64,000 nt of DNA, from the NCBI RefSeq assembly GCF_000006565.2, contig NC_031468.1, forward strand, positions 1,326,747 through 1,390,746, written 5' to 3'. Origin of the DNA: Toxoplasma gondii ME49. Lineage: Eukaryota; Apicomplexa; Conoidasida; Eucoccidiorida; Sarcocystidae. A program made the position numbers and the translations under genes. Shown here in pieces: positions 1-64,000 of this stretch; the first letter of the stretch is position 1; each line of letters opens with the position of its first letter. The notes under the pieces were generated by a model, which was not told the DNA's origin, made no database searches, and saw only the letters and a list, made by a program, of their open reading frames with translations.

Positions 1-226
1 TGGGCACTTGTGTGGTAAAAGATCCAGGACTTCAGTCACTGCTAAGCAAAGGAATGCAGTGTGTGCCTATCTACAGGAAAAGCGTGTAGTCTTTCGTTGA
101 GCTGCCTCTCTCCTCACGACTGCGTGTGCTGCAAATCCTTGGTGAGGGGAGGAAAGCGAGTCGAGTGTCTTGTGGAACCTAGCGGGCGCCCTCTGTGAAT
201 TTCTTCTTTTCTCAGCGTTGCCCACT

Positions 227-3200
227 ATGGACCAAATTCGTCTGCAGCGCATGCGCAAGTACACTCGAGGTGAGGACTCCGCGCGAACGGGTCGGTGCCT
301 TTGGAAGAGAAACCTAGGATGGAGACCCGTCTGCTTCCCCGATAGCGGTTTTCCGTCTCACCTGTTCTTCGGGCAGCTTTGCTGCTCCCGGTGCCAATTA
401 CATTTGTCCAGATTACCAGTTCCAGCCGTCTCGTTACAGTTCCGACGTGGTGTTTGCAGATACGTGCGAAGCAGATGAGAGTGTGTGCCGCTCTATGGAT
501 CGTCCATTCATGTCAACTGGTTCGTGACACCACTTCACAGTGTGCCTGAACGGCACTTTGTAACCGGTTCTTTTCTTTCGAGGAAAGGGTTCAGGTAGCA
601 TCCGGGGGCATTCCTAGTCCTATGATGTCCTTGTTGCTTTGCTTAATCTTCACTGTGTGGGGCGAAAGAATTTCTTTACTGCTTTAAATCTATGGCTTCT
701 GTTTCAATGTGTTCAAACGACAGTGGGACTGTTTCTGCTCGAGTGGCGCGCTGTTTAGGTTCTTCTTCGCTTACGCTTGTGTGATGGTCTGCAGAGGCGT
801 TTTGGGAGATGCAGTTGTTCGATTTTCCTTCGGCCTTCGCCTCCTCAGTTGCCCAAAGTAGGTGGTTCAGGTTAATCGAACGATATGTGCAGGCGCGCTG
901 TCATTTCATTTCCGTACACAGATGTGCTTCGCGACCATTTGCAAGCTGCCTTCTTCCAGACTGCCACTGATCTCTTCACTGGGGTGGAAAAGAAATGTGA
1001 ACTAAACAAACTATATATATATATATATATATTTCTGTGACAAACGAGTGTCACACAAATCACGGAGGCTTCTTCCGTTGTTTTGTATCATTTTTTGTTC
1101 TTTCCACTTTTTCTTCCGCCTGTGCAGCCGCTCGCATGTTGAGGGTCCTGTCCTGTGTGTCAAGCGTGACCTCGCAAGGATCCAAGCTTCATACTGGAGA
1201 CACAGCAGCAGGAGACGAACTTCAGGAAGGTGACAGCAACGAAAAGGAAGGCGAGGACACGGCGAGCGCCACAACTTTCGACGAGAGTTGTGGATCTTTC
1301 TCGGGTGCGAATCGTGTAGTTGAAGCATTCGACTTTGAGGGATACTTCATAGATGTGTGGTTACAACAGACGTCTGGACACGCGCGCGCAAGTCGCCTTG
1401 AAGACGAGGATGTGAGTGACTCTCAACGCAGTCAGACGACGAATGCAGAGAGGAAGTCCAGCTTCTCTCAAGCGGCGAAGAACGAGACGTTCAAGACTCT
1501 ACTCGAGAGCGGTGTGGCGCTTCTCTGCCACACGCACGCAACTGTACACCGAGAGACAGGGAAACCGCTAGGGTCAGCGATGATGCGCCACCGGTATCTC
1601 AAACGAAGAAGTAAGGAACGGAGGCCGGCGAGTCCTTTGTTCATTGTTGTCTTTGTGAGTCTCATGTGGCAAACGTAGAAAAAGTTTGTTTTGTGCAGTA
1701 CTGTCATGTTTTGTTTTGGTGCACTGAGACGAGGGACTGGCAAGCGTTCAAGAACAAGGGACGGCTTCAAGAGCGCAGGCGTGACGTAGCAAGAATGGTT
1801 ACGTTCGACACGCTCAGATTATCTCTAGAAGGCTTCCTTCAACGTGGGCTACGAAGTGCCAACGCATGGACTTAGGACCTACATGCGAAGAATCTAAAAT
1901 GAATTGGAGGAGGGATGCTTGGGGTATCTTTGATTCTGCCTGTCACTGGCACGGCATGCACATGGTGAGAGATCGTACGATCGACTGAAAGAAGGCACAT
2001 GACTTGTATGTGACATGCACACGCTGCTGTGCAGTTGGCGTAATCGCTTAGTGCCGCTTTCACGAGGAACCGGTTTCTCTCATTCGTTTGCAGGCGGCGT
2101 TCTTGTTCGCACCCTTGGCCGGTTTCTTTGTCGGGTCTTCGACGGCAGCTTCACTCGTGAAAATGCATTGCACATTTCTTACATATCTATGAATATGGCC
2201 TGCTACCAGCTGCACGGCGATGCCTCAAATGTATATCATCTCCCGAGGAATTCCCTCCTTTCGATTCCGTGTCTCTTACAAATCCATATGCTTTTGCTGT
2301 CCACTTTACTGCAGATGTGCCAACAGTAAACGTCCTCTGGGATGTGTGGAAGGTAAGACTCATTCTGCAAATCTCGCATGTAACGACTGTGGTGTCCAGC
2401 TGAAGTGTGCATGCCTTGGTAGGAGCCTTCCACAGTGGATTCGTTTTGCAGTAGGAAACGGAAATGTATTGCTGTCGGTTTGTCTTCCTTCAGATGTTGC
2501 CTACAACAGAGGCTAGGGTAGAATATCTTTCTAAGCAAATCGTCCGGGCTTTGAGAGAAGAAGAAGCACGTCGCGCGTCGCATGCCCTCAATCGGGTTGG
2601 TCATGGTTCCAAAGCGCACTCTGGGTAATCAGGCGTTGGCGCTGGTTTCGGGGCCCAACTGCTGGGGTGTTATGCCTCTAAGAATGCAGCAAGTCAGTAT
2701 TTGTCGGAGCATAACGCTCGTTAACACAGTAGTCTGTGGATTTTCTGTCTTACATCGTGTCTGCACGAGATAACCGCAGGCTTATTTAGCTGCCACTAAG
2801 TGAAAATCACGTACTCTGCACGCCTCTCATGCGATGTTAGGGTGTTGATAGGCTGGCGCGTTGATCTCTGCATAAAACGCCCTCAAATGTCTTCAACGGT
2901 TTGACGTTTTATTATTCAACAACCGTTTCATTTCCTCTACACTTCTGAATGACGCTTTCCCCGTCTGAGTTTTGCATCGCGTCACAACGCAAACCCCTCG
3001 GATCAGACACGCTTTTCGACTACACCCTGGGCAGCGGCCACCCATTCGGCGAAACCATTGTCTGCAAATGGTGAGCTTGAATTGCTGGCGAAAACCGCAG
3101 CCGGGCGATGTCGTGATTGTCGTGTCAAGTTCATCCTTGGCACTTTTTCGCACGAAGATGACTAAGGACACGCGAGTTTACGCAGCTAGGCGTAGTGAGC

Positions 3201-3640
3201 CGAAACAAATTTATAGTATTGAGACAGGGAACGTCCCGCAAGCGTACAGCAGAATCCCTTTTCTTTGAAACACACATCCCTTCTCGTCGTCAGCGTGGTC
3301 CCAAAGCACCACAAGCGGTGTGATCTATACAGTGTAACGGGACAGTCGCGGAACATGGACCATTCCTCCGATGGAGATGCTTGTCATCCCGCTGGACACG
3401 CAAGGAAGACCACGTCTTCTTCGGTTTCACAGAAACGATCTTCGTCAGATTCGTCCAGTGGCTGAACAGACTCAGGGAACCAGACCATGCCTCAGGGACA
3501 TTCTTGAGAGCTTGCGCAAATTTACAGACATTCGATGTTTACACGAGTGGCAAAAAGTAGGCTTGGTAATTCTGCCGCCCAACAAGAGGGGACGCACAAA
3601 TGCTGCGACGTACGGCTGGAAAGCGTGCTGCAGGTGAAGG
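227..3640 (+). CDS. Multi-exon hypothetical protein, possible membrane protein
   Basis: I do not recognise the family. The ATG at 227 opens a short exon (MDQIRLQRMRKYTR) ending at a GTGAGG donor after 269. The next clear exon, 1128-1610, follows a pyrimidine-CAG acceptor, fits the phase, and ends at GTAAGG. It encodes an acidic segment and the stretch AFDFEGYFIDVWLQQ. Further exon-like blocks lie near 1790-1870; at 2094-2150, where one frame reads a hydrophobic AAFLFAPLAGFFVGSS; at 2314-2355 (VPTVNVLWDVWK, GTAAGA donor); at 2493-2595 (MLPTTEARVEYLSKQ); and at 3013-3072 (GSGHPFGETIVCKW, GTGAGC donor). A final block at 3360-3637 reads PPMEMLVIPLDTQGRPR and runs to a stop. Joins between the middle exons are unresolved and the true 3' end could differ. 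That this is a gene is fairly secure, because exon-like reading frames and splice signals agree on one strand. Its function is unknown. Confidence 0.42.
1012..1031. repeat. TA dinucleotide microsatellite
   Basis: A short run of about ten TA units lies inside the putative first intron of the gene starting at 227. No function is implied. Confidence 0.85.
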
Positions 3641-5512
3641 GAAACCTTCGGTAAACTCTCCAGGAAAAGGCGAGTCTCATTTGTTAGACAGTGTGGCATT
3701 TGCCGTCGTGAGGAGATCTAAGTTACTATAGGTTTGAATAAACACTGAGTATTTGTACGTTGGGGGAACCAAACGCGTGACAAGTTGGCGAGAGAAGGCT
3801 AAATGACAACAGTCATCCGGATTCTACCACATGTGCATGCTGCGTTCATCATGTGTGGAGTGTCTGTGAAAATCCGATGACCGTGTTCTCTATATGCGCA
3901 GTGTGAGGATAAGCTGATTCGACATTGTGGAAGTGTCCGTAAAGGGGGTTTTGAGAACAGAGTACCACGTAGCGAATTTCTATTTTTCAGCCTGGTGTTG
4001 ATGGCCTCCTGTACTCTATCTGCTGCAATGAGATCTTAGAGATCGGCTAACTCTCATTATTCACTGCTGCCCTATCTGAGCAAAGTACATAATTTTTTCC
4101 GGAGTCCTCTTGTCTTCACACGCGAACCTGTGATAGTTCTCTGAGGTCAAGACGGGGGACAATCGGAGGTCGCCGCAGCGGTCGAGGAGATATTCGCTGC
4201 GACACGCTCGCGCATTTGCTGTTATCCGACCTGTGACACCAGCATGGAAAAGCATGAGAATTCACGGATGCTTTCATCGCATAATCATGGACGAACGGTG
4301 TTGAACGGATGCAGAAAGACTAAGAACGCTTGACAGCTGGATTTCTGTTTGAACACTCCTTCCTTGGCAACAGCTTATATCACTGGTGTTGTTTTTCGCA
4401 TCGAGATATATACCGTGTTGTAGCTCGAGGGAAAAACGGTTTTCTGCCACTACAAAAAACTGTTCAACAATCCGTTACGAATCAGGCAACTGGTCTATGG
4501 TTGTCCCTCGTCAGCTGCTAAGAGCCACTTCTTTGAAGGCGCGCTTTCCTCCACTATGTCTGTTCGCGAAAATGGCGCACAGTGGAAATTTATAAAGCAT
4601 TAGCCCCATGAGGACTGAGCATCGCAGTTGCGCCGTGTCCTCCATTTGGCGTAACCGGAAACGCATCATCCGGCTCTCTCTATATTATGCAGCAAGAAGA
4701 TCTTTTTGTAGCGTGGAGGACAAGAGCAACATATGGTCTCGGGTGTCTCCAGTACCACTCAGATGAGCAGCTTCTTACAATGAGGCGGTGCTCTGAGGGA
4801 GCTGTATGCGTACCAGGTACTCTCTGGCCTCTCCGGTTCGTCTTCTCGGCGACTACTGATATTGGGACATGGACTAGCTTGGGAGCTGCACGCACTCGAC
4901 ACTCTGTGGCGCTGTCCGCTATGCTTCTTCGCCATTCTGCTGTGAGAGCCCTCGAGCGATGGAAATTCTCTTGGGGATTGCTGTTCACGAATCACGCGCT
5001 CGAGAAGCTCGAGAGATCCAAGACTTCGTTTATCGGATTCCCACATGTTACTCTCTGTAATCCGAACACACACATTCAAAAGTGTTTCTCACTGTTGCAT
5101 CGAACGGGGGTTGCTGAATAGAAGAGTTACGATGTCTCTCAGCAACGCAGACGACAGGCACTTGTCCTTTGCTGCTTGCGTACTTGCCACCGGATGAGGA
5201 AATGCTTCAGTGACAATGTTTTCAAATCTATCTCCCTGTCGAATCCAACCATGTTCTTCCGCTTCTCTCTGCTTCTGACACCAGACAGTCACCAACCGTG
5301 CTGCTGGTTAGGATCACGCATGTACACAGTCCACACGACCGGTATCACCGTCCTTCAGGCTACGCACAGCTGCTGCCTCCTCCAAGCGAGAAAAAAGATA
5401 ATTGCCAGAAAGAAAAATGATGACTGTACCTTAATCTGCCTGCAATTGCAGGGAGATTTCCCCCGGAGTGAGGTTCTCTTTGTCTAAAGGGGAAGCCGTG
5501 TCACACCATATA
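3641..5512. other. No supported gene
   Basis: This stretch lies between the 3' end of the first plus-strand gene and the 3' end of the minus-strand gene ending at 5513, so it is a convergent intergenic region. Open frames such as 4687-5121 on the plus strand show no recognisable domain and have open frames opposite them on the other strand. I see no RNA gene. Confidence 0.5.
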
Positions 5513-8500
5513 CTAATATTCCGAGATTTGAGACAGGCGCCTTTGAGGCCATAGAGGGCTACCTGTTGAGGTGGCAGTTAGTACGTTGTAAGGCACAGCA
5601 GTACTCGAGCCGGACACTCCCAGTTTTGGAGAGCTTATCCCAGTCGCAAGGCAAAAGCCCTTTGTGGTGTCTTTGTCATAGCATCCTCGGTGGCAGTCGT
5701 GCGTCAGAAGCGATGACCCTTCATCGTTGGCAGAATTATGATGTGAGCAATAGCTGATGGTCTGATGGCTCGTGGTGTTCATCTTCAAAGACACTGCCTC
5801 TATCCCTTCTTTGCTCTCCTGGCGAGAACTCGCTCGTCTGCTGGGAACGATGTGGCAACGCGATGCGTCTTCATCAACATCTTGCCGTGTAATGGAACTC
5901 CTAGACTCACCAAGAGGCAACCGTCTTAGCGGCGACTTTTCGTGGGGACATCTGTTTCCACGAAATGACAAAGCTGTATTTGAGGCGCTAGGTGCGGGAA
6001 TCAGAGAAGGTGTTGTTGGACAGGCTGCTGTCTGGTACCTACGTTGGTTGTCCGCACACTGGTTGAACCCACAATCATGTTTCTCTACAGATATTATAGC
6101 GTCCTCAGCAGGTCCGTCTACACTTTTGACGGTGTGGACTTCCTCCGAGTCGCCGAAGCCAGGATAGCAAAGTGGCGGTCTATTTCTCGGAGTGTTTCGT
6201 TGCCTACAGGTTATTCGTTCACTGCTGGGCGTTAGTGTACGTTGAGGCGCAGGTTCTGCCTGAACAACAGCGGACCAATCATCTGATGTGCCTGAATTCT
6301 CATTCTTCTCTAACACTGCTGACGCAGCATCTGGCCTTGCCGCAACGAGTGACGAAAGAAGTTCCGATCTACTTTCCAGAGGACAGCAACCGCACCTCGA
6401 AGAAACAGTCTCTCGGACATGATTGCTTGGGAGTGTCCTCTGGATTCGTGGGTCGCCATCCGCGTTCCCGGATCCGACGGGCAGACCACTTCCCTGGTTT
6501 TCTCTGTGAGGAATCTCGTCCGTCCCTCTAGGTGCTTGTGCCGTGGAACGCGTTTTGGTTATTGAGGTCAAACAATTGTTTTGCGTGTCACCTTGGCTTT
6601 GTGGTTGGGTCAGGTGGGTGGTTTTTAGAATCAATCCGCCCACAAGTCCGCTCCCCGGAGAAGCTGACACCTCTTCAGTATTTACGGCAACCTCTGCAGT
6701 CCTCGCCAATATTGCGGCAGTCTCAGTTGTCCTGCAGATGTCAGTGCTAGGACGAAAAGGCTCTTTTTGTAGAGCTTCAAGTGTTGCTTCGTAGGAGGCC
6801 CGGACACACGAAAGCGTCACCCCAAGCTGAGTCAGTGCGGGGAAGGCATTTGAGCTGCAGATGGCGCATACTGCTGCAGCGGCAAGGAGTTCTGAAAGCT
6901 TCTGTTGGGCGGTCACGTCATATTGTGGTCCCCAGCCGTGAATCCGATGCATTTCCTCCGTCATGTGATGCAGTTTTGCCCATGCCCACCCCGTCGGCAC
7001 CATAGAGTAGACGGGCGTTCCGCGGTTGACACTTTCCCTGCCCGCCTCGGATGAGGACGCGGAATTGTCGGTTTCTCGTGCCGGTGATTCTCTTGAGTCT
7101 TCTGCTTGGTCTAAGGACGTTGAACAGTAACAGATGTGTAGACACAAAAGGGGGGTTTTAAGCAAAAACTGAACCACAATTTTCAAAAACTGAACCACAA
7201 TTTTCGGACACCGAAGAAAGTCTGGACTTGCAAGTCCGGATGTGTCAAACAACTTATCCTTCTGAAGGACTCTTTCCATGCCCGTGCGTGCCATTCGTAC
7301 CTGTGTGTTTGAAAGGCATTAGCAATAGATTCCGTCGCCTTTCTGGGAAATGCATGAGGTGAAGTTGCTGTCGGTCATACGAAGGAGCGCTGCCCATATA
7401 CGCTGTCATCTCATCCAGAGCTGCCGTCGAGCGCCCCAGTGAAAGTGACTGAGCAGCAACTTCCCCTCGCCTCATTCCAGAAGCAGCGCTGTGCTCTTGT
7501 CTCACGAACCCGGTCCTACTATCCGCTACACGAGACTCCTCAGCCGTTTTGTGTCTCGTCGGTGACACAGCGGTTGTCGGCGCTGCGCGGGTTTCGTCGG
7601 AAACCCAGTGAAACCGTTGACTAACTAAGGTTGACGACAAGCTACTGATGGCTTCACCAGTGTCGCGATTATTTAAAGGCGTGGTACTCATTCCCTGGCG
7701 ATAAACCGGGTGGGAGCAGCTCTTTAAGCCTTGGGCTGTGTCCGGATGTGCCCTTGGCGTGATGTGACAGCGAGCAGTCGGCGAACGGACCGGGAATGTC
7801 AAATTCGCAGAGGCAGAAGCCGAGGGTATTTCAGCGCTACCATCCGAATACTTTATTGATGCTTGTGGAGGCGTATGGCTTGCGTCGGTCTCGTGTTCCT
7901 TGGTGGTCACATGGCCTTTCAGCGGCAAGCTGTTGCGGCCAAGCCTGTCAGATTTAGCTGTGGTAGTCGGTTCCCTTGTCGAATCCAGTCGCTGTTGGGA
8001 AACGTTTTCATAGCTATCAGACGTCACCGGTATCCTGTCATGACTTAGCGTGTCGATCGTCGCAACATCTGAGCTTGTGTTGTGTCCGAGGAGGGAAGGG
8101 ACTGCACCCGCAGGTGTCGGGTCCCCGTCAGTCTCCATCCGCTGTTGCAATAATTGTTGCTGCAACTGCTGGAGCGTCGCCACTTGCTGCTGATGCTGCC
8201 GGGTTCCAGTGAGTTGCTGCTGGAACCTCTGCAGTTCCCGTTGTTGCCGAAGTGCTTTCAGCTTCAGTTGCTGGTACCTTTCGTCCACGGCAACACCGGC
8301 GAACGCCCCGCTGCACGCGGTTCTGGCACTACTAGCCGCACCTGCGCTGCAAGCCGTCCTACTAGTCCCACTGCTGCGTCTTGTGCATGTAATCAGCAAA
8401 GGAACTGGTGTTGCTGGACTGGTTCCAGGAATGGGAATAATGCAACTGCTACTATGGGGGGTTTCCAGCGGTAGAGGGTCCAACTGCAATCTAGGAATAA

Positions 8501-8750
8501 CTGCCAGTCTCCGTGCTGCAGCCGTTGCCAAATTAAGCTTTTGTTGGGTTTCTGACAGAGAGAGGCACAGACCAAAGCATCCGCACACTACGCAATAACC
8601 TTGTATGGAATTCATCGCCTGATCTCCCCCTCCACAAACGAAACCATGCCCCGTCAGTGCTTGCCAGAGTGTCAACGAAGTGGTGCTGCTGTTGGGTGTT
8701 TTTTGCAGTCTCAAGAGGTGCTCATGCCCACGTCTAACGCAGACCAGCAT
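5513..8750 (-). CDS. Hypothetical Gln-rich coiled-coil protein, two exons in view
   Basis: I do not recognise the family. The upstream exon runs from an ATG at 8750 (another in-frame ATG is at 8615) to a GTACGA donor, with its last base at 7301. The second exon begins at 7101 after a pyrimidine-CAG acceptor and is open to a TAG at 5513-5515. The phases match: G from the donor side plus AA gives a Glu codon. The protein would be about 1,010 residues. Near residues 160-210 it carries a Gln-rich, probably coiled-coil stretch containing runs such as LQQLQQQLLQQRME. The rest is Ser/Thr/Arg-rich and likely disordered. The second exon also has a more ordered patch around GTPVYSMVPTGWAWAKLHHM. Exons further upstream on the same strand are possible, for example the open frame 8787-8993, but I could not join them in phase. 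The intron holds a perfect 21-bp tandem duplication. Confidence 0.55.
7163..7204. repeat. Perfect 21-bp tandem duplication
   Basis: Two adjacent identical copies of caaaaactgaaccacaattt plus one further t occupy 7163-7183 and 7184-7204. They lie inside the inferred intron 7102-7300 of the Gln-rich gene. The frame stays open through them, so an unspliced transcript would read a duplicated KIVVQFL heptapeptide. Confidence 0.9.
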
Positions 8751-11005
8751 TCTATGAAGTTCACTCTCGGTGGGCCGACGCTGCTCTCATGCACTTGTGT
8801 GACTACCCTTAAGGGTGTCATACTCAGGTGTGGACATCGGCGCCTGGCACCCAGTTGCAGACGAGGCAGGTGTTTGACAGGACCTACCTGCGGCGGATGA
8901 GTGACTGAAACGCTGTTGGCCTGCTACGGCTGTCGCGGAAGTAGTTCTTATACCATTTGGTGATCGTTTTTTGGCAAGTGCAGCCTCAGCCACTGTTGAC
9001 TTTTTCGCTCCAAACGATGCACCAGGGCACTGGGTACGCGTGACTGGGAGAATTGGGGTAGAAGCGGAAGTAGGAAAGACCTTCCCTGGCAGTGAAGATG
9101 GAAGTCGGATTTGCTTCTACCACAAACATCGCGCACCAGCTTCGTCACGCCAACTCTTCTGAATACGCAGAAGGGGCTTTCGAGAAGTATGCACTTTCTC
9201 TGTATACACCACGGTCAACTGCACTATGTTCACCGTGTGACGATTGTCGTGGACTGACGGAGCACCCATGAATGAAGCGTGAAGTCGAGGCTTACGCCTC
9301 CAGACGCCTACCACCTCTGAGCAAGCGTTTTGGACCTGCGGATCCTCTCAAGCCAGGAGCACTCTCCTTTCATGTTCACACGTGCTATATTTCCGGAGTA
9401 AGATATGTGCTGCTTCCGTCTGCTATCTGTTTTTTGCGACAGCGGTACCATACAGTCTTGATGCCCCAGTAAGGGACACCTACGTGATGGTTGTGGACGT
9501 GTTTCCATTCGGTGGCTAAACTGTGTGTCTCGTTTTTCGACAAGGTGCACTATAAGTACCTGTTTCTGATCTAGATGGCTGGGCAGCCTGCAGTGCCTGC
9601 CTGGAGGACGTTCCTGATTACCTCAGAGTCCGTAGGTACGACTGCGCCGTGTGTTTCTCGCTCTGTGAGGTAGTTATGCTTCCGATAATTGGTTGAACTA
9701 CGTAGTCTTTGCGCCCAGCGTACCTGTCGGCTGGGAACGGCGAATACTTTTACTTTATGGTTGTAAGGAGTCCAGGGTCGCCTCTAACAGAAGTGGGTGT
9801 GTACACCGACCGATGAAAACATGCTGAAGAAACCTCTTGCATGAGTCTGAAGTGGATATGTAAAGTACCCACTCGAACCACTTACGATATTGCTGGAGAT
9901 GGATCGTCCTGAACAGGTGTTCGCGAGAGGGCAGTTCGAGAAGTATGCTCTTTTTGGATTGGCTGCATTCTGTGTGCCCACGTTCCATGGCCTGCTGTTG
10001 GAGGTGGTCCTTTTCGCCGGACTGGTGCTGTTGTCAATGGCCTTCCCTACACGACCCGTGCGTGCGCAGTGAACCTGCTGTTGCCCCGGCTGAAGAAGCG
10101 AAGCTTGCTGATGATTTTGTCCCCTTGGCGGGCTGCGACGTGGGGAAACAAGATTACCGTAACTCCTCTGAAGTACTGGTCAGGCCAAAAACTGGAGGCC
10201 TGGTCAATCGAGAGCACTCGTGCTGTCGGGCATGGAACATAGCCCTGAACCCTATCGAAGAAATCTAAACGTTCACATTGTTGCTAAGTCCTCTTGAGAC
10301 GATAGCAGATATTTACATGGGGTGTCGTGTGACCCGCTTTGCAGAAGCTGCAGTGTGATCCCAGATGCTTAGAAACGGGAACTTCTATCCGCTACATTCT
10401 TCGCATAATGAAGCCGGCACTCCCACAAAGGAGTATAGTGAAATGGACGACAATACCACTACGTAGACAAGCTGTATCACCGTTCTTGAAAGAAAGACGA
10501 TATGAGCTGTGCCCTTTAAGATACCTCCAGGAGCATTTGACCGGAGCAACGTTTCGAAGGCGTGTATCCTCACCAGCAACGCACGCGAAGGCTCGTAGCA
10601 GATTTCGACCGCCCCAATCGGTGCAATGTTGGCTCGGCGTGTTTGCACGATGGAGCTTTTTCCGAGCAGCCGTGTGTCTCCTGTGTTCGGCTACCCGTTT
10701 CAGGCCCCCGCACAAATGCGATTTGTCCTGAGAAGAAAACATGGTCTCTAAGGTGACATGTCATCAGATTTGACTGTGTCCATTTCCCGCGTTGAGCGCG
10801 TGGCCAAACCTTTTCTCACCTTGGATCTCCTCCTTGAAGTTAATGTCTACCAAACGCAGTAGTCACTGTCTCTTCCATCGGAACGGAAGTTAGGCAAAGC
10901 AGCACGAAAACGGTGTTGGCATCGTGTGCCGGCAGACTGCAGCGTATTCGCTAAGCATCTTTCCAAGAACGGCCAAACCTAACGTGAAGATCACGCACCG
11001 GAGTC
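8751..11005. other. No supported gene; possible upstream exons of the minus-strand gene
   Basis: Only short open frames appear. The minus-strand frame at 8787-8993 (ending in a stretch reading MSTPEYDTLKG) and the frame at 8948-9148 have coding-like composition and could be 5' exons of the gene ending at 5513, but I cannot show a splice chain. Frames on both strands near 9.8-10.7 kb overlap one another and look like noise. Confidence 0.35.
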
Positions 11006-11647
11006 TTATGCTAAACTGGTGCAAAAGCGCGTACTCGTTTCTGTAACGCTTCGCCTGTCTGCCACTGGCACGTGTTCCGCCGCATGTGATGCTGTCGCCA
11101 GCACCGATTTGCAACCATTGTTTCCGCCTCCTTTCTCGTGAACGTTTACGACAGGGGCGCTCCGATCCAGGTAGGTTGTATGTTTCTTATTGTGCTGAGA
11201 TGTCGTTGGTTGCATGGCATTTTGAGCGGACGGCATACTAGTGCGGGACAACCCAGAATATACAGCCCGGTGCTTATCAGTGTCTGCCCCCATGACAGTA
11301 TGTCCTTTGCGGCGGGGGATGACGCAATTTTGCTCATGGTTTCCGGGAGCAGCCTTGATCCTGTTGATGGTGTGCACAACTCCATTATCTGAAGCACTCC
11401 CGCTGCTCCCAAATTTGACTTTGCTGTCGCTGATGACGTGACAAAGCCCAATGTCCCTTGAAGGTCGCAGATGCCTCCTATTTTCAAGGACCTGTCGGCT
11501 GTGGTGTGGGCATATCAAGTAGTGCGAGCTACTTCTGACTGAAGTGGAGGGGGTTTTGCCTGCTTTAAACGACGATCTAGAGTAGCTGTTGCAATGTTTC
11601 AGGCCACCCCCTGATGAGCCATTAGAGGCGTGGTACAAAGACATCAT
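11006..11647 (-). CDS. Possible coding exon, hypothetical
   Basis: This open frame of 213 codons begins with two Met codons and ends in a stop at 11006. Its composition (Ser, His, Asn, Arg and Gly rich; for example SNGSSGGGLKHCNSYS near the start) resembles the disordered coding sequence common in coccidia. It has no recognisable domain and no hydrophobic segment. It may be a single-exon gene, or an exon of a larger minus-strand gene continuing towards 8.7 kb. A plus-strand frame at 11589-11924 overlaps its 5' end, so the strand is not certain. Confidence 0.3.
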   Translation of the reverse strand: MMSLYHASNGSSGGGLKHCNSYSRSSFKAGKTPSTSVRSSSHYLICPHHSRQVLENRRHLRPSRDIGLCHVISDSKVKFGSSGSASDNGVVHTINRIKAAPGNHEQNCVIPRRKGHTVMGADTDKHRAVYSGLSRTSMPSAQNAMQPTTSQHNKKHTTYLDRSAPVVNVHEKGGGNNGCKSVLATASHAAEHVPVADRRSVTETSTRFCTSLA

Positions 11648-13613
11648 GGAATTTCAATGTCGAGCAGTTTGCAACGCAGAGGATCCGGATGCAGCCGCCT
11701 CGAACACGAACACTTCGAAGTCTTCGATAGTTTCTACCTGTACACGTTACTCTGAGGGCCGTTTAAGCGAATCCTCGAACGCAGTGTGTTGCAAAGTAAT
11801 GAGTACACGTCACGAGCAGACAGCTTTGTGTGCAGACGGTGTGGTAAAGCTAGAACCCGCACATGCCGAGCTTTACCTATGCCCCGCATGCTCTCACATA
11901 AACACTTGCTACGCTGGCAAATAGCTATGCTCTCTAGACTGGAGCGTAGTGCCGAAACGAAGCACGAAACTCAATTGGAATACCATGGCATCCGAAACAA
12001 GTGGAAACGCGCATAGCACTTTGCGCGACTGATCTCCGTTTCCTGCTTTCGACGAGGGGCATCCCGGCAAAAGGCGGGAAGCAGGACTCGACGTTGCATG
12101 CAATCGAGACCGAAACTCGAAAATCTTTTTTCGGAAGGAAACTAGTATTGGCATCAGACATGGCTGCAGTCCAACGCCTCGATGTGGGGCGCTGTGTAGG
12201 AGGGCGGGGCTGAAGCGCTGTGTCACTGCGTCACTCTATCCCCTGATGCCGCTGACAATCACGGAAGTAGAATTCCTGGTTCACAATGTTGTGAGCCACC
12301 AACGGGTGGCCTCAAGATACAAAACCAGCCATTTTTGCCGTAACAGCAACCTGGGTACCTCACCAAAGACGTCTGTCACCGAGGCGGGGCCCCCAGAGAA
12401 TAGCGGCTGCGTGCGCGTGCGTCTTCCATGCGATGTTGTTGCAATATTTGAACTACAGCAATCGTATCAGTGTCAGTCTGAAACACCACGACTGCTGGAG
12501 CCAAATTAGGCAGGCAACGGATTCGGCAGAAACGATATAAGATGACATCCGCTCACACAAACCTGCTCAGGCAGCCTCTTAGAAATCAACTGCTGAAAGT
12601 CAAGTTGAAAGTCGTACAAGCGTGAGCAGTATGCAGCAGCACTGGAGGAAAGGCCCACAAATATGTGGAATTCAATTCGTCCTGAACAGAAATTTCACTA
12701 CTGTGCAAAATCGGGGATAGGGAGCGAATTACATATTTATCGAAGCCGGCGAACGAACAATAAGCACAGCTGTGAGTTCACGCATCTGATACCTCACTCC
12801 TTGCGTCGAGCCGTTGGTTTCCAAGCTACTGGTCATTGAATAATTTTCAGCTGCCACCGGCAGCGTCGAAGTGCTGCAATGACAGTCTGTTACGCAGCAT
12901 TCCTCCGCTGTTGTGACGCATTGGCCGCACACTCGACAAATGGAAATCGAAGCCCGGAGGCAGCCCCCCAATGCATGTTCAGACGACGCACTCTATAGCG
13001 TCGACTGGACTGCCCCAAAGCCGTTGGAGGAAAGGTTTCTGCAACGACTTGCAATTGTGAACCCTTCAGGTGGAGGCTACTGTCCACATGTGGGTGCTTG
13101 TCAGGCTACAAACCTTGTAGGTCAAAGGACCCTCTCCGGATGTGTAAGAAGCTGGAACCAACGGAAGCCTCCGGCGGTTGACGACAGTCGCTGTCGGTCA
13201 ATCTCTGACAAGGGAGGAAGCATCGCATTTCACGGAAATCGGCCTTTGCCCTATGTGCAGAAAGCTTTTGTTTCGAACGTCTAGCATGGCAGCACAAATA
13301 CAACTCGCCACTTCCTGTTCTCAAAAAAAGACGATTGTACGAGCTGGCACATATTCAGGGTGTCATAACACCAGCTCAACGCTGCTGCCACGGGTGGCGC
13401 TACACGGAGCAAACACTTAATCAGTTGAAGTTCGCTTGGTACCTTACTATAGTGAGCAGGTAACCCGATACGCCAGAAGAAAATCAGCGACCCGTTTGTC
13501 TCATGAGAGCTGCCGCTGTGGAAGCAACGATCGAAAATCTGCCCATATATTCACTTGTCAAAAAACTCTCCAAACGCAATCGCCGCTGCTGATACCCCAA
13601 TAAATTTTAATAG
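11648..13613. other. Unresolved stretch with Cys-rich frames on the plus strand
   Basis: Several plus-strand frames contain CxxC pairs: LYLCPACSHINTC near 11870-11910, and IGLCPMCRKLLFRTS near 13230-13280. They could be zinc-binding exons of an undetected gene. The signal is weak, the frames are short, splice joins are not evident, and minus-strand frames (for example 12729-12971) also occur. I make no gene call. Confidence 0.25.
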
Positions 13614-16302
13614 TCATCCACGGCGTCCTAAACAAAGCTTTCTCTTCAGCTTCTTTCTTTCCTTCTTCGTCAGTCCCGAGAGATCAATTCCAGGGAATCC
13701 GTCTGCATCCTTAGTTCGATCGTAGCCGCTGACCCCATCCCGCGCACCGTTTTCCACAGATCGTTGCCGCTTGCGTCCCTGAGCACTGACGTTGCTGGAA
13801 GGGTGGCTACTTTCCGACGCTACAACAGTGGCCGCTTCAGAAGTGCCGCTGTCATCGGAGTCGTACACTTCAGAGCCTCTCTGACGGGCAACACCATGGT
13901 CACTTCTAGCACGCTTGCGGGGAGCCTGTCCGGGTGTGTTCGCTGTCTGTAGCGTTCCTGATTCGTGATCAAGTTTATCCTCTAAATATTCTATCGAAGT
14001 GAGACTGTTCTGTGCATCATTGACAGCGAGAAACTGACGCTCCCACTGCGACTGAAATTTCCGATAAAGATCCATTGCTGCACGACAATCTTCCACAGAA
14101 TTGTGTATTCCTGAAACGCAACAACGACACACCGTTCATCCCTCAGGATAAGAGGTACATCACTTTCCTGTAAATAGGTATGAACGATTGGCACGTTCCT
14201 CGTTACCAATCGTGTTCGGAACTCACATCGCACACCGAATGTGCAGCAACCATGAGGCAACACGCATGCTTACACTTCGAATGACATTCCCTACAGTGTT
14301 CCACACAAGGCTACAGCGCACAGTGACGAACGTAGAGCTCTTCTCTACCTGTCTGGATTTCACGATTCAGCCAGTGGCTCGTCAATCGCCTAAGGGAAGG
14401 CACAGCATTTCGGGCAAGGCCGGGCGGGCGCAACGGCTTGTACTTGCTGGTGTCACGAATCATGTGCACAGGATGGTCAAGGGCTAGGACCTGAGGGGAG
14501 AAAAGTCGCACTACACACCACCGTGGGGACTGGCCAAGAGTCGAATAGGTCGGACAGTTTTTTCATCGACATCTCAACAGCAACACACAAATACTCGTTT
14601 TTATATGCACGATAAAAATCTCGGACGCGCCTTCAGGAGTTAAGTCCCAGCGGCCAGTGTTCAGCAACGACAGTGACGAACCAATGTGGCTAGAACGTGA
14701 AGCTACTTCAGTACAAATATATATGTGCTTCTCTGTTTTATACCCCGCGCAGACGCTTCGTCATCCGACTTTCCGCTTCTCTTGCGCAAGTTGGCCCGAG
14801 GAAGGGGCGTCAAGTGCCACCATGGCTGTTTCAAACGACAGCAAGTGCTCAGCTACAGAAATAATTACTCTACAAAGGTGCTTCAGTTGCAAGACTGTCA
14901 AACGAACGACAGGTTTCTGTATACCTGAAGATCGTGCTGAAGCGCGTGACCAACGAGAACCTTCCCTCGAATTATATCGGTGACGAGAGTACGAGCCGCA
15001 TTAAAAGAAATTCCTCTGTCCCGGAGTATGCTCCAGGAGAGACCTGCGCAAGAAGAAATCGGTGTCCCACTAAGAGTACGATCAACGCGTGCCTCGCACA
15101 ATTGCAAATGTAAAACCACCAGGTGCGTTTCACAGAGACCTGCTCATACGCTCATACTATATCCCCTACATCCACATACGAAGTCAAACACGTGACAACA
15201 CATTAAAGACGAATTTTGCCGGTGCTACCTCACGGACTGCCTTTAGTGAAACTCGCACCAGTGACGTGGTGACGGAAATCCGTGATTCGCATGTCTGGCA
15301 TAACGAATTCGTCCAGCAGAACCTCGCCTTTTTCATCGCAGATCGAAACCTGGGCTGCAAGGAGAAATTTCACAACGGGAGAAAACGATTCCATTCTACG
15401 CTTCGCCTTCAGAAACCAGAAGAGCTTGACGAAACCCAAACAAAGCCTCTAGAGTCCCGTAAGGCGTTGACAGAAAACGATGGCAGAAAAAACCAGTGGC
15501 GTCTCACGTGGTTGCTCTTGTTTCCCGTGCCACCACTACAAGAACAGAAAAGCACACTGTAGGTCCAGGAGTGCCGCCGTACTTGTGTGGCTGCATTCAT
15601 GAAATTCGGTCCATACAAGTTCAAACACTTAAAAGTGACACATTGTTGCATTCGATAGGCCACGCTCCATCTTACCATACACGTTTCTACTGTGGTTCCG
15701 GGCGAATTCAATAAGTCAAAGCGCCAACAAACGAGACGATCGCAGCGCGTATTCACAAGTGCCCCTCCCGAGACATTAAATACATCCCAAGCTTGCTGTG
15801 ACCGTTCATTCTGCAGACGCATCAATGACTTTCTCACTTGTCCTAATGGCAGCATCACTCCGTTATGTGGTGAGGTGATTCGGTTTGCACAGCGTGTGTC
15901 TTGCCGTAAGAAATTTCCCAAGAGTTCACTGCTTGTTTCTTCTATTTTGACGGGACATAGTAGCAGCACCCCAGCGTCTATTCAAGTCGACAGACCCCTT
16001 GTCCGAAAGCTGTGGCAGTCATGGAGAGCCTCATTCGACGGCGACGCCTGCTCAGCGCCTGAAAACTCACCGAGGGCACTGATGTTTCCATCTGGACCGC
16101 ACCCTACCATCTCACAATCAAGTGAAACAGCGGGTGCGGGTGGTCTCACGATAGAGGGCCCCCCCTGGATCCTTCGGGTTCGGCTGTGGTTAAAGAGCTG
16201 TCGCAGTTGCTGGTTAGAGTGACCGTCTCCACGGCCTTGAGAACGATGAATACTTCCGCCCCGCTTTGCCAAACCACTGTGTGAATGGGACTCTGTCACC
16301 AT
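13614..16302 (-). CDS. REX4: REX4-type 3'-5' RNA exonuclease (DEDDh family), five exons
   Basis: REX4-type enzymes are nuclear or nucleolar DEDDh exonucleases linked to pre-rRNA processing. My exon reading on the minus strand is 16302-16071, 15354-15259, 15043-14925, 14490-14349 and 14110-13614. All phases join cleanly and give 361 residues. Exon 1 ends with ExoI (VSLDCEMVGCGPDG). Exon 2 starts the beta-hairpin region (AQVSICDEKGEVLLDEFV), with MRITDFRHHVTG at its end. Exon 3 holds ExoII (VLVGHALQHDLQ). Exon 4 has the family signature LDHPVHMIRDTSKYKPLR. Exon 5 opens with ExoIII (GIHNSVEDCRAAMDLYRKF). All four acidic residues and the catalytic His are present. The C-terminal tail of about 130 residues is lysine/arginine rich and ends in a KKERKKLKRK-type cluster, consistent with a nucleolar signal. 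The start at 16302 is the first in-frame ATG of a short basic N-terminus. Confidence is high for family, moderate for the exact start. Confidence 0.92.
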
Positions 16303-18247
16303 CGTTGAATCGGGACGGCGAGCGGCAAGGTTCAGGCAGAACTTAGCTACTCGAAATAAAGTTAGTTTAGGACTACGGTCGCTCGAGGCCCCGTACTAAC
16401 GTCGGATAAAAATGTCCTAGTCACGGACATGCATCTACGAAGAAGTCAGTGAAAGATCCGGCGTTGGGTGGGCTTCTCATGCGGAAGACCGCCAGGGGCC
16501 GACGCGTGTGGTAGATGATGACCAGGTCTGAGCATCCGGTTCAGTGTCCATAAAAGGAGAGAACCGTGGCATGAGGCGCCCCACAAAGTCACTCGCATGT
16601 ACGATATTTTCAATCTGCTCAGTTCAAGCGGCTACATACAGGCTGAAAAATCCAGCTTACTCCGGCACTCATGCTGCAGTCTCGCCGACGCAAGGGAACG
16701 CGTATGAACCGGCAAGCAGCGCCGCGCGGAAGAGTCTCACACCAGGGATTTTCTCGTTCTGCTCACGCCACCCGTTTTTTCACGCCCTGCGGGTCCCGTT
16801 AAAATTAAATCAAAGCAGTTCTGCTTCCCGTTGAGGGCATCGCATGACGCTGCCTGTCGGTCAACTAGTTTAACGATGCATGCACATGCAACGTTTGAAC
16901 AGTGTCCGGCAGGAGGCTCGCTGTTACAGGCAGCAGGATCGCAGCGATACCTCTTAGCTTCATCGCCCAGTTGCATTTTTGCTTTCCGAAAAATGTTCTG
17001 GCACACACCTTTGGTGTACGTTGCTTTCATGAAGCCAGAGGGAAAAGTGGCGTGCGACACCAGGGAGCTACCAGAGGGAGATAATAATCCTTCTAAAGAG
17101 ACCAAATTTCTTACTAACTACGTGTACAGCGATTTGCAACCAACACGGGAACTTGCTTGCCTTCCAACAAGGGAACGGAGAAGAACTCAGATCTATCGCT
17201 GAGACACGCAATGAACGGTGTTCTTGTTTCGCAATCTCCTACCCCAGGATTCACCGTGCGAAGCAGCTTCGGGAGAAACCCTTTCGGAATGGAATATGGG
17301 AGGGGCTAACAATGCAGATGACCTGCCTCGTCTCTCGAACGTCTGAATTGTATTTCAGGTATATGGTTGTATACAGCAGATGGGCATCGTGTCACCAGTG
17401 CGGATAAATAAGCCTGCATTCGTACTTCCAAACCCAGCGACATGTTTTGTCTAGTCGACAAATGTGCCCGATAGAATTAATCCGATGTATTCACTTTTTA
17501 TGTAGTACATGCCTAGGATATTACTTCAACGAAGTTCACTGTGAAGCACGCACATTTCAACGTTGCAATTCTGCACAGGAAAACTCCACAAAAGGTAGCT
17601 GTCAGAGAAACAATGCTCGCCCCTGCTGTAGACCATCCTTGATGAAGATTCTCGTGAGCAAAGAGTTACTTCAACAGGAGTACACCGAAAAACAGGCATA
17701 TGAATGCGTGTAATGTCACAGCGAGGCCTTGCCGAACATGCACAGCAAATGCTGCGATCGCTCCCCGTTCACAAATATGGTTGTAAAACGTCTGAAGACC
17801 CGGTTACCTGTAATCCGAATACTGCCTTTTAAGAAAATTGCTCCCAGATGAAGCAGTATATTTGCTACTCCACTACGATCGTGCCAGTATTCTCTAGGGA
17901 ATCAATATAGCGGAAGGAACATACAATTCTGGAGCAAGCAACAAGGAAAAACCTAGAGGACCATCCGTCGACCAGTTGTTGTGCTCTATGACACGAATAC
18001 TGACTGGTAGATTATTCAGAGTCCGTAAGGTCTAGTGGGGATATACTGACTTCCACCAGTGTTGCACGTGTTATTTGCGGGTGTTTTTTCAATAATGCTC
18101 CCGAAACAATGCCAACGGCCAATATTGCAAAGGTCGTTAACCTGTCATGTTAGCTTGTTGTGTCCATGCAAAGATATTTCAGAAATAAAATGTGGATCCG
18201 CATCCTAGTAGATTTATTCTTCAGACGTTGCGGCCGGGAGCCGCACA
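16303..18247. other. Intergenic, with one Cys-containing minus-strand frame
   Basis: This lies upstream of the REX4-like gene. A minus-strand frame at 16737-17105 has coding-like content (for example FMKATYTKGVCQNIFRKAK and a Cys-rich follow-on) and could be an exon of a secreted protein, but it has a plus-strand competitor at 16831-17202 and no clear start or splice chain. The rest (17.2-18.2 kb) shows nothing I can support. Confidence 0.35.
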
Positions 18248-19627
18248 TCACCATTTGATTGCAGCCTTTAGACCCTCATCGAACGGTGTGTCACAGGCGA
18301 CTGTGTCGCACCGAAGTGAGAGCTGGCGGACTTGACACAATAAACCCCGACAATTAGTCCAGGTTTCACCAAGTGCGCAAAACGTTTCCCTCTGGCACTG
18401 CTCGGTCACCATATCCCGGATGCTGGTTCGCGCAAAAACGTTAGGGGTAACAGGCCTCAGGGACTTGACAAGCAGCTTAATCGCATTCGTATCACTTAGC
18501 AAAACTCCTGGTTTCGCAGCAGTTCTCCCAGAAAAACGCACATTCACAGAGACAGCAGGTGTTAACTACGACAGAAAAAGTGCCGGAGAAGAAAAACCCC
18601 CCATCCTGTGTCGCTTTAGTGGCACAGCCTTGCAATGGTGACTTGAGGTTCGCTGCTTCACAGCAGTCTCTGCTCTCCCAGTGTCCTCTACTGCCACTGC
18701 AATGCATTCTGGCGGGGGTGGCGTAGTGCACTTCCACGTGGGCTGTCATTTCTGGCACTATATTATGAAACGAGGATGTTTACAAGGCTTTCAGTACGCC
18801 CGTTTACTTACCATACTTTCAATACGCCAAAACAGCGTGCTTCGTAGGATTTTCAAAGGGGGCATGCATACTTAGGAACAATTTTGGGGCCGGCCTGCCA
18901 TGGACCAGACGGGTTTCAGGGGAGTCTTTCAGGGATGTGGCCACCAGTTTTATAAAGAGGAGAGTAATATGCCGTAGAGAAGCACAACTGTATGTGACTC
19001 AACTGTTCTTCGCCGCCACCGAGATGTAATGCACTCCACTTGCCAGGATTCTTGCGGATACCACCGGAGAGAGCAAGCAAAATGACCCCTTCGCATGAGA
19101 AACCAACTGAGACAGCATTTGGATACTTCCTACTTTAATATACATGCGAAACGTTCTGCCTTTTGGATCCCGAAATACAAGACCTGCTCGTCGCTGCCGA
19201 TGCTGCTGTCTAGACGACTGGCATTTCTCGATGGAATTATGCCTCGCTGACAGAAGTGCTTGAAACGATCCGCAAGGCTCTTCTATAATTAGCGAACTGG
19301 TATTTGCTTTTTCATGCCTACTTCGGTTCACCAATTCATTATCATTTTCCGGGTTACCCGACTTCTGTTGACCCTCGTATGCCACGCGAACACTCTCACA
19401 GAGACCTGTCTCTACAGGCTAGCCAGTGCTTGCATACAAGGGGTATCAAGGAGAAAGATGAAAAACAACAATGTATGAGACAGACAACCGCCTCTCACTC
19501 CTACCCGCGATATCGTTTTTTGAGGAGCGATTGGCCTAGAGATCTCATCTTCCGCAGTCAGAAAGAATTTCTGTTCATCTGCGGCTGTGGCATTTTTTTG
19601 TGGCCGGACAACAGGTGTGTCGTGCAT
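18248..19627 (-). CDS. Hypothetical protein with Cys-rich C-terminus, multi-exon
   Basis: I do not recognise the family. The ATG at 19627 opens an exon (MHDTPVVRPQKNATAADEQK) that ends at 19505 before a GTAGGA donor, phase 0. A second block, about 19385-19000, can follow in phase from a GAG acceptor and contains RRAGLVFRDPKGRTFRM and VGSIQMLSQLVSHAKGSF. The last block, from about 18568 after a GTAG acceptor to the stop at 18248, reads VNVRFSGRTAAKPGVLLSD and then six closely spaced Cys residues (pattern C-x5-C-x8-C-x4-C-x8-C-x4-C) before ending in GLKAAIKW. The join between the second and last block is not resolved. The order, strand and composition favour one real gene over chance frames, but the call is moderate at best. 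Confidence 0.42.
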
Positions 19628-20120
19628 GCAGGCTCATGCGCAAAATACTGAGGAGCCGTTTTACTTCGCAGAAACCTCTGTAAAACATAACCGTAGGTCA
19701 GAATTGTTCTGTTGTTCCCATTTTTGGAACCGGCGTATCACTTTGGCACTCGACGATCATGTCTTTCCTTTTGTATTCCGGTATTTTATAGCACTAGAGG
19801 GGTGAACGCGAGTTGCAAGCTCTTAGCATTCGCGATCAAGTTGCCACGTCATAGAACAGCCAGTCAATCCATTCCGCTTCTCTTCGGTCGCCTCAATTCC
19901 TGTGGAAATACATATGGAATGCTAGGCTAATTCTACTGCGCGTCTGCTTCTCTACGCGTGTACGCATGTGCAGTTATTTACAACCACAGTACGACTTGTT
20001 GGTTCGTGTAGATGCGCTCGAGATATGTATCTTTCTATATTTCCGTGTAACTACACATGAGAACCCGGCCGCTTTCTCTAGGTCTCTTTCGACCTTTGAT
20101 GCTTGGACAGTTACGCAAAG

Positions 20121-23100
20121 ATGGCAGTTCGAAGCCGTGACCTATCGACATGCCGAGCCAAGTTTGTGCGGCACGCGGTGTCGCAATCTGTAGCATCTCT
20201 GTTCTCAGTTGTCCCTTCTGTGTCGACCGCCGGCGCATTTTTTCTCCCGGTGCCTGTGCGGTTGTTGCCGCCACCAGAGAGTCGACGTTGTATTCACTGC
20301 AGAGCCCCTTCTGCAGACAGCAGTTCGCGTCGACAATTGCTTGTGAGAACAGCACTTCCTGTAGCTCAAGAGAAACCGGGTGAAGCTGCCTCTCGGGGCC
20401 AAGTGACTGAAAGACTTCCCTGCGAGCTACAAAAAGGTCCACATATACCACATTCTCAAACCGCCTTTGTCTCTAACTCACGTGGAATCTCGGCATGCTC
20501 TTTCTGCCAGCGACCTGTCGGTTGCTTCCCGACTTCAGTTTCGTTTCTCAAGGGCTCAGCGACGGCAGAAGCGCCGCTTCAGCGCTTGTTGTTGATGAGA
20601 TGGCACCAGCGGATGGCTCTGTCTTCGGCCAGGATCCAGCTGAACGGGTTAGTAGGCGCAGAGCAGCAGCTGTCTTCCGACCGAAAAGTGGAGCTCCAGA
20701 AGACCAAGAGGCGAGACCGACGACCGTCGACTCCGCGAAATGGAGAGGAGAGTGAAATGTCAACACGTGGTAGTGCCGCAGCGGAGCGAGCATTCGCTGT
20801 GCTACGGGCACGTCTAGCAGGGCGACAGCGGGAGACGACGGTTAGCCAGCCAGCAGAAAACAGCGACTCACACCGTGCGATTTCGGGGCTCGGCCAGCAT
20901 TACACCGACTCTACGTCATCTTATTCTGTTGATTCTTCGGGTCTTTCTTCGAAAAGAAGTGACGCTGTATTTGGTGTCGACGCGCTGCAGTCAGTCTCCA
21001 CAGAGCCTGGTGTTTCCGACTGTCTGGCAGACGACTCCAGTGAAGAGGACGAATCCTTGCTCAAAATATTCTGCGTGTGTGCACCCGGATTGGAGGGTGT
21101 CCTGGCTCGCGAGTTGCTTTCGCTTCGTCTTCCCGCTCCTCCGCTCTTCAGTGCGGAGGCTTGTGACGCTGTGTCATCCGGAGATCCGCGGTCGGATGAA
21201 AAAGTTCGATTGCAAGAGGCGGCCTTGTCTGCTGCGGCTGCTGCGGCCGAGGCGGCAAACAGACTGATTCTGAATGGGACTGTTGATGGGAAGTACCGAG
21301 GTTCGGGTGGAGGAATCGAGGTCACTGGCACTCTGGAAACACTATGGAATATTTGCATGCGCAGCCGGTTGACAGATGCTGTCCGAGTACGGGTCGGCAG
21401 CCCTTTCCCGGCTCAGCGGGAAACGACGCTTCTGCGGAGACTCTGCGCCCTTCCGTGGCAGAAGTTCGTTCCCCTCGTCGCTGATTTAGGCGAACCCGTC
21501 GTTTCGGTGCGAGTGCGCCGCTCAAGGCTGCACCACACCAAGATGCTCGAAGAGATGACATCTGCAGCTCTCAAGGAAAACAAAAAGAAATTCTTGCAGG
21601 ATAGCAAGCGAGACGGCCTGCCTCCACACATGCGAGGACGAGGAGGTTAGCGCCTTCCTTACCGTAGACCGTCTGACCTGAGAGTAGTGGCTCTCGCCGT
21701 GCTTTGCCTTCAGTAGCGGGGTGTCTTAGTGCCACACTGACACTCGGGACTAGACAATTGTGCATTGCCTTCTGGAGTTTATTGAGTCAAAGGAAAGCAC
21801 CCGACTAAAGGATGTAGTGCCTGTATGCACAACACATGGCGTCTGTTTAATCCGCAGAGAGTGGGTTTTCGTGCTGACTGAAAGAGGCACAGTTGTTTTC
21901 TGAGATCATGAAACAATATGTGAAGAGTTGCCGTAAATCCACAGCCACGCATTTCATAACCGGTTTTGCCGTGGTGGGATGGTGCGGAGAGATACGTGTC
22001 TCTGTAAAGTGTCGGGATGTCTGCCGTCCAACGGGGACAAAACCCGGAGGAATTCATGTTTCACACGTTCATGTAGACGTGAGGCGAAGTGTGGAATGTG
22101 TTTGGTTCCCGTGGTGTCGTGCAGTTACGATGAGCGGACCACATCTCCACGTCACTATGAGGGACGGAGTTTGCCAGGTAATGAAACTGGATGCTCCCGT
22201 TGGAAGGTGCTATTAGCAAAGAAGAAAAACTGTAGTGGGACAGAAACAGTACGTGACCTGGCTCTCTTTGAACAAGACAGTTTCCGTTGTTGTATGCGAT
22301 GCGTCTGTGCCCAGACGTCCACATTGAAGAGGCACTTGACTGATTCGCTCTACCCATCTGCTACAAAGCTGCGTGGGTGGTGACAATTCGGTAGAGACAT
22401 ATCGTATCTATTGGCTGTGTCGGTTCCCCCTGATAGGTCAGCATTGATGCTGGCGGAGACATCGGCAAAAGACCGTGGCGTGTTAGTCGCGGGCCGATGC
22501 CGTTGAAGGAACCGCTGGCCGCGGCAGTTGCATACCGGACGCCTTTCCTGAATCTGCTCTTTGAAAACAAAAAGTGAGTGTTCGCTTCAACGTGCGCATA
22601 AGGTGGGCCAGACGCCTATGTCGTGCAGCGCGACAAACACTTCATGCTTGTGGACTACTTGGCCAGAGGTCAGTCTGGTCACAGGATTCCGCTGAATCTT
22701 CTGTATTTCAACTTCAATGAAGACGGAAGTAATGACACCTGCAGCTGTCCCGCATTAGTCATGAAACAAGCATAGGAAACGTGTTGATCGTGCGCTGCTG
22801 GCTGCACTGCTCAGGCTCTTCGTTTGGGACCCTTTTTGCGGAACAGGACCCATCTTGCTGGAGATGCTAGGAATTGCTGGAGGGATTCCCTCCAACACGC
22901 CCCGACGTCGTCATGCCTTCTTTGACGTCCGTCACACCCCCAGAAATAGGATTTCAAATTTGTGGTTACGTCTGTCAAGGCAATCAAGGTCGACTGCCAC
23001 TCTTGGGCAGGTTATGTCCTCATTATACTGTTCCAGCATACTGATTTTCCTCGTCTCTACGAAACCTCTCCGCGAGGAGCAGTCGTTTAGAAAAGGACGT

Positions 23101-24872
23101 TCGTTCCTCACGCCGATCGTTGTTTTTGCTCTGTGCAAATGGTTGTTGCATATCACGAGTTATCATGGGTTCAGGCTGTCTCACTGGAAACAGCTCAGGA
23201 CAGTCAGTCCCCATCCAGTAAAAATTGTCCACGAATAGTAGAACGGAACTCCGTATGGCGTATGGTGTGGAAGGAGACCGACTCTAGCTAGGTCTGGCGC
23301 TCTCTAAAGCTACAACATTTGCGAAAACTGCAACTAATTGTTCCGTTTATGTGACTACTCACGGCTGAGCAGTAATGCTACATGAATGGTGGTAGAAACG
23401 CTTGTAGGTCCTAAGCTGAGTCTGCGAGTGTGAAGCTAAACTCTTGCGTCTTCAGCCATTGTGGCAAATGTGGCAACCGAATTATCACTGTGCGCAGGAT
23501 GTGCAGAAACTACGTACTTCTGTCGTTACTGTTTGTGCAGTTCCCCATTCACTCTCCATCGCGTTTCGCCGCCTTTCTCGACTGTATCAGACTGAGGTGA
23601 GTACACTGCGACGGCGTTTCAACGGGGCGCAGCACCGTGGGTGGATACAGTGAAACAGGGACCTTATAGCCTGTTGCATATGACCCTGATGTACCACCTG
23701 CGAAAACTCAATACGCTGCACTCGATTTTTTTTAAGTGCATCTCTTCCCGAAGATGTCCTATGTTTGCGACTGCACAGCCCCCACCCCAATTTGCAGAAT
23801 CTGGAACTTTTTGGGAGTGATATCGACCTGGATCAAATCAAGGTATGCGCAAAGGGCATGTGCAGCAATACGTACAACCGGTCGAAGAATGCGCGAGGTT
23901 CTTTGCATCCATTGGCAGTATTTCGAACTGAAATATAGGTGTCATCTTCGACCGTGGCACCCCTAGAACGCTGTTAACGATTCTCTTGGAAGGGACTGTC
24001 AAACTGAAACGTGGAGCGTTGGCGATTGGCTTATATTTATGTGCTTTGATACTCTCAGAGGGCGCAGAAGAATTTGAACGCATTTGTTGAACGACTGCCT
24101 CGGACGACAGAGGCTCTAGTGAACGGTGAGGCTGCCCGAAGCGATATGCTGGTCAGAGCAGTTCTACCATTAGAGGAGAGGTGAAAGCAATGCGGTCTTG
24201 CACTGCCTGACCATATGTCTTCCTGCCTTGTGGAGCAGGCGAAAGCGACGGAAAATTACCTTGTAAAATTGATTTCACAGTGGGCTCTTTCCTTCAGGTG
24301 AGTTCGCCAGGTCTATCATGTCGTTATGAGCATCTTGAATTCGGATGCACACAGGGTGCCTACCCGGCGACAGTGCAGTTTTAGCTTCATCTGCCGCTGG
24401 GCGAAAATGGATAGCCACCCCGGGCAATATATTTGCGGACTGTTATGCAGGTTAGCAGCGGAATTCCTCCTGGCGCTTTCATTGTCACGAATCTCCCGTA
24501 TGGTCGCAGGAGCGACAGAGAGACCATCGATTCAGTGTACCGAGATTTCAGGCGCATGATAGCTGCTCGTGACGACTGGGCAGGCGTCTATGTACTGTCT
24601 GGTAAGTTGCCCCCGTTACATTTTTCATTTGCTGGTAGATCTGACTCAGAACTGACAGCCGACGTTCTTCCCTTACCCAAGGTGCCACTCACGAGTCAGT
24701 CTCTTCTGCATATGTTTTTTCTTGTTACCGGAATACTGCAGCTTCAAAAAAGTTCAAAGCAGATGGAGGACTGAACTGGAGGGCAATTTCACGCTTTTCA
24801 AATGGCGGAATAGAAGTCGAACTACTGAAGTACCTCGGCAAGAAGCAACAAAAGGTTACCGCCCGTTGTTAG
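20121..24872 (+). CDS. RlmL-like THUMP-domain RNA methyltransferase, probably organellar
   Basis: Relatives of bacterial RlmL make N2-methylguanosine in large-subunit rRNA using S-adenosylmethionine. Exon 1 starts at the ATG at 20121 and runs to about 21645. Its first 80 residues are rich in Arg and Ser with few acids, as in an apicoplast or mitochondrial targeting leader. A disordered stretch follows, then the THUMP-side motif FCVCAPGLEGVLARELLSL and GGIEVTGTLETLWNICMRS. Later exons carry family motifs in order: GPHLHVTMRDGVCQ ending about 22178; exon 22437-22573 with VSIDAGGDIGKRPW and PMPLKEPLAAAVAYR; exon from 22815 with the SAM-loop FVWDPFCGTGPILLEML; LFGSDIDLDQIK ending before GTATGC near 23843; exon 24451-24601 with the catalytic-type FIVTNLPYG; and last exon 24742-24872 with LNWRAISRFSNGGIEVELL and a TAG. 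Phases fit where I could test them (22437-22573 into 22815, and 24451-24601 into 24742). Exons between 22.9 and 23.7 kb and at 23.9-24.4 kb are uncertain. Confidence 0.88.
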
Positions 24873-26399
24873 GTCACAGCGCTCCAGATCTCCCACACTG
24901 TCGTCTTCAGCCGCCGAGGTACTGGCCGACGCATTTGCGGGTGTTGAACCGGTACAAGGAGTGTGGGACGCTACAACCAAAATGATGGGCACTAAACGAA
25001 ACGGTTCTGAATAAGGATTCCGCTTGCGTATAAGCCATTTTGGAGTCGCCAGGCGTGGCCACTTCCCGCCGTGCAATCATACGAATTCTTGCGACCTGAC
25101 ACAATTACTGTGGGGGGATTTTAGGCGGCTCCCGCCTAAGCGATCACTTTGAAGTTGCAAGTTAAATCGTTCACAGGGTTTACTGTCTGCTGGCCATGTG
25201 ACACATCCCTCGAGTCAGCATGGCTGTCGCCCTCTGTCACAATTAAACCTCTCTTGACACTGATGAATGAAAAGAAACCATGTGCATAGACAAAGCAGAA
25301 AGTATCAACACAAAGCCAAAAATCTGGGGGTAACAGCAAGCCAGGACGCCAACAGCGGATACCGCATCAGAAGGCAGCATGGTTCCTGGCTGTCTTCAAG
25401 TATGCATTTCTATATTCTGCGGAGCTCGCCTCAAGAGGTGCAGATAGTCAACTAGAGTTGACGACTCGTAGTTGACGATGCTGTCCTGGTAGATGCCTGC
25501 TGGGTTTCACTGTCGCTTAGCAATACTGTTTTACCTTACGGAGTTTATGCGGCTCGTCCATCGAATGTCTGTTGCTCCGCGAATCCAGCTCATTACAACG
25601 GTAACACAAATAGCGTCAAGTGCCTCAAACATGATCTGAATTCAAAAATGTCGAGACGAGCGTAAACAGCTGGAAATCACCGAACTTACCAAGATCGTTG
25701 ACATACATATGATGAATATGGCTACAACAACGTGGAGAACGTTATCTAGTCCTTTCAATCCCTAATCGAGATACCGGCAAGATGCAGTTCCTGTTCCTTG
25801 GATGATGGTGTTCATTCCTCACCTGGTGGGAGAATAACGGTAATTGCAGGATCACAGCCCATGAAATACTAACAAGAAGGAATAGCTGAAGTCCCAAAGT
25901 TAAAAAACATACCAAACGGCTCCGGGCATACTTATCTCACCAAGCTCGATAGCGCAACAATACTAAATATTGGACTGCAGGAGGCATTGTCTTCTCGATC
26001 GTAAACGTCTGGTGTCGCTTCATGCTCACGTTATCATTTCTTGCAAGGCGTATTTTTTCATCAGTCGATGGTCATCAACAATCACCTCCGCCATATCCTA
26101 CGATAGAGGAGCTTTGTCACGTGAGGAAGCAAAGTGCGCTAATGCATGCCACACCCACCGCATTACCCGCGAAAGTGCATTCGAAGTATGGCTGTTTCTG
26201 CTCAGCCAGCTTGAAATATAGAATGCTGCTGTAGAACAGTCCTGCCGTGAGATATAGCCCCCGACTGCCGTCCCGCCGAGAAGCATCGTGGTTCTCACTT
26301 AAGTCTTTCAGTGGCGACAGAACACGTAGCGCCGTGGTTGTCCACCGGTTTCTGCTGCGTGACGCACTGTTTTCGGCCTCCAGTACGTTGATGACTACA
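24873..26399. other. Intergenic or 3' exons of the minus-strand transporter
   Basis: This is a convergent region between the methyltransferase stop and the SLC44-like gene. Short frames only. The last exons of the SLC44-like gene may extend into 25.9-26.4 kb, but I could not identify its stop codon. I see no RNA gene or mobile element. Confidence 0.4.
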
Positions 26400-28012
26400 G
26401 ATGGAAAACGGCAGAAACCCGAAAAGGCTGCTGCACATCACTCGAGTAAACTTCTGTAAGTCTCTGTACAGGATTTGCATTACCGGCGAAGGCAATCGGG
26501 GAAGCACAGGAAGGTACGGAAGCCACCGACGATATGAGTGCTCGGTACTCCGGCGGTCTGCTGCCGTCTGTGGTCATACGCTGGAACCTGCACTGGGATT
26601 TTTATCCTGCTTTTGCAAGGGCGAGCCAAATTGGTTTACCATGCCACAGTACATTTGGTGCAGAGGAATTTTATTAAAGATATGACTACAACAGAAATAA
26701 TGGATATTTATTTGCAACTGCTTCGACAGGCAGTCGCACTAACTAGTCTCGGTCTGGAGGAGGTGAGAAAGTATAACAACACCGAGAGCAACTGGCCGCC
26801 ACGCGGGTGCCAGAAAGTCCGTCTCGACGCCAAGGATTTCCCCGGCGTCACTTGTAAGTGGTTTGGGAACAGGCCGTCCGATGGTCAAGACTGCAGCGCA
26901 CATCCACGCATTCCAGATCACAAGAACGCCAGAAAACAGCATTGTAGCAATCAGCGCAGTAACTAAATCTGGCATCTCAAACAATGCTTGGATTCCAGCC
27001 AACGTCAGCGAACGTCCCCTGCATGCTATGGATAAGACCAGGGCGTACTTGCACACGCTCAACTAATTACCTCTCGTACGAACTGGTGACAAGATATCGC
27101 AGCATACCGAACGTAACAGGCAGCTTGATCTGCACCCGACCTCAGGACGCTTTCTGGCACCAGCAGGTTTCACATAATTAGCGTGCTTACCAGGAAGCCA
27201 GTGACTACGACCCACACAGCCGTCGCTTTCGTGAAAGGGGACGCTTGCAAAGTGAAGGAGGCTGAGACTATAAAAATCGCTGACGAAACAAACGGCAAGC
27301 AGTCAACCAGAAGAAAGGAAACTACACGAAGTGACCTTGCGAGATATAGGACTTTTAGCCATCCAAAGCAACTGAACACACAAACAAAAGCGAATGCGAA
27401 AAGAAATTCGGTGCTTTTGGCGATATCCCGAAAAACACCGTGGACAACATCCGTTTGAAGTTGTGTGGACGAGACGAAGTCAGTTGCATTGACCCTCTCT
27501 GGCAGGCAATATTCGCCAATAACCTAGAGCAGGCTGAGAGTTGATGCCTTAAAACCGACGGCATAACGAAGCTGCGTACCAGCTGAGAAGGAGAGAAGCG
27601 GTGATCCCTGACACCGCCTTTTCCATTGGGGAGCTTCACAGTTTTGTTTGTTTCAACTGAGCAGCCAGTCTTTAACCGTGCGGATGATCCGAAAGCCGTC
27701 TTCTTACCTCCCGGGCATTCGCTCACGCACACGGCGAGTGCCATGTTCCCTAATTCAGGGTAGTAGAGAAAAACCCGATCTCCTCCGACGGCTACACCTC
27801 CACACGGGTCAGCTGCGAACAGGAAACATGTGACCTACCTCTTGTACAACACTCTTGACCCTCTTACCGTTCAAGTCGTATGGTGCGAGTTTTTCCACAC
27901 CCCCATGACTGGCGGCGTAGTACGTGATAAGCAAGCTTAAAGTGGACAGCAGGGTCATTCCTACGCAGACGAGAGTTTCCACTTTGGACATTACGGCGCG
28001 TTTTTCTGCCAT
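26400..28012 (-). CDS. Choline-transporter-like (SLC44/CTL) membrane protein
   Basis: CTL proteins are multi-span solute carriers, some moving choline or ethanolamine. The ATG at 28012 starts MAEKRAVMSKVETLV followed by a transmembrane segment (VGMTLLSTLSLLITYY). The next block, about 27810-27715, reads PCGGVAVGGDRVFLYYPEL and VCVSECPGG, matching the family's extracellular Cys-Gly and Cys-x3-Cys-Pro signature. The block near 27600-27495 carries VMPSVLRHQLSACSRLL. A hydrophobic exon ending about 27190 has VCVFSCFGWLKVLYLAR and FLLVDCLPFVSSAIFIVSA. The block 27040-26760 has LTLAGIQALFEMPDLVTALI and a following transmembrane helix. Weaker blocks near 26683-26625 and 26575-26490 (YRALISSVASVPSCASP) may be the later membrane region. 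Exon joins and the 3' end are approximate. The family call rests on the N-terminal signature plus the helix pattern, with no full alignment. The gene is divergent from the membrane protein at 28400, sharing a 387-bp upstream region. Confidence 0.6.
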
Positions 28013-28399
28013 TTCTGCCTCCTGCTGGTTCAGCGTTTAGACTGGCAATTGTCACTGTGGGATTCTGTGAAAGAAATCAGGTTCGCTTTGAAAGTTCACA
28101 CGCATTTGCCACTGCACCTCGGGTGTATGCGCTGCCCATCCCTGTTAGACACCTGGAAGCTCCTGACTGTTGTACTGTACCGATGAGCATCACTAAAAAA
28201 ACGTGTTTCACTGAACAGCTTGCGTTCTCAGTATTCAGCTAGTGTATTTGTTCATCTCGAGCAAAGACGCGTGGAAACACACTGCAGCAGACGGCCGGCC
28301 CTGGGGCCCGTAGCCCAGCACGTTAAACGTAACGGTCGGTGACCTGGTCTCGTTTTGACATCTGTGTTCTCTTCCTTGTTCCACGGGACAGAAGCGGGC
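28013..28399. promoter_or_regulatory. Shared divergent upstream region
   Basis: A 387-bp gap separates the minus-strand start at 28012 from the plus-strand start at 28400. It must hold both 5' UTRs and probably a bidirectional promoter. No defined motif stands out. Confidence 0.4.
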
Positions 28400-29273
28400 A
28401 TGATGTGTAGCTCTACTCCACGACAGCCGTACGGTCTCGCTTCATTTTTCCCGTACGACCATGAAGAGTGCCTTCCGACGGAGTCCCCTGGTGCGCCAAC
28501 GGTTTACATGCCGTCGCCGATATCAGGAAACGTGTTGCCTCCGAGGTCTCTCCCAGAGTCCCGCGACGCGACCATTGAGAAGCCATCTCCACAGGCCTTC
28601 TTGCCACTGTCGACTGACCCGAAAACGCCGCCGCCGAAAAGTGCAGCTGAGCCCCGCGTCCAGCGTCTCTCTCACCTTGTGTGCATCTGTGGACTCGCTG
28701 CGGGTTCACTAACGATTGCCACCGGAGTTGTCCGAATTCTCAAAGCCTCACCATCGCTGCAGTGGCCAACGGAGAACTTGCTCGACGACCTGAACGACGA
28801 GTTATGGCGTCGAAAGCTGTTTCTTCTTAATCCGGGAGACATTTGTGATTTGTGGGCACCTATCATTTTTGGCACTGTATCTTTCCTCACACATTTTCGC
28901 CTATTTGATATGAAGGCAATAACATGTAATTTCAGCCATTACTCTTCTTGGAACTTGGCTCAAGCTCTATACGCAAACTATGGATACTGCGGCGTGCTAG
29001 GACTGGCTGCAGGGGTTCTGTCTACTTGCACCAGTTTTCTGAGCTTAGTCTCGGCGATACTCCACGTGGATGGGCAGGTCAGTGAACCTCACTCTACTGC
29101 TTTGCTTAGACTACCGGATTCTATCCGTATGGCTTCAAAGCACACCAAACAAGTGAATATTCTTTCTTCTTCAGGCAAGCTTGGGGCTTGAAATCGGCTT
29201 GCGGTCAGGGGCAAGGCCCCCCAGAATACCGAACTCACAGCGCAGCCTTACGGCTATTCAAGTAGAGCCATAG
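28400..29273 (+). CDS. Small multi-span membrane protein, two exons
   Basis: I do not recognise a named family. Exon 1 is 28400-29077, from MMCSSTPRQPYGLASF to a CAG/GTCAGT donor. Exon 2 is 29175-29273 after a TTCTTCAG acceptor, ending in TAG. Both are phase 0 and give 258 residues. The first 100 residues are Pro/Ser-rich and likely cytosolic. Hydrophobic segments follow: SHLVCICGLAAGSLTIATGV, WAPIIFGTVSFLTHF, and GVLGLAAGVLSTCTSFLSLV. The loop around NPGDICDLWAP and the stretch ALYANYGYCG look conserved in character. The C-terminal exon is short and basic (IGLRSGARPPRIPNSQRS). The lengthy N-terminal tail followed by three helices would suit an inner-membrane-complex or plasma-membrane protein, but that is inference only. 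A second ATG directly follows the first, so the start may be 28403. Confidence 0.66.
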
Positions 29274-29714
29274 ACCCTAAACCACCTTTCTGGAATTCTG
29301 GGATTGAGGCGTGCTTGCCCTGGTTTCGCCATGTCTAACGTAATTGTCTCTTTTCGCCGACTAACACCTTCGGAATGAACCCCTGCAGCTGCATGAATTG
29401 AGATAACAACTAGGCACGGAGCACAACTCGCTCTTCAGCGGCTCCACTGGGCACACAACGACGATACGAAATATCGTTGGAGAAACAAGCAGCTCGTGCA
29501 GCGACAGAAGTGAGAATACAGTGGTATGTTATAACGATGGTGCTTGGGCGCCTAACGTGATGCGTTTTGCGATATGAATGTCTGTTCCGGAATTTCTGCA
29601 AAGGACAACGGCCTTATTAGAGATGGTTGCAGTGTTTAACCTTTTGTGGAATGGGTATAGAACAGTCGCTAGACCACTAGCAAAACAACAACAAACAACG
29701 CAGTTGTGCTCCAG

Positions 29715-30025
29715 TCACCATGGAGGAAAGGGTGTTTCCTCAAAAGCCAAAGGGTGTGGACGCTTTCTCCATATGTATGTTAGACACCGCCTTAAACAGG
29801 CCTAAAAGACGACAAGGCACAGCGGTGGAGAAACACAGCATAACCAGGGACTCACCACCCAGACCTCTAGACCACGAGCACGTGCCACCTGATCGAGCGC
29901 ATCTTTTTGACCTCGGGAACAAGACACATGCGTATGTCGCGACGGAAGCTGCCATTCGACGAAATACGGCATGAACCCAACGGCCACACCCCCTGTTGCC
30001 GCAATGACACTTTCCTGGTTCGCCG
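29715..30025 (-). CDS. Possible small two-exon membrane protein (weak)
   Basis: A minus-strand block near 30020-29868 follows a CCAG acceptor and reads SVIAATGGVAVGFMPYFVEW, a plausible glycine-rich membrane helix, then a basic/acidic tail to a Trp codon before GTGGTG. A second block after a TTTTAG acceptor reads CLRRCLTYIWRKRPHPLAF and stops at 29715-29717. I found no convincing start exon upstream, and a competing frame spans the same DNA. Treat this as a lead, not a gene model. Confidence 0.25.
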
Positions 30026-30580
30026 CGAGAGACCCTCTTTACGCAACCAGCAAGAATATAGGACATATATGAGACGTTGAAGTATGCGGTGCACGGTTGA
30101 CAGAATACACGCCTTCTTCCTCCGAAGTCCAAACGGAGCTCACATGGTCATGCTCTCTGATAATGCCGGAGAAGTTCCGCTGCTCGTAACGTACTCATGC
30201 ACTCTGCTGGAGTTGTTGAGCCGCTGCCTTTGCTTTCTTTAGCAGAACACGAAGATAAAAAACAAACCCGTTTCTCTGGTCTTCTTCGCTGAGCAAAACA
30301 CAAGTACAGCCACCGACCACCCAGCGCATGATGATCCGCCTTCTCGAACCTGAGGAAGCAACCTGTCTACAAACGGCTCAGACGTCGCTGTCAAAATGTT
30401 AGTGCAGAACTTACAGAAACACCAGGGACAGCGATCTATTTTGCGGGAGATCGACGACTGCGCAGAGGGTTGCGGGCGGGCTGAAGAGCGCAGACGAAAC
30501 GCATAAACACTGAAAAGGTGTGAATTATAACCGGATCATACACTGCATCTGCTCTTTTGACAAGCGTGGACATCGATACC

Positions 30581-31818
30581 TTACTTAGTATCCGCGGCTT
30601 CTTTGCCTTCGTCCACAAGCTGATCGAGCGCGCGAAATTCCTTTGAGTCGCGCCCGAGCTTCACAGCCACAATTTCAGTGATCACCGCTTGGCGCTCTAC
30701 TTTCACCTTCGAGTGCGTGTGAGGCTGTCTGATCGACAGGACCTGCGATGGTACAGCCACACCGGTCCAAGTTTTATTATTCTCAGTGAACGAATGTGTT
30801 CCAGTCGCTGGATCTGAAACGAACTGTTGATTCGTTCGCATCTAAGAACTTACCATCTCTTTCAATGTAACAATGCGGATGAACTTGTATCCTAATGCGT
30901 TGACCTTCACCAACTTGACACCCGTTTCGTACGCTTTCCTGATGTCCTTCAACCACGCTGTAAGATTATTCCCGATGAACTCCTTCTGCATGTCGTTCAG
31001 TACTGCAGCAAAACATAGGCAATGACGGAAATAGTCCCAAGCCTCAATTCAGGTGCACTTGAAACGAGGTAGTTAAGCAGCAACTATCGCCGGCGGCAAC
31101 GTCTGTGATTGTGACCGGTAGTTCGTCTACCTTTCAGATCCTCGCCATCAAAATGGGCGTCATCCTCATCCTCGTCGTCAGATGATTCTTGCGCTTCCTT
31201 CGCGTGCGATGTACCTTCTGCACCACCTAGAGACAATCCGAGTTCTCCTGCTTGTGTGTCAATGACGCGGCCCATTACTTCTTCGGGTTCTTCTTTCACG
31301 GTCTCCAATGTAACGACGTCACCGCCCAGGTTCGAAGACTCATCCTCTATTGTGCCAATTTCCCCAAGCAGAATATCATGCGAAACATCATCTTCCATAA
31401 ATTTGAGCGCCCTTTTCGTCTTTAGGCAATCAGGCAGCCGACGAAACGACGGCTCCCAGTCTTCGTCTCCTGAGTCATCCTCCATCACCTTCCCAAATAA
31501 CTGCTTGATTTTTTTTACGTTCTCCGTATCTGGCAAAACTTTGTACTTCTGCGCCAGTTTGAACACGGAGTTTCTCGCGTCTGCCTTGCTTTCGCTTCGA
31601 GCCTCTGCTATGAAGTGAATAGCATTGTCATCCACCAGTACCCGCTGCTGCCGGAGAACGCTGAGCAACTCGTTCTTAGCTCGCGTGTCTCCTTTCAGAG
31701 TGTTCTGTCGTTTAAAACCTTGGAATTTTTGAATGGTCTTAACCTCCGACGACTTAAATAACTCGTCGAAACTCAGCAGCCGCAAGCTATCGCCTGTTTC
31801 CAGCGTGTTCTTCGCCAT
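30581..31818 (-). CDS. Acidic hypothetical protein, three exons
   Basis: I do not recognise the family. The likely start is the ATG at 31818 (MAKNTLETGDSLRLLSFDEL), which sits just after a pyrimidine-CAG site, so an upstream non-coding exon is likely. Exon 1 ends at 31131 before GTAGAC. Exon 2, 31002-30854, joins in phase and reads VLNDMQKEFIGNNLTAWLKD and YKFIRIVTLKEM before GTAAGT. Exon 3 ends in VDEGKEAADTK and a stop at 30581; its acceptor is not settled, because the best CAG site is out of phase. The N-terminal half has a basic-helical stretch, then an acidic region (MEDDSGDEDWEP, ESSDDEDEDD). The last 130 residues, with ITEIVAVKLGRDSKEF, could form a PH-like barrel, but this is only a guess from strand pattern. 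Confidence 0.55.
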
Positions 31819-32878
31819 TGTTGTAGCCACTGCAAACCGGAGGTCAGATGATACGTCACGAAACTCAGAAAATACCTGTTGCGGCGGCTGTACAGAAGAA
31901 GCGAAGCCAGTGGCGGATACCGGGACACCTGAGATAAAGTCTACACTGGTATCCGGGCAGGTTACCACAACAACTACACAGTTTCTTCTTGCAAAGTGCA
32001 CGCCGTCCACACTGAGCATCGCATATTACTCGTAGTGGCTCGATTGACTGCCGATCGCATTCTCGCGCCGACACTATGGCTGTCCTGGAGCCGCTGTAGC
32101 TCATCAGAATTCCGCAGGATTTTCGTGACAGCTGTGATTTTAAAGTGGAAAAATAATGCCAAGAAATGCGCCAAATTCATTTACGGTATACACAGACTTC
32201 ACTCACTGCTACTGTTGATCCATTACCATGCAACGGTGGTGGTGTTATCAGTAGTTTCTTCTCGCCGTCTCGGGCGAGTACGGTACAGCCACGGCAAGCG
32301 GTTCTCTCGTTGATGACTGCAACTTTACGCGACGCGAAAGGTTCAGCACGGGACGAATCGAACTGAGCGGTGTGCTGAAAACCCGTGGGTTACAACTCTA
32401 AATCTTTCCTTCCTCTTCTTTTTACTAGTTTTGCTGTGTGCTCTTTGAGACCGAATTGCTCGTTGGTGTTCAGCTAGGTGGCGATTCCAGGAAGAGCATT
32501 TCACCAACCGCTTCGGTGTTCCGTGCATTCTGACCAAAGCACGTTCTTTACACTGCATGATTCCATGAAATGAATAAGAAACGTCTGATGCGTTAACAAA
32601 CGATGAGTTGCCAACGGAGTGGACTATGCACTTTAGCACATGTTTTGTACATTCCACAATCAGATCACGCTTAACGTGCTCCTTGCTGTCTCGGTGCTAG
32701 AGGGGCCATTTCCCGGTCAGGCATGCTGGTTTTGGGGACGCTTTACAGATTTCTGTTTCACTAGCTCCAGGTTCTCTTACTATTCTGTTGTGTCCATATC
32801 TTCCGACAACATACCAGCCTGCTTCAGCAAAGACCAAGTGAGGCTTAACCGGAAAGAACCCGTCGGTAATTCGGCAAG
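31819..32878. other. Intergenic, divergent promoters
   Basis: This is the 5' region between the acidic hypothetical gene (minus) and the micropeptide gene (plus). No supported coding sequence. It probably contains a 5' UTR intron of the minus-strand gene with its acceptor just upstream of 31818. Confidence 0.4.
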
Positions 32879-33106
32879 ATGCCAGCAGGTCTCACCCGTG
32901 GAGAATTTGCTCTCTCTCTGTTCGTCGCTTTTGCATCGGCGTTCGCTGGATCATGCGTTATGCATCGGATTCTGCGGCCAGACATGAACGAGCCAGACGT
33001 TTTGGAACGTGTGAAGTCGCAGCGAGCGGCCATTAAGGCAGTACAGCAAGAGTCGGCCGAACGGGTAAACGGAACGGGGTCAATCCGCGGCAATTCACAG
33101 CGCTAA
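32879..33106 (+). CDS. UQCC6: Brawnin/UQCC6-like mitochondrial micropeptide
   Basis: Brawnin (C12orf73, UQCC6) is a single-helix inner-membrane peptide needed for respiratory complex III assembly in animals. This 75-codon, intron-free frame begins MPAG and has one N-terminal hydrophobic helix (FALSLFVAFASAFAGSCVM). The helix is directly followed by HRILRPDMNEPDVLE, matching the family's AG-x-x-V-x-H-R-x-x-RPD-x-x-x-P arrangement at the expected distance from the start. The tail is charged (VKSQRAAIKAVQQE). Length is close to that of the animal protein. It is convergent with the oocyst-wall gene, whose stop lies 315 bp downstream on the other strand. A GGTAAAC near the 3' end could be a splice donor, so the last dozen codons are less certain. 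The assignment rests on motif order and spacing in a very short protein. I judge it good but not proven. Confidence 0.74.
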   Translation: MPAGLTRGEFALSLFVAFASAFAGSCVMHRILRPDMNEPDVLERVKSQRAAIKAVQQESAERVNGTGSIRGNSQR

Positions 33107-33420
33107 TGAGACTGGGTCTGGTCTAATTGAACGGAATGTCTCAGATATTCCTGACCAATTGGCCACACCTGAAAGATACCGCTGAAGAAGCGGCTTTCTC
33201 TCCGCGGATACCAAGGTAAAGGGAATGGCAGTTTGCCAGCTTGAAAGCGCTATTTTTCTCTCTCGTGTTGTCACTCTTTCCTAGAGGAAAATGCAAGATG
33301 TCCATACCATGTTACAGTATGGATCGGTGTGTCGCGAGTCCTTTATATGGTACCAATATACAACAACAAAGTCATTTGCTCCAGCACAGGAGTGTCCGAA
33401 TTTGATTTTGAAACACTAGG

Positions 33421-34919
33421 TCACGCTTCGCACAACTCAACTGTGTATGACAGTCTAACGCAATTTCCGTTGATCAATTGACCCTGAAAAAACGCAAGCA
33501 TTTTTTTGCGTTTTGTATAAACAATGATGACCGGCCTACCTCTTTGCAGATGAATTCCGGCTCTGATAAACTTGCACAGCCTTCAGATTTTTTGGCCGCC
33601 TCAGCATCACACGTCAGCACTCTGCGTGTGAAAACATTTCGTTCGCATTGACATTCCGATCTGCGACAGGCAACATCGAAGCCATCCTGACAATGTCGTG
33701 TTTTCGGAATGTGCTCCACCGAAAAGCAGTCGCTCCCTATCAGGACGCCGTCGCCGCAATTTATCGTAGAGTCTTTTCGGATCTTGTAGACACATTTGCA
33801 CTCTTTTTTCCCCACGATTTCGCATTCCTGTCCTTCGCCGCATTGGTAAACGGGAGCCGTCTCCAAGTGGCGCACACAGTTGCCGGAACCATCGTCAAAC
33901 CCGAGGCAACGCCTTACAACTGCAGCCGATTCTTCCTTCACACAGTGACACTCCTTTCCCTTGCACACGAGATTGAAGCCAGCGCGGCATGAGCATTTCG
34001 ACCTTGTTGTTTCACACTTCTTGTCCTTTTTCTTGTCTAATTTCTCATCTTCGTCCTTGTCGACGACCTCGGTAGGTACCACATTTTTCTTTATCTTGTC
34101 AAAACACTCATGGTACTCTTCGGCCTGGTAGCAGAGGCCATCACTTTCTACGGTGCCGGCGTCACACTCACAACTGACAGGCTCCAACTCTCTCCTCTTG
34201 CAGCTTTTGCAAAAGTCGGAGTTCTTCGCATTCGAGGCACAATGAAACCCTACAGGGCACTCATACACGATCTCGCCAGGGGCAATCGAGAGGCAAGAGT
34301 TGTGCGCCGTTAACTGACTCTCCACGCCACATGCAGGCACAACGTGTCCGGGCTCTGTCCTGACGCAGTACCTTTCATCGTACCGATAGCCCAAGGGACA
34401 CTCATGACTTGGCGGAAACTGCTTCAAGCGCTTGCAGTCACCGTCAATAGTCTCCGTTGTTCCTTCGGCACATTTAAAATTGATTTCTTGTGACTCTGTT
34501 CGGCGGCAGCACTTCGACTTCGCTGTAGAGTTTGCGTCACAGATAGTCTCAAAGCCGTCAGGACAGCGAAAGGCTTCAGCAGCCCGGGTTCTGCATTTTC
34601 CGTCCTCCAGAACACCAGATTGGCAGATAGCCTGTAAAACTGTTGATCAGCAATTATCTGTTTTGAGGAGCGGTACCCGTTTTACCTCTGGCTGTCCTGC
34701 AGCCTCCTTCTTCACACATGATTTGTCCATTTTCTCAAAGCCGAACGGGCACTTGCACCTGGCTCTTGTTGGATCTGGTGGAGGTGCTGGATAGGTACCC
34801 GGAGCCTTCTTCATGATAGTGGCATCGGTCGATGCCAAAGCAGGCATTCCCGGAACGTGGGCTGTTGTTGCAAGCAAAACAGACAACGCACAAATGATCT
34901 TTGAACAGATAGTCGGCAT
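33421..34919 (-). CDS. Oocyst wall protein, COWP/OWP-like, secreted Cys-rich
   Basis: Proteins of this type are cross-linked through disulfides and tyrosines into the oocyst wall. Exons are 34919-34686, 34631-33540 and 33483-33421, all phase 0, giving 462 residues. The start MPTICSKIICALSVLLATTA is a signal peptide. Thereafter Cys-rich modules repeat with a CPxGF or CPxGY core: CPFGFEKMDKSC, CPDGFETICDA, CPLGYRYDERYC, CPVGFHCAS. Variants include CQDGFDVACRRSECQC and CGDGVLIGSDCF. The last small exon (GQLINGNCVRLSYTVELCEA) completes a module and supports the splice reading. A Lys/Asp-rich patch (KDEDEKLDKKKDKKC) interrupts the array mid-protein. Several related OWP genes exist in Toxoplasma; I cannot say which this is. 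Expression would be expected in sporulating or macrogamete stages rather than tachyzoites. Confidence 0.87.
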
Positions 34920-36272
34920 CGTTACGATGTGCGATTACTAAAGTAGCGATGTTGTGACAAACAAATTCAGATTCTAGAATGTTAAGGTGTGGTGAGCATC
35001 TACCCATGGGAAACAGCAGTGGCTTCAAGCGGCGCGGCATTGCCGGGCGACACCAGTGTCTGTACAGTGAACCTTGCCGCACACGCCAACCATCGTTGAA
35101 GCGCTTATGATTCGGGTGTGTCGCCGTTGTCAACTGGTGAGTGAGAGCCGCGCAGTACCATCGCTTGAATGTGTGAGCATGTTGCCGAAATACATTCCTC
35201 AGCAGGTACACGACACCAGCGCCACTACCGAGAGGCTGCCCTCATACCTATGGGATACCCGTCTCCTTTGCCTGACCCGCGAGCAAATTTCGGAATTTTC
35301 TGGTGACAATCGTCGAAACAGTAGTTCTCTTATTGAAACGCATCGTATGGCTGCCTGACTGTACTTTTTCTTCAGTGGTGCCTCAAAATACTCATCATTT
35401 CCTCGTCGAGGTTCTGCAAGTGTATGTATCCAGTCAATATTTCATGCCGTAAGAGATGAAGGTAAATCCAGACTCCAGATTTCTTGCTTCTCACGGCGTA
35501 CGCCGCGTGGTGCCCACACAGTGATCGAGGAATGTTTCTCCCAAGTTAGGCAGTAATGAGTATGCCTCCGTTAGAGGCTTGTTTCAGAAGGGTGATCAGA
35601 AGTACGTTAATTTTAAACACGGGTAGTTTGAACAGTTGGACAAAATGCCATGCAAGCGAATCCATCACAGCGGTTGTCCTATCGTTGCTCATCGCAGTAG
35701 AAGGCCGATCTGCCATACACACTATTATCAGAATATTAACGCCGGAATCGTTCGACTATGCTAATGCCACTCAGACAAGAGCAACACACTCAGCAACAGC
35801 ATATCTTTCAACTTGTCCTGCTCCAAAGCTTGCAAAACCGAACACACGGATGGTGCGTTGTCGCTGGAGATGTTATTGGCTTCCGTCGCCGAGAAGGTTC
35901 AGAATGTCGCCCGCATCTGGAATGCTATCAGCTTTCCAAAAACTTTCGAAATGTTAAAACAGTGGCAAACATCGACATCCAGCTACAAATCCTACGGTAG
36001 CGTATCGCTGGCGTCCACGGAGGAATTGGGAGGAGTCAATATCACTTCTGAAACCCATGCATAGTTCTTTGCACATGGGGTTCATGCCTTCACGGACACT
36101 GTGTTGCCGAAGGATAAACCATAAGTCCATGTACTGCACGAAATCATAATGTCAACAGCACGATCTATCCAAACACCCAGAGGGTTAGTAAAAAAAGCAA
36201 GTCTCTGCTTGACAACACAACAAAGCCCGTTTCCCAACCAATTAAAAAGCAGGTCGTCAGCTCCAGGTACTT
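34920..36272. other. Intergenic, no supported gene
   Basis: This lies between the oocyst-wall gene start and the aspartyl protease stop, both on the minus strand, so it holds the wall-gene promoter and the protease 3' UTR. Frames near 35.5-36.0 kb on the plus strand overlap in several phases and carry no domain. Confidence 0.5.
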
Positions 36273-38466
36273 TTAATCCGGAGACAACCAACTGCTGCGG
36301 TCTGCATTGACAACTCCATCCCAGCGTTCTCGAGGGTTTCTCCTCAAGTTGCTAGGCTTTGCGTCACTAGCGGCTTCAACAATGCCTGTGAAGTAGTAGT
36401 AATGATAACCTCCAGACAAGCACCTGCTTATGGCGTCTCCTGTGCTCACCAATTCTCTGATTCTCGCGGTCGAAGATTGTGTAAAACCGTCTGATGAATA
36501 CCTCACCAAGAATCTGTACTCCCAGTCCTACGTCCGGTTGAGATTGGCAGTGTTCAAATGTTTAATCTGCTTACGAAGATGCGGACAGGATGTTGCTTCA
36601 ACTCTAGAGGCATGAACGCCGCGGGGCATGAAGTGTAGTCATCTGATGGTTTTAGGTTTTCGACTAGATAGTCGGCGGGCGTCAGTTCGAACTCGATCTC
36701 CTGCCCAGGTGTTCCTTGCTCGAGTATAACCGTCAAATGCCTCATGTCGACTCTTCGTTCGCAGCTTGGGGCTGCCCCGAGCGCGGTGAGCACCTGATGG
36801 ATGTCGGCCTTGGGGCCGCCAATGCTAGAGGTTCCAGTATCTAAAACAGCTACGCATCTGCTCTCGGCGGAATCGAAACAAAGGTGGAGTCTGACGCCAT
36901 CGACCTTAAAATCGATGAGCGGAATTGCCCAGCCTTCTTGAGGAAGCGTGGCAAACCACTGGATGTTTTTCCCTTGCTGAACAAATCTGAGACAACGCCG
37001 TTTTGTGACGAATGGATTGATAAACCGAATGATACTCGAGAAGAATGTGCCAACCTTGGATCAAATCCTCCAAAACTAATTACACCACCCATAACGCGGC
37101 GTCTGGACAAGTAAACGGCGAAGATCTTGTCTGCTATAACGCGCTCGGTTTTGAGATTATCGAGCAAATCCTTTTGTCCGCTGCGTTCGTACGATCCGGC
37201 TAAGCAGGAACTACGTGACAAGCACATGCCAGTGTACACGACAAAGTACTCACCGAGCCCAACGATCCCATCAAACGCTGAATAAATCAGTAAACAGCGT
37301 CAGCTCGACTATCCACCACACATTTAGCGCTCTTACGTAAATCTACAAACGGCTCGTCTGTCTGATCAACCACAAGACCAACTGCTTGGCTGGGGATCCT
37401 GAAAATTCGCGGATCGCCAGATACCAATGAACGAGCCAAAATTGAACGGACATACGCAGCATCTCCGATTCTGATTGCCTCTAGCGCCTTCCGGTAAACG
37501 ACGCGCCCGGTTCCGAAGGTGACGGTGACACATTCGTTCCACCCATTGTTGCTGTGGTGGCGAAAGCTTGACGAGCGACTGCCATCAAAGCGAGAATGAG
37601 CTCTGCATGAAGAAGCCTGGCACTCGTTTGAAGGGATCCAAAAGTGGTGACTGCCTGAGCGTTGCAAATAGATCTTGTCACCAGTCAAGAAGGCAAAAAC
37701 AGAAAGCCTTACCCGTATCAAACACAACGTTGAACGATTGAGGCGGGTTGCCGACTGAGATTTTTCCGAAATACCTGAAAAAGCATTTATTATGGAACTG
37801 ATGCTCAGATAGATGGCACTGCTGCTCGGATGTACGGTCGCTGAGCAGATTTCAGTCACTTACTGCGTGTTCCGGTGATTTTGCAAAGACACCAGAAGTA
37901 CGCGGGTGTGTGGTACGTCGTGCCGCTTAATAAGAGGGAGGAGTTTGGCTTCTATATTCAGTTGCTACGTGATCTCGGGCAACTGACGTGAACAACCGAG
38001 TCTCTCGGGGGCTAACCTGCGAGTTCGCCCGGCGCTGTGGGAGAAGCTACAGACCAAGATGATTCGTAAGTCAATACCGCCCAAAGAAGAGGAAACAAAG
38101 TAACTGATAAAACTGTGGAGAGCCGCATCATGCCACTACAGTAATGCCGATATGAATATGACGTAGAACACAGACGACCACCGTTGACCGGTGTGGCTTG
38201 TCAACGGCGCGAGACCAGTGCATTTCCCCTTGCGCCCGGTGCTTGCCTCCGTTATTGGAGCGGTGCGCGCTCAATATTTCGGGTGTCACTACACTGTGTC
38301 TCTGCTTTTGTCTGTGGCGTACGGGAACACTGGTTATCCAGTCATACACGGCGTGCCTGTACATTCGCACAGTTTCCCTAAACTCCCCTGCGGTTCTGCA
38401 ACGATGTAACAACTGTCCAAAAACTACACACACGAAGAATGCATTGCCCTTGACGCAGCCTCTCAT
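36273..38466 (-). CDS. Pepsin-family (A1) aspartyl protease, many small exons
   Basis: Apicomplexan A1 proteases process proteins in the secretory pathway or mature secretory organelle cargo. A possible signal-peptide exon begins at the ATG at 38466 (MRGCVKGNAFFVCVVFGQLL). A pro-segment exon ends at 37864 with LVSLQNHRNT, and the next exon continues QYFGKISVGNPPQSF and VVFDTG, the first catalytic motif, after which an intron begins. The chain goes on with WIPSNECQASSC, the flap-side VTVTFGTGRVVY, and FDGIVGLGEY. Next come VMGGVISFGGFDPRL, the second catalytic motif CVAVLDTGTSSIGGP, the C-terminal signature ILGEVFIRRFYTIFDRENQ, and a last exon ending SSWLSPD at 36273. Both Asp residues are present, so the enzyme should be active. 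The joins into QYFGK, into ILGEVF and into the last exon fit in phase. The 5' exons are less certain. I cannot assign a specific ASP number. Confidence 0.86.
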
Positions 38467-39371
38467 GACGTTCCTGTCCAAAGTGTCCTAGTACCGCAGT
38501 TGTATTCAATAAGGGCTCGCGCTTTAGTACGGTAGATCTGTTGCTTTGTTGTGCGGAGCCTCAAAAGATCCAGGAACAAAAGTAATGAGACACCAACGTG
38601 CCTTCTCAACTGAATAATAATAGTCCTTTACACAGGGATACAGTAGACACATGCCGCAACAGCGTTGGTAACCCTGTAGAAATCCGAAGATTATTTCGCC
38701 TCCCGACTATCCGCTGACAACGTGTTCTGATAAACGTGGATCGACCGAGTAGAACTGCTTCTTTTCAGCAGAAAGTGACAACCTCGCCGTCCCTCGTGTG
38801 CCGCCAAGTGAGGCCCGGGGTGCGAACCATGACAGACACGGCGTTACAAATCGACAAGTAGAGTGAATGTGCGTTGTTGTGACGGCTTCTTGTTCATGGA
38901 GTGACTACTGGGCGAATCAGATGCGACGACGTGACTCTGAGAAGCAATGAGCCCACCGCGGATGTCTTCCCTTCAAACTTGTCTGTTGCTTTTTACCCAC
39001 CATGTGGAGTCGCCTGGCTCAAGTCCGGAGGTACAGCAGGACTGGCTAATCAAATTGGCTTGCGAGTACAGCCTCTAGCTTTTTCTTCCCAATGTAAAAA
39101 ACTGAGTCACCAGAATCAGGACAAGGTTTACTGCATATCATGGAAGATGTAGAAATTCTACAGTTATATCCCACAACGGATGCATCGACCATGGTAGTAA
39201 TCGCCTACAAAAGCAGATGCTCTGAGAAACCACTGATATCTACAACCACAGCACATAAGCGGAAAACCACCTTGGCTCGTCAACCTGCAGAAGAGATTTC
39301 GAGTAAAGTACAGAATGATATCGCTAGCAACAGGGGCTCCCCTCCCACTTGGTAAATACAAATAACTCCAA
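38467..39371. other. Intergenic, no supported gene
   Basis: This is the 5' side of the aspartyl protease and the 3' side of the CCDC174-like gene. Only short frames are present, and no RNA gene is recognised. Confidence 0.5.
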
Positions 39372-42275
39372 CTAGGAGAGGCTGGCAAGATCAAATCCGG
39401 CATCGACCATGCGTTCCCTGTTAAGTGTTGCTTCAGCCTTCGCCGCTTTCATGAGGGCGTTTGTTGCTGCTTCATTGTCCGCCGCTGCAGCAGCGGCAGC
39501 AGCGGCTTCGCGTAGGATAAGCAGTCTTGTCCGCAACAATGAGAGCCTATGTTTCTTGGTTTCTTCAACTTCGTCCCGTCGCCTGCAGCCACCGGCAAAT
39601 CCCAGATAGCGCGTACAAGTCACAGTGCATTCCGAGAAATCAGTGTCTCTCTCGTTCTTGCTCAAAAACGGGGCAAACCAATGTTTTTCATTAACACCAT
39701 CTCTAACTGGTGGCTGCGCAGAAAGGAAAATCGGTTCCTCGCTCTTCCAGAATCCTGCATACTCTTCCCCCCCGCTGCCACCTCCCCATGTTCTCGTGTA
39801 TCCCTTGTCACTCAGGATCGGCTTCTCTGTCTCTCTCTCACCTCTCAGTCTCTTTGCTGAGAGCGCAGAGAAACTGGTTTTGCCCTTCTGTAGTTCGCCT
39901 GTCCTCTTCCGCTCTCCCCGCTACTGCAGCCAATCCCACACAATCACTAAAAACATGTCGTATGAGCATCGAGAAACTCTCGTTGGCAAATTAGCCCTTC
40001 ACACGTAGGTCAACCACAGATTGGAATTGTTCCGTCGGTTACCAGCCAGTCCAGAAACATCATCAGCTACTACACAACCCAACACGCTGTCCAAATATCG
40101 TTCCATCTACGAAGAATTCCACAAAAAGCTCCCAACGTCGACGCCTACTCGTGATGGTGGAATGCAAGTGTGTCCGGGGTTGCGGGAGGTCTATGACTAC
40201 CAGCTGCCTCGACAGTGTATTTCCATCTGAGTTGTGTTGTTGAGCGTGCATGTTCCTATCCAGCAACCACCCTGACCCAGAGAAAGACAGCCGCTTCTCT
40301 CGCGTCCCTTCACGACGTGAGACTGATGCAACAGCTGATGCATACGGCTGCATCCACGTTTTGTCTACGCTGTCGACCATTCGAACATCACGACGACCTC
40401 CTTTTGTTATCATCTTCCCAGCCTGAAAATTTAACAAGCTACCGAACGGGCGAAGGCAGTTTCGAGTGGAAGTCTCACAGTCTCTGCCGCGTTGCCTCCA
40501 GCTTTGCTGTTCGTCTCCTGAGTGGCCACTCGTCTCCATTGGCTCATCTGGCACTCCATCCCTCCACCCCGCGTGCCATGATGTTTTTTCACCGGTCGTC
40601 GCGCTTTGCCGTTCGTAAGACACCGCTTCTCCCTCCTCTCCAGACATCCTTCGCTCTTCTCCCTCGTACGTGAATCTAGCTGAAGCAGCCCCAAACAGTA
40701 AACTTTCCTGAGGCTCTGAACTTAATGGTTCCGAGTGAGAGTCTGAGCCAGTGCGCAGTGAAATCGGGGGAGCGCGACAGAGTTTGTCCTCAAAGTCGAT
40801 CAACTGACGGGCGCACGCAGGAGCCTCGGAAGCGTCCTTGCGTCCTGAGACTGGCAGGGAAGCAACGCACCCGTGAAACACACGAGATTATTAACTGCGA
40901 AGTTCTGTTCGAAGAAATGCACGGACCGGTTCCACAGCGAAGACCGAAACGACAGCAATGGGGCCGAGGCTCCGGCAACACTACAGCGCAAGAGACGGGC
41001 ATGGTGCGGAGTACATCTGGATAACGAGGTCGCTTCTGGTTCCCATCAGCAGTGGAGGAGGCTAAAACACAGGCACAGTGATTGAGTGGCGCAAAATCAA
41101 AGAAAGCAATTCTTGTGTCCTTTCACATCCGGGACCTTCAACTGTGGTGATTTGCAACACGCGCGACTCACAAAACCTTCTGGAACACCACAGCAGAGTA
41201 GAAACACCAATCCGAACGATGTCTCGACCCGTCACAACACGGTTCGAAGTGGAACCGAGTTCTTCAAGCACACGCGGGTATGCACATCTCAAACGCAGAA
41301 ATTCTGTACCATCATGGGACTGTCTTTTTTTATGTAATCGGAAAAGGCATGTCGAGGCACTTACTGACATCGTCGTAGAGTTTCGCCTTTTCCTCGAGCT
41401 TCCGCCGCGATGCTTCCAATGTCTTGGCATGGGCCGCGACAAACTGTGCATCTGCTGCGGCCCTTTCTTCGACTCTCGGGTTCTTCGCCTCCATCAGACG
41501 CGCCTGCCAGTGGAGGGGCTGAGGGTAAAAGAGGCAAGAGGGACGTGGACCGCATGCATTTACAAGAACCCAAACGGCAGAGAGCTGCCCAAAATGCATC
41601 CGTGACATGAAACGGTGTTCCCCCCCCTGGAGCGAGAGCCAAATAACCTGTAAAGCAAAATACATGACACTCAAGACGGACAGATAGACCCCGGAAAAAG
41701 CAGGGCAGTGGCCTCTAAACAGTTCGTCGCAGAACAGGAAGATGCGCCACCACAGCAAACAGAGTCGAGGTCCCAACTGTGCTTTCCCACTTGCACGAGA
41801 AGAGGGGCGACATCGCTGTCGAGAAGTAACCACCATGTCCACTTACTTTTTTCGAGGGTCTTCCCCAACGTCTGACGGAGCCGGGGTAGGCGTTCCCTCG
41901 CACACATCCGGACTCTTCTTCGCTGCCAGAGTCGTGCGACCCCCTTCTTCTTCTCCGCGCTCTCCCCACCTCTTGGCCACCCTCCGACTCCAAACCTCCT
42001 TCTGGTCCTCGCAGCTTGCTATGCTCGGAGGCTTCTGTCTCGGCTTGGCGTGCAGCGCGCTCTACGCATTCTCCCTCCCTCTCTTGGGATCCCGGCGGAC
42101 AGACGACTCGTTGGCTCCTCAAGCCGGAAAGAAACTCGAGAGGCTTCTGCTGCTGCTCCTGTTGCAAACTAAAAATCTGGCTCGACAGCGTGTACAGCGA
42201 CGAATCCGAGACGCCCCCGATCTTCACTGCCTTCTTGGGCAGGAGGGAACTCTCGGTCAACCACCCGTAAGACAT
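39372..42275 (-). CDS. DUF4078/CCDC174-like nuclear protein, at least four exons
   Basis: CCDC174 relatives are nuclear proteins associated with the spliceosome or exon-junction complex. Exon 1, 42275-41847, starts MSYGWLTESSLLPKKAVK and contains VSDSSLYTLSSQIFSLQQEQ, the usual N-terminal helix, then an Arg/Ser/Glu-rich region; it ends before GTAAGT. Exon 2, 41518-41365, reads ARLMEAKNPRVEERAAA and LEEKAKLYDDV before GTAAGT. Exon 3 starts at 40850 and joins in phase to give ARQLIDFEDKLCRAPP. The pairing LEEKAKLYDD followed by LIDFEDK is the DUF4078 signature seen in CCDC174. The end of exon 3 (about 40.45 kb) and any exon between 40.4 and 39.7 kb are unresolved. The final exon, from about 39578, reads RRDEVEETKKHRLSLLRTR, then a nine-Ala tract and DAGFDLASLS with a TAG at 39372. 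Family membership is likely, from motif recognition only. Confidence 0.52.
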
Positions 42276-43829
42276 CTTGTCGCTTTCTGGCCTCACCGAA
42301 ACCGCAAACGGGAGTATACAAGGAAACGCGCACAGACACAGGGTAAAACGCGAAACTGTTCCGAGAACGCTGAGGCAGCCAGGGGAAAGGAGTGGCGCGG
42401 ACGATGGGTAAAACGGGACGGCGGAAAGAAAGCGCACAAGACTCAGACAACCACGGACACACGGTAAATTTGTGAAAGAAAGAATAGGAACGAAAGGAAC
42501 GGATTCCTCTGCAGACCGAATGCAGAGCAGATCTCGTTGGTTAGTGACTGCATCTGCTTTTTGCCCGCAAACAAGTCTAGTTCGACTGTTTCGCGAAAAC
42601 TCTGAAGGCAGACCGTGGGCTCGCAGGCGAAGAACGGAGGGTCTCCCTCGGAAAACAGCGAACAAACAGGGGGTAGCATCCCTTTGTCACAAGGAAAACA
42701 GGCCTGCATATCTTTATCTGTCTTTTTGCGTGCTGCTCCTCGCACCAGCTGGAGCCAAACTCAGCCTTGCGACACCGCTGAAGTCAGGAGACCGGGAAAG
42801 AAGAACCCGAGAAACTCAGGCTCACAAGCTGAATCGAAAAAGAGGTGCTTCGCTCGATTGGAACCCATCCAAAGATCGACTGTCACTTGTTGTCTCGTTC
42901 GCCTCAGATGTGCCAGTTCAATCCTCTGTAAGAGAGACACGGGTTGGTGCTGCTTTCTGCAAACACCCAGTCAGGGTGAACGGGACGAAGGAAACGCCGT
43001 GCATGCTACAGGCCTTCGTGACCTCATTGTTTGCGAGGCTTCTGAATCTGGAAAGAGACTCGACCTTCAGCCTCCCCTTCACTCATCCAGGACACGAAGC
43101 TGAACGTGAAGGCGGCAACAGAGTCGCGAGCACGCGAGGAACAAGGAAGTCGTATGAGCAATTGTCCCGGAGAGGACCGACGGTTTTCAGGGCTATCAAG
43201 TGTGCTCGGCTAAGATGGAATTGTGAGGCACTGAGCAAAATCCAAAGCTCAAAAATGGACCGGGGAAAAAGAAAAATGAAGGTGTAAACAGACCACTGAA
43301 CGCGGAGACTTCTGTCAGCGACTCGCGTTGACGCGTATTATGCATGCAGCCTCCTCTCTGCGTGTAAAAGAATTGTTCGCCTCGATGCCTTTTTCTAATG
43401 AAGGACTACATCCAGTATGTTCTTTTTCCTACTTCACCCGTTTCTCTCTTCTCATTTCAGAGCTTTTCCAACAAGTTTGGGGCGCCGAAGCAGGCGTCAG
43501 GCGAAACCCATCGATTTATCGACCCAGCGAGCCAAAACGCATGCACGCGTTGTTCGCAGAACACTCACTCCGCAAGGCGGCACATACAACGAGGAGCACG
43601 CGAGCCTTCCTCTTTTGTCTTTCCATCTCTCTCCTTTCTTGCTTTTGTTCTGGAGAGAGCGTTGTCTGTGCCGTCTCATCCTGTGGTGCTCGGATTGACT
43701 GTCTCCCGACATCTCCGCAGGTCCGCGAGTCGCTGGAAGCATCGAGACATTGCTTTCCGCTGAAGACGCAGGAGCATTTTGTCGCGCACCTCGCCTGGTC
43801 CTTCTCTTCTTCCTTCCTTTATCACCAGG
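42276..43829. promoter_or_regulatory. Divergent upstream region with a TGCATGCA element
   Basis: This lies between the minus-strand start at 42275 and the plus-strand start at 43830. A TGCATGCA palindrome at 43341-43348 matches the GCATGC-type element bound by ApiAP2 factors. A plus-strand open frame at 42472-43287 has no domain and probably is untranslated. The region likely holds both promoters. Confidence 0.35.
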
Positions 43830-45128
43830 ATGACACGAGAGAAATCTGGCGGTGACTGTTTTTCGCCTTTCCAGTCTTTTTCGTCTCCTGCCAGCGGACC
43901 TCCTGTTTTCTCTCGGAAGGGCACCTCTCCTGCCAACTGCGTCGTCGAGAAGACACGAAAGCCATTCTCCTCGCTTTCTCCTCTCTACGCTGACTCTTCA
44001 TACTCCTCTACTTCACCTCTCTGTACCTCTCCGCCTGAAGCGACTTCCTCTTCTACATCTGCCCCAGTCTCGTCTCTTTCTTCTGCCTCTATTGTTTGCT
44101 CTTTTTCCCCGCGTTCTTCGCTCTCTTCCTCTTCCCACGGTCCTGCTTCTCCTCACCCTTCGTCCTCCTCTTCTTCCTCATCGTCCTCGCGTTTCTGTGT
44201 TTTCAGTGACACTCTGCGTCGGCTGAAAGAGATCAGCGAGTCTGCAGCGGCGGTAGGGCAGTCGGCGGCTGCTCTGGTGGAGAGACTTTACGCGTTGGCT
44301 CTGGAGCGAGACGCGCTGGAGGAAGCTGAAGAGCATTCAGTCGAAAGTCCGAAAAGCAAGAACGAAACAGTGGAGGAGGAGACCGAAGCACATGCGCCAA
44401 AGGAGGAGGACGTCCCCCTCTCGTCTGCAGAGCACCTCGTGGTGAGTCGCCTGGAGCCGATGTTGCTCTCCCTCCAGTCCGTGTTGAACCGGGAGAAGGA
44501 ACTTGCATGCAGAGGCCAAGAAGTCGTCGAGGAACTTGAGGCTGCTCTCCGGCTTCACCTCCAGAGCGACGCTTCGTTCTTGGATACCTGCAGGACGGAG
44601 ACGACGCAAAGAACCCAAGGCGAAGATCACGCACATGAAACACCGAGAGATACTGGCTCTCCTCCGTCGCCTCTCACACGGCATGCTTCTTCCTCCTTCT
44701 CTCTTGCTTCGTACTCGTCTTCCGCGTCTCCCGCGTCTTCCGCGTCTTCCGCGGCTTCGGAGTCCGTGTCTGCTTCGCCGGTGCCTGTCTTCGACGCGCA
44801 GGAGGGAGCGAAGGTCGAGAGTGAGAAGGCGCGCGTGCAGTCGGACCGAGCGCGGAGAGAGAAGGAAGCCGTCTGCTCTTTCCTTGTCCTCTGCCACAGA
44901 CTTGCTGCCTCTCTCGAGGAAGCTGTCCAGTTTAGACAGAGTGTCAAGGAGGAACTGAGGCACTTCGCATCTGCAGAAACGTTCCGAGCTGCCAAAATTG
45001 CTTTCGCGGCCGAGCCGTTCGTATGGGAGCAGCGGGACATTCTCCTCAAAGCGCGCGACTGTCTAGACGCCTGGACGCTCTTCCGCGCCAGACGCGAGGA
45101 CGAACCAACGGAAGCTCGGGGCGCTTAA
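43830..45128 (+). CDS. Hypothetical Ser-rich coiled-coil protein, single exon
   Basis: I do not recognise the family. The first ATG is at 43830 (MTREKSGGDCFSPFQSF); the open frame extends a little upstream without another ATG. The protein is 432 residues. The N-terminal 120 residues are Ser/Pro-rich, ending in a poly-Ser tract near 44165-44195. From there helices predominate: FSDTLRRLKEISESAAAVG, ALVERLYALALERDALEE, LVVSRLEPMLLSLQSVLN and REKELACRGQEVVEELEAAL. A second Ser/Ala-rich linker follows around 44690-44790. The C-terminal helical region has CHRLAASLEEAVQFRQSV and AAKIAFAAEPFVWEQRDILL and ends LFRARREDEPTEARGA. The alternation of disordered linkers and long amphipathic helices suggests a scaffold or a subunit of a larger complex. 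The complementary strand also has open frames here, but the helix pattern and length support the plus strand. Confidence 0.58.
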   Translation: MTREKSGGDCFSPFQSFSSPASGPPVFSRKGTSPANCVVEKTRKPFSSLSPLYADSSYSSTSPLCTSPPEATSSSTSAPVSSLSSASIVCSFSPRSSLSSSSHGPASPHPSSSSSSSSSSRFCVFSDTLRRLKEISESAAAVGQSAAALVERLYALALERDALEEAEEHSVESPKSKNETVEEETEAHAPKEEDVPLSSAEHLVVSRLEPMLLSLQSVLNREKELACRGQEVVEELEAALRLHLQSDASFLDTCRTETTQRTQGEDHAHETPRDTGSPPSPLTRHASSSFSLASYSSSASPASSASSAASESVSASPVPVFDAQEGAKVESEKARVQSDRARREKEAVCSFLVLCHRLAASLEEAVQFRQSVKEELRHFASAETFRAAKIAFAAEPFVWEQRDILLKARDCLDAWTLFRARREDEPTEARGA

Positions 45129-46099
45129 CTGGGGCGCCAATTCCCCAGGCAGAAGATCCGTGACAGAGAACCCCCGCCAACGTGAGCCGCGCCAGAAAGG
45201 CAGTAGGCGGTAGGAATCAAAAGGGAGGAAACAGGACAAGTGATCGGAGAAGAAAAACGTGAGAGGAAGGAAACGCGGGAGAAGAAGTACAGTCGAGATT
45301 GGAAGCGGGAGACGGATATTGGCCATCGCTGGACTTGCCAAGGCGCCTTTCTCCGTTTCCCAAGGAAGAAAGGCCAAATCGGCATCCTAGGGAACGCGGC
45401 CGACTCTTTGAAGACATACACTCCATTGTTTGTGTCCGCGGGCGGCGAGAAACGCGTTTCAAGTGTCGAGACACCACTTAGGCCATTGGAGTAGGTGCTG
45501 CGCGGGACGAGGCCAAGCAGTTTGGAGACATCGTTGGTTTCTAGAGACATGGAGTTCGCTTGGATGTAACTTGACGACTGCCCGAGAGCTTGTGTTGTGA
45601 GCATCAAACCAAAGAGATGGTTACTGGAGCACCGGACCTAAGAGAAGGTTCACGCGCTCTGAAGTGAAGGGAATTTCTTTTTCTGAGATTCGCTAACATC
45701 GTGTGAACCGCCCAGGTCGCACAAACTCCTGCAAGTTCAAAGTTTCGAAACGCGCCCCATGACCCGTTTCGTTCGACAAGATAGCTTCAAAACGCATTAG
45801 AAACGGTATATCAATAAATATGTATTGATATGCATACATATACATATGGATAGGTACTGAACTTTCTAAATATATGCATTGATAACTCTCGAGACATGTA
45901 AATGTATATATCTATAGGCTAACTTGAGTTAGACAGACTCTTTTTGTTCAGTTTGACCAGCTTCGAGTTTGCTTTATTCAGATCACGAGCAGCCTCGACG
46001 TTTGCTCAGACCAGCGTCTGGTGCCCAATTGTCCTTGTCTTTTACCCGAGGCTGCGGGCGGCTCAACTCGACTGCCGGGCACCTTACACCTCGCCAGTG

Positions 46100-46310
46100 A
46101 CAGAACCTTTATTTACTTTGAAAACTGCTTTTTGGTATTGACAGACGCTTTATATGTGGTGATAGACACATTATCTGTATTGACAAGACAACATCGTTTA
46201 TACCGTCATACGCCTTTTTTTTATTGTGGCGGTTGCTTTATTCATATTGACAAAGTGTTTTCTTCGACAAGAACTCTATGTCTATTGAGAGAAACCTTAT
46301 CTGTGATAAT
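46100..46310. repeat. Degenerate tandem repeat with a 21-bp period
   Basis: About ten units, mostly 20-22 bp, follow one another. Example units are actgctttttggtattgaca, acgctttatatgtggtgata and acacattatctgtattgaca, each followed by one more base. The period is 21, the units share a tttat/ttg-aca skeleton, and later units (ttgctttattcatattgaca, then agtgttttcttcgacaag) are more diverged. In the plus frame starting at 46021 the array reads as a loose heptapeptide such as CFLVLTD, ALYVVID, TLSVLTR. Confidence 0.6.
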
Positions 46311-47204
46311 CAGTTTAAGTATATAGTCTATGCATGTTAGATATTGATAACCCAGAAGCTCTGTGTCGCTTAACGCGTGCAGATGTGGCGGCACTTAGAC
46401 GAGGTTGAATAAATCAAACGCTCGGTGTTCACGCCAACAGTTTCGAACAGCGCCTTTCGCGTCCTCTCCACGAAGACGGAGGCACACAACACAAATTCAA
46501 TAATTAACGGTGCATGCCGAGGCCACAATTGCTCCGCAAAAGAAACGCCTCCGCGTGTGTTCCTGATCCTCCGCCTCGCTGTTCGTTTTTCCTTTTTCAC
46601 GGCTTCGGTGAGGAAGAAGCGAGACAAGACGGAAAGGCAAAAACGCAGGACACAGAGAAGAGGGAAAAAATTCATGGCAGCAATCCAACTCGTAGTCAAG
46701 TCCGCATGCCAATGTGAATGAATGTGGTGGCAATGGAAGACAAGCTGTTGGTAGGATCGATGAAGTGTTTGCCAACGTCAGTATTGTTTATCATTGCAAC
46801 TTAAGTTGTAGTCTTTGTCAATTCAAAGAAAGCTTGTGCGAAGAGAAATCGAGGTAATGGCGCAGAGAGGACAAAGTCTCGTAAGAGCTTGCAACGTCCG
46901 CAAATGCTCGAGAGAAGAAGCGCTCCGTGGACGGCACTGCGTCTCTTGGAAAGGCCAATCACCTCAAGACTCACTGCCATCAGATTCGCCATACGCCAGG
47001 GCGGAAAAGAGGGAAACGAAATTGCAGCGACAAGGCAAATACGTGCATTTGCATCATTGAATGGATCCATCGTTAGCTAAGCACTAAATCGGTCTCCCTC
47101 CAAACTTTAGAACGTCAAAAAGACGAGAGAAAATGCGCACAAAACCTTTTTTTCTAGTCCTCCCAGCCTCACATCCGACAGCGCATCCTTATATCCCACC
47201 TCAG

Positions 47205-47208
<4 letters not shown>

Positions 47209-47240
<32 letters not shown>
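47209..47240. repeat. AT dinucleotide microsatellite
   Basis: About 16 AT units, flanked by gcatacatacatag. It lies about 160 bp beyond the proposed TERT stop codon. Confidence 0.9.
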
Positions 47241-47243
<3 letters not shown>

Positions 47244-47398
47244 TACATACATAGGTGTATCTAATTATATGTGTAGTTCAGCGAAGACGACTTAGTAGAG
47301 TTCCAGGTTTCTCTCCTCTTTTTATCTGTGCCATCTTGTAGAAAATAGTCGATCGGTGCTTTCATGAAAACTCACACATCGCCGAAGGCGTTGAATTG

Positions 47399-50300
47399 TT
47401 AAGAAATAGCCGCGAACTCTTTTGGGTGCCACAGCGCCTTCTGGATGTCTCGCCAGACCGCAAGAGAAGAACTAGAGCGGAGAGGAAGCGAGTTCGGTTC
47501 TATTCCTTCTTTTTCGCTTCCGCTGCTGCTTGCCGATGCAGTCACGGGTGTACAGGTACGGATCTTGCACTACAGGAGCCACTGGAGCGTGGAACGTTGC
47601 ACAGTGCCTCTTCGTCTAGTCTCTCGGAGTCATCTTGGCAGCAGTTGATTTCGAGCGTCTGCGCTTCGCGGACTTTCTGGAAGCCACCCGCATCACCGGT
47701 GGCCAGCCTCGCCCCCTATCGCCTTCCTCCTTCTCCACCTGCTGAGCGCACAGGTACGCCCTCACAGCTTCCTCCAACAGAGCCTTTTGTGTGGCGGATC
47801 GCGAGGAGAAGGAGCGGCCATCCTCGCAAGAGAAACCAGGCGACAGGCCATCCCTTTTGGTCAAAAAAGAAGTGCAAGAGGAAGCCGACTGACGGCGCGT
47901 TTCATGTACGGCTTCAGGCAAGACAGGCACTGGCTTGGTCTCGACGGAACACGGTTCGTTACCATCTTCTTTCTCACCATCTTCTTTCTCACCATCTTCT
48001 TTCGCGTCATCCTCTTTCTCAGCGTTTTCTTGACGACTACCTTCGTCCTCACCTTCCCCTTTCTCTTCCTGTCCTTTCTCTTGTCCTCTCAGGGCTGTCA
48101 CGGCTGCACGTTCGGAGCCTCCAACGTCCTGCAGCTTCTGCTCACTGGTTCGACCTCTTTTTTGCGTGCATGCGAAAGTCTCCGCACTCTGCCGTCTCCA
48201 GCGCATGCGGCGAGCGTCCTGTGAAGAGCCTGAGAATCTGACAGCAAGGCCTTCTCGCATCCTCTGTACGTGTAGGGCGTCGCCCGAGTCTGTCGCTTTT
48301 CCTGCCTCTCTCTGAGGTGCCTTTGCATCGACGGCTTTACCGCTTTTGTGGCGCTTCTTCTGGTCCATCAAACCCAGCGTTGTCTCCTGAGAAGGCCGAG
48401 ACGAATCGCTGTAGATCCTGTTCTCCAAGTCCACTGCAGCGACCTCCATCCCTGTGCCTCGAGGATTCTCATCGCTGCTTATTCGCTCTGCTGCCGTCTC
48501 ACAAGGCTCCCAGGTGTGGCTCTGCCTTCCCGCCTCAGCCTCAAAATTGTGCGGAGCCTCCTTTGGCTTATCCGTATTCTTCTCTTCAGTCTCCTCCTCC
48601 TGACCCGTTTTATCCTGCAGCGTTTGTGTCTCCTGCACCCTGTTCTTCTCTGTCTTTTCCTTACTCGTCGTTTCAGTCTCTTCTTCCTGACTTTTCTTCT
48701 TCATCTTGTCCACCTGCGTATCCGTGTTCTCGTCCATCTTCTCACTTCTCTTCTTTCCAGTTTTCCGCCTCTTTGTTCCCCGTACGAGCTTCGTCGTGAT
48801 CCCTGGCTGCATGCGCTGCCTGAGAGGCTCCCGTCCTGCGCGTCCCTGGCGCCTGAGCTCGACCGCCACCTCGGCAAGCTTCGCTTTGGAGGCGAAGAAG
48901 GCAAAACATGCGGAAAAGGATTGCTTCTTTTGCTCTGCTGCTTTCTGGCCTTTGGTCTTCCCCTGGGTGGAAAGACTCCTCGAGGGGAAAGGAAGCGCCT
49001 TCACTTTTTCGCGGTTCTTCTGTAAACCACGTTCCCCTTCCACACACCTGGCGTTGCCAGGAGACGTTTCCGAAGACTTCGAGATCTCAAAGACATGTCC
49101 ACAACGCATGCAACAGCGTTTGAAGCTCTCCCCCTCCTCATCCGTGAATGCGGCGCCTTTGTGTGACAACAGGCCATCATGACTCTGCCTTTTGTTGGAA
49201 GAATGCGCCTCGTCTAAGTGGCGTCTTTTCCCCTGTTTCGGTTCCATTCCTTCCTCTTGTTCTACCTCTGCTGTCGTGCCCCTCTCTTCTCCGCCTTTTC
49301 CAACTTCCGCCTCTCCAGTGTCTTGTTCGTCAGCGCTCTCGCTTCCATCTCTTCTCTCTTGGCCTCCTTTTCCTGTCCCTCCTTCGCTTTCGGCCTCATC
49401 TCTTCGTCTTTGTGCATCACAACCTTCCTCGTCCGTGGCGCCGGTCTCGCGACCTCGATCGCGTTCTGCTTGCCTTCCTCTCCTTTCTACTCGCGGGACC
49501 TGAATCGCGCCTACCAAAGACGCACTCGAAAGAGCATTCTCTTTCTCGTCGTTCTCCCTGCATGCCTCCCTTTCCTCACCCATAACTTTGGAGAAACCGT
49601 CTTCCTGTTTTCGTCCCGTTTCGTCATCTCGCGCCTCTTCCCAGCCTCTCACTGGATTCGATACTGGTGAGCCTCGCCAAGCAGGAGCGCTTGCATGCAC
49701 ATCCATCGCGATTTGTGGCTTGCAGGCCCTGCTCGAAAGATCTTGTCTGTCAGACAAAAGAACGGTCGCGTTAAGTCGCGAGTCAGAAGAGAGACAAACG
49801 CCGTCTTCGTCGTTTACTGTGTTTTCCATTGCATCTTCCTCAAGCGTCCGGCCTGGCATTGCATGTGCACACTTGCATGTTTCCTCTCCCCGAAAAGGCG
49901 CTTTTTGCGAGTGGGACGTTTGCGCCGGAACACCGGCTGCATGCGCCGCCGCGGCTGCTGAGAGAAGCGGACGTCCAGGATGGTCCGAAGCCGAGAAAGG
50001 CAAAGACTGAGAGTCGGAGGAGAGAGGCGAGGACGCAGAATGTGGGGACTTCTGAGGCGAGGGCGCAGGACAAGCGGAGGCCGACGGGGTCGAGGGGAGA
50101 TGACACAAAGACACAGAGGAGGCAAGCCGTTCCACGGAGGGCGGAAGGGACGACAGGATCGAAAAACAAGGTGCAGAAGTTGTCGCTGAAAGCTCGGCGC
50201 AGTGAGAGCATAATGCCTCCACGCGCCTGCGGCTTGTTGTGCCCTTGATGCTGCTGTGTGGCTTTCCCTCTCGGCTCTGCGAGTACCGCGCTCCCTTCCT

Positions 50301-50620
50301 GCCGCAGGCCTGCGTAACCGTCCTCGATTTCTTCGAACTTTGGAAACCACGAAAAACAGAAGCTGCCGCGTTGAAACAGACCAAACGCAGAAGCTGCTGA
50401 AACGTCCGAGACGACAACCCGCGGATCTCTCCTCGCGCCTCGAACACGGTGGGAGAGACAGAAAGAGAACGAGACGAAGAAGTCGAAGGAGAGACAGAAA
50501 GAGAACGAGACGAAGGAGACACGCCCTTGGAGAATGACGCAGTGGGCGATGAGCGCCACTGGAACGGGATAGGCTGACGGGTGTAGGACAAGACAGCGTC
50601 GATGAGGCGCATGCAGAGGT
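47399..50620 (-). other. TERT: TERT C-terminal exons
   Basis: The exon starting at 50620 joins in phase to give YIL-DLCMRLIDAVLSYT, as in the penultimate helices of animal TERT. It then runs into about 900 codons of charged low-complexity sequence, ending in ALLEEAVRAYLCAQQ near 47755. A plausible last exon at 47471-47399 follows a CTCTAG acceptor and reads AVWRDIQKALWHPKEFAAIS then TAA, resembling the usual TERT C-terminus (an Ala-rich helix, Pro-x-x-Phe, Ile). The connection between them is unresolved. Confidence 0.55.
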
Positions 50621-50680
50621 CTGCAAAGAGAACGAAGAAACATGCACTCATTGACACAAGTGACCCTAACGTATATAACC

Positions 50681-50711
<31 letters not shown>

Positions 50712-53700
50712 GCTGGAAAGGCGTATGTCATACATATATAGATATATACACTAGCGCATAAACAGAACCTTTTATCATTCAGCACCGCTGGCTAGAGCCG
50801 TGGCTAACGCAGACGCAAAACGCATCTTTTAGGTTTTGTTCGAAGCGCGTCTGTTTCCTAAAATTTTGCTTTCCGTTCGTGGTGCGTCGCTTTCGGTCTC
50901 TCTCTCCTCTTCTTTCCAGCCCCGTTGAATTTCTGTCTCTGCATCCTCCACCTTCTCGCCTTCTAACGAGCCGCCGCTTTTTCCTCATCTTCTCTCGCGT
51001 CCACCTCAGCAACTTCCAGTGTGTTACCGTCGGAGTTCCGTGGTGTGTCTATCCCCCGCTGTCCTTTTTTCGTTTGTTTACTGTTCTCCATTGCGCCGCT
51101 CGTATCGGCAACAGCCTTTCTCTCGACTCCCAGAGGTCTCCGCCCACCTTCCCTTCGCGCGCCCCCAGGTCACCACACTTAAGTCCTTCTCTCTCATGCC
51201 TCTGTTGCCCCATCTCCTCCTCACCGTGTTTCTCCGTTTTCTTCTCTTCTCTTCCTCTTTGTAGTTTTGATGAGCCCAAGGTCTCTTGCGTCTGCCTTTC
51301 CCCAGCTCACCAAGGATGTACGCAGGCCTGAGGAAGCCGGCAAACTCTTTGGCGATTCTCTCGAGGCCGCAACGGAGTTTCAGGAACGCAGTCTTCACCA
51401 CTACGTAAACATTTCTGCATGCAGCCTCTGGAGAATTCAAGCGGAGATCGACGAAGACGCGCGTGGTCCCGAGGCGCATTGCCAGGTGCCCCAGAAGGCG
51501 CTGCTCCAGCATCTCCTGCATGCAAAAAGTCAAAAACAAGCGGCGGTCGGGGGCGCGAGAAGAGGGCACAGTCGCAGAAAGGGTCGCAAGGCTGGGGGGA
51601 AAGACATGGGTGAGACAACGCCGTCGGAGTCGGTCAGCAAAGGCGAGAGAGGAATGTGGCCGCATAGAGTAGAGAAGAGAAAGGAAGAAGGAGAGGACGG
51701 ATTGAGCATAGAGCGAAGGAGGGAGCGGAAGAAAGGAGCCCAGACGGACAGACAGAAGCTGAGGACAGGGCGCAAGCACAACACGACAGCAAACGATAAG
51801 AAACCGGAAGCATAGAAACTTGACACACCACCCCGAGAGAAGCGGCTGCCACGGAGGCCAGCGGGGGATTCGAAGGCCAGTCAAGTCACCATCATCCTCT
51901 GCTGAATCAGCCCCCACACCTGGTGGGTTTTGCAGAAAAACAAAACAAGATAAAAAGAAGATTACGAAAAGCTGTCTCGGATGTTGCAGACCCACAGCCA
52001 TGAACTCTGCGCCGTTCGCCGTGGCGCCCCGGCCGAGGAAGGCCCTCTTGCCTCGCTGCAGCGCCAGACTGTCGCGGATCGAGCTCTGGACGGAAGTGTC
52101 TCCAAGTGTCTCCTTGTTCGCGCGGCGCCCGCGCTCCCTCGCCTCCGACAGCGAGCCTGAACTCTCGACATCTGGAGTCACGTCTCGTCGCAGCAAAGGC
52201 AAAACACAGAACCCCCGTCGCTGAACGTCGAAGGCGAAGCGAACGCCCGCCCAGCACGGACCGGAGCCGCTTGGAGCAGAAGCAGACGCACAAGGCGAGG
52301 AAGAAGAAGAGAGAGAGGAAGCAGAAGAGGAAGAGGGTTGCGAAGAGAGAGAAGAGGAGAAAGACGAAGATGAAGCAAACGAGTGAGAAGACAAAGGTGG
52401 ATAGATTTGGAGAGAAGAATACGTTGGAGAGGGACTGGGCGTTTTGACCTTCCGCTCGACAGAACTGGTGTCTCTCTTGATTTTCTTCCGAGCCTCCGTC
52501 TTCTTCGCAAAAGGGGTTGAGCCTTCCTCGGGTCTCGTCCGCTTCCTTCTGCCCACAGTCATATCCCCTGCGTCGCTTCTCCCCAAACCTTTCGTTTGAT
52601 CTCCCACGGCTCCTGAGAACTCCGTTTCGGATTTTATTTCCTCGTTTATCCTGCCAAGGTTCTGGCCAGGTCCCCAGTTTGTCTCGCTTTTCCACCGGCA
52701 CGATCGCAGACGCGTCAGACACTCTTGAGCCTCGCGCTCACACCTCGCCGCGACCTCGCGAACTGCGTCTCTTTCGCTCTGGGTACCGGGCGATGCCGCA
52801 GAGAAGGCGGCAGAGGGCGTCCGTGGAGCGTCGGCTTCAGCCTGATTCCTCTCGCCGCTTCGCTTCTGAAACGCCGCGGCTGTGGACGACCAGCTGCCAG
52901 CGAACAGATCTGTTTTCAGCTTTTGCCTGTTTACGTTTTTTCCCCAAACGTTCTTCTCGAGCAGGAGACTCAAAAAGGCCTCAGCTGCAGCGCGGCTCGG
53001 AGACAGAAACAGAAAGTCATCCACCCAGCGCATCAACAGCGGCGGCCATACCAGACGGCTCAGCTCCCTCTCCAATGCATGCAGAGCCTCGCGCTCCGAC
53101 CGACGCAGCCGACAAAATGAAGCCTGGGAAGAAGAAGACGAAGGTGAAGACGAAGAAGAAGATGCAGTCGGTGGTGAAGGAGACGGTGAAAGAGACAATG
53201 AAGACGAGGGAGGCGAATGCGAGGGCGAACACAAGGAGAGCGAACTCGATGTACATGCGGCAGGAGAAGACAAGGAAGACGAGGAAGTCGAGAAAGGGCA
53301 GCTAGGAGTGGAGTCCGAAGATACCGGCAAGCCACAGGACGTGGTGTGGGCGCGAATGGCTTCTACTCTTGTTTTGCGTGCGACCTCCAGAATGAGGGGT
53401 CCGACATGACGGAAGAAGACGTCTCGTCTCTCCGCATGCTTTCGGTCCCCGCCTCCTCTCTTGTCTCTCTCTTCTGTCTCTCGTCTCGACTTTTTCTCTT
53501 CACTTCCGAAACGTCTCGCGTCCTCAACAGCCCCGAGTCGGTTCGTCTCCCTGTCTTCGTCTCCACTTTTCTTCGCACTGCCCACGCTTGCGTGCAGCGC
53601 CTCGCCTGCATCTGTCTCCACAGCGCTCGGCCTTGCGAACAGCTGCAGAGACCCGGCGCGATGCGAGGTGTCTTCTCCACGCAGGAGAGCCTGCACCTCC

Positions 53701-56700
53701 GGCCTTGCATCTCTGTCGGCATAGAAGAGAGCGCAGAGAAGGCCAGAAATGTTTGAGCCTTGAGGGATGCCAATGGTTTGCCGATAGACTCCTTTCGCCT
53801 CCTCGCGCCTCTCTCGCTCTCGGCCTGGACACTCTTCTTTCTGTCCTCCTCTCACTCCTTCTGTGCTCCATGCGCGTCCTTCAGAGCCTACCGCAGGCTG
53901 ACCGCCTCTTGCTTGGTGCCAGTCTTTCGCTCCCAGATTCGGCCCTGCCTTGCCGTCTTCTCTTCCCAAAGACAGGCGTTGTCGAGCGCCCTCAGGTTCC
54001 CCGTCCGTTTCTCTGGTGGAACACGGTTCTCCGCTTCTCTTTGCGGCCTCTTCTTGCGTTCCGAACGCGCGCTGTGACAACGGGTCTGACCCCCCCGTCC
54101 TTTTGTCTCCAGGAGGATCTGCGGCAGCCTCGAGAGCCGCCCCGTGACGCCCTCCTCCGTGCACCGGCGGAAAGCCGGGAGGGTGCGCCGGCGAGTAGTG
54201 GAAAGGTTGTCGCCGCTGACAGAAGCGAATGCGATGGTGACGGAGAAGCAAGCGAACAGAGAGCAGCAGCTCTCGCGAGTCGAGCATCAGCCGCTGATTT
54301 GAGTCCGACACAAGTACCACACCTCCCGAACTCGACCCACGCAGCAGGCGCCGGCGGAACACTGCCGCAGCATCTGGAGGCGACACCCGAGAATTCGGCT
54401 CTGGAAAGGGAGCCGCACAAGAAAAAGAAGATGAAGAAGGAAGAGAAGCAGAGAATGAAGAATCGAACGAAGACCATTCGATGCAAGCAGGTAGAGATCG
54501 AGAATCAGGCGGTTTGCTTGAACTCGAGAATGACATGCTCCAAGAACGAGACGACGAAGTTGCGTCCATTCGGACAGCCGTCGTTGCCCTCGAAGACAAA
54601 CGCGCCGATTCAACGCGGACGTGGTGTCCCGCTCGTGCCCGACTGAGCGCCCCAGTGGAGACAGACGTCTCGGCTGTCTCCTGTCTCCGTTTGTCTCTTC
54701 CTGCCGGGAGCAGCAGAGTTGCCAGGAGAGGCTGGCGGCCATCGCGCGCGGGGACAGCGACTTCGTCGACTCTGCCGATGGACACGAAGTGTGCTGTTTC
54801 TGTCTGGCGAAATCTGGCAGCCCCCGTCACTCGCTTCACGTTTCTCTCTTCCTCTTTCCCCTCCCCTCCTTCTGTCCCCTCTGCGCCTCTCGTCTTCTTC
54901 AATTCGTTCTCTTCTCTCTCCCCCTCCCTCTGCTTTGAGTCTCGTCTCGTCTCCGCCACCCGCCCTCCACCTGTTTCCCTTGCCTCGCCTTTCCCTCGTC
55001 CGCCGCTACCCCTAGCTTCAGTCTCTCGTTCCTCCCTGTCTCCGCGTGCTTCTCTTCCTCTTCCTCCTCTGCTTTCTTCTCTTCCCCTCCACGGCGCGTC
55101 TTTGCAGGGCGCATCCTCCGTGTGGACATTCGCTTCGTTGCCGTCTTCGTCGCTCGCTCGACTTTGCTCGCGTAGTCTGCCCGGCCGACGCGTCTCTGCT
55201 CTTTCCATGTGCGCCGCGCGTCCCTGTCGCCTGTTCCGCCGTTCTCGCGAGGCCGCTCGGCCTCCTCGGACTCTCGCTCTCTCGCGGACCGGCGGCGAAA
55301 CGACGCGTTTGTACAGTTTCAAGACATGCATCTTCTGGACGTTTGCGCGAGCCAGAGCGCGCTGGACAGAGCGCAGGAGCTCTGCATGCGTGAGGCCTTC
55401 GTAGCACGCCTGGAGGTCTCCGACGACGCAGAAGATTTGAGAGAAGGAGACGCGTCTCACCCTCGCTCGCGGCCCGAGGCGCGCGACCAGCTGCTCGACC
55501 TTCTTGAACGATCGGAGGTAGAAGCTCCACCAGGCAAGCAGGCGCCGATGCACATCCGAGAAAGACAAAACCGAGCACCCGAGCACGGAGGGATGGAAGC
55601 GACAGAGTGCCGCGAGCGAGCTGCGAATCGGACTCGTCAGACTGTTCAGCGAGAGCGGAGCACGAGGCGCGAACGTCGAAGGTCGAGAGACCGAAGGAGA
55701 AGACAAGGCAGAGACGGCGGGAGACGAACTACGACGAGCACTCGAAACGGACGACGACCCCGGCGGGCGCTGGGACGCGGCGGCAGCTCGTCGATCGCTT
55801 ACAAGACCCCTCCGGAGCGCTGGAAACGACGCGCCTCGCAACGAAAAGCTTCGCACGGTCCCCGCACGGTTCGCGCTTCTCCTCGTCGTGTCACACACAT
55901 GCGAGCGAGAAGACAATCTGTGAAAAGAAGAGAAACAGTGAAGAAACGGAGACGAGGAAGAGGAAGAAGAGAGACGCGATCGAAGAGCAGACGAACTCGA
56001 CACAAACGGAGGGTGTCGGGCGTGGAGCTGTCGAGCACTCAGAGAGGCCAAGAAGGCGCCAAGGCGTTGACGGACAAAGTGGGCGTACGACTGTGAAGGG
56101 AACGGCGGAGGCAATGGAGATGGCAAAGAGTCGAATAAGAAGGACGATGCGATCACTGGCAAACGTGCAAGCAACTGTTTTTCGTCCTCGATTCCTCCTT
56201 TTCCAATGCTCTCCATCGAGCCTTTCCCCATCTCTCGGTTTGCAGCGCGAAGCACGTTCCGTAGGACCATCTGCACCACCCGCTTCCTGAGTTGTTTTCC
56301 TGCCCTTTCGCCATCTTCCTCTCCTTGCTGTCGCCCCGTTTCTCCCGCTTCAGGCCTTCGTTCCTCTGTCTCGCGCCGACCAGTTCTCGCCGCCGCTTGT
56401 AGGTCTCCCACAGCGTCTCCAGAGCCTCCTGCCACCGCCCAGGTGTCTCCAAAAAGGAGACAGAAAGCCCCGGCGTCGCGCAGAACCTTCAGCCGTCTCT
56501 GCCGAGCTGCCTGACGCCTCTCGCGGTCTTCCTTTGCCTTGTTCTCCATCCTCTCCAGAGCTGCAGAAAGGAGGTGTGCGAGCAGCACGCCGCTGTGAGG
56601 CTGAGAGAGATTCACGAGGGGTCGACAGCCTCGCGCCTTGGGGAGAAACCGGACAGTGGGGACCGACGAGACTCTGGCAGCAGGACAGGACAGCGCAGGA

Positions 56701-59700
56701 CGAGACGAGGTGAAAGACAGGAAGGAGCGAAGAGCGAAGAGCGAGGACAAAGCTGGCAGACAAAGCGAGACGAAGCTGCGTGAGACACGGGGAGAAGGTG
56801 GAGAGAATACGAGAGCGAAAAAGCCAGCAAGACATGCAGAAGCGTCACGCCCCGATAAACTGAGACACAATTGGAAACCAACGCATGCGCAAGTGAAATC
56901 AACGAATCTGCAGTCGACGACTTCTCAACAACTGTTTTCCCTTAGTTGAAACACCTGACTGATAGAACAGCAGACCGATCGGTTTATTACGAGCGACCTC
57001 CTCCAAAATCTAGCCAACTCTATGACTCTCGATTCCCCTGAAGGCGGCGAGTGGAACAGAGGCCTTCAAAAGCGTTTGCGGTCGCTCCGCACAGAATCTG
57101 GACCTCGTCGAAAGCAAGCTAGGTTTCACGAAAAGCTGGAACACAGCTCCAGAGAAAGAGACGAAAACCGATGTTTGCTCTCTCTGTCGCACTTACTCTT
57201 GCACTCTGGCGAGGATCTCTGGGTTCACGTAGTCCTCGATCTCTTGTGCGAGCCAGTCGTCGTTTTCGTCTTCTTCATTCTTGTCGCTTTGCCGACCTGT
57301 ATGCGCCCATACTCCTCCGTCTACTCCTCGTCCCCCTTCTACCTCTTCAGGATTTTCCCTTCTTTCACTCCTCTCAAAGACAGCCTCTGTCTCCTCTCTC
57401 CTTTCGTGTCTCCGTCGTTTGCCTCCTTTCTCGGCTTCCCGCGATGAGACTTCATCCCGCCGTCTCTTCGCTCGGTCTCTCTCTCGTCTCTCTTCTTTGT
57501 CCTCGTCTCGCGCGCCTGGTCCTTCTTCGCTTCCCTCTGAGCTCCCCAAGGACAGTCGGGTGCGTCTGAGGCCTCCGTGCTTCTCAGCCTTCTCCAGAGA
57601 CCTCGTTCCCTTCTTCGCCGTCTCTTGCGTTTCTTTCGGACCGCCTGCTGGTCGCTGTTTCTCTGCCGCCCGGCTTCTCACATGCCTTTTACTGAGACTG
57701 GCCCCAGGCTTCAGAACGCTTCCTTCTGGGCTCGCAGGCGCCGAAAAGACCGCTGCGTTCTCCGCGAGTCCTCGCACCGCTCTTCGTTCCTCGGCCTCTC
57801 CGCGGGAGTCCAAGTGGGCGAAGCACGAGCGGTGGAGACTGAGGGCGGCCTGCTGCTCGACTGCCAGCCAAGCAATCTTTCGGAAAAAGCGCATGCGATG
57901 TGCACTCGGCTCGGCCTCTGTCACGTAAAAATGTTGTCTGCGACGCGGTGAAAACAGAAAGCGCAGGCCAGCAGAAATGGAAGGAACTCTGCGGACCGGA
58001 GCTGTGTTGAAGAAGAAAACGGACCAGGTTTCAGACGAAATTCCAAGTGAAGAGTCGGTGCGGATTCAACAAACGGCGTGGGGAAACCAGTGGCTCACCT
58101 CCATTGGGTTTGGGGGATGGAACATATGGATCTCAAGCGAAGCCACCGACTGTCTACACCTTTTCACTACGTTGTGTAAAGAGTGCTATGAAGGCGTTCG
58201 ATCTGAAACTAAAGACGAAACATGCATGGAGAGACTTGGTGCAAGCGGCTCCACTTCTGCAGCTCGATGACAGTTCGAAGCGAGAAGGAGAAGCCTTTAG
58301 CCTTTTTTGCCATCCACGCGACAAAGCTCGCATGCCCTTTTTGTCGCCTACCTCAACAGGGGGATAACGAGCTGGGTGAACAGAAAGAAGACAATGCGAC
58401 TCAGAAAGACCTCCTGTAGACGCCCGCGAGCTTTCTCTTTCACTTCCATTTTTCGTCCTTCTTTGAAATCGTGTACTCCTCTTGCCTTTACGCCGCGCCA
58501 CTGGTGGTTCGTCTCGTTTCCTTTCTCGGTCCTTGCAGACCTCTTCCATCTCTCCCTTCCCTTCCTCCTCTCTCGGCTGCTCGGAGTCGCTGTGGCTCTC
58601 TCCCTTTCGGTCTCTGTCTCCAACGTCTCCCCGGCTTTCTGGACTCTCTGCAGCGCATTTCGCATCCTCCCCACACGCCGTACGTTCGCCTTGCGACTCG
58701 GCTCCCAATTCTGCGCATGCACAGTTCGCGACCGCGACTGGCGACGGGCCGAGCGCGAAGCCAAGGCTGTGTAGGGCCGCATTTTCATCGAGTGGAGAAG
58801 CATGTGGAGTGTGACAGACTCACGCGAGTTGAGGAGCGCAAACTGCTTTGCTCTCTTCAGAAACAAACGAAAATTTCGCTGTCCACCTAAAAGCTGCGGA
58901 GGCACAATGCGACGAAGCGCCGCGAGCAAGAACGCAATCACCCGATCCGGAGGTGTCTCCAAACGGAGGACGGCGAGACGCTCACAACGCGAAGAAGAAA
59001 GAGAAGCAGGGTGAGACGGGAGAGAGGGGAGAGGAGAAGACGGAGACGAAGGAGCAGATGGAGGAGGTGAAAACAAAGGAGAAGGAGCAGACCCCGAAGC
59101 GTCGATAGAATGTGCAGAAACGCGAGGACCGCGAGAAGACGCAAAGCGAACGTTGTTGGGCAGCGAAGCTGGAGACGACGAACCGGAACCTCGAGAAGAG
59201 AGCGAACAGTCGCCACGGCATGACAGAGAAGAATTGCCTCGTCGGGGGCGCTTGGCGGGGCAATGGCGTCTGAGTAGTCGAAGAAAATCGCATCGGCTGT
59301 ACCGCGCTAGAAGCTCCTTGAAGCCTTTCAACAGCCATCTGCAGAGGCGACCGAGACAGCCGGACGTCACAAACAACGGACAGCGAAACCGACGATTTCA
59401 GAGACAACCGTCGCCACTTGAGCAAGCACCCGGCCATGTTGAACAATTGACGAAACCTTATGTGTGACACTCAAACCAGTTTTTCGTTACTTCTCGCCGA
59501 TGAACGGTGGATTTCAGGTGTGACAGGCACTACTCATCGGACAGTTGATCATTTTGGCCCCCAGCTACTTTCATTGGGCGGCGATTCATGTTCTAGCTCT
59601 GTGTCTCTGCATGTTTATTTTAAGGGCACAGGTCGAGACCGCGAATCATCTGGGCAAAACCCGCGTCAACGGGAAATGTGCTAAATGCAGCAGGTAGTCT

Positions 59701-59727
59701 AGCGAGGACCTTAATGTCCTTAACAGA

Positions 59728-59762
<35 letters not shown>

Positions 59763-62700
59763 ACTTGCCGGAATGACAACACGGAAACAGAGAGACAGGA
59801 CAAGTGAGAAACTCAGAAACAATATACAAGCGGAGACGGATGACACAGACGAAGAAGGGAATCCGTAGGGGATCCTATGAGGACAGCTTCCGCGTTTCAC
59901 AGCGTCTTCTGTCTCAAGGCTCGGAGCATCTCGACGTCACATCCTAGAGGCGTCCAGTCGCCTTGATATGCAGGAGACAAAGCAAACGAGAAGGAAGTGT
60001 AAAAGGACAACAGAAGACACCTGAACCTGAAAACGAGAAAACGATGGCTGCATCTACGCTCCATCGAGACACTCGAAACTAACAGTGCGGCAGAGACTGC
60101 ATCTGGGGTGTGTTTGAAAACAACCTTCTTCTGCAGCAGTCGCGTTACTGTTACATCAGATTCGTTGTAGAAATGTCAAGTATTGGTGCACAACAGATGC
60201 TCTTCTTGCGCCACTGCATAGTCACCTGTTGATTTCGAACACTGCGTATCTACGAACCTAATTAGATTATTCTCGTCCCCCGGGCATGCAGGTCAACCAT
60301 GCCAATGTCGGATCGCAAAACATCCACCTCTATTTAGCACACGATCGCTCTGGAAGAGCCATCATGTCGTCACATAGGAACATGCAACGCCTTTAGGTGT
60401 CTTCAGCAGTAGCTGTAGATGGTTCTACTTCTCGAGCTTATCTCCACATTGCCGACATGCGTGGACGGAACGGAAACGCACCGAGATAAGGCGCTCTTGA
60501 AGGCGACAGACTTCGTCAGTCTCTGGCGAACATGCTTGAGCATCTTCTTCTCCATTTCGATTTCGTTCTTCTCTTCGTTCTCGGCTTCTTTCGCCTCTCT
60601 CTGGCGAATCCGAGTCCTGTTTTTCTGCTCCTCGTCGCTTCTGTGTTCGTTACCATGGGCGACCTGTGGCTGCGCCGAGAGCGCCCCTGTCGCGTTTTCT
60701 GTCTCTCCTTCAATGCGTTGCTGGGCGTTGCCATTTCCGTTTGTCCTCATCTGCCGCAGTCTTCTGCGGAGAGCTCCAAGCACCTCCCGCGTCTCCCGCG
60801 TTCTCTCCCCAATGGCTCTGGCGACCTTTGCGGCGCCTCGGCATCGGCCAAAGGCCGACGTTAACGGGGTGAAAAGGAGCGGCGAAAAAAGAACAAATTT
60901 AGTCAAAATTCGCGCTTCAATGCCTCCGTCTCCACAGTCCTCTCCTCCTCTGTTTTTTTCTTTGACATCTTCTTTGTCGTCTCGCTGCGATGTTGCTTCT
61001 TTCAGAAGTTTTTCACACCGGCGTTTCCTTCGCGTAGGCGAGACGCAATTCGGTTCTCCACCTCGGCCTCCGTCCGCCGTGGTCTCTGCATGCTTGGCTT
61101 CCCCTTTGCTCCTCCCCGTCGCTGCTCTCTGGGCGCTCCGAAGTGCCAAAGTGCTCATCAGCGCGTAGCTCGGCAACCCACCCTCTTTGTTGAAGCTGCT
61201 ATGGTGGCAAATCAGCTGACGAGGAAGGCGAAGATTGCTGGGTCTGACGCCTGGTTGTCGAGAGGACTGTGTGTTGAGAAAGAGAGGCGAAGTCTCTCGC
61301 TTGTGCGAGAAGAGAGCCAAAGAAGGAGAAGTCCCTGACGAACGAAGACGGCGATGGAGGTGAGAACGCCGTTTTGCTTCTCGGGTCGCGAGTCTCCGGC
61401 GGCGACGCAAAAGCGCCATCAGCCGTCGCCTGTCCCGACGCGATTTACAACCGTCCATCTCTTTTTCTCTCTCAACTTCACCTGGCACTGTCGCATCTGG
61501 TCGAGGAGAGGAAGGCGAAGGCGAACGTGAAGTTGCTTTTTCTCTCGAATTCGCCGAGACCCTGTGCCCTCTATTCTCAGTTTCCAGATTTCCTTCCCCG
61601 CTCTCTCGGCCGGTCGCATGCCCTCCTCTGTTTCCTCCACCTTCGAGTCCTGGCGTTTCTTTTTGTCCTTCACGCGTGTGCGTTTGGGTCTCGTCGCCGT
61701 CCCTGCCCTGCCTGTCTTCTCCTTCCTCGGCCTCTCCTAGTGGTCCAAGCGTTCCCTTTTTCTTTTCTTCTTCATGTCGACCTGCTCCTGGAACTCCAAA
61801 CTCCCGGTCCACGGTTCCTGTCGCTTCGCTCTCGCTCCCGTCTCCTCCCCGCTGTCTCGCTTGCTTTGCATTCCGGTTTCTGACCCTCTGGCGCGCTGCG
61901 GCGCGAGAGGCCAAGCAGTGAATGTGGCGAAGCTCGCAGAGGCGAGCCTGTGTAAGAGGCTCACCAGATATTTGGATGTACAGAGACCGCGCCGGATTCA
62001 CTTTTCCTTCCTTGGCTCCTGCCTTCTCTTTGAAAGCCGCATTTGCTTTCGCTCCTTCGCCTCGCGGGTGCTCCTCCTTGTTTTGCTTGACAGATGGCTG
62101 ATGGCCTTGTCGCAGACTCGAGAGATCCTGAGACGGACTGGCATTCGCACACCCTGTCTCCGCGCTCGCCTTGTGCAGGTTGCTGGCATTCCGCGGTTTT
62201 CTCTCTTCGACCTCGAGTGACTCGCTGTTTGTCGCCGCTGCGCGAACGCGAGACGCGCCCTGAGGAGTGTCAGACCGCGGAGACGCGGCACCGGCAGTTG
62301 AGCATGAAGCCGTTGCGGGGGGAAAAGAGGCAGCCTGTGGCGAAGATGGAAATGCGCAAGCAGGTGAAGAGGGGGAAATGAACGACTGCGAAGTCAAGGC
62401 ACCGCAGGGAAGGCAGACGGAAGGATGCGAAGACCCATCGGTACGGGAAAGATGAGGGGGAGGTCGACTGTCGGTCGCGCATGATTCGGCTTGTTTGCAT
62501 TGGAGCTTCTTCTTTCTTCTCTCTCCCCGGCTTCTGCCTCGACACCGCTTTCTCCCTTTTGCTTCTTTTTCCACTGTCGCTTCCTGGCCATTAGGGTCGC
62601 GTGCAACCAGCCGGCTCTCTCGTTTCTTCTTTCCAAGCTCCTTCTCTCCGTTTCGAGTGTTCTTCTCTTCTCTCAGCCTTCCCCACCGTTTTTCGCCGGT

Positions 62701-64000
62701 TTGCCGCCTCCCTGAGTCCGTGCTGCCGTCGGATGTCTGGCGCCTTATTTCTCTATCACACTCGTCTTCATTTCCTTCCCCTTCGTCGCTCTCCTCTCGC
62801 GTTCTCCCCTTCTTCGTTGTCTCGCTATCTCCTCTCTCTGAGCCGAGACGCGCATCTGAACCACCGGGAGAAGGCCGACGAGAAGCAGCATGGGAAGCCA
62901 AAGGAGAGAAACAAGCCGGAGAACGAAGTGCGAGAGCGGGCCAGGTCTGCGAAGGCGCAGCGCCGAGAGAAAACTGCCGCGAGTCCACGAACATGCAAGT
63001 GAAGGTGAGTAAATGCGTCATGAGGCGGCTGCCTATCCGCTCGTAGAGTCGCTGCCAAGCTGGCGTCTTCAAAAACAAATTGACGCCGTTCCAGCTGTGC
63101 ATAGACACCGTCGGAAGGCACCCCAACGGCCTCGAAGTGGATAGCGAGCAGGGCGACACGATCGCAGGGATTGCAGACGAATAAGCAGACGAAACAGAAC
63201 GCAAAGAAGGCACAGAGAAACCCGTAGGAGATGGAAAGGAACGCGGACAGAAAGACGAGGAAGCACTCAAGGAGGAAGGGGACAGTGACGCAGAGGCCTC
63301 AGATATGCATGCCCCGCGAGCTGCAACGTCTGGAGAGAAGCGAGGAAAAGATGGACGTGAGGAAGACCCCGGAGTTGAAGACGTAGGAAACGTGCAAGAG
63401 GCAGGGAGGGAGGAAAGAGAAGCCGGAGCGCATGCAGGCTGCGCAGAAATCGGGTGTGTCTGACGCAGGATCGACTGCCGGGAACAGGACGGACCAGGCG
63501 AACCGCTGGGAGCGCTGTGCGTGGAAAAGCCAGCAGTGAGGACAGATCTATGGAGACCTGGGGTGCAACACAGAAAAGAACAGAGAAGGCAGCTGACGGT
63601 TTGAGAAGGAAATCCTGGATACCTGTAGACTCGCGACAACTGTTCGAGAAGTTACATTCAGGTGGACAAAGCTCGCAGGGCAGGGGCTCGCGGGCATGGC
63701 CACAACCGGTCGACACCGAAGACGAACATGTTCACAAAAAGGCAGCAGCAAACACAGACGACCGCAGAAAAGGTGCGACGAGGTCTTTGCGTCCGATCTG
63801 CGGCGCTTTAGATGTAGACTCTTTTTTCGCCATTCCTGGAGGCGGTTGAAAAGCAGCCCTGCAGCAACTTTCATCGCATAATCGACAAGACACAAGTAGC
63901 GAGATCTCGCCGGACGACAGGACAGCGAGTGAAAAGGAAAGAAAGCAGGCACTTACTGAAGGCGGACGGAAACGGACCCCATTCCCCCCTTCTCTGGTGC
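47399..64000 (-). CDS. TERT: Telomerase reverse transcriptase (TERT), very large, 5' end outside window
   Basis: TERT copies its RNA template onto chromosome ends in the nucleus. Recognisable motifs run in the correct order on the minus strand: TEN (LPTVSMHSWNGVNLF, AWQRLYERIGSRLMTHLL), CP (GFKELLARYSRCDFL), QFP (RNFRLFLKRAKQFALLN), T (HFYVTEAEPSAHRMRFFRK), motif 1 (VRFLPKARGCRPLVN), A (VVGDLQACYEGL), B' (TIGIPQGSNISGLLCALFY), C (MRWVDDFLFL), E (WAGVRFAFDVQRRGF) and the C-terminal extension (DLRLNSPEAACRNVYVVVK, DLCMRLIDAVLSYT). The catalytic Asp of A and both of C are present. Confident exon edges are 59338 (start), 57937-57197, 56673 (start), 51311 (end) and 50620 (start); phases agree across 57197/56673 and 51311/50620. 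The open blocks total over 4,000 codons because of long Arg/Ser/Glu-rich insertions. The 5' end continues past 64000, since a GTAAGT donor near 63957 closes an upstream exon. Confidence 0.93.
50681..50708. repeat. AT dinucleotide microsatellite in a TERT intron
   Basis: About 14 AT units between the exon ending at 51311 and the exon starting at 50620, close to the acceptor. Probably neutral. Confidence 0.9.
51311..56673 (-). other. TERT: TERT reverse transcriptase and C-terminal extension block
   Basis: This block has no stop codon over 5.3 kb. It starts at 56673 with VSSVPTVRFLPKARGCRPLV (motif 1), followed by a 240-residue insertion and SVLGCSVLSFSDVHRRLLAW (the VLGLDDIH region). Motif A is at about 55440-55390. 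A roughly 380-residue basic insertion precedes SDSNQRLMLDSRELLLSVRL, another insertion precedes motif B' (53785-53750), and a further one precedes motif C (53035-53005). Motif E lies near 52260-52215. A probable intron (GTGGGT near 51998 to the CAG before EMLEQRLLGHL near 51520) precedes the C-terminal extension, which ends FLRPAYIL at 51311 before GTGAGC. Confidence 0.85.
57197..59338 (-). other. TERT: TERT RNA-binding domain exons (CP, QFP, T motifs)
   Basis: One exon starts at 59338 after a CTCTGCAG acceptor and reads WLLKGFKELLARYSRCDFLR and RRHCPAKRP (CP motif). After a Ser/Arg-rich linker it reads LLGGQRNFRLFLKRAKQF and SRESVTLHMLLHSMKMR (QFP) at about 58890-58790. The exon 57937-57197 opens with HFYVTEAEPSAHRMRFFRKI (T motif) and ends NPEILARVQE before GTAAGT. 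The helix that should lie between QFP and T (the FLHWLM-type region of animal TERT) was not found; it is probably in a small exon between 58.3 and 57.95 kb. Confidence 0.82.
59734..59760. repeat. TA dinucleotide microsatellite in a TERT intron
   Basis: About 13 TA units in the roughly 1 kb non-coding gap between the TEN block (ending about 60403) and the CP exon (starting 59338). The gap has several in-frame stops on the minus strand, so it is best read as an intron. Confidence 0.9.
60403..64000 (-). other. TERT: TERT N-terminal block: TEN domain and start of TRBD
   Basis: An exon visible at the extreme right edge ends near 63957 before GTAAGT. A possible exon near 63880-63640 carries CELCPPECNFSNSC in one frame and ends before GTATCC. 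The open block 63639-60403 holds the TEN signature (AWQRLYERIGSRLMTHLLTF, about 63070-63005), a long Arg/Glu/Gly-rich linker, and RQLICHHSSFNKEGGLPSYA (about 61220-61160), which corresponds to the start of the RNA-binding domain, in the LYSS...LRPSFLLSSL region of animal TERT. Beyond about 60.9 kb the reading is low-complexity, and the exon may end before the stop at 60403. Confidence 0.8.

What the first reader, a model, noticed from the sequence alone, without database searches (positions are those of the whole stretch)
47399..64000. Exceptionally large TERT with long insertions between every conserved motif
Canonical TERT motifs appear in order on one strand over more than 16.6 kb, and the open blocks add up to more than 4,000 codons, with the 5' end still outside the window. 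Animal TERT is about 1,100 residues, and even the enlarged Plasmodium protein is smaller than this estimate. Insertions fall between motif 1 and A, A and B', B' and C, and C and E, that is inside the RT fold. The IFD-like region between A and B' carries the longest ones. Either the enzyme tolerates large disordered loops, or some are spliced out in frame.
Basis: partly seen in the sequence, partly recalled or inferred. Interest (0 to 1): 0.85.

Follow-up and report, generated by a model that had tools for sequence, protein, structure and literature searches.

The report
Giant insertion-filled Toxoplasma telomerase protein
The gene is the Toxoplasma telomerase enzyme, predicted to be about four times the usual length because a normal-sized enzyme is interrupted at many points by long, probably unstructured stretches that its closest relatives carry at the same places.

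Summary
Confirmed and sharpened. The minus strand encodes telomerase reverse transcriptase (TERT) of Toxoplasma gondii. With database relatives as guides I resolve 8 exons and 7 GT-AG introns, from ATG 65442 (1,442 bases past the window end) to the stop at 47616: 4,639 aa, about 508 kDa. Thirty-two islands conserved with Besnoitia total 1,113 aa, the size of one ordinary TERT; the other 3,526 aa are insertions. With insertions removed, the RT/CTE core matches 4 PDB chains, all TERT, best 7e-10; unstripped, the one match has E = 0.94.

The insertions look coded, not spliced out. About 71 stops are expected in them and none occur in frame. No in-frame GT-AG pair fitting the seven introns' rule could remove 60% or more of any of 20 large insertions. 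Besnoitia keeps insertions at every site, Cystoisospora where its model covers, Cyclospora at most.

Enlarged apicomplexan TERT is known, most of this protein is in public records, and a 2018 review calls T. gondii TERT long. New here: full model, extreme size, island map. No transcript or protein data were available.

The parts
63957..64000 (-). Exon 2, part inside the window (whole exon 64069-63957; exon 1 is 65442-64328, outside the window)
   Evidence: GT-AG junctions, limits taken from P0001; translation conserved in Besnoitia
60482..63557 (-). Exon 3, aa 410-1434: TEN-like blocks and TEN-RBD linker with 7 insertions
62968..63099 (-). TEN-like island aa 563-606 (HSWNGVNLFLKTPAWQRLYERIGSRLMTHLLTFTCMFVDSRQFS)
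   Evidence: 34 of 44 identical to Besnoitia, 15 of 32 aligned to P0007
61891..62001 (-). TEN-like island aa 929-965 (SLYIQISGEPLTQARL...), about 320 aa after the first
   Evidence: 27 of 37 identical to Besnoitia, 12 of 29 aligned to P0007
61141..61242 (-). Island aa 1182-1215, T2-like (name recalled)
   Evidence: 23 of 34 identical to Besnoitia, 14 of 34 to Cyclospora
58352..59338 (-). Exon 4, aa 1435-1763: RNA-binding domain, first part
58729..58944 (-). Pfam Telomerase_RBD match, CP/QFP part (motif names recalled)
   Evidence: 45.5 bits in the genome search; 55.4 bits in the frame, cut-off 25
57197..57937 (-). Exon 5, aa 1764-2010: T motif (QHFYVTEAEP) and a 208-aa insertion
   Evidence: (17.8 bits to the end of the RBD profile, below the cut-off alone)
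51996..56673 (-). Exon 6, aa 2011-3570: motifs 1, 2, A, IFD pieces, B', C, D, E and the RT insertions
56535..56673 (-). Motif 1 island aa 2010-2057 (VRFLPKARGCRPLVNLSQ; its first residue comes from exon 5)
   Evidence: aligned to human TERT 620-637, weak alone (0.7 bits); 36 of 48 identical to Besnoitia
55515..55664 (-). Motif 2 island aa 2348-2397 (HPSVLGCSVLSFSDVHRRLLAWW)
   Evidence: aligned to human TERT 670-696, weak alone (4.6 bits)
55371..55502 (-). Motif A island aa 2402-2445 (FCVVGDLQACYE; Asp 2430)
   Evidence: Asp invariant in all 10 rows of A3 (two of the rows are the same T. gondii protein)
54219..55349 (-). IFD region: conserved pieces (aa 2453-2467, 2639-2666, 2781-2803, 2808-2829) and insertions of 171 and 114 aa; a third of 142 aa follows before B'
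53673..53792 (-). Motif B' island aa 2972-3011 (GVYRQTIGIPQGSNISGLLCALFYADRD)
   Evidence: aligned to human TERT 812-850 (16.5 bits)
52890..53105 (-). Motif C and D island aa 3201-3272 (LLMRWVDDFLFLSPS; Asp 3229, 3230)
   Evidence: start of the match to human TERT 862-1006 (15.6 bits)
52185..52259 (-). Motif E island aa 3483-3507 (PCWAGVRFAFDVQRRG)
51516..51995 (-). Intron 6: no stop in the exon frame, length a multiple of 3, GTGGGT...GCAG
51311..51515 (-). Exon 7, aa 3571-3638: first CTE block (VFVDLRLNSPEAACRNVYVVVKTAFLKL)
   Evidence: within the match that ends at human TERT 1006
47616..50620 (-). Exon 8, aa 3639-4639 and stop: four conserved islands (aa 3645-3661, 3709-3732, 4196-4233, 4587-4615), insertions of 463 and 353 aa; absent from the partial record P0001
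   Evidence: 77.7% identity to Hammondia over 1,006 aa; islands shared with Besnoitia and Cystoisospora

Best explanation
A single T. gondii gene encodes one very large TERT. An ordinary TERT of about 1,100 residues (TEN-like, RNA-binding, RT and CTE blocks, with the three catalytic aspartates) is cut by 24 internal segments of 33 to 463 residues, most of them polar and probably disordered, at the joints between conserved elements (shown: frame, motifs, conservation). They are translated with the protein and loop out of the fold, so that the standard telomerase cycle still runs: template RNA bound, TTTAGGG copied onto chromosome ends (inferred). Most sites were set before the coccidian families split, and the segments grew most in the Toxoplasma/Besnoitia/Cystoisospora group (inferred from length comparison).
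For: Telomerase_RBD 45.5, 55.4 and 79.6 bits, cut-off 25. Stripped RT/CTE core against the PDB at E up to 10: 4 hits, all TERT (three human, one of entry 6d6v at 0.013), best 7.4e-10. Profile A5: 10 hits, all TERT, four of them below 1e-4, best 9.1e-9. Asp 2430 invariant in all 10 rows; all three Asp invariant in the 7 rows of A4, which leaves out P0001, P0007 and P0008. Seven canonical introns, open frame of 4,639 codons. 32 islands total 1,113 aa. Insertions at the same sites in relatives. No stop in frame against about 71 expected. In-frame removal of 60% or more possible in 0 of 20 large insertions. FoldIndex positive in 11 of 11 islands of 40 aa or more, negative in 17 of 21 segments of 60 aa or more, N-terminal leader included. 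Four TTTAGGG repeats in a row: 1,631 overlapping matches, 0 in the reversed control.
Against: Synonymous codon use did not single out the coding frame in the insertions (best in 7 of 25). Only 5 of the 25 segments reject a chance open frame on their own at 0.01. RVT_1 stays at 12.0 bits, below its cut-off of 29.6. The AlphaFold model of motifs 2 to E is poor, pLDDT 36.5. The Hammondia model omits some segments. Six of the seven introns have lengths divisible by 3, so introns that keep the frame are usual in this gene. Exon limits 1-7 come from a predicted record. No RNA or peptide data.
Confidence: 0.87

Rival explanations
1. Most insertions are in-frame introns and the mature protein is close to normal size.
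For: One real intron (51995-51516) is stop-free in frame, and 6 of 7 introns have lengths divisible by 3. The Hammondia model treats parts of the 1-2, A-B' and CP regions as non-coding.
Against: About 71 stops expected, none seen; the other six introns hold stops in all three frames. 0 of 20 large insertions can lose 60% or more through one in-frame GT-AG pair that fits the rule met by all seven introns. The Hammondia omissions remove pieces conserved in Besnoitia: half of the CP island (also 48 of 71 in Cystoisospora), VSIGRVDEVAVPARDGRQPLL (11 of 28 in Cystoisospora) and FVRQRLGAF (only 4 of 21 in Cystoisospora). Besnoitia keeps an insertion at every site, Cystoisospora where its model covers.
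Confidence: 0.06
2. The full polypeptide is made but cut by proteases, so the working enzyme is several associated fragments.
For: P. berghei TERT shows two bands, about 240 and 220 kDa, and its authors suggest processing (PMC4183507, passages). Long polar loops would be easy to cut (inference).
Against: No evidence in T. gondii. The P. berghei change is small.
Confidence: 0.12
3. Several isoforms exist; a few insertions, above all in exon 8, are variably spliced.
For: Three of 20 insertions (2224-2347, 3733-4195, 4234-4586) hold an in-frame pair that could remove 33-53%.
Against: Codon-shuffled controls reach the same or more in 32-67% of shuffles.
Confidence: 0.15
4. Non-functional remnant or merged neighbouring genes.
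For: None beyond the great length.
Against: Frame intact across 8 exons, catalytic Asp kept, aligned island residues 95% identical to Hammondia and 99.7% of island residues matched in one Besnoitia protein, telomere repeats present, and it is the only Telomerase_RBD match at E up to 0.001 in the genome.
Confidence: 0.02

Closest known systems
TERT of Hammondia (P0002, 4,030 aa model), Besnoitia (P0003, 4,530 aa, UniRef 'Telomerase reverse transcriptase') and Cystoisospora suis (P0004, 3,163 aa model)
   Same: Same islands and insertion sites where the models cover
   Different: Insertion sequences differ (28% identity to Besnoitia, 19% to Cystoisospora over aligned residues). P0002 and P0004 lack parts of the N-terminal region, so their full lengths are unknown; P0002 lacks half of the CP island
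TERT of Plasmodium (P. berghei 2,312 aa, PMC4183507; P. falciparum about 280 kDa, PMC5855555)
   Same: Apicomplexan TERT, enlarged
   Different: About half the size; sequence and insertion sites not compared here
TERT of Cyclospora cayetanensis (P0006, 2,092 aa; P0008) and unnamed P0009 (47% identical to P0006; Eimeria-like by inference)
   Same: Shared islands (1, 2, A, IFD pieces, B', C-D, CTE) and most sites
   Different: Most insertions shorter, some nearly absent; database models incomplete
Ordinary TERT, e.g. human (PDB 7qxa) or unnamed P0007 (1,604 aa)
   Same: RBD, RT motifs in order, CTE block; catalytic Asp
   Different: 11 residues between the B' and C matches in human, 223 here; 32 between motifs 1 and 2 in human, 334 here (counted from the alignment ends)

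Membership tests
TERT | Telomerase RNA-binding domain (PF12009) | tested here: met
   45.5, 55.4 and 79.6 bits against cut-off 25; human TERT 3.1e-8
TERT | RT motifs 1, 2, A, B', C, D, E in order with three catalytic Asp | tested here: met
   Collinear match of stripped core to human TERT, 7.4e-10 in all; motifs 1 and 2 are weak alone (0.7 and 4.6 bits). Asp conserved. Motif A was read by eye and by alignment, not by the PDB match
TERT | General RT profile RVT_1 (PF00078) | tested here: not met
   12.0 bits, cut-off 29.6; a general RT profile, not one that defines TERT
TERT | CTE | tested here: inconclusive
   Core aligns to human TERT up to 1006; TERT_C only 13.3 bits in Cystoisospora, cut-off 27, and not listed for the T. 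gondii core or Besnoitia
TERT | TEN domain | tested here: inconclusive
   Islands 563-606 and 929-965 align in part to P0007; no Pfam match in that exon's frame
TERT | Telomerase activity and binding of the telomerase RNA | not testable with these tools
   Only the TTTAGGG arrays are seen
Enlarged apicomplexan TERT | Length well above 2,000 aa through insertions between motifs | tested here: met
   4,639 aa, 3,526 aa outside islands
Enlarged apicomplexan TERT | Insertion sites shared with Plasmodium | not tested
   No protein named as Plasmodium came up in three protein searches

The most novel reading that the evidence does not exclude
The insertions are not idle. They carry short lineage-specific conserved elements (basic islands aa 739-760 and 1113-1139, a hairpin suggested at 3092-3108 between B' and C, an IFD element at 2639-2666), and these bind the parasite telomerase RNA or chromosome-end proteins in cis, doing work that separate accessory proteins do in other eukaryotes.
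Probability: 0.15. Interest if true: 0.8.

Novelty: new member of a known kind. Interest (0 to 1): 0.5.

Why it matters
It maps where an RT fold accepts hundreds of extra residues and proposes exon limits for a gene that the public records seen here hold as partial or under a general name. If the conserved pieces inside the insertions work, they would be parasite-specific parts of an enzyme that is essential in the related P. berghei (PMC4183507).

Tried and rejected
Codon-usage and base-position scores trained on the islands did not separate coding from intron sequence (frame 0 best in 7 of 25 segments on each score), so they are not used as support. The AlphaFold job on motifs 2 to E with 10 rows gave pLDDT 36.5 and pTM 0.36; no fold search was run on it. 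RVT_1 does not recognise the RT domain, and the ten RVT_1 matches listed in the genome search lie on other contigs. hhalign of A4 against P0007 aligned only the RBD, probability 98%. Three protein searches listed no protein named as Plasmodium; each scored only about 8,000 candidates. Rfam found nothing in the window at gathering scores. The paper on the large Plasmodium TERT (PMC549419) is not held. Searches for 'TgTERT' (4 papers; titles and abstract starts concern mammalian ageing and cancer) and for RNA-directed DNA polymerase with Toxoplasma and telomerase (1 paper, on viruses) listed no study of the gene. Searches for background on long insertions in Toxoplasma proteins gave 1 paper, on Plasmodium WD40 proteins, and none. 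Considered and rejected: artefact of assembly (28 member sequences in the P0001 cluster; only 2 differences over 3,638 aa), merged genes, pseudogene.
Full report
Source. The window lies in a 65.3-Mb genome, contig C2. The encoded protein equals a record named 'RNA-directed DNA polymerase, partial [Toxoplasma gondii GAB2-2007-GAL-DOM2]' at 3,636 of its 3,638 residues; the Hammondia orthologue is about 82% identical over aligned residues. I therefore take the organism to be T. gondii.

Gene. I read 14 kb past the window end and mapped P0001 and relatives to the DNA. Eight exons result: 65442-64328, 64069-63957, 63557-60482, 59338-58352, 57937-57197, 56673-51996, 51515-51311 and 50620-47616, all on the minus strand. 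All seven introns are GT-AG, 258-1,143 bases long and 3,907 bases in all. The spliced frame is 4,639 codons with no internal stop, 508 kDa, pI 9.9. Exon limits 1-7 were taken from P0001, a predicted protein, so the agreement with it is not independent; the canonical splice sites were checked afterwards. P0001 ends exactly at exon 7. Exon 8 rests on Hammondia (77.7% identity over 1,006 aa) and on islands shared with Besnoitia and Cystoisospora.

Identity. Telomerase_RBD is over its cut-off in the raw frame (55.4 bits) and rises to 79.6 bits when insertions are removed. It is the only match of that family at E up to 0.001 in the genome. The frame with motifs 1 to CTE gives only one PDB match, to a TERT at E = 0.94. 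The same residues without insertions match 4 chain sequences, all TERT (three human, one of entry 6d6v at 0.013), best 7.4e-10. The match is collinear through motif 1, motif 2, B' and C to CTE of human TERT; B' and C to CTE carry the score, motifs 1 and 2 are weak alone. A profile with two relatives gives 10 hits, all TERT, best 9.1e-9, six of them above 0.1. The general RVT_1 profile does not recognise it (12.0 bits).

Islands and insertions. In an alignment of five orthologues, windows at least 50% identical to Besnoitia give 32 islands totalling 1,113 aa, close to a whole ordinary TERT (human chain 1,132 aa). The islands were chosen on Besnoitia, so its 75.8% identity there is built in to a degree. 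Cystoisospora was not used for the choice and shows the same contrast: 61.9% in islands, 19.2% in the rest, over aligned residues; its model covers 70% of island residues. The remaining 3,526 aa lie outside islands. Inside the RT domain the insertions lie between motifs 1 and 2 (129 and 124 aa), A and B' (171, 114 and 142), B' and C (80 and 92) and D and E (210). Others split the TEN-like region, the RNA-binding domain and the CTE side (463 and 353 aa in exon 8). Between the human-matched ends of B' and C there are 223 residues here and 11 in human TERT (counted).

Are the insertions coded? For: over 25 segments (3,453 aa, the N-terminal leader included), dinucleotide shuffles predict 71 stops; the coding frame has none and the other two frames have 44 and 87 (sums over the rows). 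Five of 25 reach P below 0.01 alone; the rest do not. A splice rule that all seven real introns satisfy finds no in-frame pair able to remove 60% or more of any of 20 insertions of 60 aa or more (2.1 expected after codon shuffling), and no qualifying pair of 60 bases or more in 17 of 20. The rule comes from the same seven introns and ignores weaker sites. Besnoitia and Cystoisospora models hold insertions of similar length at the same places, for example 208, 233 and 264 aa before motif 1. Against: codon-usage scores were uninformative. Six of seven introns have lengths divisible by 3, so an intron that keeps the frame is usual here. The Hammondia model leaves out three stretches. These contain half of the CP island and two other islands conserved in Besnoitia (one of them weakly in Cystoisospora), so I read the omissions as annotation errors.

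Relatives. Cyclospora (2,092 aa) and an unnamed protein, Eimeria-like by inference, share core islands and most sites, with mostly shorter insertions; a few sites are nearly empty in them, such as 9 aa after the first TEN-like island in Cyclospora and 12 aa before motif 2 in both. Most sites look older than the split of the coccidian families, with later growth; this is an inference from lengths, and the alignments of fast-evolving stretches are rough.

Nature of the insertions. They are rich in S, R, E, A and G and poor in hydrophobic residues. FoldIndex is negative in 17 of 21 segments of 60 aa or more (leader included), and positive in 11 of 11 islands of 40 aa or more. In the AlphaFold model the ten-residue blocks above pLDDT 70 lie in or next to islands, but the model is too poor to use.

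Mechanism. I think the islands fold into an ordinary TERT and the insertions loop out at joints. Catalytic aspartates are kept, and the genome carries TTTAGGG arrays, the expected product. Expression, RNA binding and activity are not shown.

Prior knowledge. A review states that the TERTs of P. falciparum and T. gondii are longer than others (PMC5855555; passages; section 3.1 read). P. berghei TERT has 2,312 aa and its title calls it essential (PMC4183507; start of abstract and passages). Public records already hold most of this protein and its relatives. In eight searches of the held library (listings, of which I opened three papers in part) I saw no description of the full gene or of its island pattern; most subscription papers are not in that library. 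I therefore rate it a new, extreme member of a known kind.

Noticed in passing
window:55401-55433 (aa 2425-2435): Motif A in the seven coccidian rows of A4 reads VVGD...C[Y/F]E, where the unnamed ordinary TERT P0007 has VAAD...A-F-D. Cys and Glu beside the aromatic residue are invariant in those rows.
   Followed up: partly
window:62506-62571 and 61369-61449 (aa 739-760, 1113-1139): Two strongly basic islands inside the TEN-side insertions are 82% and 67% identical to Besnoitia (18 of 22, 18 of 27); possible RNA-binding or nuclear-targeting elements.
   Followed up: no
introns of the TERT gene, 64327-50621: Six of seven introns have lengths divisible by 3 (258, 399, 1143, 414, 480, 690; the exception is 523), about 0.7% by chance if each is one in three (my sum, seen after the fact). 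Introns may have arisen from, or turn into, in-frame insertions.
   Followed up: no
P0002, P0006, P0008: Public gene models of Hammondia and Cyclospora drop conserved TERT pieces: part of the CP island in P0002, T motif in P0006, start of B' in P0008.
   Followed up: partly
G000 contigs C1786, C871, C1397, C1012, C1368, C1521, C1299, C1393, C1518, C1710: RVT_1 matches, ten listed, every one on a contig other than the window's. Fragments of other reverse transcriptases, perhaps contamination or mobile elements.
   Followed up: no
window:20100-21647 (+): 516-aa open frame with a weak RlmL_1st match (30.9 bits, cut-off 27).
   Followed up: no
G000 contig C1 from 1859137: Array of the telomere repeat TTTAGGG, at least about 750 bases long in the part listed.
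   Followed up: no
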